Part shown: piece after piece, positions 1 through 64,000 of the stretch
Layout: every line of letters begins with the position of its first letter
How positions within the stretch are numbered: the stretch's first letter is position 1
Assembly (NCBI GenBank): GCA_026770025.1
Contig: JAMXDE010000019.1
Location: forward strand, 310,001 to 374,000
Source of the DNA: Craspedostauros australis
Lineage: Eukaryota; Bacillariophyta; Bacillariophyceae; Mastogloiales; Achnanthaceae
Reading direction: 5' to 3'
DNA length: 64,000 nucleotides
Notes under the pieces: model-generated
Told to the model about the DNA's origin: nothing
Databases searched by the model: none
What the model saw: only the letters and a program-made list of their open reading frames with translations
Translations under genes and position numbers: made by a program

Positions 1-1668
1 TCGCGACGACGGATGCCAACGACCAGGTCTTCTTCTCCACATTCGGCTACGCTGCGAAGGAGGATGCCTACTGCGAGCGATACCACCAGTACTACACCCC
101 CACGGCTTGGGGATGGCACAAATCGAAACACTCAAAGGATTCTGCCGACGGCGATGACGACATGACGGACGACCATCTGGTGTACGTCGATATGAACACC
201 GTCATCGGCAAGCAGGGTTGGGACATGGTGTGGGTCCTCGCCCAGCTCTGCTCCTTCATTTCGCCGTTGGTCGGCATCCTGGGACTGCTGCTCGTCTTCT
301 ACAGCCAGGTCTCCAGCTGCTTCCGCTGCCTCTGTGGCGAATCGGCATGCGGATCCCTCTTCCAGAATCGCGACGATGCGCCCGACGACGACCAATCCGT
401 CTACAGCCAACGCGAGCACTACAGCGACAAGATGCGACGCAACGTGGATGACACCGAGACGGACATCGACGAGGACAGGGCCTTGCAAACGCCGCGGACC
501 TTGCCGCCGCGAAGCATTGACGATGGTGCCCATTCGATGCTGTACAACATTTGCTACATCCTCCTTTCACCGGTTCGATTCATCTTGAACTGGTTGCATT
601 CCATGGACAACTTTGTGACGCTGGCATGCATCTTCATTGTGGCCGGGTTCTTGCAGATCGGAGTCTTCCTCATGACATTCCAAACCAACCTGTGGTAAGC
701 GATGACCGCAGCGATGCGCAAGTGAATTGCTGTTGCTCTTCGTCCTCGTTTGTATGATGCGCGTACGATTTGCCATATCATCAGCAAGGCAACAGAGTAT
801 GAGCAGGTACCATGAAGCAGTTCGGCATTCACATCTTTCCCATTTCTCACACCGCTCGTCGTTCTTCACACATACACCATTCCATCGCAGCCACAACTCC
901 GAGGGACGCCATTGCGAGCTGGAGTACTTCGGGCGCTTGGCATGGGTCGCATTTGCTCTGTACATGATCTGCGCCATTGCCCTCCTCTTGCCGAGCTGCT
1001 TTGCTTGCATGGACATCATCGAGGAGCGAGCTTACGAGCGTCGTGGATACAAGACCACGGTGAAGAGATCTGGGCGTCAGCCGCGTTTCACATACGACGA
1101 AAATACACCAGGCGGCGAGGACCCGTACCATCAGAGCAACCTGTACGACAGAAGCGGCTTGGATGACGAGGAGCAGGACCCCGACTCCAGATTCAACCAA
1201 GGTGCATCCAACATCCGCGAGTCAACCAGAAAATCATTCTCCTACATCCGCGGCCTTCTGGATGGATCGGGAAAGCGCAGCCCGGAACAAGAAGAGACCA
1301 ACGATTTCATCGACGAGAACATCCTGCCATCGTCCATGAACTACAACAACGACGACGCCGCAGATAACGTCGGCAGTCGCAGGGATGTGCAACGCACGCA
1401 CTCCGCGGCATCCAGCGCGGATGACTTCCTTTTCTTCGCCTCCGATGCGGCAGGAGAGGAAGGTGAGGACGTGGACGGCCGCTCCGTCGCATCCACACGA
1501 TCGGGACGCGCGAGGCGCAAGCAGCTGCGAAAGATGAGCAGCAGGCAGCCGAAGCGGTCCTCCCTGCGATCTGTGGGATCAGCAGCATCCACGTCGTCCT
1601 ATCGGAAACCGGCGTCGATCTTGTCGCGGGCATACGAAACTGACGAGGAAAGCACCTGTCATGCGTAG
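1..1668 (+). CDS. four-helix membrane protein, family member 1 (5' partial, two exons)
   Basis: The reading frame is open from the window edge (first full codon at 3) to a GTAAGC donor at 695. It resumes after a CAG acceptor at 891, giving join(1..694,891..1668) with a 196 bp intron. The split codon becomes TG+C, a cysteine, and the downstream frame continues to a TAG at 1666-1668. Hydrophobic segments are seen at WVLAQLCSFISPLVGILGLLL, at the FVTLACIFIVAGFLQIGVFL stretch and, after the intron, at LAWVAFALYMICAIALLL. The first helix must lie upstream of the window. The C-terminal tail is about 230 residues, charged and Ser/Arg-rich, presumably cytoplasmic. The same architecture, the same phase and the same Cys at the splice junction recur in the gene at 60190-61952, so the exon model is well supported. 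Function is unknown; the layout resembles tetraspan or claudin-like proteins but I see no diagnostic motif for either. Confidence 0.85.
695..890 (+). other. spliceosomal intron of family member 1
   Basis: The intron has a GTAAGC donor and a TCGCAG acceptor. Removing its 196 bp joins two open frames that are otherwise offset and closes a Cys codon. It sits just after the third helix, the same place as the second intron of the 60190-61952 gene. Confidence 0.85.
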
Positions 1669-2559
1669 CAAACCAGACGAGGAGGAGGGAACCCAATATC
1701 CAACATTACATAATCCGTTATAACAGAAATGCCTATTGCATGTCAATAACATCCAAGTATGCCATAGAAACGGCGAGCACAACGGCTCCAACAACAATCG
1801 CAGGAGGCACCCTCGGCTGTTGGGTCGTTGTGTTGGTCATCTCGCCGCACTCTGCATCTTGGCCAGATGGACAGGTCATGGTTCCACTTCTGCCCTTGTT
1901 GGGACTGGCCCAAGTTCGGCTTCGTTCTCGCCGTCGTCGCTGCCATATCCACTCGTGATTGGAGATCACTTAACGAACTGAAAACGTGTTGGGTCGAATA
2001 CCATCTTGCGACATGTCACACGTGACCGATTTACATAACAATATGCGTGTCATTCAAGACCAAACCAGCGTTCCATCCTGTCTTGGAGGCCTATATAATT
2101 CCTATTCCAACGATACTGCGTTCTCACAATTCATCGATTGCCATCTTTATCGTTTTTGCCAACGGGCAGCGCAATCCTCCTTGAACATGTATTTGCCTCC
2201 TTTTGTGTTGCGTCGTAATGATCACTTCGCTCCTCTGGTGCGCAGAAGGCATGGTTGTGTGCTGGTACCTCGTTGAGTGCGGCCTCCTCTCGAGGCCCAG
2301 GACGAAGAACTGGTCAACAGGCAAGGACTACACACAACTTTCTCATCCTTCTCAACGGCAGAAGCACGCAGAGGAAGGGGCCAGCAGCATCAGCCATCCA
2401 CCTCACAAAAGCATCTCTCCCGACAGGTCCACACTCTCACAACGTGGCATCCAAACTCATCAAGGCCCTGAATACTCCTTTCCTGTTAGTACCAAACTCG
2501 CAAGTGAGGCATCTTCCAACAAGCACCATCCACACTCGTATTGATACCATACAACAACA
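1669..2559. other. intergenic region, no gene recognised
   Basis: Between the two four-helix genes I see only short overlapping frames without recognisable motifs or plausible splice structure. The last part presumably carries the promoter and 5' UTR of the gene starting at 2560; no clear TATA box or Inr was identified. Confidence 0.5.
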
Positions 2560-3869
2560 ATGGCACGCGCGGATCCAAAGAAGCGGCTGACTGGCAAAGC
2601 CGCCGTCATGAACAAGGCTGGGAGGTGAGAGAACAAGCGCACGTTTGTGGTCTGGCAGGACTGCTGCTGTGCATGCGCAAACTCAAATGGTGCTGCGTTG
2701 ATGTGGATCGCCGTGGACAATTCTATGCGAGCATCACGGTGGATAGTATCTGCAGCGGAGTCTGCAGTGCGAGAAATGATGGTATCCGCACCCACCACTC
2801 TATCGTTCACTCACACAAAAACTGCTCTCTATCTGACCCCGAATTGATCATATGTACTCGTATGCTACGAGTATTCATAAAACATGATCAACGTCTTCAT
2901 CGCTAATGCTCTGCTGCATGGTATGATAGGTTGGTCGTCTTCGTGTTGGCTGGGGTCGCCGTCGTCTGTTCCGTCGTCATCGCACAGACCTGCAACTACT
3001 TCGAAATGACCAACACGGATGACGCTCCAAGCGACTCGCTGCCACGTCCATGGAACGAGACGCCGACCGACGAGACTATCCAGATCGGTATCCTTGGATA
3101 CGAACGAGACGACACCGACGGGGAATGCAGACGATACGAATTCAATTTCAACCCAGACCATAGCTCCAACGTAGATCCGGTGGTTTTCATCGCACAGTTC
3201 TCGGCCATCGAGGCTCCCTGCTTCGGACTGATCGGCTGGCTGGGTAATCTCGGCGAGTCCATCTTCTGGTTCACCACCAAACCGACCAACTGCTGCTACT
3301 ACAGCTACGTGATATGCGCGGCGAGTCTGGTGATAGCTGGCATCACGCAGCTGCTGACCTTGTTCATCTTCATGCAATCGGGCTTTTGCATGTACGATTC
3401 CGCACAGGAATGCTCCATGAAGACTGGCGCGGTATTGACGATCTTTGCATCTGTGCTGTACTGGATCTCTGCGGTAGTTCTCATCTGTCTCCCAAGGAGC
3501 TACGCTTGCTGTAGCCGGCGATTGTACTTCAAGAATAAACGAAAGGAGGAGGAGGAGGAGATGAAGATTCGTGATGAGGTCCAACGGCGTCGTGTCGAAT
3601 TGGAATCGCAGCGCAGCCCTCAGCAGCCGTTGGTTCGTCATGGTAGCGATGATCCGTCGTCGATATCTCAATGGACGGAAAGCGACGAGGAGATCGAAGA
3701 AGTGCGACCGCCCAAGAAGCCCAAGAGCGGCAAGAGCCAGAGCAGCAAGAGCAACAAATCCAAGAGCAGCAAGAGCCAGATCAGCAAGAGCAAGAGCAAC
3801 AAACCCAAGAGCAGAAAGAAAGCATCCAAGAACCGGCCTGCAAAGACCAACCTCTCTGAGAGTGCATAA
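2560..3869 (+). CDS. four-helix membrane protein, family member 2
   Basis: Model: join(2560..2624,2930..3869). The short first exon encodes MARADPKKRLTGKAAVMNKA and ends at a GTGAGA donor. After a 305 bp intron with a GATAG acceptor, the split Arg codon (AG+G) leads straight into the first hydrophobic helix, LVVFVLAGVAVVCSVVIAQ. Further helices lie at about residues 105-125 and 138-160 (YSYVICAASLVIAGITQLLTL) and at TGAVLTIFASVLYWISAVVL. The large loop after helix 1 has conserved cysteines. The family Cys following helix 3 (QSGFC) is present but, unlike in the two relatives, no intron interrupts it, which suggests intron loss. The tail is basic and Ser/Lys-repetitive, with KSxKSKSSKS-type units from about 3720 to 3835. 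The first-exon length and phase match the gene at 60190. Function is unknown. Confidence 0.85.
3711..3835 (+). repeat. coding repeat, Lys-Ser tail
   Basis: The codons AAG AGC / AAG AGC AAG recur throughout this stretch, giving a tail of alternating Lys and Ser with occasional Pro, Gln and Asn. It is part of the coding sequence of family member 2 and is probably a slippage-prone, disordered cytoplasmic segment. Confidence 0.75.
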
Positions 3870-4371
3870 TGGATGATCATTAAGTGATCAGCAGGGCCAG
3901 CACTTGTTCCGCGCGCGCATACATGCACGTACATATCACTATCCATATGCTCATACGCACCTACACGTCCACGCATGCGAGCGAGTCTTCGTATTAGTAC
4001 TATACATATTCACATGGTAGACCTGCATTGCTCGTATTATAGAGCACACTATGCTGTAGCGTGAAGATCTCCAAGTATTGATTCTATTCTGGTACGGGAT
4101 AATGATCTCGCGTTCTGGCCCATGCACTTCATTCCGTATCAATCGTCCAATGGATCCGCCCCTCCCCCATACCAGTACCAGTACGAACACTCCGTCCCAT
4201 CAACCACCGCATCACGCAGCAGGCCAACCAATACAATCCTAAATAGGGTCATGCAGTCGGGCTACAGGAATAATGTCTGCTGGAAGTCGCCACAGCTACT
4301 GCAACTGCATGTAATGGATTGTAATAGAGCTGCTACACACCTAACGAATGATCAGCTCGCCTCCAACTCGG
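3870..4371. other. convergent intergenic region
   Basis: This is the 3' flank between the + strand four-helix gene and the minus strand LRR gene. From about 4325 (the stretch GAGCTGCTACACACCTAACG) the sequence is shared with the 3' flank of the second subfamily A gene near 16317, so it marks the downstream edge of the segmental duplication. No gene was seen. Confidence 0.6.
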
Positions 4372-7300
4372 CTACACATCCAATCCAAACAGGGTCCGTT
4401 GCTCGCAGGTATCGGTCGTCGTGTTGTACATGCACTTGAAATTGCACATCTGTGTGAGGTTGTGAGTGACACCGATGAGATCATCGAAATCGATGAACCC
4501 ACCGTCTTCTGTCTGAAATGGACACTTGTCGCAGCTTCGCGCAACAGCACCCAATTCACAACTGACACACCCGCCGAAGCTGCATCCAGGGATTTGTAGG
4601 CTTGGCGATTGAATGCACGTGAACGCGACCGGATCGCAGCAGATGGAGCAACAGGAACATACAACGCGGGATAGTTGACTTCCATCTCGCTTCGACCCCA
4701 GACAGTCTGCCGCCAAATGCTGCAGTGGAGGGAGGTTTCTGGAAGCTGAGCAAAAGATCGGATCGATGTCTCCGATGATGTAGTTCTCTGGAAATTCAAA
4801 GATCCGCAACGTGCTCAATTGTCCAAGTTCTGTTGGTACGGTGCCAGTCAGCGTATTGTTGTAGACCTGCAGAGTGTCGATGGCGGGTAATGATCCCAGT
4901 TCGGATGGGATCTGTCCGCTCAAGTAGTTGCGAAACATCTGCAACAGAATAAGGCTCGTGCAATTCCCAAACTCCGTGGGGATGGTACCATTCAGAGAAT
5001 TTTCGAGGACTGAGAAGTGCTGCATATACGTGAGCAACCCCACTTCAGTTGGAATGCTCCCAGTGAGCTGTTGCAGAGCCAGATCAAGTTGAACGAGGCT
5101 TGGAGATATGGAGCTGGGGATCGTGCCTGTGATGGCATCATTGCGGAGAATGATGTACGTCCAGCGCCTGATCTGGAAGAACTCATCTGGGAAGGGACCG
5201 CTCAGCCCACTTTTCTCGAAATAGATCCTATCCACAAATCCATCATCGTTGCAGGTGACTCCTCGATTTTCAGGGCCCTTCCAACTGCAAATGGTCGTGT
5301 TGGACAGAAATCCCATCTGATCTGGCCAATTCGGACCATCCCACGAATAATACATGCTCGCCATTATGTATCTGTCCAGCAGATACTCATTCGCATTCAC
5401 ATCCATATTCATATCCACATCCACATCCATATCCATATCAGCTTCATTCGCCATGATTGCCTTGCTCTCAGGATCATCATTTGCCATCCAATCGAGCACT
5501 CGATACGGGATGGAATCTGGGTCATCAAAGACGGACAGATTGAGTGAGGCGGGAGGGTCTTCGAGCAAGGGATGGAGCCTGTCACGCATCATGAAGAAGT
5601 CATCGGTCTGTGTTGGCATTGGCGTGGGTATGGCGGACGGGAATGGAGTGGTGGGAAAGCTGGACGGCGTGAGGGTTGGGAAGGATGTGCCGACCTGCGC
5701 TGTTGGAGATGCTGTCGATGGGCCATCACTGGCAGAGGTTGAAGCGCCAGAGTCACTGCCACCGTCACTGCCACCGTCGTTGCCACCGTCGCTGCCACCC
5801 ACGATGACGCCGATGACAACCGCGACAATGATCAAACAGATCAGTACCACACCAAAAGCCATCCACCGTCCCTTCTGCCCCAGTGTTTTCCACTTGCCAC
5901 TATCGTCGTCGGTCTTCCTGACTCTCATCTCCCCATCACCATCTGGGTCATCATCACCATCGCCATCACCATCACCGTCCTCGTGATGATTTGGTTCAAC
6001 GGGACGAACGGATTCTGCGAGCACGATGTTCGTCGTCATGCGCTCCTGAATTTCACGATCAAGCCGGTCTTCCATTTCGCGTTCCAACTCTTCCCGGAAC
6101 TCATCCCTCATCTCGTCTCTCGTAGGCGCCAGCTCGGCGACAACAGCAGGATCGTTAGCTTGCTGCAGTCGAGCTGACTGTGTGGACAGAGTCTCCACGT
6201 CGTCATTCTCAGGTGGTTGGAATGACGAAGAAACGCGGAATGCACCGACGCTTGCTGTTTGGGGAACGCTGGTTTCGTCTTGAGTGCCAGTCTCGCTGCC
6301 TGCATCCTGCGAGGTTTGACTATCGTGGTGGATGGCTTCAGCATGACTGGAGAGTGCCGAGACGACACTCGGTGACATGACAGAATCGCCCAAGGTGGCA
6401 CTGGGCAGATCGGTCGTGTTCGGGTCTCGAAGGATGGAATGATGCAGGAAGTCATCGATTTCTGGCCCATCCTGCGGATCTTGCGTCTTGCTCTTGTTGT
6501 CGCCAGCTCCGAGGAAGGCGACCTTTTTGGGTTCATCGGTCGCTTTGATTGGTTTTGGATCATCCAGAATCATCTTCCTGGGATCCGTGGGATGCTTTTT
6601 GGATGGTTGCATCTTTTGAATGTGTGGATGAGTACGACTGTCCTCATTCTCATCTGCAAGTGTGTGGTCTTTGATGGACATGTCCGCATCGATGTCTTCA
6701 GGTTCCTTCTTCTTGTTCACTCGTGTTTGGCTGCCATGGTCGGTGCCTTCTTCATCACAGGGGTCTCCGCCGCTGCCAGCCTCGTCATCATCAACACTGG
6801 CATCCTGCCTATTGACATGGACTTGTAGGTGTTCTTGCGGAGAGGGAATTGCGCCACCAGTGTCCTCCACATCATCGTCGCCATCATCATCATCGCTCGC
6901 GAGTGCAGCTAGATCCTCATCACCCACCAAGGCCAAGATCTGTCCCGCAGTGAGCGACGATGTTCTTCTCTGCGGTTCGAACCGCGCAGAGCTCGTTTGT
7001 CCATGAGTAGCACCCCGGCTGGTGGTTGATCTCGCGTTTGCAACTTGGTGATGCTCTTGCTCATCTGGTGGCTGCGTCATTTGATTCGTTGACCATGATG
7101 GCTGATCGCCCCCACGATAATCCTCATAGATTGGAGCATTAGGGATCTCTGTCTCGCCCATCGCCGATGTACCTCCATCTTCGATACTACCCACTTCAGG
7201 GTCAGTAGTGTTGTCGTGCAATCTGCCCGTTTCGAAAACGGATGAATCATCCGACATGTTGGAAGCGAAATCTCCGTCTGACACGAGCGCGAGCACCTGG

Positions 7301-7521
7301 CCTGCCGTCAGCGACGATGATCTGGGATATGCGGCCCGCGTTATGTTGTGGTGTCCACCAGTATCCACCTGCTGTTGCTGCTGCTCGTTGCCAAGCCCAA
7401 ACCCATGCTCAGAAATACGATCGTTGTCGTATCCAGAGTCACTCTCGTGCTCATGCTCATGGTCATGCTCGCCTTCATGACCGTTGATTGATGCATCTGT
7501 CCTGGTGCCGTCTCCTTCCAT
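4372..7521 (-). CDS. LRR receptor-like single-pass membrane protein, subfamily A copy 1
   Basis: The intronless frame encodes 1049 residues and the ATG at 7521 matches the start of its paralogue (both MEGDG). Residues 1-550 are acidic and low in hydrophobicity, presumably cytoplasmic. They contain two copies of the motif SSLTAGQ[IV]LALV near residues 67-80 and 187-205, a TASVGAFRV segment and a charged helix starting AELAPTRDEMRDEFREELE. A hydrophobic helix (FGVVLICLIIVAVVIGVIV) lies at about 552-574, followed by a Gly/Ser then Pro/Thr-rich stalk. The ectodomain has an LRR cap with the SWDGPNW and GVTC signatures, LRRs of the plant extracellular type (LxGxIPxExGxL) at about 765-910 and a Cys-rich C-terminus (CSCCSICC). 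No signal peptide and no kinase are seen, so a type II receptor-like role is inferred. Its ligand is unknown. Confidence 0.9.
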   Translation of the reverse strand: MEGDGTRTDASINGHEGEHDHEHEHESDSGYDNDRISEHGFGLGNEQQQQQVDTGGHHNITRAAYPRSSSLTAGQVLALVSDGDFASNMSDDSSVFETGRLHDNTTDPEVGSIEDGGTSAMGETEIPNAPIYEDYRGGDQPSWSTNQMTQPPDEQEHHQVANARSTTSRGATHGQTSSARFEPQRRTSSLTAGQILALVGDEDLAALASDDDDGDDDVEDTGGAIPSPQEHLQVHVNRQDASVDDDEAGSGGDPCDEEGTDHGSQTRVNKKKEPEDIDADMSIKDHTLADENEDSRTHPHIQKMQPSKKHPTDPRKMILDDPKPIKATDEPKKVAFLGAGDNKSKTQDPQDGPEIDDFLHHSILRDPNTTDLPSATLGDSVMSPSVVSALSSHAEAIHHDSQTSQDAGSETGTQDETSVPQTASVGAFRVSSSFQPPENDDVETLSTQSARLQQANDPAVVAELAPTRDEMRDEFREELEREMEDRLDREIQERMTTNIVLAESVRPVEPNHHEDGDGDGDGDDDPDGDGEMRVRKTDDDSGKWKTLGQKGRWMAFGVVLICLIIVAVVIGVIVGGSDGGNDGGSDGGSDSGASTSASDGPSTASPTAQVGTSFPTLTPSSFPTTPFPSAIPTPMPTQTDDFFMMRDRLHPLLEDPPASLNLSVFDDPDSIPYRVLDWMANDDPESKAIMANEADMDMDVDVDMNMDVNANEYLLDRYIMASMYYSWDGPNWPDQMGFLSNTTICSWKGPENRGVTCNDDGFVDRIYFEKSGLSGPFPDEFFQIRRWTYIILRNDAITGTIPSSISPSLVQLDLALQQLTGSIPTEVGLLTYMQHFSVLENSLNGTIPTEFGNCTSLILLQMFRNYLSGQIPSELGSLPAIDTLQVYNNTLTGTVPTELGQLSTLRIFEFPENYIIGDIDPIFCSASRNLPPLQHLAADCLGSKRDGSQLSRVVCSCCSICCDPVAFTCIQSPSLQIPGCSFGGCVSCELGAVARSCDKCPFQTEDGGFIDFDDLIGVTHNLTQMCNFKCMYNTTTDTCEQRTLFGLDV
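5395..5442 (-). repeat. coding hexanucleotide repeat (Met/Val-Asp run)
   Basis: Repeats of ATCCATATCCAC on the + strand encode an alternating MD/VD run between the stalk and the LRR cap of subfamily A copy 1. The paralogue has a shorter and differently ordered run at about 17390-17430, so the repeat length has changed since duplication. Confidence 0.75.
5743..5800 (-). repeat. coding Gly-Gly-Ser/Asn-Asp repeat beside the TM helix
   Basis: Tandem CACTGCCACCGTC-type units encode GGSDGGNDGGSDGGSD just outside the membrane helix. The second copy of the gene has fewer units at about 17740-17762. Confidence 0.7.
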
Positions 7522-7868
7522 CGTTTCGATGTCTCTTCACACGCTCGAGCTGCTTCTTACTCCACTCTGACTCCGCTCTCTCTCTCTCTCTCTCTCGAGC
7601 ACAGTGTAGTCGTATGGCTATGCCGTCCTTGAGAAGCCAGACAGGTGGAGTAGTCGTACCTATTTACAGGCCAAATGGGAGGTGGTGCGCTCTGAGCCAC
7701 ACATGCACATCCATTGGCCGGCGACGCTCACAACATCGCGCCAGTTTCCTGTCCTTTTCGCTTGGTCCTCACTTGCTCCTCAGTTTGTGCGCACCGTCGC
7801 CAGAGAGTTCGTCCTCTTTCCCAGCCCTTCGGCATTCTGGTTCGCGGCGATGTTCATGATTGCTCACT
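7522..7868. promoter_or_regulatory. 5' flank of LRR subfamily A copy 1, up to the copia insertion
   Basis: This stretch shows patches of similarity to the 5' flank of copy 2 at 19456-19720, for example the TATTTACAG and GGTGGTGCGCTCT blocks, so promoter DNA was duplicated with the gene. The copia element starts 347 bp upstream of the ATG and may have separated more distal control sequence. No individual promoter element was identified. Confidence 0.5.
7577..7598. repeat. CT dinucleotide microsatellite
   Basis: A run of about ten CT units lies roughly 60 bp upstream of the start codon of LRR subfamily A copy 1, hence in its 5' UTR or promoter. A GA run occurs at 16080-16101 downstream of copy 2. 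Confidence 0.8.
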
Positions 7869-8050
7869 TATTGGAGCGAAACCAGTCACGAGGACTCGGC
7901 TGAGTCACGAGCAGCAGCAAACGACAACAGCCACAGAAAAGGCACAGAAGGTGCAACGCAAAGAAAAGGAAAAAGAAACAAACCGGACACAATCCGCAAA
8001 TCAACACACTAAGATACGACTTTATACCTACCACCGTCTCCGTTTCAATA
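7869..8050 (+). repeat. 5' LTR of the copia element
   Basis: This 182 bp LTR starts TATTGGAGCG and ends CCGTTTCAATA, so its ends form the short inverted repeat TATTG/CAATA. The sequence just inside it, GTTTATCAGGC, may be a degenerate Met-tRNA primer binding site, but this is weak. Confidence 0.95.
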
Positions 8051-8266
8051 GTTTATCAGGCTTTCCGCTCCGTCGCTTTTGCTTTGGACATACAACCCCG
8101 TCGCTTGGTACACAGCGCGACCCGTTGGCCGTTTTCCCGTTGAGCAGGTTTGCGTTGAGGGAGCGAGGCCGTGAGTGTCGACACAGCTGCCGGTTGAGGG
8201 TTTTCCATCGCATCCGTCGTCGGTTCACGGGGGGTTTCCTGGTGCTGCTGCTGAAAGCGAGCAAGG

Positions 8267-8703
8267 ATGAGCCGAGCGTCGGATGATGTGTCGCTGAGCG
8301 GGTTGCTGGATTCACCAATCCGGCTCCCAGCCGAACCACCTCCAGTCACCGTCGATGTGTTGGATTACCTCACAAAGACCCTTGGATTTTCTGAGGCGTT
8401 CGTGACTCTCGTACCGCTCTTCGAACAGAGCGAACTGGATGAAGGACTCAACAAAGACCGCATCATGATCATGTTGCTCTTCCATGCTGGACGACCACTG
8501 ACGTCCGTCCTCGCAGAACTCCACTACCCTGTGGCCACCATCGCACTACGCATGGATTTCAAACGACTGTTTGCACTCCACGAAGTCAACAAGGTCCGCA
8601 AGTTCCTGACGACAGACGATGGCGTAACTACCGTCAACTACACGCTACTGGATGCAACCGAGCTGCGCGCTGCAACCATGCAGTACGAGTATCCCACCAA
8701 GAT
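8267..8703 (+). pseudogene. copia gag N-terminal segment, cut by the nested LTR
   Basis: The frame opens at an ATG about 216 bp inside the 5' LTR and encodes some 145 residues of a helical gag-like protein starting MSRASDDVSLSG. It then runs out of frame into the nested LTR. The insertion of the 182 bp LTR plus 5 bp duplication (187 bp) shifts the frame by one. Removing it would join this frame to the one at 8891 without a stop, so a single gag-pol frame existed before insertion. The predicted donor element is probably unable to make its full polyprotein. Confidence 0.85.
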
Positions 8704-8885
8704 TATTGAAACGGAGACGGTGGTAGGTATAAAGTCGTATCTTAGTGTGTTGATTTGCGGATTGTGTCCGGTTTGTTTCTTTTTCCTTTTCTTTGCGTTG
8801 CACCTTCTGTGCCTTTTCTGTGGCTGTTGTCGTTTGCTGCTGCTCGTGACTCAGCCGAGTCCTCGTGACTGGTTTCGCTCCAATA
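8704..8885 (-). mobile_element. nested solo LTR, inverted, same copia family
   Basis: The reverse complement of this stretch reads the same as both flanking LTRs over all 182 bp. It is bracketed by its own 5 bp target duplication AAGAT at 8699-8703 and 8886-8890. There is no internal copia sequence, so it is a solo LTR that arose by insertion followed by LTR-LTR recombination, inside another member of its own family. Confidence 0.95.
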
Positions 8886-8890
8886 AAGAT

Positions 8891-11800
8891 CAACCCTGGC
8901 AAGGTGTTTCGCGAGACAACCGCCAACAATGTGACGGTCGCCAAGCAGGCGTACAAACGCCCCCTACAGTCCCTATCTGAGTGGGTAGACTATGTCATGC
9001 GCCGAACACCGGAAGCCAGCGTGGCAACATCGGCAAGCGGTACGTCTGAAGGAAGAGGCGTGTCATCTGATCGTCCACGAGGAGGATCTGCCGCTGGCAC
9101 ACCACCGATACCGCTCCCAACCAGTGGACTTCCCATGTCCGAGCTCACCGTACCCATCGAGGAAGGCACAGCGAAGGCGCGAACAAAGGTCACTTTCCAA
9201 CCACGTGTACCACCAACAGATGCACACCATCCTGCCACAATGGCAGCAAGTGGGCAGACATCGGTCGACACGGCACAGGCTGACAGCCTCAGCCGCACCA
9301 CCGAGCACAAACGAGTGAAGCGACCTAACACGTTCCCCGAGCGGTACAAGCTGGGTGACACCATGCGTTTCACCGAGTTCCGACGTGACATGGAATTCTT
9401 CCTGTCGCCATACGGCATGGGGTACCTCATGAACACGGAGTTCGCCACACTCTACGCGATGCACGGGAAGCGCGTACTCGAGATGTACGTGGACGACCAC
9501 TACGAGTCGCACCTCCCATTCGATTCCGTTCAGCTCAAGTCCGATGTCAGCCTGTTCGCGCGGTTTCTCCGTGAGGCCATCAGCAACACCAGCATGTCGT
9601 ACCTACTCCGTGGCCCACAGGGCACTGATGGTGTACACATCTGGCAGCAACTGGTGTTGGAATGCGACAACGTCCAACAACGCCGTGAACGTGCCGCGCT
9701 GTTGAAGGCCAGGCTTACACAACGACTCCGTGCCAACGACGACCTCGTAAACTACATCGACGAGTTCCGTGACAATGTGCTTGCATACAACGATGCTGCG
9801 GCGCGAGAACGCGACCGCTACGACGACACAACCATGTGCGAGATGATGTCACAGCAGGTGATTGATTCTGGGAATGCGCAGTACATCAACTGGATGCATC
9901 TGGTGCGGTCCGGCCGCAAGCACCTCTCCTTCCCAGATTTCTGTCACAAGCTGCAACATTATGCGCGTGAGGTCGAGACATCGCGACGACTGCATCACCA
10001 ACGCCGTGCACGTCCACGTGATCGCGCCGTCGCCAGCGCCCGTACACAAGGAGGGCAACCGCCTGCATCCTCGACGCCGTACGATGAGGCCTCCGACGAC
10101 GCTCGGTACATTGCGGTGGAACTCCAGTGCGGCATCGCCAATGCTGAGGCTCTGGTCTACTCTGCCCAGCCACACGTCGAGACTGCCAACAACGACCCGG
10201 ACTACATTGACAGTGCCACATTCTCCAAGCTGCCGCAGCAGGTGCGCAAGGTGATCCGACGTCTCCGCGAGCGTGCTCGAGGGTACCGCCGCAACCGTGG
10301 CAACCGGCGTGACCAGGTCCCTGAACGACCGGCAGCCGCGGATCCCGGGGGGGTTCATTCGCCTCCAACGCTAGGCACACCAGCCAACGCAACAGCAACA
10401 GCCCACAACGCGACAATCCCCATGCAGTACAACGTCAACAGGACGCACAGCTACCGTGAACGCATGGACAGTGGAAGTACCACAGACAGGGGCGACAACA
10501 CAGATGGATACAGCAACGAGGACAGCTCATGGTCAGAAGCGACTGATGAAGACTACGATGTGATGGACAGCGCCAACCGAATCAGGAATATGCGCATGTA
10601 CATGGCACAAATGCACCACACGGATGCCGAACTGGAGCCAACTGAGAGCAGAGAACACAACCCCACAACGGAATCGATGTACATCGACCTACAAGCCAAC
10701 GCAACAACCACGGAGGGCGAGTCGTATGCTATATGCGATAGCGGTGCTCAATGCTCCATCCTGGGAAGTCTTGGTGATGTATGGCAGGTGGAGACCGTGC
10801 ATATGGGGCGCGTCATCAACGTCATTGGCGCAATACCATCGACAATGAAGAAGAATGGACTTCGTGTGGTGTCAGCATGGACGAAGGCAACCCTCGATGA
10901 TGGCCAGAAGGTCATACTCAAGGCGCACGAGTGCGCACTCAACCCCATGAGTCGAGTCACATTTCTGTCCGAGTACCAGCTCAGGTCTAATGGATGCGTG
11001 GTCGACTCTGTATCAAAGAAACACTACAGGTCTCTTGAGCCACCAAAGAAGGGCACACAATCATTCATCCCAGCAAAAGGGGCACGCATCGCACTCCAGG
11101 CACGAGATGGCTTGATGGCGTTCGACATCGAACCGCCAACACACGAAGACCTCCAGCAACTCCCCATCTATGAGATCACCAAAGATGAACCATGGAACCC
11201 ACATGTGGCTGAGGATTCCAAAGATGACATGCAACCATTCCTGAATCAAGTGGCATCCATGAAGCATCCAACCGAAGGCGGAACAGAAGTGACCACCACG
11301 ACATTCGAGGGCCTGGACCACCCGGTTCTGTCCGTGAACACAAGCATGCTTGAACAGGATGACAGCATGGAGTATGATGGAGAAGACGAGGCAACTGACT
11401 GTGTGGAGCTTGATCCGGTTGATCAATTCCTCAACTCACTGGAGTACGATGGGCTCGTTGGGCAGGACATGCCGTTTGCGTTCAACCCAGCAGTGTATGC
11501 TGCACACGTATCGCGCACAGTGAGAGGCGGAGGCGCACTACGCGAACTGGTGGAGGATATGGTGCCGACTGGCGGACAAGAGACATGGGAAGACATGGAG
11601 GCGTTTCGGGTGCACAACAAAGAGGTGTGGCACATCCACCCACCAGGTGCCACCGATGACGAAGACACCACCGTACCCACCGCCAACGTCTACAAGAAGG
11701 GTGATGCACATGGCGATGACGTCTCTGCATACGATGATCTCTCTGACGCGATGCACAAGATGCACCAACAGCGCATCGACAACAACAACGAACCCGCCGC

Positions 11801-14800
11801 TACCCATGCGCACGATGTCGGTTTCCGGGTGCGGGCACGTCACAAGGTGGACAATCCAGAGAAGATCCGACCTTACCTTGGATGGCGCAACCTACGCATC
11901 GTGAAGGAGACAATCAAGCGCACAACGCAGGACTGCAAGGCGGTGGTTCGGTGGCCCATGGTTCGGCATCTGCGATCCCGTTTTGCATGGATGCGACGGC
12001 CAAGAATCAAAGAGGTGGTGGCAACAGACACTTTCTTCGCAAATGTGCCGTCGTTTGGCGAGAACTACACATGTGCCCAGGTGTTTTTCGGCACTGCATC
12101 ACATGTGATCAACATCGTTGGACTACGCACGAAGCAAATGGTCCATGATGCCATCAACCTGTTCATCCGTGAGGAAGGCGCACCATGGGCGTTTCGCATG
12201 GACAACGCTGGTGAGCAGGTTGGTGAGCAGGTCGACCGGATCCTTCGCGAGCTACACATTGGTGTTGAACTCACGGAACCTGGCAACCAGCAACAGAACC
12301 CTGCAGAACTACGTGCTGTGAAGTGGATCAAGAACCACGTCCATGTGCTGTTGGACAGAACCGGCGCACCACCACGGGCGTGGTTCCATGCTGCCAAATA
12401 CATCGCTGACATCCACAACGTGACTGCGGATCAATCGCTCCGGTACAACATACCGCTCACCGTCCGGCATGGCGAGACCATTGATATATCGCCGTTCCTC
12501 ACGTTTCGGTTCTATGAAAAGGTATACTACCTTGACCCGCAGAGCTCGTTTCCAGACCCCAAGGAACAGAATGGTTACTGGCTTGGCGTTGCTGACTCGT
12601 GTGGAGACGCACTCACGTACTTCGTACTCACTGATGATAAGCAGCGCATACTTGTCCGCAGCGTTGTGCGACCGTTCCGCACCAACATGGAAAACAAGCG
12701 GCTGCCGTTTGGCAAGGAGCTTGACCCGAACGCAGAACGCGATGCACCGGATGCCCTGCTGGCATTGGATTCATCCCCACTGCCCATGAATCAGCGGCTG
12801 AGGAAGCATCGGCGACCACCGCGCAAGGCACGACGCCACGTCCAGGGGCGTGCAACCACACCCACAACCACGCAACCTCACAAGCGTCCGCTAGCTGCCA
12901 AAGACGGCGTACCTGCTCATCGTTCACCGAGGCGTCATGGCGTTGCCAAGACACCGGCGAAAGGGGGGACTCTTGCGCGCGATGGAAACAGTGGTACAGC
13001 GAAGAACGATACCGAAGAGGCGAAGACGCAGGGGCGACGTTCCCAACGCATCCGCGATAGGGGCGGTGGTCGCTCGTGGAAGCCAGAAGACGGACGAAAG
13101 TCCATCGTCCGCACACTGATGGCGGCCATTGGGGCAGACCAACCCATTGCTACATCACCACATACCGTGCTCGGGCACCACAGTCAAGCACAGGTTGGTA
13201 TTCTCAATCATGAACACTTCTACCCCATGGATGTGTCACCACCAACAAGGGAACACTTCGATGACATGGAACCAAGAACAATCGTGGCAGGGCTGACACG
13301 GGCCGAGATCAAGCAACTCAACTACGTCATCCATGCGGACTTCTGCGAAGACCTGATCGAGGAGATGGCTGAGGGACAGGACATGCAAAACAGAGCGGCG
13401 TGTATCATCCGACACAAACTTCGCTTCAAAGGATCCACCAACGAACACTGGAAGGTCAATGTGGGATGGATGGACGGATCCAACTCGTGGCACAGAGTGG
13501 ACGACATGCGGCTCCAGGACCCCTACATCATCAGCAAGTATGTGGAGGACCAATCATTGCACGACCACCCAGCATTCAAGTGGGTCACACATGTCATCGA
13601 GGACAACGATGAGATCCGACGCACGATGGTGAACATGGTCAAGAAGAAGCAAGCAACCAAGAAAGGTGTTCGATACAAGTTTGGTGTCCAGGTACCCAAC
13701 AGCGTTCGACACGCTATGTACCTCGACAGACTCAATGGAGACACGCTGTGGCTACAGGCACTCCAAAAGGAGCTCCAGCAGATCAGCAGCTATGGTACCT
13801 TTCGGCTTCCAACGGCTGCAGATGACCTATCCACCTACCAATGCATCCCGTATCACATCATCTTTGACGTGAAGTTTGATCTACGACGCAAAGCACGACT
13901 CGTGGCGAATGGGAACAAGTCTGATCCATCCGTGGAAGATGTCTACTCGGGCGTGGTCGCATTTGAGACCATCCGCATCGCCTTCGTTGTCTCTGCCATG
14001 AACGGACTCCAGGTGTGCGCAGGCGACGTTGGGAATGCATTTTTGTACGCCAAGACTCGTGAACGATGCTACGTCATGGCAGGGTCTGAATTTGGGGCAC
14101 TGGAAGGCAAGCCAATGATCATCCACAAAGGCTTGTACGGGCTGCGAACTTCCAGTGCAAGATTCCATGAGCACCTGGCATCCACATTCCGCGAACTCGG
14201 CTTCCAACCAACACAGTACGACAATGACCTGTGGATCAGAGAACATGAAGACCACTATGAAATGATTGCTTCATATGTCGACGATGTCCTTGTATTCAGC
14301 AGATCACCCATGGACATCATGAAGGTGTTGCAGGAGAAATACGTCATGAAAGGAGTCGGAGTACCCATGTACTATCTCGGAGGCAACATTGCACAACTGG
14401 ATGACGTCTGGCAGAAGGAAGGTGTGTTCACAGCGCTGTCGGCAAAGACGTATATCGGAAGCGCATGTGAGAAGATTGAGACACTACTGGGGAAATCTCT
14501 ACCAAAGGTGGCAACCCCGATGGCGGAAGCATACCATCCAGAGACCGACGACACAGATCTCCTGGATCCAGCAGAAGCAAGCAAATTCAGGACGCTCATT
14601 GGCAGTGCGAATTGGATCATCACTCTGGGTCGCTATGACGTGCAGTTCGCGACGATGGCACTGTCGCGTTTCTCGATGACTCCGCGTATTGGCCACCTGA
14701 AAGCCATGACCCGAGTCTTTGGCTACCTCAAGACCCACCGGAACGGGATGCTGCTGTGTGATCCAACCCTACCACAACACCCAGAAGCAGATCCAGATGA

Positions 14801-15521
14801 ACACAACAAGTGGATCGAGTTCTATCCACAAGCAACTGAGGAGATGCCACACAATCAACCAAGGCCAAAAGGGAAACCAGCCAGAATCACCGTGTACGTG
14901 GATGCTGATCATGCACACGACGTTGTGACACGCAGATCCGTCACAGGCATTGTGGCAAAGATCAACGGCATGGTGGTGCGTACGTTCTGCAAGCGGCAGA
15001 AGACGGTGGAGTCGTCTACGTATGGTTCCGAGCTGGTGGCCGCGCGCATCGCAGTGGATATGATCGTCGAGCTGAGAACAGCGCTCCGTGTCATGGGCGT
15101 TCCCATCGATGGACCCGCGCTACTCTTGGGTGACAACAAATCCGTGGTCATCAACACGACCATACCCACCAGCGTGCTCAAGAAGAAGCATTGTGGCATT
15201 GCATACCACCGCATCCGTGAGGCAATCGCTGCCAAGGCTGTGCAGTTCGTGCACATCGCGTCAGAGGACAACGAAGCCGACTTGCTGACGAAACCCGTGG
15301 CAAAGCACACGTTCTACCGCCTCATCCGCATGTCACTATTCCGTCTACCAAAGCAACTTTCCAAAGCAAAGCGCGACACGACGAAACCAGATCAGGCTGG
15401 ACATGGCAACCGCAAGCAGACCAAGACACTCGTGAAGGTGGTTAGGACCTCGCAGGTCTTCATCCCTGACACGTCCAAAAGGGGCGTATTGGAGCGAAAC
15501 CAGTCACGAGGACTCGGCTGA
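8891..15521 (+). CDS. copia gag-pol polyprotein, main segment
   Basis: This is one long frame with no stop until 15519-15521, 35 bp into the 3' LTR. After a gag region without a recognisable CCHC zinc knuckle come: an aspartic protease (CDSGAQCSILG near 10735); an integrase with candidate acidic residues in VVATDTFF, FRMDNAGE and NPAELRAVKW (about 12000-12330); a copia integrase tail; an aromatic segment near 13450-13590 that loosely resembles a chromodomain-like module; a reverse transcriptase (KARLVANG, DVGNAFLYA, GLYGLR, catalytic YVDD at 14274-14285); and RNase H (VYVDADHA, ESSTYGSEL, LLGDNKSV, ADLLTKP). The only clear lesion is the nested LTR upstream. The first in-frame ATG after that insertion is at 8998. 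The frame is not host coding sequence. Confidence 0.92.
15477..15486 (+). promoter_or_regulatory. polypurine tract of the copia element
   Basis: The sequence AAAAGGGGCG abuts the 3' LTR, the expected place for the plus-strand priming site of an LTR retrotransposon. Confidence 0.75.
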
Positions 15522-15668
15522 GTCACGAGCAGCAGCAAACGACAACAGCCACAGAAAAGGCACAGAAGGTGCAACGCAAAGAAAAGGAAAAAGAAACAAA
15601 CCGGACACAATCCGCAAATCAACACACTAAGATACGACTTTATACCTACCACCGTCTCCGTTTCAATA
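15487..15668 (+). repeat. 3' LTR of the copia element
   Basis: This 182 bp LTR matches the 5' LTR base for base as read here and is followed by the TCACT target duplication. The gag-pol stop codon lies within its first 35 bp. Confidence 0.95.
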
Positions 15669-15673
15669 TCACT

Positions 15674-16362
15674 ACCCTTCTGTTGTTCTGCCCCTTCTCT
15701 GTTGTCGACCAGCGTCGTGGTTTTTCTCTCTTCCGAGTAGATTCGTGACAAAAAGTGTCGAGTGAGACTCATGAGGACACACACAGGTACGATGCGAACA
15801 CACAACAAGCACCAGTCCCGTTACTGAAATGGTTTAAGTGCCAGTCGCGATGTCTGGGTTGAAGTTGGGGCGAACGCATGACAAACGCGAACAAATCATG
15901 TTTGGAATCCACCTGTTGCTGACGACGCAGTTTCGCACGACTGAACCCAACCAAGCCGTGACGTCACCTTGCAAGCTAGTCACGAAATCTATTCAAGGTA
16001 GTTAGCAATCCAATGAGCACACAAGAAAATTGAGTTGGCTGGAATGTGCATCCTGGAGCATAGTAGATCGTACTCTCAAGAGGGAGAGAGAGAGAGAGAG
16101 ATACAGAGAAATCATGCGCACACCAAGGTACTTGAATCTTATGAAGAGTACGGGAGTAAGACCAGACTCTGCTCCATTTAACCCTTGCGATTATTGAACA
16201 AAATACAGGTCCCGTGACGTACAACATGTATGGCGGCACCACATTTGTTTCCAGTGAGGTGTATTCTTCATGGTGTTGCTGGATCTGCGATTATCCACGA
16301 AGCCTCTTCCTCAAATAGAGCTGCTACACACCTAACGAATGATCAGCTCGTCTCTAACCCAG
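15674..16362. other. 3' flank of LRR subfamily A copy 2
   Basis: No gene was seen. A GA microsatellite occupies 16080-16101. From about 16313 the sequence matches the 3' flank of copy 1 near 4325, which gives the duplication edge. Confidence 0.6.
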
Positions 16363-19300
16363 CTACACATCCAATCCAAACAGGGTCCGTTGCTCGCAGG
16401 TATCGGTTGTCGTGTTGTACATGCACTTGAAATTGCACGACTGTGTGAGGTTGTGAGTGACACCAATGAGATCATCGAAATCGATGAACCCACCGTCTTC
16501 TGTCTGAAATGGACACTTGTCGCAGCTTCGCGCAACAGCACCCAATTCGCAATTGACACACTCGCCCAAACCGCATCCAGGGACTTGTAGGTTTGGCGAT
16601 TGCATGCACGTGAACGCGACCGGATCGCAGCAGGTGGGGCAACAGGAACATACAACGCGGGATAGTTGACTTCCATCTCGCTTCGACCCCAGACAGTCTG
16701 CCACCAAAGACCTCAGTCGAGGGAAGTTGCTGGAAGCTGAGCAAAAGATCGGATCGATGTCTCCGATGATGTAGTTCTCTGGAAATTCAAAGATCCGCAA
16801 CGTGCTCAATTGTCCAAGTTCTGTTGGTACGGTGCCAGTCAGCGTATTGTTGTAGACCTGCAGAGTGTCGATGGCGGGTAATGATCCCAGTTCGGATGGG
16901 ATCTGTCCGCTCAAGTAGTTGCGAAACATCTGCAACAGAATGAGACTCGTGCAATTCCCAAACTCCGTGGGGATGGTACCATTCAGAGAATTTAAGGGGA
17001 CTGCGAAAAATTTCATATCCGTGAGCAACCCCACTTCAGTTGGAATGCTCCCAGTGAGCTGTTGCAGAGCCAGATCAAGTTGAACGAGGCTTGGAGATAT
17101 GGAGCTGGGGATCGTGCCTGTGATGGCATCATTGCGGAGAATGATGTACGTCCAGCGCCTGATCTGGAAGAACTCATTTGGGAAAGGACCGCTCAGCCCA
17201 CTTTTCTCGAAATAGATCCTATCCACAAATCCATCATCGTTGCAGGTGACTCCTCGATTTTCAGGGCCCTTCCAACTGCAAATGGTCGTGTTGGACAGAA
17301 ATCCCATCTGATCTGGCCAATTCGGACCATCCCACGAATAATACATGCTCGCCATTATGTATCTGTCCAGCAGATACTCATTCGCATTCACATCCGTATC
17401 CATATCCATATTCACATCCATATCAGCTTCATTCGCCATGATTGCCTTGCTCTCAGGATCATCATTTGCCATCCAATCGAGCACTCGATACGGAATGGAA
17501 TCTGGGTCATCAAAGACGGACAGATTGAGTGATGCAGGAGGGTCTTCGAGCAAGGGATGGAGCCTGTCACGCATCATGAAGAAGTTATCGGTCTGTGTTG
17601 GCATTGGGGTGGGTATGGCGGACGGGAATGGAGTGGTGGGAAAGCTGGACGGCGTGAGGGTTGGCGAGGATGTGCCGACCTGCGCTGTTGGAGATGCTGT
17701 CGATGGGCCATCACTGACAGAGGTTGAAGCGCCAGAGTCACTGCCACCGTCGCTACCACCCACGATGACGCCGATGACAACCGCGACAATGATCAAACAG
17801 ATCAGTACCACACCAAAAGCCATCCACCGCCCCCTCTGTCCCAGTGTTTTCCACTTGCCACTATCGTCGTTGGTCTTCCTGACTCCCATCTCCCCATCAC
17901 CATCTGGGTCATCATCGCCATCGCCATCACCATCACCGTCCTCATGATGATTTGGTCCAACGGGACGAACGGATTCTGCGAGCACGATGTTCGTCGTCAT
18001 GCGCTCCTGAATTTCACGATCAAGCCGGTCTTCCATTTCGCGTTCCAACTCCTCACGGAACTCATCCCTCATCTCGTCTCTCGTAGGCGCCAACTCGGCA
18101 ACAACGGCAGGATCGTTAGCTTGCTGCAGTCGAGCTGATTGTGTGGACAGAGTCTCCACGTCGTCATTCTCAGGTGGTTGGAATGACGAAGAAACGCGGA
18201 ATGCACCGACGCTTGCTGTTTGGGGGACGCTGGTTTCGTCTTGAGCATCAGTCTCGCTGCCTGCATCCTGCGCGGCTTGATTATCGTGGTGAATGGCTTC
18301 AGCATGACTGGAGAGTGCCGAGACGACACTCGGTGACATGGCAGAATCGCCCAAGGTGGTGCTGGGCAGATCGGTCGTGTTCGAGTCTCGAAGGATGGAA
18401 TGATGGAGGAAGTCATCGATTTCTGGCCCATCCTGCGGATCTTGCGTCTTGCTCTTGTTGTCGCCAGCTCCGAGGAAGGCGACCTTTTTGGGTTCATCGG
18501 TCGCTTTGATTGGTTTTGGATCATCCAGAATCATCTTCCTGGGATCCGTGGGATGCTTTTTGGATGGTTGCATCTTTTGAATGTGTGGATGAGTACGACT
18601 GTCCTCATTCTCATCTGCAAGTGTGTGGTCTTTGATGGACATGTCCGCATCGATGTCTTCAGGCTCCTTCTCCTTCTTGTTCACTCGTGTTTGGCTGCCA
18701 TGGTCGGTGCTTTCTTCATCACAGGGGTCTCCGCCGCTGCCAGCCTCGCCGTCATCAACACTGGCATCCTGCCTATTGACATGGACTTGTAGGTGTTCTT
18801 GCGGAGAGGGAATTGCGCCACCAGCTTCCTCCGCATCATCGTCACCATCATCATCATCGCTCACGAGTGCAGCTAGATCCTCATCACCCACCAAGGCCAA
18901 GATCTGTCCCGCAGTGAGCGACGATGTTCTTCTCTGCGGTTCGAACCGCGCAGAGCTCGTTTGTCCATGAGTAGCACCGTGGTTGGTGGTTGATCTCGCG
19001 TTTGCAACTGGGTGATGCTCTCGCTCATCTGGTTGCTGCGTCATTTGATTCGTTGACCATGATGGCTGATCGCCCCCAACCGATCTGCTTCCATCCGGGG
19101 TCGAAGCCACACCTTGATTAGAATCGTTAGCATGGTCTCCACGCGACCTCTCAGCTTGACGAGCAAACGATTCTTCCGACATGACTGAAGCGAAGTCTTC
19201 GTCTGCCACCAACGCTAGCACCTGACCTGCTGTCAGCGATGATGATCTTGGGTATGCGACCCGCGTTGCGTTTTGATTCGCGACAGTGTCTCCCTGCTGC

Positions 19301-19455
19301 TGCTGATGATGATGATGCTGCTCGTCGCCACGCCCAAACTCATGCTCGTACTCATGCTCGTACTCGTCTGCATAGTCACGTGCATGTTCGTTCACATGAT
19401 CATCGTTTATGGAGCCATTGCCCCATCCACCGTTCCTGATGCCATCTCCCTCCAT
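16363..19455 (-). CDS. LRR receptor-like single-pass membrane protein, subfamily A copy 2
   Basis: This is an intronless 1030-residue paralogue of the 4372-7521 protein. It has the same plan: acidic cytoplasmic half with two SSLTAGQ[IV]LALV motifs, a TASVGAFRV segment, an AELAPTRDEMRDEFREELE helix, a TM helix at about 542-564, a Pro/Thr stalk, an LRR cap, LRRs and a Cys-rich end (CSCCPTCC). The two proteins are nearly identical from the second motif to the end. They differ mainly in the first 120 residues, in the repeat runs beside the TM helix and before the LRR cap, and in one LRR (MKFFAVPLNSLNG against MQHFSVLENSLNG). The copies are arranged head to tail and are separated by the copia insertion. 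The ORF is intact, so both copies may be functional. Confidence 0.9.
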   Translation of the reverse strand: MEGDGIRNGGWGNGSINDDHVNEHARDYADEYEHEYEHEFGRGDEQHHHHQQQQGDTVANQNATRVAYPRSSSLTAGQVLALVADEDFASVMSEESFARQAERSRGDHANDSNQGVASTPDGSRSVGGDQPSWSTNQMTQQPDEREHHPVANARSTTNHGATHGQTSSARFEPQRRTSSLTAGQILALVGDEDLAALVSDDDDGDDDAEEAGGAIPSPQEHLQVHVNRQDASVDDGEAGSGGDPCDEESTDHGSQTRVNKKEKEPEDIDADMSIKDHTLADENEDSRTHPHIQKMQPSKKHPTDPRKMILDDPKPIKATDEPKKVAFLGAGDNKSKTQDPQDGPEIDDFLHHSILRDSNTTDLPSTTLGDSAMSPSVVSALSSHAEAIHHDNQAAQDAGSETDAQDETSVPQTASVGAFRVSSSFQPPENDDVETLSTQSARLQQANDPAVVAELAPTRDEMRDEFREELEREMEDRLDREIQERMTTNIVLAESVRPVGPNHHEDGDGDGDGDDDPDGDGEMGVRKTNDDSGKWKTLGQRGRWMAFGVVLICLIIVAVVIGVIVGGSDGGSDSGASTSVSDGPSTASPTAQVGTSSPTLTPSSFPTTPFPSAIPTPMPTQTDNFFMMRDRLHPLLEDPPASLNLSVFDDPDSIPYRVLDWMANDDPESKAIMANEADMDVNMDMDTDVNANEYLLDRYIMASMYYSWDGPNWPDQMGFLSNTTICSWKGPENRGVTCNDDGFVDRIYFEKSGLSGPFPNEFFQIRRWTYIILRNDAITGTIPSSISPSLVQLDLALQQLTGSIPTEVGLLTDMKFFAVPLNSLNGTIPTEFGNCTSLILLQMFRNYLSGQIPSELGSLPAIDTLQVYNNTLTGTVPTELGQLSTLRIFEFPENYIIGDIDPIFCSASSNFPRLRSLVADCLGSKRDGSQLSRVVCSCCPTCCDPVAFTCMQSPNLQVPGCGLGECVNCELGAVARSCDKCPFQTEDGGFIDFDDLIGVTHNLTQSCNFKCMYNTTTDTCEQRTLFGLDV

Positions 19456-19838
19456 CGTTCCGATTGCTCCCTTGTACGCTTGGGCTCACAAGAATGCAGT
19501 CGGATTGTTTACAGTCGCCCGTTGTGTGTTGGTCCATGCCAAGATGCAGAGTGATCGTCCGGTGTAATAGTAGTTGTATTGTCCTTATCAGGTATTTACA
19601 GGAGAAATGGATGGTGGTGCGCTCTCTATCCGTTGGTCAGCAACGTTCGTGGTGTGGTTCCGGCCTCTCGTTCCCTGGCTTTCCTTCGTTGTTTGTGTTG
19701 CCAGATCGAGCAGAGTAACTCTTGTCGCCAAACAGGCATTCCGCCGAGTGGCGTCGTTGGCCTGTCTCTTGTGTTGTGATGTGTGCAATGGTCTTCTGTT
19801 GTGTTGTTGTTGGTGCGTTTTTGTCATTCTTACACGCA
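19456..19838. promoter_or_regulatory. 5' flank of LRR subfamily A copy 2
   Basis: This flank is partly similar to the flank of copy 1 at 7522-7760. It presumably holds the promoter; no defined element was recognised and no gene was seen. Confidence 0.45.
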
Positions 19839-20090
19839 CGGGGATGTCACACGTGAATTAAACCGGTGAACAAAGGCGTGCGCGAAGCGACACCGTGACT
19901 CGATGGCGGTCATGGAGTTGAAGTTCCGTGTGCTCTTGGCGTCGTCAACAAAGAGAAAAGAACACGTTCGGAATGTGTTCGCACCGCTGACGGCCAGACT
20001 TCCACATTTGACACGATTCAACATATGGATGACGTCACCTTGGCGCCCTTTTTTGCGTTGCGCAAGTTGCCGAGACAACTCAGCTCCCCG
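19839..20090. repeat. duplicated block, 3' flank of LRR subfamily B copy 1
   Basis: About 250 bp starting GGGGATGTCACACG and ending CAGCTCCCC is shared with 28592-28842. In both places the block precedes the 3' end of a subfamily B gene. In the second copy a 1.86 kb transposon separates it from the gene, so this locus is close to the uninterrupted arrangement. Confidence 0.8.
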
Positions 20091-20269
20091 AGGTGCCAAT
20101 TTGTTGGCAGAGCCTCGAGGAATCGAGTGGTGCATTTACTTGCGGTGATCCACCAGATCTCTGACCAAGTCCAACTTGCCGCGAGCTTAGCGTCATTGCC
20201 ATTGTCATCTGCAATACATTCGTATCCATTATTTTATACCTTCACATTTGCATCTGTGCCTGTCGCCAT

Positions 20270-23200
20270 TCACAATCCAAACTCCGTCCGCAGTTCGCAG
20301 ATGCCGGTCCTGGGGTTGCGGTTGCATGCTCCCAAGCATAGCTGCGTCCAACCGTTCATTGCGCCCGAACCTAGATCGTACGAAATTGAGCCATCGTCAT
20401 CGATGTAGGGACATTCACCGCATGACAACTCCATCACGCTAACGTCGCAAGCGACGCAGCCGCCAGCTTCGCACTTGGGGACCAGTGGCTCTCTCCACTC
20501 GCATTCCTTGGCATACGGATTGCAGCAAACCGTGCAGCACGAGCATACAGTGTACGAGAGCAGACTGCCATCGAGGGTGGATCCTGTACAATCCATTGCC
20601 AACACTTGCATGTTGGGGATGACGCTGAAATCCTCGCAGAAGATGGGATCCACACTGCCGGTGATAAAATTCTCAGGAATTTCAAACCTCTCGAGGTTCG
20701 ACAACGCCCTGTACTCGATGGGCACCGTTCCTGTGAGCCTGTTGCTGTACAGTGCGAAAACGACTAGCTTCGATAGTGTGGCCAGTTCAACTGGAAGCAC
20801 CCCAGTCAAAGCATTTTTGTGCATAGCAATAGCTTCCAGCTTCCGGTTGTTTCCAAACTCCGTCGGGATCGTTCCATTGAGAAACGAATCATAAACTTCG
20901 AAGGCCTCAAGGTCCGGGAGCAGGCCAACTTCGGTGGGAATCGTTCCTGTCATCTGCGAAGGCCCGATTAAGACATCAATCAACCTTTCCAAATTGCCGA
21001 TGTGAGTGGATATGCTGCCTTGGATGTTGTTGGCGGGAAGCTTGAGCCATTCCAATCTGACCAGATGGTACACCTCCTCAGGAATGGGCCCCATCAGACC
21101 ATGGTTGGAAAGACTGAGCTGTATCACTCGCCCTTGCGAATCGCAGATCACGCCATACAATTCACCTTCGGGTTGTTCGTTCCAATCGCACACTGACGTG
21201 GGTGTCAGGAAATTTCGCTGGAACCTCCATTCTGGTCCATTCCACTGGCGGTACATGCTCACGATACAGTACCTTTCCAGAAGAATGAAGGGCATCAGCG
21301 CGGTATCGTTGGTGAGAATGGTTTTGCTGTAGGTATCGACGTTGACCATCCAATCAAGTATTTCATGTGGCAGGGACTCCGTGTCATTGAAGGTGACCGG
21401 GTCCAGGAAGGTGGGAAGTTCTGAGAGCAACGGAGCAAGAATGTCCACCATGGTGTGAAAATCATCAGGCTGAACCAAGACTGTTGGTGTCTCGGACGGC
21501 AGCGCAGTTGGCCCTGGAGTTGGCCCTGGAGTTGGCAACGGAGTTGGATTGATCTGACTGGTCTTGGTGGTGCCACCGCCTTGCGAGACGACGACGAGTG
21601 CCACAGCAACTGCGATCACGATCGTTGTCACGGCAATGACCATCCTTCTATCCATGACACAGCAAAGTAGTTTGACAGCATTTCTGGGTTCGTTCGCGTA
21701 TCCCTTCAACCCGTCGCCGCCACGTCCACTTTCATAGTCATTTGCATCGCCACCCGCTGGTTCTACCTGGATGGCGTCCGCGATGTACGCATCGACGCCA
21801 GGGACCACGACCTGGACGCCCATTCTCTGCTGCACTTCTTGATTCACCCGCTTCTGAAACTCTTCTTCAATTTCTTCCCGGAATGCATTACGGATTTCCT
21901 CCGGCGTAGGGGCCAGCTCGGCGACGAGCGTGGGGTTGCTGGGATGGGGCTGTTGCTGCTGGGAAGTCGAGAGTTGCTCCTGCTGATAGGAATCGCGCAG
22001 TGAGATCTCCCGCGTCTCCTGCGTGCCATCACCGTTCGCATTCCCGACCACTTTGGGGGTGACGCTGAAGGCACCGATGGACGTACTAGAAGTGATGGTT
22101 GTAGCAGTGACAAACTCGCTCTTGCCACCGTCGTCATCCTCGCCACTTGAATTTCCACCTGTACGGACGTTGCGAAAGTTGCGAATATTCCCCTGGCGAG
22201 ATCTCAGCGGTAGGCTCGCGTCGGGTACTCGCAGTGATTTGCTGGACGAATCTTTCGGGTGCCTTTTCTGCGAAAATTTTGGCTTGTGAAGGGATGAACT
22301 GCCTTTGTCGGGGTAGGTGAAGGATTCATCATTCAGCTGAGGGGTTCCGTCCTTGTCTCCAGCGCTGCTGCGGAGGCTGGTCTTGTACTTGCTGTGTTCG
22401 CTGCTACGTTCACTGCTACGTTGGCTGCCTCGTTGACTCTCTTGCGTGCTATCCACCTGACTGCCCTTCACGCTGGTGCTTCCGCTCTCTCGAGTTGAAC
22501 CGCTGCCTCTGATGGTGATTGCTTTCCCGTTGGCGTGCCTCCAGATGCTGCCGTCGGTACTAACCCTGCTGAGATTGGCTGGCGGTCGAGCCTCGGCAGC
22601 CATAAGCTGAGATATTTGATCGAACCTGTTCTGCGCGCTCTTCCCTTGAGGTCCTGTGCCGCGCACGACCGGTGATCGCATCGTGATGCTCATGGGTGTG
22701 CTGTTGAGCGTTTGGGCGTCGCCGCTGGATCGCGTGTTGGAGCCGTCACCGCCCGCTGATTTCTGCTGTGCCTTGACGATGGATGCAATGGTGACTGCCG
22801 TGTTGGCATCGTTGGTGACATGCGAGCGATTGTCATCTCCAGACATCTGTCGGCTGTAGGCGTGGATTGCGGCGGCGCGACGTGACCGGGCGCTGCGCAC
22901 CAGAGTCTGCGAGAGCAGATCGACATCCTGCGCCGCAATGGCCATCGCCTGTCGTCGATGGTCAGAATTGCGCGGTTGAGCGGGCTGCTTCGAATCGTCG
23001 TCCGTCGCATCAACGCCGGCGGCAAAAGGCGCAGTGGCAGCATCGATGCCTGCACGAGCTTCAATATCCCGGTCCATGTCCCTGCCCATGTCTGTATTCA
23101 ATACATCATGGCTGTCTTCCGCCATGATTGGAGCTTCATGACCAACCTCTGCGTTGGAATTTCGGGGTCGAACAGGGGACAGAGGAGGGCGTCGTCTGGC

Positions 23201-23482
23201 CAATCCTGGATTTGGTGCAGACGCAGCAATCGTAGCAGCAGCAGCTGTGATGAGCTGCGAGTTGCCCGTCGTCATTGAATCCTTGGCCGTTCCATCGGTG
23301 GCGATTGTGATGTCACCAGCATGCGCATCATTCGTAGCGGCTGCGCTGCTCCATTGCTGGCTCATTCCGACCCGTGTTGGGTTGTTGCCTTGGCGCCTGC
23401 TGCGCGGAGATCGATCACCCGATCTTGCGAAAGAGTTCGTGGCTGTCTCGTTCTCGTTCTCGTCGTCGTTGGTGGAGCTCAT
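20270..23482 (-). CDS. LRR receptor-like single-pass membrane protein, subfamily B copy 1
   Basis: I chose the ATG at 23482 (MSSTNDDENENE) because the longer frame has only a GTG upstream and the paralogue starts MNSTNDDENE. The protein is 1070 residues. Residues 1-610 are Ser/Arg/Asp-rich and presumably cytoplasmic, with a TSIGAFSV segment and the charged helix AELAPTPEEIRNAFREEIE that also occurs in subfamily A. A TM helix (VIAVTTIVIAVAVALVVV) lies at about 611-633, followed by a stalk of PTPGPTPGPTALPSETPT type. The ectodomain has a cap (YRQWNGPEW, GVICDSQG), plant-type LRRs at about 777-940 and a Cys-rich C-terminus (CSCCTVCC, CGECPYIDDDG). It has no kinase and no signal peptide. It is probably an orphan receptor or adhesion protein of type II topology. 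Confidence 0.9.
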   Translation of the reverse strand: MSSTNDDENENETATNSFARSGDRSPRSRRQGNNPTRVGMSQQWSSAAATNDAHAGDITIATDGTAKDSMTTGNSQLITAAAATIAASAPNPGLARRRPPLSPVRPRNSNAEVGHEAPIMAEDSHDVLNTDMGRDMDRDIEARAGIDAATAPFAAGVDATDDDSKQPAQPRNSDHRRQAMAIAAQDVDLLSQTLVRSARSRRAAAIHAYSRQMSGDDNRSHVTNDANTAVTIASIVKAQQKSAGGDGSNTRSSGDAQTLNSTPMSITMRSPVVRGTGPQGKSAQNRFDQISQLMAAEARPPANLSRVSTDGSIWRHANGKAITIRGSGSTRESGSTSVKGSQVDSTQESQRGSQRSSERSSEHSKYKTSLRSSAGDKDGTPQLNDESFTYPDKGSSSLHKPKFSQKRHPKDSSSKSLRVPDASLPLRSRQGNIRNFRNVRTGGNSSGEDDDGGKSEFVTATTITSSTSIGAFSVTPKVVGNANGDGTQETREISLRDSYQQEQLSTSQQQQPHPSNPTLVAELAPTPEEIRNAFREEIEEEFQKRVNQEVQQRMGVQVVVPGVDAYIADAIQVEPAGGDANDYESGRGGDGLKGYANEPRNAVKLLCCVMDRRMVIAVTTIVIAVAVALVVVSQGGGTTKTSQINPTPLPTPGPTPGPTALPSETPTVLVQPDDFHTMVDILAPLLSELPTFLDPVTFNDTESLPHEILDWMVNVDTYSKTILTNDTALMPFILLERYCIVSMYRQWNGPEWRFQRNFLTPTSVCDWNEQPEGELYGVICDSQGRVIQLSLSNHGLMGPIPEEVYHLVRLEWLKLPANNIQGSISTHIGNLERLIDVLIGPSQMTGTIPTEVGLLPDLEAFEVYDSFLNGTIPTEFGNNRKLEAIAMHKNALTGVLPVELATLSKLVVFALYSNRLTGTVPIEYRALSNLERFEIPENFITGSVDPIFCEDFSVIPNMQVLAMDCTGSTLDGSLLSYTVCSCCTVCCNPYAKECEWREPLVPKCEAGGCVACDVSVMELSCGECPYIDDDGSISYDLGSGAMNGWTQLCLGACNRNPRTGICELRTEFGL

Positions 23483-23890
23483 GTCCCCTCTCTGCGGTCT
23501 TCGTTGCGAAGACTCCTGTGGTTGCCAAGCAATACCAGGATTCGAGGTGCCTGCTCGTGTCAGAAGCACCTTTGATGATCAACTTCCAGCTCTATGCGCC
23601 AGCGATTGCAGATGAGAACAAGAGTATCGACGGCTCGCTCTGTCGTTTGCGGCTTTTGGCTTATGTGACGAAAGGCAGCACAGAGTAGCGCGGTGCGGAA
23701 CATGCACATGAGGCGCACAGGGTCAGACTCTCCCATTTGTGCTGTTGGCATCCACAGTCGTACGACCTGCTTCCAACGGAGAATGCATCGAGCCTGTGAG
23801 CGGCAACACTATGACCTGCACAGAATGTAAAATGCAGCATGCCAGTAAGCGATAACACCACTTGCGGAGTTTTGATTCTTGGTGTTCTTA

Positions 23891-24144
23891 GCGGAGGTGC
23901 TTTCGAAAGCACTTTTGGCCCTCTCGGACCCCCCCCAAAGCGCTTTCGAAAGGACTCTCGCCTCGTCTTTAGTTTGATGTTTACATTGCAGTGTTGTTTT
24001 CACGCAGTGGGGTGTCATGTTTGCGTTTGGGCCTGTTTTTTTTGTGATTTGGACACCCCGAAACGTGCCTTCAAAAGCACCTTGGTGCTTTCGAAAGCAC
24101 TTTTGGCCCTCCCCAACCCGAAGTGCTCTCGAAAGCTCCTCCGC
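23891..24144. mobile_element. MITE-like palindromic element
   Basis: The ends are inverted repeats: the left starts GCGGAGGTGCTTTCGAAAGC and the right, reversed, starts GCGGAGGAGCTTTCGAGAGC. Both ends are bordered by TA (23889-23890 and 24145-24146), as expected for a Tc1/mariner-type target duplication. The palindrome CTTTCGAAAG or close variants recurs inside each arm. There is no coding capacity. TIR arms extend about 35 bp with mismatches. Confidence 0.7.
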
Positions 24145-24146
24145 TA

Positions 24147-24664
24147 GTGCCTCAAAGAGCCGGCTGTCGCCAAACAAATTGGCGATGTTTGGCAATGTTT
24201 GGATCACAAAAAAATGGTCTGTAGAATGAAGTACATTTTCTACGTAAGTCCGGAACAAAAACAGGCCAAAAACAGCGTCAACCAAAGTTAAACTCTCCGG
24301 ACTTAGCTCGTCTACGTGTTACTGTACTCATCTTTCCATTGCAGCATCATATGGAGTTTATATATGCAATTCTAAAGTTTGGTGTCTGTTGCTCTCTTCC
24401 TTGGTGAGCGCTGATGTGATCCATCAAGCACCCCCATAGTTGAAGTTCATCTAGAGAACAGACTACTTTTCACTTAGTGCATCCTGTGTCGCACCATCAA
24501 ATTGTTTTTGGCGCTTCAATTTTGGCGCGAAACCTTCGTCCTACAAATACGGAAAACCCCTATTCTCCCTCCTTCTCCCACTCTCACTCACGAATCACTG
24601 CTGATTCAAAACTCACTTGAATCATCGAGATCAATGTATATATATCACACTGATTATAACTGTT
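24147..24664. other. non-coding DNA with transposon-end similarity
   Basis: No gene was seen. The stretch near 24225-24270 (GTACATTTTCTACGTAAGTCC) resembles 28948-28970 inside the 1.86 kb inverted-repeat element, and an inverted TAAGTCCGGA/TCCGGACTTA pair is present at about 24246 and 24297. This may be a decayed relative of that element. Confidence 0.35.
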
Positions 24665-25085
24665 AAGTCATGCGCTGGGGGCGCTTTGATTCCGCCTCGT
24701 TTATTTTACGTGTCGGCACGTAGCGGGAACGGATGCATGGGTGTTGCGTCGGTGTATTGGGAAGCTGTTGCTGGTTTGAGCTGGGTACATGCGGCGGTGG
24801 GGCTCTCATTGCGCCGTCCGGTTCCCGGGCGCGGCTTTGTCGGCTGTGGTTGCGCATCCAGTTTACCAGCACCTTGTCGGCCGGCGGGGCGGAGTCGCCT
24901 AGGCCCTGACGCGAGGCTTGGACCCACGGAACGAGCTGGCTGGTAGCTTCGGCGCTCGGAGGGTGCTCCCAGAGCGGTTGTAGTACCGCTGGTACAGTGG
25001 CCGGTGGCAGCGCACGCAATGCTTGGAAGTATTGGAGCAGTATTGGAGTCATGTTGTCCGAGGCAAGGGTTGCTTTGGCCTCATT

Positions 25086-27191
25086 TCAATCCTGCCACTG
25101 AGCCAGCACGGTGTGCCACAAGGTGTTGGTGACGCTGGCCTGCCAGTCGTGGAGCAATTGAGGGGTCCGCCTGCGGCGATGGGGCGCCATGGGCGGCGCT
25201 TGTGTTCTCCACTGATTGGCCCACCCTCCCCAGACCATGGCAGTCCAGCCTATCTTGCTTCGTTGCAGCTGTATAGCTTTGGTGGGGGAGTCTCGAATGC
25301 CAGATGGGGGGAGACCGCCAGTGGTGATGCGTTGTATGGTGGTGCATACCAGCTGGGCGACTTCCGGTGGCGTCGTGGGCGGTCGCACAATTGACCGCAC
25401 CTTCTGTAACGCCTTGGCCCAGAGGGCTTGGCTGGATATGCCAGGGCACATAGTGGTGTGAGAGTTGTCCTTGGATAGCCCGCACCTAGGACAGCGGTTG
25501 GACTTCGCCTGTTGTCTTCTCGCCATATTCCTACCGCTGGCGCTGGTGCCTGTCATGAGTTTGAGCAAGGTGCGTCGCTTGCCGCCTTTCCATTTCCGTG
25601 AGACGGAGCGCAGAGGCGCCCAGTCTACTTTGGTCGGCTGGCTGCTTCCCCATCTGTCACACCATTTGGCCCGGATGTCGTTTCGGTGGAGGGCTTTGGA
25701 TATTGTCCAGTAGTTGAGGTCGGAGACCGTGCCTTGCGCCGTGCTCAGATGCCATCCTCCGGTCGGAACGACAAGCTCGGGGGCGGGCAGCCCAGGTTGG
25801 GCAAAGGCTGTGTCCCAGCAGTGGCCTGCATGCGCATTGGCGAGCACATTCATTCTCTCCCAGTCTGACACATGCCGGCCGTCTTCGTCGGCGTGGCCTT
25901 GAACCTCTTGCTGACGGAACCGCACTGGAGATCCCCGTAGGCATCTAACCAGCTCAGACCATAGGTCGTAGTCGGGCTTGCTGGGTTCCGGCCATCTGGA
26001 TGGATTGACCGCTCGTAACGCTCTGTTGTTGTCGCACGCAATTGTCGCCGTGCCTTGGACTCCTGCCCATTCTGCTACCAAGGTGATGATCCATACTGTC
26101 ATTAGTACGCTGGCGAGCTCCGATCGATTGGAGTCGGTGGCATGCGACCCGGCCGGAACTTCTGACGCTGCAACGATTTGGTGGGCGTCGTCGCTTGGGT
26201 TGTGCTGGATAATGGTGGCCGCCGTCCCTTGGTTGTTTTTGACCGATGCATCGCTGCATACCGAACACGTGCCCGCGGCGATAGCTTGGACTAGGCGATG
26301 GATGCTGCCACGGACTTGTATGTTGGACAGCATATGCGATGCCACCGGCCCTTTTCTCCGCAGCCATTCGCGCAGTGTGACTGGAGTCGGTGGCCTGCAT
26401 ATGCGTCCTCTGGATATGATGATCATACCCAATCGTCTTGGTGCCCGGTCAACCACTGTGACTGACTCTGCTCCGGGCCCTTTGGCGGCTGCGGCCTGGC
26501 CTGGCAGTACGATCGTCCCGTTCGGCAGGATGGTGGTGCGCCTTGTCGGGGTGATCAGCCATGGCCCCAGTTTGTGTCGCATGTGCCATCCTGGTCGGTC
26601 TATGGCCACGAGCGCTGCCAACACTTGGTCCCATGCCTCCCAGGCTTTCTTGGAGACACCTCCCACTGATGGCCATCTTGTAGTCCCAGCCAACAGACGT
26701 GAGCATTGGAGGATGCGGGACCGAATCTGATCTCCTTGGGCTGTGGCAATGTCCGACAACCAGAGCACTCGTAGATGCAATCTGGCCACGTTTACCAGCG
26801 CAAGTGTGGAGCGATGCACTCCCGCAAGTATAGCAAGGTGCATAATGGGTTCATCTCCTTCCCTCGGTGGCATCGTCTGGTGTCGCTGCTCTGCCATGAC
26901 TATGCCCAGTTCTGTGGCCGATCGGAACGTGTCCTGCCACCACATGGTCGCCGTCCAAGCTCTCCACGCAGTCTCGGTCTGTTGGAGCTGGCCAGGGAGT
27001 CCTGTCCATAGCTCCAGATGTTGCAGGGACGTGCGTAGTAGTCGGCTGGTGTCTGTGGGCAGTTCGAAGTGCCGCATTATCATTGACAGGTGGGCGACCA
27101 CTTGGTTGGTGTGGAGGTGTGGAACTCCCAGTCCCATGTCGTCAGTGTGTCCGAACATATAGTCCCTCGCGACGGTCCTTGCGATGCCCAT
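25086..27191 (-). pseudogene. 5'-truncated LINE: RNase H and CCHC region of a non-LTR retrotransposon
   Basis: The open frame of 701 residues begins in what looks like the segment after a reverse transcriptase and includes an RNase H domain with its acidic residues in SVCSDASVKNNQG, SNRSELASVL, ATIACDNNRAL and the EVQGHADEDG segment (about 26270 to 25870). A zinc-knuckle-like CPRCGLSKDNSHTTMC follows near 25470. The reverse transcriptase and endonuclease are missing. Upstream of the ATG at 27191 there is a stop after two codons, and remnants continue in other frames to about 27500. Truncation at the 5' side is typical of LINE insertion. No poly-A tract is seen on the 3' side near 24665. The long surviving frame suggests the copy is fairly young. 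Confidence 0.8.
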
Positions 27192-27499
27192 GTGTCAGGA
27201 ATCGGGGGTACGACTTTGCAAAGATACCTTGTTCTACCGCAACTCCCATGGGGACTGACTGGAACCACGATGGTGTTATGTGCAAAGATACCCATTATTG
27301 CCGCAACCCCCAATAGCATCTCCCAGACAAACCGCAACCTAGCAATCGACCAGTTGCACTTGGACAGCCCAATGGCCTTACCTGTCTTATGCAACATCCA
27401 AGCACCCTCATCCAGTGGCCTACTCGGCCATGTCCCGATAACGGTCGGGAACCGAGAGATCTATGACGACAGCAACACACCAGCCCATGAGTGGATCGA

Positions 27500-28591
27500 A
27501 TGAGTGCGACAACCAATATATCTGAACAAGTCGACGCGTCCCTGCGAACCTAATGTGAGAAAGTGAAACAGAAGCGATCCCTATTCACCCAAGACCACGA
27601 TCGAGATGACAATAAGTCCCAATGATTCAAAGGCAACCATCGAGATGACCCAAGGAAGGAATTGAAATGACATGAATTGTTATCTCGTTACTGTACACAG
27701 CGAAATCACACGAGTCCTTCAAGAGAGATCAAGTCTTTCAGGACGAGGGTGACAAGCTGGTGAGTGAAGACACTGTTTGGGTTGAGTGACTTCTGTTTCT
27801 ATGTTATCTTCAATGAGTTGTTTCTCATGTTGCTGTCTTCAAGGCCAGCTCTCGGTCATTGCACCTCTGCGATCTTGTTCTGATGTGGAGATGACCCATG
27901 ATGTGGCGATGATGTCTTCTGTGTCGACGTCATTCATCACTGTTCCATGGCTCTGTCGATTCCACATTCCATTGATGATGCTTGAGGTCGTCGAGTGTTT
28001 TGTCACTTCAGGTTTAGTTGGGAAGTATATCAGGTCGAATTGGACATCACATGTTTGCCGGGTGGTGGCCAGACCGAATCTCTGATGTTACCTAGTGTGT
28101 CCCTCATGCCGAAAATCATGTGTCTGAGGAAAGCATCGTTTCAGCACATACAAGGACAGACTAATCAGAAAACGAATCAGGTGAATAAAGCGTTGTGCTA
28201 ATATGAATCGAAGTGAGACCAGCAAGGTGACATGAGACCCAAGGGGAGGTACCTGCAGGTCTACGAGTATGAACTTGACAAATGTAGGTGCTCTCCAGCA
28301 TCCAGCCAAGCAGGCAATGAACCACCATGAACGCAAGATGCAGATGCAGATGAAAGGAGCCATGCCCAAGAGTGCAACTATGGGCAGCTACTGCAGATCA
28401 TGCATGCTACGAAATTGGAATCGAAAGAAGATGAGCATGTTGTGCTCACAGTTCTAAAACGGCACAGACTGATAACAGATTAGTCTACTACTATAACCCT
28501 GGATTTCCAACACATGTATCCAACATCGTGGAGACGAGAGCGTAGAAGCTCAAGTCGCGTGGTGTAGACGTTGGGGTCCGTGTCTCTCTTT
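27500..28591. other. intergenic DNA, nothing recognised
   Basis: There are only short frames in all phases, no splice-linked exons and no clear repeats between the LINE remnant and the duplicated block at 28592. Confidence 0.5.
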
Positions 28592-28842
28592 GGGGATGTC
28601 ACACGCGAATTAAACCAGTGAACAAAGGCGTGCGCGAAGCCGCGCTGTGATTGCTGGTGATCATGGAGTTGGAGTTCCGTGTGCTCTTTGTGTCTCCGAC
28701 AAAGAGAAAAGAACACGTTTGGAAAGTGGTTGCACCGCCGACGGCCAGACTTCCACATTTGACACGATTCAACATATGGATGACGTCACATTGGCGCCCT
28801 TTCTTGCGTTGCGCAAGTTGCCGAGACAACTCAGCTCCCCAA
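28592..28842. repeat. duplicated block, second copy
   Basis: This is similar to 19839-20090 along its whole length. It belongs to the segmental duplication that produced the two subfamily B genes, and is separated from its gene by the transposon at 28857-30711. Confidence 0.8.
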
Positions 28843-28856
28843 GGCACCCCTCGGTA

Positions 28857-30711
28857 CTAGTGTCTCGTGGCTTGAGTGGAGGCCAATTTTTTTGGTAACC
28901 ATTGGTAACAATTGGTAACTAGTCGTATGAGTCAATTTTGACGTAGACGCTGGTACATTTTGTACGTCAGTCCCACGCAAACCAGCCCCAAAACCATCAT
29001 TTTTGACACAAACCTCCTCGGCAAGTCCATGCCGCTCCGTTTGTTTGGGCTCTCCTTTGGTGAGCACTCTCATGTGTGGCTTGTAATCTCACACCCCAAC
29101 TATGGTGGCGATTGGTTGGGTAGTGGTCGAGATCTGTTTGTTTCTTTGGAGCAGGCACTCGTTGATCCCATTCACGAATGCCAATCACCGCGATGTATCG
29201 TGGCGAATTTCTGTGTGCCCCAGCGCGTGTTAACACGCGGTGGAAATGATCACAAAACATTGTGGTGCCAACCGATGTGTTCTTCACATGCTATGATCAG
29301 TTCCTTATATCCTGATATCATCCATTGCGGCTTCGTTCATCGTATTGCATTGTAGTTGATGATATGGTTGATTACTTCTGCAATAGCATTTTAGTTCTAC
29401 TCCAGAATTCCGTACACCAGCAACCGTCTTGGCAACAGCAACTTGGATGCATGTGTATCGTTGCGTCCATCCTGCTTGGGAGAGCAATGATCCCTTGGTT
29501 AGCATTAGCACACAAGAGCAGTCCAGAATAGAGCAGAGTCGACTGTTTGACATCGAGGAGTCCAATCTCGCCATGCTCTGATCGCTCTTCTTTGGATCTT
29601 CCGCATCGCTGAGCATGTGCAACTGCGCCGCGCACAATTTCCACGCGGTGTGAGCACATGTTAGCATATATCGCGTGCACAATGTAGATGCCAGTGTTCG
29701 ATTGGCCTTAGCGGCGCTCGAGACCAGTGTAGAACATCAGGCTACCTCTACAGAACGGTTCGAACGCGGTTTGATAGAGCACGAACAGCGACTGCGTCAA
29801 CGACCCCACCCATCGCATGAGCGCAGGATAGGTGGCTAGTCTTCGCGAGAGTGTAGCAACCAGTGCCAATGAAGACAGTTGTGGCGCGTAGTCAGGAAGC
29901 GATGTTTCCTCGGGAGGATAGTACGCGGTAAAGTGACGAAAAAAACTTGCAATTGATATATCTTTGGAGGAACTGAGGTTCGAAGACCAAGACTACATGG
30001 GCGGATTCAGGAGAGGATAATTCGTCTATTGAAAGCAACGGCACGATGATCCGACATCAGCGCGAGGCACAACCTTGCATCAAGTAGAGAGACTCAGGTG
30101 AGCAGCACAGTACGAATCTACAACACGTAAAAACGCACGATAATTTTTGGCGCGAGCTTTTGTGCGTTCACGGATCGATGATCATGGCTGTCACGAGCAT
30201 TAGTGACTGACTTCAAACACCCAAGACAACACACAAAAGCAATCTGGACCGCTGACCAGCACACCACCCGAAGCAGAATGAAGTGACGAATACAGCCATG
30301 TCATTCACTTGAGCAATAGACGAAACAGAATTGGATGCGGGTCTTTGGAAGACGGTTGATCGAGATTGGACGAAGAAGCACCAAATTTCTGTACCAGAAC
30401 GTCGTAGACTCTACGCGGTTACCAATGGTTACCAACGAAAAAATACCAAAATCACGTCCGTACGTCGTCCGTACGAAAAAGGCCAATAAAGGGTAAAAAG
30501 AGGCATCAAGATGAACAGCAAGCGGAGACCGTTTGCCAACAATGAAGACATCAACAGATAGCTCTCACTCTCCTCTTTCTAATTATGCAAAGATGTCGGT
30601 CAACGGCCATCAACTCATCGAATGGTTGCTTGTGCCGTCGGCGATATGCCAATGGTTACCAATAGTTACCAATAATTACCAAAAAACCGGAAATTAGCCA
30701 CGAGACACTAG
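28857..30711. mobile_element. 1.86 kb non-autonomous DNA transposon with terminal inverted repeats
   Basis: The two ends are inverted copies of CTAGTGTCTCGTGGCT (28857-28872 and 30696-30711). Just inside each end are several short copies of TTGGTAACNA (28890-28920; and inverted at 30416-30440 and 30648-30680), a usual pattern for transposase binding sites. No transposase-like frame is present inside. The outer CTAG may be part of the repeat or a palindromic target duplication. It lies in one copy of a duplicated region, and the other copy (20085-20130) lacks it. Confidence 0.75.
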
Positions 30712-30983
30712 ACTGCTGGCAGAGTCTCAGCCACTCGGGTCGATTCGTGGGAACAAAATTAATCTGTGGACAGTTAGTCTCGGTGTAGACGATTGGAAAT
30801 ACTAGAATACTATTCTAGAATACAATGGAATCGGGTGGTGCGTTTACTTGCGATGATCCACCAGATCTTTGACCAAGCCCAGATTGCCGCGAGCTTAGCG
30901 TCATTTGCATTGCCACTGTCTTCTGCAATACATTCGTATCCATTATTTTATACCTTCACATTTGCATCTGTGCGTGTAGCCAT

Positions 30984-33900
30984 TCACAATCCAAACTCCG
31001 TCCGCAGTTCGCAGATGCCAGTGCTGGGGTTGGGGCTGCATGCTCCCAAGCAGAGTTGCGCCCAACCGTTCATTGCGGCCGAATCTAGATCGTACGAAAT
31101 GAAGCCATTGTCATCGATGTAGGGACATTCACCGCATGACAACTCCATCACGTGAGTGTCGCAAGCGATGCAGCCGCCAGCCTCGCACTCGGGGATCGAT
31201 GCCTTTCTCCACTCGCATTCCTTGGCATACGGATTGCAGCAAACCGTGCAGCACGAGCATACAGTGTACGAGAGCAGGCTGCCATCGAGGGTGGATCCTG
31301 CACAATCTGTTGACAACAGTTGCATGTTGGGGATGACGCTGAAATCCTCGCAGAAGATGGGATCCAAACTGCCGGTGATAAAATTCTCAGGAATTTCAAA
31401 CCTCTCGAGCTTCGACAACGCCCTGTACTCGATGGGCACCGTTCCTGTGAGCCTGTTGCTGTACAGCATGAGAACGACTAGCTTCGATAGTGTGGCCAGT
31501 TCAACTGGAAGCACCCCAGTCAAAACATTTTTGTGCACAGCAATAGCTTCCAGCTTCTGGTTGCTTCCAAACTCCGTTGGGATCGTTCCATTGAGAAACG
31601 AATCAAAAACTTCGAAGACCTCAAGGTCCGGGAGCAGGCCAACTTCCGTGGGAATCGTTCCTGTCATCTGCGAAGGCCCGATTAAGATATGAATCAATCT
31701 TTGCAGATTGCCGATGTGAGTGGATATGCTGCCTTGGATGATGTTGGTGGGAAGAATGAGCCATTCCAATCTGACCAGATGGTACACCTCCTCAGGAATG
31801 GGCCCCAGCAGACCATGGTTGGAAAGAATGAGCTGTATCACTAGCCCTTGCGAATCGCAGATCACACCATACAATTCACCTTCGGGTTGTTGTTCGTTCC
31901 AATTGCACACTGACGTGGGTGTCAGAAACTTGCGCTGGAACTTCCAATCTGGTCCATTCCACTGGCGGTACATGCTCACGATACAGTACCTTTCCAGAAG
32001 AATGAAGGGCATCAGCGGGGTCTTGTTGGCGAGGATGGTTTTGCTGTAGGTATCAACGTTGACCATCCAATCAAGTATTTCATATGGCAGGGACTCCGCG
32101 TCATCGAAGGTGGCCGGGTCCAGGAAGGTGGGAAGTTCTGAGAGCAACGGCGCAAGAATGTCGACCATGCTGCGAAAATCATCAGGTTGAACCAAGACTG
32201 TTGGTGTCTCGGACGGCAGCGCAGTTGGCCCTGGAGTTGGCCCTGGAGTTAACAACGGAATTGGATTGATCTGACTGGTCTTGGTGGTGGCACCGCCTTG
32301 CGAGACGACGACGAGTGCCACAGCAACTGCGATCACGATCGCTGTCACGGCAACGATGACGCCAATGGCCATCCTTCTATCCATGACACAGCAAAGTAGT
32401 TTGACAGCATTTCTGGGTTCGTTCGCGTATCCCTTCAACCCGTCGCCGCCACGTCCACTTTCATAGTCATTTGCATCGCCGCCCGCTGGTTCTACCTGGA
32501 TGGCGTCCGCGATGTACGCATCGACGCCAGGGACCACGACTTGGATGCCCATTCTCTGCTGCACTTCTTGATTCACCCGGTTCTGAAACTCTTCTTCAAT
32601 TTCTTCTCGGAATGCATTGCGGATTTCCTCCGGCGTAGGGGCCAGCTCGGCGACGAGCGTGGGGTTGCTGGGACGGGGCTGTTGCTGCTGGGAAGTCGGG
32701 AGTTGCTCCTGCTGATCGGAATCGCGCGGTGAGATCTCACGCGTCTCCTGCGTATCATCATCGTCCGCATTCCCGAAAACTCTGGGGATGACGCTGAAGG
32801 CACCGATGGACGTACTCGAAGTGATGGTTGTAGCAGCGGTGACAAACTCGCTCTCGCCACCGTCGTCATCCTCGCCACTTGAATTTCCACCTATGCGGAC
32901 GTTGCAAAAGTTGCGAATATTCCCCTGGCTAGGTCTCAGCGGTAGGCTCGCGTCGGATACTCGCAGTGATTTGCTGGACGAATCTTCAGGGTGTTTTTTC
33001 TGCGACAATTTTGGCTTGTGAAGGGATGAACTGCCTTTGTCGGGGTAGGTGAAGGATTCATCATCTAGCTGAGGGGCTCCGTCCTTGTCTCCAGCGCTGC
33101 TGCGGAGGCTGGTCTTGGACTTGCTGTGTTCGCTGCTACGTTCACTGCTACGTTCGCTGCTACGTTGGCTGCCTTGTTGACTCTCTTGCGTGCTATCCAC
33201 CTGACTGCCCTGGACGCCGGTGCTTCCGCTCGCTCGAGTTGAACCGCTGGCTCCGCTGCTTCTGTTGGCGTGGCTCCCGGTGCTCCCGTCGGTACTGGCC
33301 CTGCTGAGATTGGCTGGCGGTCGAGCCTCGGCAGCCACAAGCTGAGATATCTGATCGAACCTGTTCTGCGCGCTCTTCCCTTGAGGTCCTGTGCCGCGCA
33401 CGGCCGGTGATCGCATCGTGATGCTCATGAGTGTGCTGTTGAGCGTTTGGGCGTCGCCGCTGGATCGCACGTTGGAGCTGTCCACCAATTTCTGCTGTGC
33501 CTTGACGATGGATGCGATTGTGACTGCCGTGTTGGCATCGTTGGTCACATGCGAACGATTGTCATCTCCCGACATCTGTCGGTTGTAGGCGTGCATTGCG
33601 GCGGTGCGACGTGACCGGGCGCTGGGTACCGGAGTCTGCGGATCAACATCCTCCGCCGCGATGGCCATCGCCTGTCGTCGATGGTCAGAATTTCGCGGTT
33701 GAGCGCGTTGCTTCGAATCGTCGTCTGTCACATCAACGCCGGCGGCAAAAGGCGCAGTGGCAGCATCGATGCCTACATGAGCTTCAATATCCATGTCCAT
33801 GTCCATGTCTGTATTCAATACATCATGACTGTCTTCCGCCATGATTGGAGCTTCATGACCAACTTCTGCGTTGGAATTTGGGGCTCGACCAGGGGGCAGA

Positions 33901-34181
33901 GGAGGGTGTCGTCTGGCCAATCCCGGATTTGGTGCAGACGCAGCCATCGTAGCGGCAGCAGCTGTGATGAGCTGCGAGTTGCCCGTCGTCATTGAATCAT
34001 TGGCCGTTTCATCGGTGGAAGTGGTGATTGTGATGTTATCAGCATGCGCATCATCATTTGTAGCGGCTGCGCTGCTCCATTGCTGGCTCATTCCGCCTCG
34101 ACTGCTGCGCGGAGATCGATCACCCGATCTTGCGAAAGAGTTCGTGGCTGTCTCGTTCTCGTCGTCGTTGGTGGAGTTCAT
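30984..34181 (-). CDS. LRR receptor-like single-pass membrane protein, subfamily B copy 2
   Basis: This intronless 1065-residue frame starts at an ATG at 34181. It follows the plan of the 20270-23482 protein throughout: Ser-rich cytoplasmic half with Ser/Glu/Arg repeats (SSERSSERSSEHSKSK), TSIGAFSV, the AELAPTPEEIRNAFREEIE helix, a TM helix at about 602-629 (IGVIVAVTAIVIAVAVALVVV), a PTPGPT stalk, an LRR cap, plant-type LRRs and a Cys-rich end. Differences from copy 1 include the helix start (extra IGVIVAV), a Gln insertion before EGELYGV and several LRR surface positions, so the ectodomains have begun to diverge. Both frames are intact. The 3' flank from about 30832 also matches copy 1. Confidence 0.9.
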   Translation of the reverse strand: MNSTNDDENETATNSFARSGDRSPRSSRGGMSQQWSSAAATNDDAHADNITITTSTDETANDSMTTGNSQLITAAAATMAASAPNPGLARRHPPLPPGRAPNSNAEVGHEAPIMAEDSHDVLNTDMDMDMDIEAHVGIDAATAPFAAGVDVTDDDSKQRAQPRNSDHRRQAMAIAAEDVDPQTPVPSARSRRTAAMHAYNRQMSGDDNRSHVTNDANTAVTIASIVKAQQKLVDSSNVRSSGDAQTLNSTLMSITMRSPAVRGTGPQGKSAQNRFDQISQLVAAEARPPANLSRASTDGSTGSHANRSSGASGSTRASGSTGVQGSQVDSTQESQQGSQRSSERSSERSSEHSKSKTSLRSSAGDKDGAPQLDDESFTYPDKGSSSLHKPKLSQKKHPEDSSSKSLRVSDASLPLRPSQGNIRNFCNVRIGGNSSGEDDDGGESEFVTAATTITSSTSIGAFSVIPRVFGNADDDDTQETREISPRDSDQQEQLPTSQQQQPRPSNPTLVAELAPTPEEIRNAFREEIEEEFQNRVNQEVQQRMGIQVVVPGVDAYIADAIQVEPAGGDANDYESGRGGDGLKGYANEPRNAVKLLCCVMDRRMAIGVIVAVTAIVIAVAVALVVVSQGGATTKTSQINPIPLLTPGPTPGPTALPSETPTVLVQPDDFRSMVDILAPLLSELPTFLDPATFDDAESLPYEILDWMVNVDTYSKTILANKTPLMPFILLERYCIVSMYRQWNGPDWKFQRKFLTPTSVCNWNEQQPEGELYGVICDSQGLVIQLILSNHGLLGPIPEEVYHLVRLEWLILPTNIIQGSISTHIGNLQRLIHILIGPSQMTGTIPTEVGLLPDLEVFEVFDSFLNGTIPTEFGSNQKLEAIAVHKNVLTGVLPVELATLSKLVVLMLYSNRLTGTVPIEYRALSKLERFEIPENFITGSLDPIFCEDFSVIPNMQLLSTDCAGSTLDGSLLSYTVCSCCTVCCNPYAKECEWRKASIPECEAGGCIACDTHVMELSCGECPYIDDNGFISYDLDSAAMNGWAQLCLGACSPNPSTGICELRTEFGL

Positions 34182-34954
34182 GTCCCCCTATCTTCAGTCT
34201 TCGTTGCGAAGACTGCTGTGGTTGCCAAGCAACACCAGGATTCGAGGTGCGTACTCGTGTCAGAAGCACCTTGATGATCAACTTCCAACTCTATGCGCCA
34301 GCGATTGCAGATGAGAGCAAGACTACAGTATCGATAGCTCGTGGGTTTGCATCCTCAGCTTTGTCGTTTGCAGCTTTTGGCTCATGTGATGAAAGACAGT
34401 GCAACGAGGAACCTGCACATGAGGCGAACAGGGTTAGACTCTCCCATTTGTGTGCGTTTCTGTTGGCCTCTGTGCACACGTACAATGGCAGACGTCATCG
34501 ACAACTGCGAGAGCTAACGCCACACACATCACGACTCCGCAGTCATAAATCCATCATTAGCGCCACCACATTCCCGCAATACTGACAGTTTCGCACTTGA
34601 ACCCTTCTCCAGAAGGAACGCGTTCTGAGAAACCTTTGGGGTGATCTTGTGCACTGCGCTTGTGACCCAAAGTGTCACTGACATTGAAATTGTTCTAGTC
34701 GAGATCAATCATAACACCAGAATCCATTCGTATCAACAGGTCCAAGCCGCTCCACTCACATTCCAACGCCACTTGAACACCACTTCATTCACAAATCGCT
34801 GGGCATGCGGAATGTGTTGTTCTCCACAGCACATCAACGAACGGTTGACTTGTACGCTGTGCACCAACGAGTAGACTATCGTACGAATAGGACTAATCGA
34901 TTGTAATACTCTATTGATCGGGCAGAGCCCGTTGTGCACCATCTACATGTCGTT
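34182..34954. other. intergenic, 5' flank of LRR B copy 2 and 3' flank of the PPC-repeat receptor
   Basis: The first part resembles the 5' flank of B copy 1 at 23483-23720, including the CAGAAGCACCTT and CCAGCGATTGCAGATGAGA stretches, and marks the end of the segmental duplication. No gene was seen. Confidence 0.55.
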
Positions 34955-37900
34955 TTACAGGCTCTCAACGCTTATGTCCAGATCGAAGTCTGCCCCGACA
35001 CCTTGGACGAGGATGTAGAACGTTTGGAAATCGAGCGCGAACCATGATGCAGAGTGATGCAATCCGCAGAAGTCTTGGTCCAGGATCAGAAGTGGCGTGA
35101 GGCCGCTGCAGCCCTTCCCGAACGTCGCGGTTTCGCCTGGAAAATTCACCATTTCGTAGATCGAGATGCGGGTGGGCAGTTGGACTGAGGTGTTGCATGT
35201 TGATGCGGCGAGCACGCCGGTGATGCCTTCGATCTTGTACCACACGCCCGGGCTGTGCTCGAAGATGCCCTCGAAATCGCTTGCTGCGTACAGTTTCGCA
35301 CCCATTGTCGTCCCCTTCACGGATAATGCTGTGCCGATGCTGTCGCCGGGTGTTGTTGAGGACAGTTGGAGGGGGGATGCCCTGCTGCACACATCGTTCG
35401 CCGGGCCAACCCGAAAGTTCACGATGCCGTAGTCATCGTTGAGGTTGCGACCCGACACGCGCACATGATAGACGACGTCCTTCTCAGACTTCCACCGAAC
35501 GTGTCCTCCTCTCGGTTGCGGCGCATCGCCGAAGCCAAGTTCTTCCGTGACGACGATATCGTCGCAAGAGCCTTGAATGGCGTCCTCGATGCATGTCAAC
35601 AGACCGCAATCATCGTCACCATCACCATCGTCGTCGCCACCGACGTAAACATCCAACCTCGTTTCGTATTGAGTGTAGATGGAGCAAGTTGAAGCGATCA
35701 AGTCAAAACCGTTGCCGACGACGGTGAACCAAACGTCGCGTCCATTGAATTCATCCTGCGGCGTCGGTGGAGTAGTCTGGATTCCGCATCGTGGGTAGTC
35801 GGTGGTGTTGGAGTCGGCGTCCGTCGTCATGTGGCTGCGGGTTGAGCTCCTCGTCGTGACAGTAATTGATTCACCATCCAATGCAACCGGACCCATGGCC
35901 GTCTCGCATCTGCTGTTCGTTGCAGGACTTTCGACAGTCAGAGCGAAAGTGGAGAACTCATCCAGCTTTGCGTCTAATTTCACCATCACGAAGTACTGTT
36001 CGTCGACGACGGTTTGCCAGCTGACCGACATGTGATCTCCACATGGCACTGCCACCATGGAGTCTTCTGTCATGCACCGCAAGTCATCGCAAGTGCCCGT
36101 TGCGCTGGTCATCACGCTCACTGTTGTCGTGGCAGCGCCCACGTCTGTGGATCCAGGATGACATGTCGAGGCTGTCAATGTCTCTCCGGTGCCAACCACC
36201 GAATACCAGAAGACATGCCGGGTGCTCTCCCCGCTGTCTTCTACTGGTAGATCCATGGTCTCTTCCATCAATTTCAGGCATGATGCCTCAATCGATTCGG
36301 AATCTTCAGGCACGGCTGTTGAGTTCGACGTGACGCCAATGATCGATGTTCCATCTGTTGGGATTGGTTGGGCAAGTTCGCACATCGGCGAAGTAAGTTC
36401 GTCAACTTCTTCCAATGTGATGGTGAACTCATTGATGACACTGGGTCGGCGATCTTCGGGTGCGTGGACTGAGCACGGGCGTGAGTTTGAAAGTGAAGCG
36501 TTGGTGGTGTTAACGAGGATGAGATACGAAGCAGAGATGATGTGAGACGGTTGTTGCCGAGTCTATGCAAACTTGACTTGCTCGTTGGATGCATACACCG
36601 TACGCGAATGTTTGCAGATGGATACAAATTGGCAAAAGCTGAAGCAGGCAGGCAGGCAGGCAACTGACCCCAGACAAGGATGTTTGACATCGACAGATAC
36701 GCATTTCCAGCACTGATGATTGCCGTATTCATACAGGCGCACCATGCTATTCTGCACAAGCACTCACCAATCAAATGATACCGAGCTCCTTCGTGAGCGA
36801 ACCACTCGACGACACTGCAAGAGTCCAAAACGCTCCCGTCGTCAAAGTTGACCAGATCTGAAAATGTGGATATGTCATCGTTGGCATCGAGGCATTCCAA
36901 GAAAAAACAGTCACCCGAAAGGACTGTGATGCGGGTATCACCTCTGGTTTTGTCGTTGCAAGTGGATGCACGCAAGATGCCACCGGCTCCATTGACGCGG
37001 AACCATGTTCCGCTGTAGCTGTAATCGCTGTGCTCGTCAGTGTCGATGAGAACATCCCCGCCGCAACTTGCGATCGGATCCACCTCATCGGTAAGATCTT
37101 TGATGGAACTCTTTCGGCTTGAACCGACTTCTAGTTTGGGTGCGAAGACACAGATTCCAGAGTCGATCGGAGGGCTTGATTTTGATGTACCCTTGAATTC
37201 GATGTAGAAGTCGCCCACGGTGTTTGCAGCACCGTGCACCAAGACGTAATACACATTGCCAATCTCTGGGACGAAATTGATGGAATTGACGTCACCAGAC
37301 ACGCATGTGAGGGAGTCGCAGCTGTCTCCTTTGAAGCCGGATATCTGTGGAACAAATCCTTCTGTGATGGGCACCACATTAAAATAATCGGATTTTCGGT
37401 TGGTGGAATAGCCGGGCGAGATGGCCTTGAACCAAACCCCAGGAGCACTGGAGAGTGCGTTGCCACAGCTCCCCACCTCCGGCGGCACGATTGGTGCACC
37501 TTCGGTCGAACCGATCGCGGTTGTGTAGGTAATATCAATCGCGGTGTCACATGTGAAGCTGTTGGGCACCTCGGACATCTCCAGGAGGAATGTGCCACGC
37601 GAAGATCGAAAGCCGTGTACGTAGACGTAGTAAGGCATGGATCCATCCATGGCGAAGGTCACGCGGCTGCGATCGCTGCATACGTCCCCACCCTGGTCGT
37701 TGGCCGAGATGCAGCTCAATCGGTCACATTGGTCACCCGCGAAGACGGAGATTTGCGTGTCGAAGTCCGTCTCCACGATCTCTGTTGTGTTGTCATCGGC
37801 GAGAATGTCAACGCTCTTGCAAAGCGATGCCAGTATGCGGCGCGGGGATCCTGTCGAGCCCAGGACATCGGTGGTCTCTGTGGTCTGAAAGTTGTGCGGC

Positions 37901-39675
37901 TGAACGCGGTACCATGCGCCATGTCCATTCCGAGAGATACCGTTGCAGGTCTCGATCGAATCATCGAGGATGCCATCCACCGTGCTTCCCCAGATGACGG
38001 TGTTCAAATCCGACTGGCCAATGTCTTTGGCGCATTCGCACCGATTGTTCGATGTGCACGGATCTTGCGCTTGTACAGGCGCTGGCGTGATCGCAGGAGG
38101 GATGGTGAGCCCCGGAGCGAGCGTCGGCATGCCAGTCGGGAGCTGTCCCACCTGCGCAGGCGCGGGCTCAATTGACGGCTCTGTCCCATCGCCTGGCAAG
38201 GGTGACGATGGTGTCGGTTGCCCTCCCGCATCCTTGTTGGAGGGAGATGAAGCATCGGAGCTGCTGTCGTTGTCGCCACCACCAGTCACGCCAATGACGA
38301 TGCCAACAACCGCTCCCACGAGCATCGTGCAAAAGATGCATAGGAGCAGCAGCAGACGACGTCGCTTGTGGGTGGCGGCAACACCTGCACCGCCCACCTT
38401 CGATTTGTTGTGCATGTCGTCATCGTCCAACGTCGCACGGACAGCGTTTTGCTCCATCTTCTTGCGCGTTTGCTCTTCCGCTTCATCCACGATGGCTTGG
38501 CGTTCCACATCGGACAGCACGACGTTTGACGTGGACACGGGGACCAGGGACGCCTCTACCATGCTGGGTCTCAGCGACGTTGAGGAAGCCCATGCGGCAT
38601 CAGCGTCTCCGATGCGTGGCACTTGGTTCGCGCTGGCTCTGGATGGGCGGTCGCGGAACGAGCCGCGCTTCGATCGGCTCTTCCTGGAGGGGCTGGCAAC
38701 TGCGGCTTCGAAGGCGGTGCTGGAACCAAACCTGACGCCTTCCACGGAATCATCGGATGGAGCGTTGGGATCTTCTTCGTTGTGAGTCAGCGACAACAAA
38801 TTGTCATCGTTGTCGTGGTAGCAATCGTTGGCATTGCCGACAAACGAGGATGAATCTCGCATCTGACTCTCGCGCAGATCTTCGGACATTTCGTTTGCAA
38901 TGGTGGACGTCGTGCGGCAGTCCTCTGCGTGCTTCGCTCGGAACGAGGAGAGGGTCGGTCTGGCCCTGCCTGCCGAGCTGGTCTTCGCGGATGGTCTGGC
39001 CTTGGAGGCACGCAGCGTGGACCGGCGTCCCTTGAATCCATGAGTAGCTGCAGAGGCGCGGCGTTGAGCGTTGGGTGACACAGCGACAGCACCGACGGTG
39101 GGAGCCGTTGGAGCGTCCTTGTCACGGACTTGACGGAACCGAAACTTGCCATTCCTAACGTCCTTCGCCGTGTCCTTCTTGACTTGCTGCTTCTTCTTCA
39201 TCGGCTTCTTCGTGGTTGGCATGGCTTTCGCTGCCTTCTTTTTGGCAAGGTCATCTTTCGCGGTGGATTTGCCAAATGGCGCTGGTGTTGATGTTGCCGT
39301 TGAGGTTGGCGTTGACGTTGATGTTGATGTTGGTGTTGAGGTTGGCGTCTTTGTTTTTGTTGCCCCAGTGTCCTTGTTTGGTTGAGATGGAAATGGAGTT
39401 TGAAATTGGGATGGGATGGAATCAGCAGCAGGTGGTGGTGTGATGGTGCTTGGTTCCATTTCGTGGCCGGACGATGCCGCGTTGGTGTCCGCAATCGCGG
39501 CAGCCACAACGGCAGCATCGATGGTGGTTGGCGCCTTAACTGCATCACCGGCGGTGGCAGCTGCAGAATTGGCTTGTGCTTGAGCACCCAGAGCTGGTGG
39601 CAGTTCATTCTCTTCCGTGGTTGGACCATGAGACGGACTCGAAGATCCCGCAGTCTCGTGCGGTTGGGTATTCAT
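34955..39675 (-). CDS. single-pass membrane protein with six PPC-like extracellular repeats
   Basis: Model: complement(join(34955..36468,36769-1..39675)), that is exons 39675-36768 and 36468-34955 with a 299 bp intron (GTGAGT donor, CTCAG acceptor). Splicing restores a repeat (YHLIVHAPEDRRP...) cut at its last strands, and the phase fits. The start is the ATG at 39675 (MNTQPHETAG); the longer frame has only a TTG. The protein has 1473 residues. A Pro/Thr/Lys-rich cytoplasmic part with a KSTAKDDLAKKKAAKAMPT segment leads to a TM helix at about 440-464 (LLLLLCIFCTMLVGAVVGIV) and a Pro stalk. Six repeats then follow, each starting with a Cys such as CECAKDI, CDTAIDI, CELAQPI, CETAMGP, CSRASPL, and carrying GVWYKxxG, ASTC and YYVxVHG-type strands. 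They resemble the pre-peptidase C-terminal fold. Binding partner unknown. Confidence 0.85.
36469..36767 (-). other. intron of the PPC-repeat receptor gene
   Basis: Read on the minus strand it begins GTGAGTGC and ends GTGCTCAG. The unspliced frame diverges into unrelated sequence, whereas splicing continues the repeat in frame. Confidence 0.8.
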
Positions 39676-41094
39676 CGCTGTTGGATTGCGTCTTGATCTT
39701 GGGAATGCTGCGGCCTTGGGATGCGCAGGAGTCTGTTGTATTTTCGATGGCACGTTGTCTCGTTTTGTGGACAGTTGCAAGGATCTTGTTTGGTGGGTGA
39801 CGTGCAGAGATGCTGCTTCCCAATGACTGCGCCCATCAAAAGCACAGAGGCGGAGATGTTGATCATCACGCGATCATCACACACGACCAGATGTGGAGAT
39901 CGTCAGAGCCAGATTGCACTTGGCGCCAACAAATTCGCTCCTTCCACTGTTGAAGTTGCTGTTGTCGTCTCCGAGTAGCCCCCACACAAGCAGAGCACGA
40001 TGTTGCCAACCAAGCGACGCATCAATTAGACTCGACTCTCCGACCGACATTTCCTCTCCTTGTGACGTTCGACCAGAAAATCGGGGATCTCTGTGACAGG
40101 TCATTGCGGACCGGCTTTCATCACGCAGTGGGCAGTGGTCGAGGGGCAGTCGAATTGCCACCTTGCTCCATCACTTTTGCACGATGGGCCTCCTTTTGGA
40201 TCCGGAGAGGAAGAACATGCGTTGTAAGCACGACCATCCGAGATGAACACGCAGGTTGGGGCCGATCTCTGCGAATTTCATCCTTCAACTCCGACCCCCG
40301 TGATGGGTAGAAAGAAGACCGCGTTCGCAGCAAGTGAACGGTATCACGCATTCAATCACTGTTGTCACTGGCATTTGCGAACCCACGATTTCCAGTCACA
40401 AGCACGCTGTTCTTTTTGAAATGAGAAAGTGTTGATTTGATGTGTTTCGAACAGTCTGTCAGTCCATCCGTGTATCAGCTGCTTTTTCATGTATTCAAAT
40501 AGTGTGATGAATAGTCCTATTGTCAGTCAATCCGAACAAGTGGATTTTAGTTTCCTATGCAGACTTCATGTCTGTGCAGTTTTCGTTCGTGGAGGATGAG
40601 CGACAACGGACGTTTCATGAAGTGTTTGGACGGACACAAGAAACAAAACTGTGCTCGTTAAACGGACATGCGATAGTATACCAAATCGTGCATTGCGTCA
40701 CGACAGGCGCGTGAAGGGTCCACGCAGCAAACAGGCATGCAAGAAGTGGGAACACACGGTTCCATGAATCGGTCAACATCACGAAGCAACATGTGTGTCG
40801 TGCAAGTGGCCAGAGGAGCTTGCCGCCGATGAGCTTTGCCAACTGCGATGGGTGGCTCGGTGCGATACGATTCCGTTTGAGATGAGGCGGTGTGTTGCGT
40901 TTTGAGTTGTCGTTGTTGCTTTAGCTTTGGCTTGTGTTATGAGTGTTATTTGGAGTGTTGTAGTGGGGCATTGTTGTTGTTACTTTGTGTTTGCATTCTA
41001 GTGTCGAAGTGCTATGGTATGGTACTGTAATAATGTTCAAAATTGGTTTGTTGCTGGTTGGAGAGGAAGCTGTGCTTTGCTTGCACTTGCGTGC
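39676..41094. other. intergenic, nothing recognised
   Basis: This is the 5' flank of the PPC-repeat gene and the 3' flank of the gene at 41095. Frames are short and show no conserved motif. Confidence 0.5.
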
Positions 41095-41799
41095 TTACAT
41101 CCGCATCGGAAGGGCGCTCTGCGTGCTGTACGAAGGCGCGAAGCGACGACGGAAGGGCATTGTGCTTCCCATGGTGCCGTTGAAGGACTTCATGGCCGCC
41201 GTTGTGGTGCTGAGGCTGTGCTTGCGGAATGTGGATCGCGAGGTGTTGCTGCTGCTTCCATTGGAAAGGCGCCTGCGCAGCTTCTGCTGCTTGCGTTCTC
41301 TCTGAAGGACCTTGATGGTCTCCTGGCGCTGCTTCTGCACCTTGTTGGCGGAGGCGGCGGCCTCGAGCAGTTCATCGGACGAGTACCCGGTCTGCAGCAG
41401 CATCTTGGTGCGCTCCCAGCAGGACAATCGCAGTTCATCTTTGGAAGAGCGTCGCTGCGTTTCGCGGACCTCCTCGACCTGATCCAGATCGAAGGATGTC
41501 TGCCGCTGTGGAATCCATTCGATGGTGACCGGTGGTCCCTGTGTGGTGGATGGGTGGTCGCCGACGATCATTCCCATCTCGCGGACATCGACGGTGCTGA
41601 ACTGCACTCGTCGCTGGCGCTTCAGGCTGCGGCTTTGCTGCTGCTCCTGCATGTGTTGCTGGAATTGAAGCTGCTTCTGGAGGAACTGGATCTGCATTTG
41701 CAGCTGCAGCTGCGTTGGCTGCTGCTGCGGTGACTGTGGCACGGACATGTGGAAGTCGTTGTGCTGTGGCGACGCTGGTTCTGTGTTCATCATCATCAT
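41095..41799 (-). CDS. conserved protein of unknown function with GDHPSTTQGPPVTIEW motif
   Basis: The frame encodes 234 residues from an ATG at 41799. A Gln-rich coiled segment (residues about 15-60) is followed by RRVQFSTVDVREMGMIVGDH and then the GPPVTIEW stretch near residues 78-96, and by a basic helical region with RQETIKVLQRERKQQKLRRR. The F-x-V-x-V-R-E ... GD-P-S-x-GPP-x-x-x-W pattern is, to my knowledge, common in diatom proteins of unknown role. The C-terminus is Ser/Arg-rich. It is probably soluble, with no TM helix or signal peptide. It lies between the receptor cluster and the 13.5 kb transposon-like region. Confidence 0.8.
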   Translation of the reverse strand: MMMMNTEPASPQHNDFHMSVPQSPQQQPTQLQLQMQIQFLQKQLQFQQHMQEQQQSRSLKRQRRVQFSTVDVREMGMIVGDHPSTTQGPPVTIEWIPQRQTSFDLDQVEEVRETQRRSSKDELRLSCWERTKMLLQTGYSSDELLEAAASANKVQKQRQETIKVLQRERKQQKLRRRLSNGSSSNTSRSTFRKHSLSTTTAAMKSFNGTMGSTMPFRRRFAPSYSTQSALPMRM

Positions 41800-42748
41800 G
41801 GCTGTTGGTGCGTGGAGAGTATAATAGAATGGTATAATATTTTATAATGGTAGAGAGTAGCGAGAATGTTGTGTTTGCATTCGGCTGGATTGTGTTTTTG
41901 TGAGCGTTCCAGGATCAGTTCCGATGCTGTTGCCACCATACTAGTACAACAACACTGCGAGAAGCCAGCGTCGCGCAGCGTGTTGCGCTGTGTCGCCGAA
42001 CGTCGTGTTATTGTTGGCCCAAGTGTTGTCGTGCGTGGTTTGAAGCGCTTTGCGCGTTCCTGCACAGCCTTCACCATGGTCTTGCCTGTTGCGTCTGCCT
42101 GCCTGGCGCTTTGCCTCACGTTCTGTTGTGTTCGTGTGAAGCATTCACTGTCGTGATGCAAGGCCCAAACACACAAAGGCACTTCGAAACGCGCATGGGG
42201 AGCAAAGTGGGACAGGTCGCCGCGAAAGCCACGTGTTCCACGGGCCTTCCTTGAGCAGAAGCGATTGGCATCACGTACGAGCCACAGCCGAAAAGGAATG
42301 GCGACATGGCGATCAGTCCCATGACACGGCATCGAGCATTGCCACTGGTTTTATCAGGGTTATAACGTTCGAGGTGTCATGGAGCTGCGTACATAGCGAT
42401 TCTGATCGGGGATCTCTTATTGGGACTGATCAAGACATCAGACCCACGAAACCGTTTTCCTCACGACAATACACTTAAACGGCTGGTCTCTGTCCCTTTT
42501 TCATCGGTATTCACAGTTGTCCCGTGGAACTGCGGAGGGTCAAACTGAAATCTCCTGAAGCAGTGGTTTGTGCCTGTGACCCCGATCCCGACAAGTGCTC
42601 AAACGGTGCGGTACTGTGTTCGCTCCAACCTTCTCCGCTGTCGAACAGGAACGGTGCCTGTTGTTGCGGTGCCCTTTCGCACTAGAGTACTCTACTCTAT
42701 TAGTACTATACTGTGCATCATTGACATTTCTCAGCATCAGGATAATAA
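41800..42748. other. intergenic, nothing recognised
   Basis: This is the 5' flank of the 41095-41799 gene and the DNA up to the left end of the 13.5 kb inverted-repeat element. No coding signal was seen. Confidence 0.5.
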
Positions 42749-42786
42749 GACCCGCCTGAGCGAAAATAGTACACCTTTCTCGGGAA
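42749..42786 (+). repeat. left TIR of the 13.5 kb element
   Basis: This 38 bp repeat is perfectly matched in inverted orientation to 56204-56241. It begins GACCCGCCTGAG and ends TCTCGGGAA. Confidence 0.9.
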
Positions 42787-43360
42787 CGTCGTTTCTGTGT
42801 TGAAAATAACTGCATATATCTCTTCTCCTACATCAAATACATCATATGGCCAGAACTAGAATTGTTCCGTCCAATCATTTTAAAGTTATGGAGGGTTGAA
42901 AATCATGTCAAATCTACGTATTAGGTGAATAACGCACAGACGCCAAAGTGCTCATTGACGCTTCAATTTAGTCGCAGTGGTCATTCGTCCCAAAACAGTC
43001 TTTTTTCTTCCGTCGTTTGGGCTTTGTTCGCGATTCTTGAATTTCCGGAGAGTGACTTTACCTTGTGCTCACACAGAATCGTTGGTGTGAACACAAAACT
43101 GTTGTTGCATGGAGAGTGATATGATGTATCATATTGTGATGCGGTGCGATGTGCAATGGGCCGTCAACCAGGATGGTAGGCACAGTCCTTGTTCCTCTTC
43201 CTCCTGTCTGTTATGTCAGCATGGTAGTAAGGTGGGTGCACTGGCTGCAATGCACAAGACGCATACGATGCAAGTTGCGCAGCGCTGAATTGGACGATGT
43301 GAATTGCTGGTCCCAAGATGGAAATGGACAGCACCCTCGCCACAGTCCTGTACGCAGCGG

Positions 43361-43640
43361 CAACCCCAACCCACACATCTCTAACCCAAACCCTAACCCT
43401 AACCCTAACCCAGGTCTTGGCCCTCTGGCCCCCGAACCCCAGCCCTAGCCCTAACATTGAGTAACTTCCTGGCTCTGTGTGAGCATTGTCAGCCGCACGC
43501 AGTTGCCTCCCTCGTCTCTCCCAAGTTGCCGAAACCCCAACCGGAACCCCAACCCTAACTCTGCTCCTGAGCAACTGCTTCCCTCCTACCTAACCCAAGC
43601 TGGAACCCCAGCCCTAACTCTGACCCTGAGCGACCTCGTG
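43361..43640. repeat. degenerate interstitial telomere-type repeats
   Basis: Uninterrupted CCCTAA units stand at 43387-43411, surrounded by variants such as CCCTAGCCCTAAC, AACCCCAACC and CCCTAACTCTG to about 43640. Two copies of a roughly 170 bp unit containing a CCGCACGCAGTTGCCTCC or CCGCACACAGTTACCTCC stretch are interleaved (about 43459 and 43630). The TTAGGG-type unit is the usual eukaryotic telomere repeat, so this is internal telomeric or subtelomeric-like DNA. Confidence 0.85.
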
Positions 43641-43685
43641 ACTCTGTCTGAACAACGTCATCCGCACACAGTTACCTCCTCCGTC

Positions 43686-43999
43686 GCTCTGGTGTTGCCC
43701 TTGTCGCGAACTCTTGCTTTTCTCCCACTTTTTTGCTTCCCGCACTGTTTCGATCCATTTCAACGGCCGCCGTTCCAGCGTTTTTGATTCGATTTCACGA
43801 TTATTACAGTTTGTTTCGTCGGAGGTATCCTCCAGAACGTCCTTTGAACTATTTGGCGCCAATGAAACGTAATCAACATTGTCGATTGTGACCCTGGTAT
43901 CCGGACAGACGTCATATCTGCTGAGTAAAACCTGGCACGTTGGCTCGAAGGCTTCGTTGAGAATCTCAACGCACGAGCCATCCAAAGAGACAGACTTGG
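43686..43999 (-). other. possible coding exon of unknown affiliation
   Basis: Read on the minus strand, a pyrimidine-rich tract ending CCAAG (about 44000) precedes an open stretch with balanced composition (SLDGSCVEILNEAFEPTC and on) that ends at a GTAACT, a possible donor, at about 43680. It could be an exon, but I found no convincing neighbouring exons and no recognisable domain. Confidence 0.2.
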
Positions 44000-44338
44000 A
44001 CAAACAAAGACAAGAAACAAGTCAACACGAGAGACGAAAGGGGCCCTGTGTTGACTGGTGGGAAACATCGCGTCGCGTGGCTTCGCATCATCGCCGTTGC
44101 CATTTCCATTTCCATCGGCATCCCTTGGCAACCGCACGAGTACCATACTCGCTCGCCATCATCTTTTTTCAATCAAGAGCATCATGCACAAGCACGTTCA
44201 TCTTCTGAAGTGCTTCATCCCAATCTCAACTGGCATCTCTCATTGCGTCGATCAATTGACCGATCGCCGCTCGTGCCTCAGTTGGTGGGTTGTACCGTTA
44301 CGGTCACGCATTCCTGCTTGTGCGACCGTGACAATTCC

Positions 44339-44400
44339 AACGCATCACAACGCATCACAACGCATCACAATGCACCGCAATGCACCACAGCGCACCACAA
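44339..44400 (+). repeat. short tandem repeat, about 10 bp unit
   Basis: Repeats of ACGCATCACA drifting to ATGCACCGCA and AGCGCACCAC lie immediately upstream of the peptidase pseudogene start. Confidence 0.75.
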
Positions 44401-44411
44401 CCCAAAGAGAA

Positions 44412-47269
44412 ATGAACATGGCAGACGATCCCTCCATCTCGGTGGAGGATGAGGATAGCAAATCTTCCATGAGCTTCGTCTCCAAGGCCAACGAGATGTG
44501 CCTCAACACGCTCGGCGATCGCACCAAGTCCAAGACCAGATCCTACAAGTGCGTCGTCGACGTCCTTGAGGCGGATGACAACATACCCTTCGTGAGCAAG
44601 ATGGGGACGGATGCAGCAGGCAATGACATGCTCTTCAATCTGTGGAAGGATTCCAAGGTAGGTACAATGCGCAATGCACAATACAATGCACAATACACTG
44701 CACGAATGAGCTGAAGAAGCTCTGCAAGTATTCCATGGTATGCATCGCGCTCCTCACACACAGAACAACATTGCATTCTATTCTCACATATTATTCTCAT
44801 ATTCTGTTGTCTTGCTTCACTGTTCGCGTCATCCTTCCAACCAACAATCCTGCATCCACATCGACATCGTCCACACTCCAAACACTGCAGAATCAAAAAA
44901 GCGTCTGGCGCAAAACAATGTTGGCGTCGTATCAGACCAGCAACCCCAAATGGACCAAGGTGATGGATCTGGACCACTTTGCCAGAAAGGAGAAGATGCT
45001 GTGGAAGTGAAAGGGAAGCCGGGTGCTTCCCAGAGCAAGAGATCCAATGTCGCAAGACGGCAAGCTCATCACGCACGCACTTCTCAGTTTGTCACAGGGC
45101 AGCACGGACTCCGTCATCCTCAGGGAATTCGATCTCGTCAAATCCGCATTCGTCACCGACAGGCCATTCTCAATACGGAAGACAAGACCAGAGCCTGCTA
45201 CAAAACAAGGAACATCCTCCTGGTCGGGGCGGATTTTGGTTCTTCGTCTCTCACGAGGGCGGGATACCCCAGGACGATCCGCGAGTGGGTGAGAGGCACG
45301 GATCTGGCATCAGCGTCTGTGGTCCTTGAAGGTGAAAAGTCTGACATCGCAGTCTCAGCCAACGTCGACAATCAGAGGGTGCGCAGCGGGGGTATCTACA
45401 AAATCTGCACGAGGGCCATCGCCTACCAGACCACCAAATTCTGGATACGGAGGTCAAGTACAAGCACATGCTGCCGCCCAGACAACATACCAGAATCGAG
45501 ACAGGAGATCCGCCGGATTTCAAACCGTTGCTTGCACCAGAAGATTCGGATATCGATTTCGGTGGCACCGTTCTCATGATCCCATTGCAATCCAACTGGT
45601 CACCTGAGGGTGCCAAGGAATTCAAGGCTGGATCCATCATCTACATCAACGCGCACAAATTCGTCAGTATGGACCAGCCTATCGGATACATCAAACCCTC
45701 TTTAAACCCTCCGACTACCTCCTCCGCGAAAACTACACCGTCACAAAGAACCACCTCATCCTCATGCTCATTGGTAACGTCAGATCGAAGCTGGAATTCT
45801 ATCAATTGGAGGAGGAGGCTAACAAGCTGCGTTTGGTGGGAGTCGACAAGCGGCCACGAATCGCCTCCGCCAGCGTTTGATCTGCGCATCCCTATGAGAG
45901 CAATCGATTCTGGACCACGACCACCAGATACACAGAACCAACCACGCTGTGGCTTGGCGATGCATCCGTGTTTGATGGCGAAGACGAGAAGATGATGAAG
46001 CGGGTCGACCCAGAGGTGCACCTTGGCAGCAAGCTCAAATCGCTACCGAGTCAATTCGATTCGAAAGGTTTGGACGTCATGCAACGCATCGCAGAAAGCA
46101 AGGACGGCACTGATGCTCTGCACATCATCATGTCGAAGAGGCGTCCCCACGAACAAGCAGACCCACCTTGCTCTACGCCTATGGTGCCTTTGAGGTCGTG
46201 TCGGTCCGCATTACAACCTGCAACAGGTCTGGAATGGTGGGAATGTGGCGGCGTCTGCGCGGAAACCAACATGTACGGTGGCGGAGCATTCGGTCCAGGC
46301 TGGCATCAGGTGAGTGACAAGTGTTGTTGATGTTGCTGCTGCTGCTGTGTATGATCGTGTTGTACACTTGCGCATTTGCACCTGGCATGTGCGCGGCGCA
46401 GAGCAGACCAAAAAATCAGGAATGGAAAGCGTGCACAAAACAGGCGCATTGAAGGAGTACGACTTTCAGAGATTGTGGGGACATATGCCATTGATTCCTT
46501 GATTCTATTCCATTCGTATTCCCACTTCAATTCACATCATACTCACAATTGAATCAATCTCCGATTGGTTGGCATGGCATGATATGATATGATACGAACT
46601 GCGCCCATTCTGTGGTACTGCTCGCACACACTCTCATCCCGAATGATGGACTCCACTCCAACCATCCGTCTGAATTGCTGCAATATCGTCTTGCTGGAGG
46701 CCGCGGTGCACGAAAAGCGTACCAAACCACACAAAGACTTCATCGCAGCTGCTGAGGATTTGATTTCGTCGAAGTATGAAAAGCCAAAACATTGGTCATC
46801 CACGGCAGATCCGGCGGAGGATTGGTGGTGCGGATGCTTTCGTGATGCTCCTGAACTGTTCAGCGCGGTGCGTTGGGCAGTCGACCCATGTCATCAAGCG
46901 GTCAAAGATCTGCATTCGGACGATGCACCGATATGCGCGACGAATTTGGATCCGGACGCGTCCGATTGGAGGTGTTCATGAAGTAGATCTCGCCGTATCA
47001 CAACATCAAATAGGATCCAAATTTTCTACCAATCCTATTCACTGCCGCACGAACGATGATCGGATAACCCAGCGCATGCACGCAAGATGGTGAAGAAGCT
47101 GTGGAGCCTGGTTCAGGGAAAACGATGGCTGTCATAATACGATGAGAATGTGGAGGGCGGGAACGATCTTCATGCAACGCCGAAGCAGGACGCCTTCATG
47201 ACTGCGCTGGCGTACGATTTCATGTTCATGACGTTGTCGAAGAATGCCGAGAAGTCAGCTGACGAGTAA
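44412..47269 (+). pseudogene. prolyl oligopeptidase family (S9A) pseudogene, frameshifted, introns retained
   Basis: Successive fragments in different frames follow the order of an S9A peptidase. They are: the N-terminal propeller start (DDPSISVEDEDS, IPFVSKMG, LFNLWKDSK) to a GTAGGT donor at 44658; after an acceptor at 44890, VWRKTMLASYQT; SLSQGSTDSVILREFDL; LLVGADFGSSSLTRAGYPR; MIPLQSNWSPEGAKEFKAGS; the SDYLLRENYTVTKNHLIL region; LKSLPSQFDSKGLDVM; GGGAFGPGWHQ; a second intron (about 46308-46699) with GTGAGT donor; KPHKDFIAAAEDLI; the nucleophile-elbow remnant GRSGGGLVV near 46806; VFMK and ISPYHN; and the C-terminus ending at TAA 47267-47269. At least five frame changes and several stops break it. 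Retained introns exclude a processed copy. It lies inside the 13.5 kb inverted-repeat element and is probably a captured or pre-existing host gene that decayed. Confidence 0.88.
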
Positions 47270-47583
47270 TGGACGGGGTTTGGATTGATGCACGCAGTGG
47301 TCTAATCGTGTATCATACCATACATAGCAAGCACATGTGCGAATTGAGTAGATGCACGGCGATGGTGGTTCCATTGTGCATGTCAAGATCATAGCAACCG
47401 ATAACATCAGAGCCACTCTATACATACCAACAACAGCTTCCTCTCGTAATCCCTGTGGACACGCAGTTACTGCAGTTGATATCGCCATGCTGCAAGTTGA
47501 TAGTATCAATGTGACACAGAGTATAGTATCGTAGAATAGAATGCAATATAATAATGTTAGCATACTCGCGGCGGTCGTCAGGA

Positions 47584-50500
47584 TCAATCATCGGAAGGTA
47601 GCAGGTTGCCATCAATCACATCAGCGTCCTGCCCATCGTATGGGCGATCATCCAGAACCTGCTCTTCGTGCGCTTCTTCGCTTTGAGTGTTCTCCTTGGA
47701 TGCCATGATCCGCAGTTCATGCATCTCGTTCAGGCACTCTTCGCACTCCTCGTCATCCAAGTAGCCATTGTTCTCAAGGTATCTCTCCGCTCGACCGTCA
47801 GGAGCTGCCAGGAAGCATTTCAGGTACGTGATGTCCACCTTGATCCTCTGCTCCCAATCAAGCAAGAAAGGCCCGGCCATCAGCTCTTCGTGAAGCACAT
47901 GAGCGCTCCTCCTCGTGTCCGGGTTCCTGCAAGCAATCGCAGCATCGCACACGATCTGCGCCACTTGTTTCGACATGGACGGTACCTTGGTTGCCGGAGG
48001 TGCTGATGGATCCTTCTTTCGTGAGGTGGCTTTGTCTGGGTGGCAGATCGCCCATCCCTGCCTGATGGATTGAGGGAAGTCCACTGTGGCATTTCCTTCA
48101 CAATTTGCCGTTTCTGCTGCCGCTGCTGGTTCCAGAACACGCGAAGTGAGAACGCGCTTGAGCATGTCAGTTTTGCTGGTGCTCTTGTTTGTTGTTGTTG
48201 CGTGTCGTCGCTCAGTCGGTTGTGAGCTGCGGATATTCTGTGGATCCATCACAAATGCCGGTGGGACCTCTGTGATGTCCTCATCATTGCAAGTGACATC
48301 GAGATGGAGAATGTCAAACTTGTCGATCTTGTCCTGAGTGATGGTCTCTGGATGCGTCAATCCCGATGATGCTGTGACCTGAATTTTGTCATCAATCAGA
48401 TCAATTTGATGGGTGGCGCGAACGGAAACTCGGTTGGTCGCGAATGCTTTTTCCTTTCCGTCCACATCGCAGATGATGGCATGTCCCAATCTGCTCAGAT
48501 CCAACAGAAGCGTTGTTGTCCCCTTGATGTTGGCAGCTTTCAGCACTTTGAAAACATCGCCTTCGGTGGCAATCTTTGCGTCCCTGGCACTGTCCACATA
48601 CAACCTGAGTTGACGTGAGACAAAACCGAAGTGTCCGTCCAAAGCACTCTTGCCAGCTTGTGCCTCAGTGTACAGCCATTGGATGATTTGGAGTCGTGGT
48701 TTGGGAGGGCGGGTTCCGGTGTCTTGCTGTGCTTTGGCCTTCGTGGATGATGCAGCCTTCGCGTCATGATAAGATGACTGCTCGGTGTTGATTTTGGGGG
48801 GAGGTGGATACTTAGCCTTGTCCTTGTGCTTGCCCTTGTTCTTGGCTGTTGTCTTCCGCTTCTTCTTCTTCTTCTCCGGCATCGTGTATTCAACTTCAAC
48901 CTGTCCCTGGTTTAGTCCATGCATGTACCTCATCAATGCCGGACTCGCGAAACAACTGGCATTGTCGCTTTGGAATACGACCTCTTTGACCCCCTTGTGA
49001 AGCTTCGGAAGCACGGTAGCATGAAGAATCTTGATCGCACCAGCAACTTGGACATGATCCTGTTTGTTCCGCCCCTTCATCACCATGTCAATGAATCGGT
49101 ACTCGAACTTACCGTTCTTGTATTGGATTGTCATGACACCAAGGAGAGACATTCCGTTTTTTCCGAAGAACGCTTTCTGAGCTTCCTGATTCTCTGTTGG
49201 GAGGATGCGTTGCTTGTGATCAAGCACGGCAATGATGCGATCTGGGTGGTCCTTGAGGCGCTCCTTTTCCTCCTTGATCTTCTGCGCTTGTACCTTTCGT
49301 CTCACTTGGTGGGCCATGTACTGGCGCAGCGCGTCATCACACAGGTTAATTGCTGCAGCCATGCGATCCAATTCAAACGTGTTGCCAGTGATGCTGTTGG
49401 TGGCAGTTTTCATGAAGTTGCGAACACGAATCGGGAAAAACGTCATGACATCTGCACATTGCTTGCATGCTTGGTTCACAAATGGGAGGGAGCCTTTTGT
49501 CAGTGCGAACTCTGCGGAATGTAGATTATCCGTTGTTGTCTTCACCTTGAGGTGCTTGTTCGCGTATTCCCATTTTGCAAATGAAAGAACAGAATCACTG
49601 TCCGTGATGATGGCCTGTGCCTCATCAAGAAGTTCAGACGCGAGTTCTTTGTCTTGATGTTCCTTATTCTGAGTCCGAAGCAGTTCCATGACTCTCTTGA
49701 TCATGCTTTGGAAGTGCATGAATACAGCCAGAGTGTCTGTGTAGAAGGAGGACAGGCCAGTTTGACACTTGCCACGTCGCGTGAGCAATGTCAGGATACT
49801 CCTGAAGGCAGGCATACCAACTGGGTCATCTGTTGTGTTCTTGTACTTGGCAAAGAGCTGCTCTTCTGATATTGATCCGCGAATGAAGATGGGCAGGTCT
49901 GGGAACAGAACACCAGCCAACTTGACACTCCTTGTGATGCCTGGCCGGTACTGGAACATGGAAGTGAGAAATGAGACTACGCCCTGGAGACTAGATTCCT
50001 TGACACGGTACTTGTAGTCTGCGTGTGGGAACTGGCCTCCAGCAAGGATCGCACCTCCAGCGTGCGACAGTCGCCTGTGTCCTGTACGAGACATGGTTCG
50101 GCGTCCAAGCTTGACCCTCACCTTGTCTCCTTTCGACAAGCTACTGTAGTGCGCGGCCAGGATTCGGGTGCAGCGCCTGGAGTCACAGGTCATTGCCAAA
50201 ACCGCACGAGCAGTCAGTGATAGTTCTTGATTCCCCCAGAAGGCTAAATGACAGAGAGTCTGCTCCAGCAACACAGGAGGGAGCTGTTTGCGATGTCGCA
50301 CGAAGGTCATGGCTTCTGAAAGCTGTTTGGGGGGTTCTCTGCCAGGAAACATGTGCTGGGTTGACCCACCACAAACTCCATCCCAGACTCGGTTGATGAG
50401 ACTCCAACGACCAGTCGCTGTCTTTCGTGGGAGACGTTCAAATCCATCCACATGGAACCGTGAGAGGGGTTTGATGCTAATGCCAGCTGCTTCAAAAATG

Positions 50501-51228
50501 GCTTGCAGCACTTCTCTTCGATTCACCTTGCCCTCGTTGGCTGGAACGAACGCAGCATCGGTGTCATCCTCACTGGTTGTACTCGCACAATCCGACTCGC
50601 ACTCTTCCATAGACACAGCGACATCTTGTCGCGCGAGCACATCATCTCCTGCCTGTCGATGTGGCGCCCTGCATCTGGTTGCTGATGATTTGCGCTTGGG
50701 ACGTGTTGGCGCAGCAGCACCACCACAAGTCCCAATGGAGAACGAATTGGCCTGTGGTACAAAGGCATTCACACCTGTGTGACGTGCACCTCTGCTTATG
50801 GATGATGCGCAGTTTGGGCAAAATGGTGGCCTACTGCAGTGACTGCAGAACAGGGTCAGACATTGCTTGCAAGGCATGATACCAAAGCAGTTGGGACCCA
50901 TGTAGTTGGAAGTGGGAGTTGCCATGCTGTTGTTGGGATGGAATGTAGAGTATGGTAGACCACCCACGCCTGTACCGATGTAGCTGGGGATGCAAAAGGA
51001 AGGAGGTTGTATGTTGGGAGGGACATGATGATTCGCAACCATGGGGAGAGGAGGACTGTGAACGCTGCCATGGTGGTTTGGTCCGACATGTGCAGAGTAT
51101 TGGTACGATGCGTAGTCCCCATGAGGTGGTTGGTGATAGATGGATGTGCCAGCAGTTGCTGTTTGACGCTGCACCTTTGATTGGGATGGATTGGGGTCGC
51201 TGCTCGAATCCTCGCGTGGACGGGTCAT
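47584..51228 (-). CDS. large Cys-rich protein with putative DDE-type transposase core
   Basis: The intact frame gives 1214 residues from the ATG at 51228 (MTRPREDSSSDPNPSQSK); the frame stays open to an ATG at 51507, but that extra segment is Cys/His/Val-rich and looks like 5' UTR. A Cys cluster CKQCLTLFCSHCSRPPFCPNC (about 118-140) suggests zinc binding. After an acidic linker comes a helical region, then a candidate RNase H-like core: Asp in IIAVLDHKQRIL (about 669), Asp in VVFQSDNASCF (about 755) and Glu in WLYTEAQAGKSALDGHF (about 854), spaced about 86 and 99 residues. A Lys-rich insert (EKKKKKRKTTAKNKGKHKDK) lies between the second and third. I infer a cut-and-paste transposase that could act on the surrounding 38 bp TIRs. 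Superfamily not assigned; Sola- or other less-studied groups are possible. A domesticated host protein is the alternative. Confidence 0.75.
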   Translation of the reverse strand: MTRPREDSSSDPNPSQSKVQRQTATAGTSIYHQPPHGDYASYQYSAHVGPNHHGSVHSPPLPMVANHHVPPNIQPPSFCIPSYIGTGVGGLPYSTFHPNNSMATPTSNYMGPNCFGIMPCKQCLTLFCSHCSRPPFCPNCASSISRGARHTGVNAFVPQANSFSIGTCGGAAAPTRPKRKSSATRCRAPHRQAGDDVLARQDVAVSMEECESDCASTTSEDDTDAAFVPANEGKVNRREVLQAIFEAAGISIKPLSRFHVDGFERLPRKTATGRWSLINRVWDGVCGGSTQHMFPGREPPKQLSEAMTFVRHRKQLPPVLLEQTLCHLAFWGNQELSLTARAVLAMTCDSRRCTRILAAHYSSLSKGDKVRVKLGRRTMSRTGHRRLSHAGGAILAGGQFPHADYKYRVKESSLQGVVSFLTSMFQYRPGITRSVKLAGVLFPDLPIFIRGSISEEQLFAKYKNTTDDPVGMPAFRSILTLLTRRGKCQTGLSSFYTDTLAVFMHFQSMIKRVMELLRTQNKEHQDKELASELLDEAQAIITDSDSVLSFAKWEYANKHLKVKTTTDNLHSAEFALTKGSLPFVNQACKQCADVMTFFPIRVRNFMKTATNSITGNTFELDRMAAAINLCDDALRQYMAHQVRRKVQAQKIKEEKERLKDHPDRIIAVLDHKQRILPTENQEAQKAFFGKNGMSLLGVMTIQYKNGKFEYRFIDMVMKGRNKQDHVQVAGAIKILHATVLPKLHKGVKEVVFQSDNASCFASPALMRYMHGLNQGQVEVEYTMPEKKKKKRKTTAKNKGKHKDKAKYPPPPKINTEQSSYHDAKAASSTKAKAQQDTGTRPPKPRLQIIQWLYTEAQAGKSALDGHFGFVSRQLRLYVDSARDAKIATEGDVFKVLKAANIKGTTTLLLDLSRLGHAIICDVDGKEKAFATNRVSVRATHQIDLIDDKIQVTASSGLTHPETITQDKIDKFDILHLDVTCNDEDITEVPPAFVMDPQNIRSSQPTERRHATTTNKSTSKTDMLKRVLTSRVLEPAAAAETANCEGNATVDFPQSIRQGWAICHPDKATSRKKDPSAPPATKVPSMSKQVAQIVCDAAIACRNPDTRRSAHVLHEELMAGPFLLDWEQRIKVDITYLKCFLAAPDGRAERYLENNGYLDDEECEECLNEMHELRIMASKENTQSEEAHEEQVLDDRPYDGQDADVIDGNLLPSDD

Positions 51229-51573
51229 GATGCGATAGCGATGGTGGCTGACGGACGATGTGGGTGGGGGGAAGGCACGGATGATTCTGAATGATCTCGA
51301 TGTTGGGGAGCACTGAGCGTTGCGCTGACATTGCAGATAGGAGAACACAGCAGACAGCAACAACAACACACAACAAACCAAAATGACACATGCACATTCG
51401 TTCACAACAGCATGAGGGATGTGTTTGTGTCGAGATCGGCAGCAACAGTTCAACGGTCGCTCATTGGTGCATACGTGGTTGTGATTGGAGAATGTATGTG
51501 GAACCATCTGCGATTTTTATTCTGGCGAAAGAGTGAGTGTGACGCAGCGCCAACACAACGAGAGAGCAAGTGC

Positions 51574-51590
51574 AAGAGAGAGAGAGAGAG
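51574..51590. repeat. GA microsatellite
   Basis: A short run of AG units lies upstream of the 47584-51228 gene, in its probable 5' flank. Confidence 0.7.
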
Positions 51591-52053
51591 CAACAAGTGC
51601 TACATCAATCCGTCTGTCCATTCATTCTCTATTGATTTTGTCTTTTTATTCTCGTCGATTGTAGCCTCAATTTCTCATCATTTGCATTGGCATCGTGAGA
51701 GACGATCGAGTGTGTATCATGATTACGTCCCTGGTGGCCGAACGCAACCCGGTAGAATACAATCGATCTGTTCTTCGTTGGCTGCCATTTGGAGTTGTGT
51801 TGGCTGTCGGCGCCGATCGTCTCAGATGCGACGATTGAAGTATCCGCAGTGAATGGGCAAGAGTACAGTTGTTGGGTGTGCGATGTGTGATGTGTGATGT
51901 GAGTTCGCTGGGGGCGGACATTCTGTTCTGCCTGTTGCTTTTGATTGGTGCGTCGGAGATTGGGTGGCTGGTCCATGAATCTGTCATTTGTGATCCCATC
52001 GTGTTGTTTTCTTGATTTTCGGATATACTTTGGTTCTTCGTTGTTCGTTTGTT

Positions 52054-52090
52054 AAATGTCGTTCGTCCTCGTGAGCAACAAACGACATTT
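52054..52090. other. short hairpin
   Basis: AAATGTCGTT at 52054-52063 and AACGACATTT at 52081-52090 form a perfect 10 bp stem with a 17 base loop. Role unknown; it could be a structural signal in a transcript or a small palindromic insertion remnant. Confidence 0.5.
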
Positions 52091-52411
52091 ACACTGAACC
52101 ATTGATGATTCCCATCCAATCAGATTTGACCGAGGTGCGCCAAATTCACAACAACAACTCCCACACCAAACCCACATTTTCGATCAAGACACCAAAACTG
52201 GATCGGGCATCGACCAAGGCATGCAGTGTATTGTCGAGTATGAGACAAGTAGAAGACGCCAAGTCGATCTTCGAACCATGATGGAACCGCAAAAGCGCAG
52301 CGCTCACAATGGTGCAGGAACGCGTCCGTGGTTCCACATATTTCAGGAGCCGCTACAATTTGTCCACTGCCGTCGCTGATCGTCAACTCTGTTGGTTGAG
52401 TCGTTGGCCTC

Positions 52412-52711
52412 GTGATACCAAGCGGTAGGAAATCTTGCCCCGCACCATCTCCAGCATCTGGGCCATCCGCAAACCTGCGTAACCATCTGTATCAATTCCA
52501 TGTGCATCTCCTTCCATTGGTGGAATTCGAAAAGGCCAACACCACACGGATCCGCGAGCAATTGAAAGTCAACACACAGTCTGCCGGAGTCCGGAGCCCT
52601 CGCAAGAGGATTGCGAGCAACATCAATTCGGAGCGTGTAGATCGCTCAGGCACAACCTCCCCTTTCCCATCAGCCGGACACCATGCATTATTGCGCAATA
52701 CGAATGGTTGA
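52412..52711 (+). pseudogene. possible coding remnant of unknown family
   Basis: The frame ending at 52711 has a stretch of protein-like composition (FHVHLLPLVEFEKANTTRIR and on) but no recognisable domain. A second open patch in another frame lies at 52107-52282 (DLTEVRQIHNN). Together they may be pieces of a decayed gene. Confidence 0.2.
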
Positions 52712-52814
52712 TGCAACTGTAATGGCATAGACTCACCTCAATCGTGCATGACACTGACGATGCCCTCCAGAAGGTGCATGACGACGGAGAGGAATTTGCA
52801 TGGGTATGGATTTG

Positions 52815-53245
52815 GTCGGATAGAAATAGCACCAGACGTAATTGCGAAATAAAAATTGGACGACTACAAAGTAAACAATGAGGCGGAGGAGATGAGAGTG
52901 GTTCGTCCCTCCAGACGTCGAAACTGATAGAATGCGTGATGGAAACGTTCAGGTGAGGGTGCAAAAATGTTAGTGCGAAGAATAACACGGGGTCCCTACA
53001 TAGGTATGCTTTTGTTGGCATAGGAATAGCACCAGGCGGAATTGCGAAATAAAAATTGGACGACTACAAAGTAGACGACAAGGCGAAGAAGATGACGCCA
53101 GTCCGGGCATGTGGCTGTCGAAACCGATGGAGTCCGTGAACGCAGCGGAAAGGGGAAGATGTTGCAACTTTATCGTGAGAAATAAGACGAGAGAAAACGA
53201 GAATCCGGCAACACAACGCGCCGAACTAAAAATAGCACAGAGTGA
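52815..53245. repeat. tandem repeat with about 200 bp period
   Basis: The core AATAGCACCAG...AATTGCGAAATAAAAATTGG occurs at 52825 and 53025, followed in each by GACGACTACAAAGTA and later by GTCGAAAC, with a partial third copy (AAATAGCACAGAG) at about 53230. The first two units are clearly alignable and the third is truncated. Confidence 0.75.
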
Positions 53246-56203
53246 ATCGTATGCATTGTATTGGTGGGTGGGTATGTCGGAAGCGTTGAAATCAAGGTAT
53301 GGAGTTCATCCAACGGAGAGGATCGTGCAAAGGATGAATGCAGTAATGTTTGCAAATGTGCTACCCACGCAACAACATCGTATACCACTATTGAAAAATT
53401 CAGTCGATTGATTTGGGAGAAAATCGGGGAACCAGAAATTGGACACAGAGGGCCCAAGGCAAACAAGGAGCCGGCACGGCACAACCCCAGGTTGCGGCTC
53501 TCACACTCCTGCGCAAGCCAGAGTGGGTATGATGGTGCTGTCGTACACTGTCTAGTGTATGAACATACCTATCGTTCAATGATAAGAATCTAATCAGTGG
53601 ATTGCTAGAGTCGGCACAAGGTGGGCACCTGCAGCATAGACACAGAATGCTACCTGGACACCATCGCCGCCGACACCAAGCGCCATGCCGAATGGAATAA
53701 GGTTCTTGAATGATCGATTCCAAATGCTCTGCTCCAAGTACAATGCAATCTCCATGATGCTGGTAACATTGTCTGGTACAACTGGACTGACTCCAAGAGC
53801 AAATGTGCTGACTTCTGCCCATGAGCTAATTGGTGACTTGCGCCATTCCCTTTCACAGTTGCGTGTAGCAATTTGTGGCTGCACGTACCGGCGTTTGCTC
53901 CGCCCATCTGCACCATGTCCTGCGATGGCACCAATACGGCGACTATGGTTCGTCGCCAAGTGTGTCGATACGGTATCCTTGGGATGATCACAGCTCGCTC
54001 CATCCATCCATTCGTCAATCTATCCAATACGTATGGTACTGGTATTAGTAGCATGTCGTGTCGTGTCGTGTCGTATCGGAAAGTCACGAATGTAGTTTGG
54101 AGTGTGCGCGATTTGTCGCTCGACTTGTGAATTGGGATGCGCAGTTCTCTTGCAAATGGACACCAGTTTCCGGCGCAGAGCAGTGGCTCACATTTTGCTC
54201 TCACGCGAACACCAGTCAATCGCGGCGAGAGGACGAGTACACGCCATCAATTCGAAAATGTTTGTGCTTGCGAGGAAATCGGAACAAGCTCTCAGCCTCA
54301 TCCACACTACCTCATCCGTTAGTATGGCACTATTGTTTTATTGCTCAGAACATCCCATCCATCTGCCCCGACGCTTTCCGTACAGATGATCACCACCAGC
54401 TTCTCGTCTATCGCTCATCCAACAACCGCTGGGGGAGACAACAAATCGCATCCGCCTGTGGAACAGCGTTCACCAATCATCAACCGCCAGTGCCATTCAT
54501 GGTTGGCGCCGGCTGTTGCTTGCTCTGTGACCACCCAGACTGCCACGAACGGCCCCAGCAGACAACGGAGAATGATGACGATCAGCGAGAGCGAGTGATG
54601 ATACCAAATCCATGGGCGCAAAAAAAAAAATCGCACGCGCATGTCAGTATCGGTGTCGTCGCCAGGAGCAAAATTGGAGCTGTGTTTCCACAGCACCAAG
54701 AGGGATTGTTATTCGAAGCAACGCTGCTGTCAAATCAATTCAAATACCCTAAACTCAATCCACAATATGGCGTCCAAACGGTCAGCACATCGTTGTTCCT
54801 TGTCTTTGATCCACGCCAACTCTGGAGACGATAACGCACCATGGAACTGATCGTCATACCTATCTCATGAGGGTAACAATGCTGACAATCCTCGCGCTCC
54901 AAGTCTGCCTGCGCTGCTGACCACCAAGCGCGCCTTGTGGATGCAACACCATCGTTGACGGTTGGAATTGACGGTGGAATGTTGATTCTGCGGAAGTCAA
55001 CCGATCCATCACAAGATCTAACCTGATCAGCCTCCGATGTGCAAATAATACAAATGTGGGCATGTACGATAAAAACAGATGTATTATATGCGATACTGCT
55101 GTACTCCCCTTCTTGTGTTCAGTGCGGTACATCATTCTGTTCTCGCAGAGCCACTCCGCAGTTTTGTGGCGCTCCAGAAACGATTCCGTGGGGAATGTGT
55201 ATCAACAGGCACAAAGCAGTCCAGAATTCGCGAGCGCAGTATCTGATTTGGTTTTGTTCCATGCATGTTTCCACCAAAACACCACATCTCACGTCTGTCT
55301 GTCCACCGACATCTGAAAAAGTACACAGCGATTCTTTGGGTGCGACATGAAAAAGAACCAGGAAAAGGAATGAAACGTGATCAAGAAAAGAGCAAAATGA
55401 ACTCACAAACTTCCACAACAACAACGAGACACCGAAATCCTGTCTGAGAGGCGCAACGCGCGGCGACTCGGCAACTCGAGAAGAGCACAGCAGCGTACAT
55501 CAGGAATGTGCCGTAGTTGCCACCGGCCAACTTTGATTCGCAGGATGGGAACGTTATCCTCCTGTACCTCTCTTGTCACAGAGTCTCGTGCCCCTTGTAT
55601 GCAATGAGAGACCACACGTGGAACGCGCGAGATCATGGTGCAACGAACCCGGCAGTGATCACAGTTCCCGCGCTCACGAAGTACTACCAGCATCAGCAAA
55701 GGCAAAAGTAACATCCCACTATACCTGGTGGAATATACTGATAGCTCTGCACCTTCATCCCATCCTGATGTCGTATGGCACAGCGCAGTGCACGTACGTA
55801 CCATCGCATGCTGGTGCAGTTTTGCTCCTCCTCACCTGTTCCGAGTCCATTGCGAGAAACTGCGTGCAATCAATTGGGGCCAAAAACAGTCGAAATGTTG
55901 ATCCGTTCGCACGACTGTAGACACGTCTGAGTTCAGCTTCAAGCGCCTTGCTGTGAGTCCGTCTGAGAGAGGAAAAAAGAACATTTTCGCCGCTCGCCGA
56001 CGTCCAACTTGAAGACAATGACGAGTCGCATCCATGTCCGATCGAAAGCTAAAAACCTAAAGCACGGGCTACTGTGGGGAATTTCTCAACTCAAGCCCTC
56101 ATAACTTATAAAATATAAAGTGTAGCAATTCTAGGAAAGTCAATCCGTCACTTTCTCATAGAGAGGAACATCATATTAAATTTATAGGGAAATCTGAGAG
56201 GAC
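53246..56203. other. right part of the 13.5 kb element, no gene recognised
   Basis: Several frames of 130-260 codons exist on both strands but none shows a domain, codon pattern or splice signals that I can defend. The last 150 bp resembles the left subterminal region in inverted orientation. Confidence 0.45.
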
Positions 56204-56241
56204 TTCCCGAGAAAGGTGTACTATTTTCGCTCAGGCGGGTC
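56204..56241 (-). repeat. right TIR of the 13.5 kb element
   Basis: This is the perfect 38 bp inverted match to 42749-42786, followed by ATAA at 56242-56245. Confidence 0.9.
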
Positions 56242-56245
56242 ATAA

Positions 56246-57465
56246 AAACGTGATTAGCCATAAAGCAGGTGGTGTGGCCAGTGTTGAAAATCTGCGCCTG
56301 ATTTCTGTTGTTACCAGTGGGCTATTTGCTTGGCTGTTCATTTTTGGATCAGTGATTCATACCTGTCGATGCCATCACTGTGATCAACCTCTTACCGCAG
56401 CTCTTCTTCTCTCCATTTTGCATCTCACGTGTGTGTGTTTTGGTTGGAGAATAACCGTATCAACAGGACATGAAGTCATGCAGAGTCCTCTGCTCCGCTG
56501 TGCTCTTTTCTCTTCCATTTCTTCTTGTTGTTGTTTGCGTTGTGCCCATTCGCACACACTGTTGTCACGGCCACGCTGAAAAAGGCGCTCGGAGTTGCAT
56601 TCCAGCCTACGTGTGTGCGTACGAGCAGCAGGTGGCCAGCCCCGCTCACTTCCAACGCACAAACGCAAACGTACGCACAATCCTGAGCGCAGGCTCATCT
56701 TGGTAAGGCCAAGGAGAACACGTGACGCACATTAAGACGTACTACCTGGTAAACAATTAACGGGACACGACTTTTGGGTAGAACGAAACCGAGGAGAACG
56801 AACAGCAGGTATGCTGGGCGAACAATTAGTCGTCATTGCGGAGTTGAAGTGTGACACCCGCTTGGATCATCAAGTTGCTAAGGTGTCGTTGTTCGTGTCA
56901 AGACTCTCCATCACCACTCGAGTTCTCTCACTCGGCTATGGCGATGACGCATGAACTTACGACCACGATCTCAATGGGAGACGTGCAGGTAAAAAGCTCC
57001 TGTGCACCGCACTCTTTCGGTCCAGCCGCCAAAAGGCCGGAAGCAATCACGCCTCGATCGGAATTCGCACACATGCAAATGTCAAGAACCTCTTTTGGCC
57101 AATCAGAACGGCATTTGGGCCTTATCGCTTCTGACTCATTGGATCGAAACAGTCGAAGACTTCTGGTTCGTGTTTGGGAAACAAGCCACGAGTCCCGATT
57201 GGCGCCAAAACCACGAAATCGCACGCAACGAATCACAGCCACAAACACAACACATCACGAAGATCTGATTTCGAGCGCATTCCACCACACACATCAGTCG
57301 ACACATCAACACCTCCAATACCAACAATACATGACGAGTTCCAACCGAACACAATTCAGTCATCCATTGCAGCATCTATTGTGTAATATTATATAATAGA
57401 ATATTACATTGCATTCTATTTTTACACATTATTAACGCTACTCATCACGCTTCGACAACTTGACA
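56246..57465. other. intergenic, 5' flank of the methyltransferase gene
   Basis: No gene was seen. The AT-rich stretch at 57378-57433 (including ATATTATATAATAGAATATTAC) just upstream of the ATG is a plausible core promoter or 5' UTR region. Confidence 0.45.
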
Positions 57466-58674
57466 ATGGGACACTCGCGCGCAGCGACGATGATGCTGTA
57501 TGGATTTGTCTACCATACATCCATCATGCGATCATGCACGACCACAGCTGCGTTCGTTGTCGGTGGCGCTCGAATGCATGCAGCAATGTCACACTCGTGC
57601 AGCCAATCAAATAGGATGGCAATTGCAATGGCGGCGACGACAACGAATGGGAATGAGACTCCGCAGCGTACGCGGTACACGATCGATGACACCGACTGTC
57701 CACCGGTCGCTGATTCCGAACTGAACGCGCTCATCGTCAAGCACTGCAACAAGCTGCCGCTCTTTTGGACGAAGCGTCCCATCGCGAAGCACACGAAGGT
57801 GGCATTCGGTCACCTCGAAGAGATGGTGCGGGAATTCAGCAGCAACAGCAACAACAGCAGCAGCACGACGGATAATGCCGATGCACGATCAGATGGCATT
57901 CGCTGCAAGATCATTCTGGACAGTGGATGTGGAACGGGCCGTTCCACCAGATTGTTGTCGAAGATGTACCCGGACCATCTTGTCATTGGTGTCGACCGTT
58001 CCTTCACGAGGTTGTCCACAAATACGAAAAGCAGTGAGACCGGCATCGATGCCGACTCTGTCTCTGACTGCGAATCCAAGGGCGACACCGATAGCGATAG
58101 CGGTGACGACCGCGACGAGGACGACATTGGCGAGGAAGAAGGTCGAGAGAGCAAACGGCCGTACATCGAACAGCTTTCACCGAACTGCATCATCGTCCGG
58201 GCGGAGCTGAACGACTTTTGGAGATGCTGCATCATCAACAAGTGGCCGATTGAACGGCATTACATCCTGTACCCCAATCCGTATCCCAAAAAGAACCGCA
58301 TCAAGCAGCGCTTCTACGGCCATCCAGGATTCCCAATCCTGCTCGGCGCGAGCTGCGGCAATCCCATCATCGTGCGCAGCAATTGGCAAGGTTTCCTGAA
58401 GGAATTCGCCATGTCGGTGCAATGCGCGGATGCTGCATTGCGAGCGATGGACGAAGACGCCATCGCCGACATGAAGGATCCCGCGATAGTGGGCGAGGCG
58501 GCGTTGCCGGATCTCGATGTCCTGTCGTGGGCCTCGGCCTACGTTGATGCGGCGAAGAAAGGGCCGAGCGAGAGGCTGGACAAGTCGGTGGGGATGACGA
58601 ATTTTGAGCGAAAGTTCGATCGTGTCGGCGAACGGACGTACGAATTGATTCTGTCGAAGGGTATTGCAGAATGA
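57466..58674 (+). CDS. tRNA (guanine-N7)-methyltransferase-like protein (TrmB family)
   Basis: The start is the ATG at 57466 (the frame only has a TTG upstream); the protein has 402 residues. The SAM-binding motif I is LDSGCGTGRSTRLL followed by VIGVDRS (about residues 150-180). After a strongly acidic Asp/Glu-rich insert come IIVRAELNDFWR and the family signature LYPNPYPKKNRIKQR, equivalent to the DPWPKxRHxKRR box of TrmB enzymes, then NWQGFLKEFA. The expected reaction is N7 methylation of G46 in tRNA. The N-terminal 65 residues are hydrophobic then Ser/Thr/Met-rich with a TTAAFVVGG stretch, so organelle targeting is possible; the AAF element could be a degenerate diatom plastid cleavage motif, which is inference. 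Single exon. Asn instead of Asp in the PNPYPK box is a deviation from the usual PDPWPK. Confidence 0.82.
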   Translation: MGHSRAATMMLYGFVYHTSIMRSCTTTAAFVVGGARMHAAMSHSCSQSNRMAIAMAATTTNGNETPQRTRYTIDDTDCPPVADSELNALIVKHCNKLPLFWTKRPIAKHTKVAFGHLEEMVREFSSNSNNSSSTTDNADARSDGIRCKIILDSGCGTGRSTRLLSKMYPDHLVIGVDRSFTRLSTNTKSSETGIDADSVSDCESKGDTDSDSGDDRDEDDIGEEEGRESKRPYIEQLSPNCIIVRAELNDFWRCCIINKWPIERHYILYPNPYPKKNRIKQRFYGHPGFPILLGASCGNPIIVRSNWQGFLKEFAMSVQCADAALRAMDEDAIADMKDPAIVGEAALPDLDVLSWASAYVDAAKKGPSERLDKSVGMTNFERKFDRVGERTYELILSKGIAE

Positions 58675-60189
58675 GCATTCATCCTTGGCGCCTCCATTCA
58701 TCTTCCATGGGCCTACTCGTAGCGATGGGCATGGACGATAGAGAGACTCTCGAGCCATTTGAGCCGATACTATTTGCGAGTATCGGTGATGTTTCATCCA
58801 AGTGCAGCGGTGGCAACGATGGCTCCAAGGAGATGTGCGACACTGGCCGCTTCCTCGCTGTCGCATTCTCCTATGGTCGGTTTGTGGTTGATGGGAAGGT
58901 AGAAGGTTCGAAAACGATAGAATATGCTTTCTGAATGCCTGACAACATACGCACACACGCAGACACACACTCAGACACGCAAAACAGCGGTATCATCACA
59001 TTCCATCTCCCTCTCTCTGGTGAATCACGAAAACACTATTGACGCAGACTTGTGGAGCCTGTAACTACGTGCTCTGAACGATTATGTTGTATTAACAAAC
59101 GCTCGGCTCAGAACTGTTCCCTCCAATGCGAACATTATCCATCCTCACTCCCTTGGGATTCGGCAAAGCTTCCCTGTGCTCGCATTGAATGTTGCTGCCA
59201 CCTCGCTGATGAGATCCAACATTCAAATGAACGAATGCAATCAAGCAAGTGAACAAGGAGGCAAGCAAGCAAAAGAGGATATCCAAACCAACGATGAACT
59301 GGACGAGAGCGAAAGCCTCCTTCCCCCCAAACCAGATTTTCGCCTCGGACAACGATAGCGATGGCTTGTCGCTCTTCGCAGTGGTGCTTTTCCTTTGCGT
59401 TGCATCATTTGAACGCGGCAAAGGGTTATGATCTGGTAGAGTCCGTAATAATGACAAAGTCTGGATCGATGGGTGTAGGTGAAGATGCCCTCGTATTCGT
59501 GCCATGCATAGGCCCTTGGACTCCAACTTCGGGAACAGCAATGAATGACTCATACGACCATATCTCTAGACAAGTGTATTGTGTACGGGATTAATGAATC
59601 TTGTTTGGAATTTGACACTTGAACGTTTTTTACGTTTGATACGGTTATTATCACCTGTTCAAATTCGCGGCGCTGTAGCAAGTCCTTCTTGACTCGTCCA
59701 TTTCTCACTTTTGCAAATCTGGTGGAGTGAACAAAAAAGCAAACTCAACGGCAGCAGGGTTCTCATTCCAATCGTCCGAAGACCATCTCCGACAACATTG
59801 TGCGCACCATGAGATGACAGCTGTATGTACATGGCTCGTACATGGCTTGTACATGATTGTTCTCGTGGGTGTGGCATCTGTCACGCCCAAGTGTACACAC
59901 ATACACACCGTTTTGATTGCCAAGGCTGCGAGTATCTGGAGCGCTCCAAGGAACGAACAGCAGGTCGACAGGGTCATCTGGAAGTATTGGCAACCACCCT
60001 CATCATCATTACAAAGAACAAGACATCGGTATCAGCATCAACATTGGCATCAACAACAGCATCAACAGCATCAACAGCATCAACAACAACAGCACCGCAT
60101 TGTCTTGTAGCATCCAGAACAAGAAAGGACTCTGCTCCGTTTGATACATTTCTTCACAAGCCAACATCGCGACGAACATCAGCAACACC
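58675..60189. other. intergenic, nothing recognised
   Basis: No coding signal. A CAACAG-type trinucleotide run lies at 60029-60098, shortly upstream of the next gene. Short frames on both strands lack motifs. Confidence 0.5.
60029..60098 (+). repeat. ATCAACAGC-type short repeat
   Basis: Imperfect units of ATCAACA and CAACAG recur over about 70 bp in the 5' flank of the third four-helix gene. Confidence 0.75.
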
Positions 60190-61952
60190 ATGGCACAATC
60201 CAACATCTTTGAACGATGCGGACAACTCGCGAGGTGCGTCATTCGGGCGCTCGAGCGTGGGTTGATGAATGATTTTCCTCGGGGTCCATGCTGATGACAG
60301 GCATTCACCCACAAGAGGGGCATCTCATACGCACTCTCAGTCTTCGTCGGGTCCAGCACCAGCCGTTGACGATGAAACTGAATGCACGTAGAAATGCACA
60401 CATTCGTGGAGTAATGCTGGAGGCCCAGCCCTGTACGTTCCGTTTGATGCACTGCACAGCTCTTCTCACATCATGATTCTCATCCCGTCTCTCTTCTCAA
60501 TTCATACTGATCGACATACTTCCTCGCGTGTCAATGACAACGGACAACAATCAAATGAATGAATGCATGAATGGACCACGCAATGCATCTTCGCTGCATC
60601 CTCTCGCCGACTCACATTATTGCATCACAACAGAATCACCATGCTCATCGTGGGAGCGGGCGCCATCGTCTGCTCAGTATTCACAGCCTACACGTGTGAC
60701 TTCTTTGAATTCCGCACGCTCGATGGGGAGCCCTGGGATCAGCTGTTCGCGCCATTCGACAACGTTTCTTCCTCTCACGTTGGCTTCTTCCGATATTCGT
60801 CGAGTGCCCCGTCGTCGTCGTCCAACGGCGAATATGCTTTCGGCAGGAATTGCCAGACCTATGATGATTGGAGAAGCCTGGACAGCGAGTCCAAGTTGTT
60901 TCCGCTATCGCAATATGCATCCGCAGCGGCACCGGGTGCCGCATTGCTGGCATGGATGATCAACTTCATCGAAGTGACATGTCACCAGGCCAAGAGCCTC
61001 TACCTGCTCACTGCGTTCCTCCTACTTGCGGCAACCATCCTGCAGGGCTGCACATTCCTCATTTTCAGCGAGAGTGACTTTTGGTGAGTTCCAGTTGATC
61101 CATGTGACAAGCATTGGCATGCGCATGCCTCATGTTGTGCATGGTCAGCATCCACATCTCCACGCAAGAACAGCGAGCTAGCCTGCTCTGTTCTACTCTA
61201 CTCTACTCTGCTTCACCCAATTTTAGCAGGCACCATTCGGCAACGTACGAGTACTAATTGTCTTTCTCTTCTACTTCCTTTTCCGCGACCTTATCAAATC
61301 AAACGAACTCTTGTTTCCATATCACGTACATATTCGCAGCCTCGAATCCGAGTCTCTGAATGAATGCAGTTTGGGCATCGGAGTGTACTACTCTGCGGCC
61401 GCAACGTGCGCGTATCTCTTCATGACCCTCCTTACGTGTGCCATGCCAACCTCGAATCCATGTTGTCCGTGCGGCAACACCAGCGGCGATGGCGATGAAG
61501 ATGAGGAGGAGGAATCGCAACAGTCCAAGAATGCTGGCAGCCGAGACAACAGCGACGGCATGGACGCACGATCGATGGGGACTAGCGGCGAACACGATGA
61601 TACATCATTCCGTGAAGGCGAGGAAGATATGCCGGAGGGTGCAGATTGCGGATTTCAGCAGAAACTGCAACGCACGAGCCACGAACCACGCAACGACGCA
61701 CCGAGTCGAGCCACCAACGATCTATCCATGACACCGGCAATCTCCGAGGATGAGGAAGATCTGGATCCCATCCTGTTTCCGGAAATGTGCTGCGGCACCC
61801 CGAATCAAGTGAATGGCTTCGTTGAGCCATTGGAGCCTCGCACTTCCTCGTCCGCCGCTGCGCACGCGGTGGCGCCAACCAACACTGTTGACAACGATGC
61901 TATGTCCGACGCAGCCGAAAACGGCTTCGGAGATCGCCAGGACTCACGGTGA
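60190..61952 (+). CDS. four-helix membrane protein, family member 3
   Basis: Model: join(60190..60233,60634..61083,61340..61952). Exon 1 encodes MAQSNIFERCGQLA and ends at a GTGCGT donor; the split Arg codon (AG+A) leads into helix 1, TMLIVGAGAIVCSVFTAY. Helices 2 and 3 are PGAALLAWMINFI and LYLLTAFLLLAATILQGCTF. Exon 2 ends at a GTGAGT donor after SDF, and the split codon TG+C gives the family Cys before ESESLNECSLG. Helix 4 is VYYSAAATCAYLFMTLLTC. The tail of about 160 residues is acidic with Ser-rich patches and is probably cytoplasmic. The predicted product is 368 residues. Both splice phases equal those of members 1 and 2, which supports the model strongly. Function unknown. Confidence 0.87.
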
Positions 61953-63943
61953 TGATGGTGCCCTCCGATACACGAGCACTTGACATACGATGCAATGCGA
62001 CACGGTGCAACAACATCGGTGCGGTCCACCAGCATGCTGCACTTTGCCACCCCCTACTATTTGCTCCATCGACATTGTCCGACTGCAACAACCCACCATG
62101 CTCCACCAGAATGTAAAACATGTACTATTAGCATTGTACCATACCCACACAGGGCAACCTCTGGCATCAGTGCACTATTCTCAAACCAACCCCGCGCACC
62201 CTTTGTGCTCCCGCCCGTGGACAATTGCAAGGACAGAAGCCCACATTCCGTCAACGACGAACCGTGCGATGCACTTCTCATCCATCCTTGGAGATGCAGT
62301 GCTATCGCCGGCGTTGTTGGGGAAGAACATCAGATCATCAACAAACGCACACTTACGTACCCGGTCGTATCGGGAGGCCTCTCTCCCATCCAATCCACGT
62401 TCAGTCCACAACAGGGTCGCTTTTTCATCTTGGTAGGCGTCAAGATGAGATCGAGAGGCCAAATTAAGGATAGACTGGGGTTGGATGGTATTATACTTAA
62501 CAAATATATATTATACTTGGCATGATATGTACCAATACCAACATGCATGGCTGCTGGGACAGTCTGCATGCATTGGCTTCGACAAAAGCTGACCACACGC
62601 ACCTGCGTTTACTCGATTCTACACATTTGCCTGGATTTGGTCCAACTACTAGTTCGAAAGTGCTCACGGACGTGTGTGGTCCGTGAACCAAACAAACTGT
62701 GAAAATACCTTATCACTATATCAGTCTGTCTGTCAATCCGTGGCGGCCATCGTTCTCTGTTGCCCAAAGCGAAAAAGGCGTCAAGATCGGTTGACGCAGA
62801 AACACGATTGCAAAGAACCATAACGCAGAGACTTTGGATTGTTTGTGAAGCATTATCGCGCGTGAACTCCAAACGTATCAGTGGCACACAGCGCGCAGAA
62901 CAGCGCTCCCTGCTCTCACCCTCTCTACCATTACAACCCATCGTCGTCCCCTTACCATACACTGACAGGCAGAACGACGATGCGAACAATGACAAGCCAC
63001 AAGAGATGAATGAGGACCGAGAGGATGCCATCCACAAGGGAGGAAAGATCCTCCCGTGATGGTTGGGTCTGTTCGGATTACAACTTCCCCGTTTGGCCCT
63101 GCTTTTCACAAGATCGGACGTCAACATGATCGGCCACGTTCTGATTCTCCTCTTTGTATCGCGTCTCCGTTGAGCCGCTCGCACATCTTCCGTCATCTAA
63201 CTGCCGGTCCATTTTGTACAGCCTCCATCGCGACGGTCGGATTTGGAAACTGGGCGTCGTGCAAAGTGTTGACATAGAGTGGGTTCGACCGCGTTCAGGC
63301 CGCGTAACGTAACTACTCGCACACTACATACCTCGCACACATCATGCCCAGATCCGCACACGCGATGGATTGCTATCACAGTTTCCCCATCATGAAAGAG
63401 AGGGCCATCGTCACCAGAAAACTGCTTTCATCCGCGGCAGCGCAACGCAAGGCATCAAATCCGCGTGAAAGCGGATTCTTGATGCTCAAATGTTCATGGT
63501 TGATCCTTGGAGGCCTCCGAGACGAGGTTTCGTGTCTTTTGGTTCGCAATGCGCACATCACGCGTTGTCTCATCGGCGAAGTTGGCTTTTTTAGCCTGGA
63601 TACATGATCAAGAGAGGCGTGATGTGGTGTGGCAATCAATCGTCCGGCTAGCACAAGAGAATGACGAATCCTTCCCAAGGAGGATACTTTCCGTTGTGCC
63701 CGAATTTGCACGACCAGGTGTTGTTCAGCCCTTGGGCGGATGTGTGCTAGTGGCCCGATCTTCATCACGTCACCTCTCTCGCACATGTCACAACTCACAG
63801 CCACTTTGTTCAACAACCACGCACCTCGCGTCTCTCCTCCAACAACCGCATCAGTCAGAATCATAAAACCAAAAGCTGTCACAAAACACAAACAAGCACA
63901 AACAAGCACAACCAACGACGCCAATACCACCATCGCAAACAAA
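61953..63943. other. intergenic, nothing recognised
   Basis: About 2 kb without a defensible gene. Frames up to 195 codons on the minus strand (62609-63196 and 63376-63963) show no domain. The last 300 bp is the probable promoter of the gene starting at 63944. Confidence 0.45.
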
Positions 63944-64000
63944 ATGAAGTTCATCACATCCACAACCGCTCTCGTCTCTCTTCTCGCAGCATCCTCTGTG
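63944..64000 (+). CDS. start of a probable secreted protein (3' partial)
   Basis: An ATG in the context CAAACAAAATG opens 19 codons reading MKFITSTTALVSLLAASSV, a typical signal peptide with a Lys at position 2, hydrophobic core and Ala/Ser-rich end. The upstream ACAAAC/CACAAACAAGCACAAACAAG-rich leader looks like a 5' UTR. The mature protein is outside the window, so no function can be given. Confidence 0.6.
   Translation, partial: MKFITSTTALVSLLAASSV

Follow-up and report, generated by a model that had tools for sequence, protein, structure and literature searches.

A 13.5-kb DNA transposon in a diatom genome with its own transposase and a decayed, captured prolyl oligopeptidase gene

Results

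Positions 42749–56241 of the window (the whole 64,000-nucleotide stretch of Craspedostauros australis DNA that was analysed) are a single 13.5-kb copy of a DNA-transposon family in this diatom genome. The locus is one DNA transposon that has terminal inverted repeats (TIRs) and a 4-bp target site duplication (TSD), encodes its own transposase and carries a captured host gene, now decayed; its layout is as follows.

42745–42748, no strand: left copy of the TSD, ATAA, identical to 56242–56245
42749–42786, plus strand: left TIR, 38 bp, outer part GACCC..., inner motif ACCTTTCTCGGGAA (A type); exact inverted copy of 56204–56241, with the same ends in other copies
42787–43953, no strand: left subterminal region, no coding signal detected by selection scan
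43954–47370, plus strand: decayed captured prolyl oligopeptidase (S9) gene with introns and flanks, 80.6% identical to host locus L117
47584–51228, minus strand: transposase reading frame from Met94, the likelier start, about 1214 aa; purifying selection, 35 genome places
48637–49221, minus strand: candidate catalytic core, D763, D848, then E948 or D957, invariant in eight aligned transposases
50293–50547, minus strand: variable cassette, aa 321–405, probable TIR-recognition domain, from A/B divergence, dS and agreement with the inner TIR
50809–50871, minus strand: six-cysteine cluster, aa 213–233, CX2CX4CX2CX5CX2C, a possible zinc-binding motif read from the sequence
51508–56203, no strand: right half, no coding signal detected by selection scan
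56204–56241, minus strand: right TIR, 38 bp, exact inverted copy of the left TIR
56242–56245, no strand: right copy of the TSD, ATAA, identical to the left copy

The initial annotation had described exact 38-bp inverted ends bordered by ATAA, and these are present; about 3e-14 such exact pairs would be expected in a 64-kb window of the same composition. The further inverted likeness that it had seen over the next ~150 bp stands over about 110 bp, where the inverted alignment reaches about 59% (68 of 116 columns), and is weak, although only one of 500 simple shuffles reached it. In the left subterminal region, between about bp 26 and 125 from the end, copies of the A and B types described below differ strongly. 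The stretch 52000–55980 of the right half is 89–98% identical to other listed matches, and no host-gene match to 51508–56203 appeared among the matches listed.

The transposase of this family is present at about 35 places in the genome. Searching with the TIR end, as the initial annotation had proposed, recovered other copies with the same ends and 4-bp duplications, which bears out its reading of the locus as a single cargo-bearing DNA transposon. Identical 4-bp flanks, all NTAN, border 21 of the 23 copies in which both ends were examined (13 ATAA/TTAT, 5 TTAA, 2 ATAT and 1 GTAA). The flanks do not match in C2:2630141 and C38, and C12:1945619, which shares its flank with C37 near contig ends, was counted as a duplicate in this tally. 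Joined flanks were then compared with the genome for 17 sites, with C2:2630141, C59, C38, C2:480928, C3 and C4:1184 set aside. Five sites (C32, C4, C37, C18 and C36) have related empty sites that hold a single copy of the 4 bp; a related uninterrupted site was absent for the other 12, including the window copy, whose joined flanks had no uninterrupted match in the one assembly searched. A TSD of constant length, TIRs and empty sites with one TSD copy are features of class II TIR transposons, and all are present in the family.

The family is a recently active, large DNA transposon. C32 and C37 are 99.9% identical at sites with different flanks, and C6 and C59 are 100.0% identical, likewise at sites with different flanks. 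Because C6 and C59 also share a broken transposase frame (near aa 784), the transposase probably acts in trans, as judged from these sequences. The 11 copies examined whole measure 12.9–14.3 kb. Seven copies span 20–30 kb by end positions, and the two of these that were sampled (C33 and C36) hold independent retrotransposon-type insertions. PMC6431247 reserves the term giant transposon for elements whose internal coding region is longer than 20 kb, a size that none of the 11 whole copies reaches. The label "giant cargo-carrying" given by the initial annotation thus holds for the cargo and is generous in "giant", because 13.5 kb falls short of that limit and the sampled 20–30-kb copies hold nested insertions. 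A 46-kb element at C59:67365-113714 was considered and rejected: the repetition takes in the inner as well as the outer sequences, so that a single B-type end, duplicated in inverted orientation, seems to account for both of its "ends".

The decayed, intron-containing gene of host type noted at the outset can now be named as a prolyl oligopeptidase (S9) gene. The cargo aligns to host locus L117 on contig 12 with 80.6% identity over 3487 columns, introns and flanks included, and the paralog on contig 12 is apparently intact; on sequence similarity it is the likely donor. Another candidate donor, C3:1276080, was rejected at 32–43% protein identity, since the contig 12 locus is far closer. The match runs through introns and flanks and its boundaries are common to the five copies compared, from which we infer that the cargo originated in one DNA-level capture of the whole host gene. 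A functional cargo was rejected as well: the copies diverge about equally at the three codon positions, the cargo of each of the 15 copies examined contains stops and is spread over more than one frame, and no cargo window in the selection scan exceeds z 3, the top one (z 2.9) being a minus-strand frame with two stops.

The intact large protein reported from the interior is real as an open reading frame of 1307 aa (47584–51507, minus strand). Met94 is the likelier start, giving about 1214 aa, because upstream of it the frame is interrupted by stops or shifts in L070, L071 and L072, the B-type copies that were compared. Across the element, the selection scan detected purifying selection only in this ~1214-aa transposase: 9 of 88 windows lie above z 3, all within the bounds of the transposase ORF, although one of them (50249) is in another frame with only five differences. 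The six-cysteine cluster is kept in the three B-type copies shown as well as in the window copy, and no Pfam match to it passed the cut-off. Four candidate acidic residues, D763 (49219–49221), D848 (48964–48966), E948 (48664–48666) and D957 (48637–48639), are invariant in eight aligned transposases, which are at least 86% identical. A DDE/D type is inferred for the enzyme, with E948 or D957 as the third acidic residue, and a long Lys-rich stretch would separate it from the second. The predicted order of strands and helices in the candidate core resembles RNase H in a low-confidence model. The structure models have mean pLDDT of 31.4 and 36.9, and at this low confidence the best PDB fold match reached E 0.0079, with none at or below 0.001; the top 12 comprised seven terminase nuclease-type chains beside unrelated folds. 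A viral-library fold match at 8.6e-4 was taken as meaningless (rmsd 30), and eight matches from a motif scan of genome contigs look like chance. An Rfam search returned no match.

Transposase residues ~321–405 exist in two forms, A and B, that are 52% identical, with 40–42% identity over aa 331–370 between A and three B copies. In the cassette dS is 0.81–1.02 versus 0.10–0.25 elsewhere in the transposase, and in each of the three B copies dS and dN alike exceed those of the flanking stretches on either side several-fold. Cassette type was set against inner TIR motif type in 23 of the ~35 transposase places, C24 (cassette only), C61 (end only) and C38 (end, with the cassette from a search row) being left aside. 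The two types agree in 22 of these 23 copies (12 A/A and 10 B/B); nine of the ten B/B copies were judged from one end, and C3 from both. Because the two cassette forms agree with the inner TIR in this way, aa 321–405 are a probable end-recognition cassette. The discordant copy, C4:1184, pairs a B cassette with A-type inner TIRs; since its transposase is broken and its TSD intact, it may have moved in trans.

Discussion

We put the probability at about 0.87 that the window holds a full-length copy of an autonomous-type diatom DNA transposon, with a TIR-binding transposase, NTAN insertion, gene capture and cassette exchange. An alternative in which two small, independent MITE insertions of one family bracket unrelated DNA could account for the TIRs alone. 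It was rejected, and we regard it as exceedingly improbable, on the strength of a repeated unit and empty sites: both ends stand about 13–30 kb apart in 22 further copies, of which 20 have matching 4-bp flanks and 10, compared whole, share the interior of the window copy, and five insertion sites have relatives without the whole unit. The initial annotation had itself raised small complete MITEs with these ends. Among 52 genome matches to the terminal 28-mer of the window copy's TIR (up to two mismatches, with divergent TIR variants of the family outside this search), no facing pair is closer than ~12.9 kb, so that the search brought up no MITE-like pair bearing this TIR. An element of virus-like or Polinton type would likewise have TIRs and exceed 10 kb, but selection was detected only in the transposase, no viral family matched, and the TSD is 4 bp and not the 6 bp of Polintons; the chance of such an identity is minute. 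Membership in the Sola superfamily is a serious possibility, if somewhat short of an even chance. Sola transposases are of DDD type, the TSD is 4 bp and the elements can be longer than 15 kb (PMC10741241), and PMC12477816 places a giant Sola-1 in Ectocarpus, the 21.5-kb Sola1-1_Ec32 of this brown alga. The diatom family shares the 4-bp TSD and has three invariant Asp in plausible order (D763, D848 and D957), although the third acidic residue could be E948. Nor is a 4-bp TSD unique to Sola, as it is also found in Ginger. TSD length and size fit Sola, and any homology to its transposases is putative. That the family belongs to a DNA-transposon superfamily as yet undescribed strikes us as doubtful. 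The long Lys-rich stretch in the candidate core would suit such a placement, as would the search results: no meaningful transposase match in Pfam, NCBIfam, PHROGs or PDB sequences, where all matches fell far below cut-offs, and no relatives in viral contigs or phage records. These libraries, though, contain few eukaryotic transposases.

A separate question is how the two cassette forms arose. Residues 321–405 could have diverged in place through fast evolution, with agreement in TIR type reflecting shared descent only. The A and B copies do fall into two groups, so that the agreement does not represent 23 independent events and is partly shared ancestry, and the neighbouring stretches aa 251–330 and 451–490 are also somewhat lower, at 60–80% identity. 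Against divergence in place, each of the three B copies has raised dS in the cassette, and not raised dN alone, which points to the segment having been replaced by a divergent one. Furthermore, the window copy has an A-type end, yet its cargo resembles that of B copies more than that of the remaining A copies, which indicates that segments recombine. We therefore consider divergence in place unlikely; it appears that related forms have exchanged the enzyme segment responsible for recognising the element ends. The stronger proposal, an undescribed superfamily in which recombination exchanges a discrete ~85-residue cassette along with the inner TIR motif, is unlikely as a whole. If true, end specificity would evolve by module swapping and not by gradual co-evolution, and the swap would be a natural experiment locating the recognition domain and its binding site.

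Under the transposon reading, a ~1214-aa transposase, putatively of DDE/D type, would bind the TIRs, with cassette 321–405 probably reading the inner motif. The ~13-kb element would have inserted at NTAN sites with a 4-bp stagger, for which the insertion products are observed, and it presumably moved by cut-and-paste rather than by copying, with transposase probably supplied in trans. Long ago, an ancestor would have acquired an entire prolyl oligopeptidase gene from the genome, and the gene, carried as a passenger, decayed thereafter; related forms probably arose through recombination exchanging terminal sequence and recognition cassette. These findings add a recently active large DNA transposon to the diatoms and a host-to-transposon capture of a complete, intron-bearing gene, and because the likely donor is still present, the gene can be traced through capture, decay and spread. 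Agreement between cassette and inner TIR provides a map, open to direct test, of the residues that read particular bases, and it suggests a way for a transposon family to switch ends with its catalytic machinery kept.

Comparison with known systems

The family shares some TTAA insertions with piggyBac and Kolobok. Both have a TTAA target habit, and piggyBac uses TTAA in every insertion; here TTAA accounts for only 5 of the 21 matching TSDs. Pack-MULEs also hold captured host-gene DNA between TIRs, but the diatom family carries one whole gene together with its own transposase, and its TSD is 4 bp compared with the 7–12 bp given for MULEs in PMC10741241. As far as the accessible literature extends, large TIR elements are reported from fungi and from brown, red and green algae. 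The algal and fungal giant KDZ transposons (PMC12477816) likewise exceed 10 kb and combine a very long transposase with accessory DNA and nested insertions; a Chlamydomonas KDZ insertion has an 8-bp duplication (PMC10828217), in contrast to 4 bp here. With Sola and the giant Sola1-1_Ec32, as presented in PMC12477816, the diatom element has in common a 4-bp TSD (Sola generally), great length and a possible DDD transposase. In both elements, moreover, an additional gene lies on the other strand from the transposase: a predicted 1104-aa ParB-methyltransferase protein in Sola1-1_Ec32, and a dead peptidase gene in the diatom.

Ends, target sites and copies

The initial annotation had read window 42749-56241 as one unit with a 4-bp target-site duplication, and this reading was borne out.

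42749-56241: the element, with A-type ends
43954-47370: cargo, a decayed prolyl oligopeptidase gene
47584-51228, minus strand: transposase of about 1214 aa from Met94

The 38-bp ends of the element are exact inverted copies, each bordered by ATAA, and about 3e-14 such end pairs would be expected by chance within the window. Inward of the terminal inverted repeat (TIR), weak similarity between the two ends extends as far as bp 151 or so; with the TIR included, 106 of 154 aligned columns are identical. A check of the 38-bp ends across the 74.8-Mb assembly (90 contigs, whose C-numbers name the copies; the window is C17:310001-374000) revealed further copies with ends of the same kind. The 4-bp flanks are identical in 21 of the 23 copies with both ends examined, every one of them NTAN; C2:2630141 and C38 are the exceptions. 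For 17 copies the two flanks were joined and sought in the assembly; five gave related uninterrupted sites with a single 4-bp copy, and no such site was found for the other 12, the window copy's included (one search scored the best 40 of 360 candidates).

Uninterrupted sites related to the joined flanks of five copies
C32: 13 rows among the matches listed, 93-100%, three at 100%
C4: 25 near-complete rows among the matches listed, 95-99%
C37: two matches at 99%
C18: one match at 98%
C36: one match at 86%

The transposase lies at no fewer than 35 places (37 rows, two places being split), and the cargo block has at least 36 matches with lengths from about 1.9 kb upwards, window copy counted, one of which is the donor, leaving at least 35 element places, C12:1947415 probably being a duplicate of C37; both counts are lower bounds, as the best candidates alone were scored. 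The terminal 28-mer occurs at 52 genome positions at ≤2 mismatches, and no facing pair of it lies less than about 12.9 kb apart anywhere in the genome at that threshold. C6 and C59 are 100.0% identical and C32 and C37 99.9%, despite differing site flanks, and movement has therefore been recent. In C6 and C59 the transposase frame is broken at a common point near residue 784, so that loss of an intact enzyme probably does not stop a copy from being mobilised in trans. Among copies with two ends located, seven span 20-30 kb. In the two sampled, C33 and C36, retrotransposon domains (RVT_2; gag_pre-integrs) occur in part of the added sequence, which begins at different element positions, so these insertions are independent. 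Separately, C37:7853 and C12:1945619 have an identical left flank and element near a contig end on each contig, which suggests an assembly overlap or subtelomeric duplication.

The transposase and its apparently exchanged cassette

Judged by substitutions between copies, the minus-strand transposase frame is under purifying selection, and no other part of the element clearly is. A z of 3 was passed by 9 of 88 scan windows, all inside the ORF (about 27% of the element) and eight in its frame, which is open from before Met94 to the end at 13 of 35 transposase places. The protein has six cysteines clustered at aa 213-233 and a candidate catalytic core, D763/D848/(E948 or D957), whose second and third acidic residues are separated by a Lys-rich stretch; none of the family libraries searched recognised it. 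AlphaFold models were poor (mean pLDDT 31.4 and 36.9). In the smaller model, residues 11-120 (10-residue block means 47-60) run mainly strand (13-19), strand (44-53), strand (56-64), helix (71-87), strand (98-103), with a short strand and helix also between the first two strands; D763 closes the first strand, and D848 comes after the final one. An RNase H-like fold would be expected to show this order. Foldseek against the PDB gave no match at E ≤0.001, and terminase nuclease-type chains, which we take to be RNase H-like, made up seven of the top 12, alongside actin, gelsolin and acetyltransferase entries. The models thus offer a hint, and only that, of an RNase H-like core. One match below 0.001 in a viral structure library had an rmsd of 30 and was taken as meaningless. 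Copies also vary in length at a repeat near window 51883; in C33 this variable repeat, apparently of 7-bp units, lies directly upstream of the transposase (compare locus L095, 2745-3135).

Transposases fall into A and B types, and the window copy was compared with three B-type copies in 40-residue windows.

Transposase identity, window copy versus three B-type copies
aa 251-330: 60-80%
aa 331-370: 40-42%
aa 371-410: 62-65%
aa 411-450: 90-95%
aa 451-490: 72-80%
outside aa 251-490: 85-100%

Because dS is 0.81-1.02 at aa 321-405 versus 0.10-0.25 in the other three transposase segments, this cassette looks replaced, not fast-evolving. The A cassette occurs with the inner TIR motif ACCTTTCTCGGGAA in twelve copies, and the B cassette with [AC]AAGT[CT]GG...CGCA[GT]C motifs in ten, one end being seen in each (both in C3). 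The agreement has a Fisher p of 1e-5, which is not a true probability since copies share ancestry. The single discordant copy, C4:1184, joins a B cassette to A-type inner TIRs; its transposase is broken and its target-site duplication intact, which would fit mobilisation in trans by an A enzyme. The outer 24 bp or so vary independently, GACCCGCCTGAG... and GACCCCGGTCAG... ends both being found with A copies. From these sequence associations we infer that the inner TIR is the binding site of the cassette. Recombination is visible also in the alignment of 44949-47148 (11 windows), where the window copy shares 97.5-99.5% identity with B-type C1, against 85.4-95.5% with A-type C22: a B-like interior, yet an A-type end. 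Nothing obviously equivalent to this exchange appeared in the parts of the literature that a search reached, which is no proof of absence.

Origin of the cargo

The cargo, rightly called a decayed host-type gene in the initial annotation, aligns over 3487 columns, introns and flanks included, with L117 on contig 12, a prolyl oligopeptidase paralog that looks intact; identity is 80.6%. Four A-type copies and one of B type were compared, and the host boundary (922 to 4255 or 4265, reversed locus) is identical in all of them; the rest of four whole elements, sought in L117, was absent save for a single match of 23 bp. The exons of the donor are open; the last scores as Peptidase_S9 at 3.2e-25, the middle fell under family cut-offs and the first gave no match. 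Because the match runs through introns and flanks with a common host boundary, it indicates one capture of genomic DNA and not a retrocopy. Divergence between host and copies is about 1.8 to 3 times as high at the third codon position as at the other two; when copies are compared with one another it is nearer even, the third still being somewhat higher. Given this, and stops and more than one frame in 15 of 15 copies examined, the captured gene looks like passenger DNA.

Neighbouring features

On C59, 67365-113714 (L073, L074) is an apparent long inverted duplication, both arms carrying the same B-type transposon end; its outer flank is seen again on C49 and C1, and the 13-kb C59 element sits exactly at the ATAA adjoining one of these ends. 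The 2218-aa ORF at window 8865-15521 contains an RVT_2 domain and encodes an apparently intact polyprotein, Copia-type to judge by that domain. Four further large ORFs of the window (4372-7521, 16363-19455, 20270-23569, 30984-34181), all on the minus strand, form two similar pairs; with, by eye, a likely membrane segment and a leucine-rich-repeat-like C-terminus, they are probably a local gene cluster. The silicon-transporter family PF03842 has 88 matching rows in the genome, 31 spanning at least model positions 11-504, which suggests a large expansion in this alga. The presence of this family points to a diatom host; one of 14 control genomes gave a sub-threshold match. Silicon transporters are found also in other silicifying algae.

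Comparison with known elements

New here are the likely donor gene, probable mobilisation in trans, recent activity and a recombining, probable recognition cassette. Giant KDZ, EnSpm and Sola-1 elements are described from Ectocarpus; most measure 10-30 kb, and they contain extra genes and nested insertions (PMC12477816). Sola transposases are of the DDD type, the target-site duplications are 4 bp, and the elements may exceed 15 kb (PMC10741241). In target-site duplication and size the element resembles Sola, to which it may belong.
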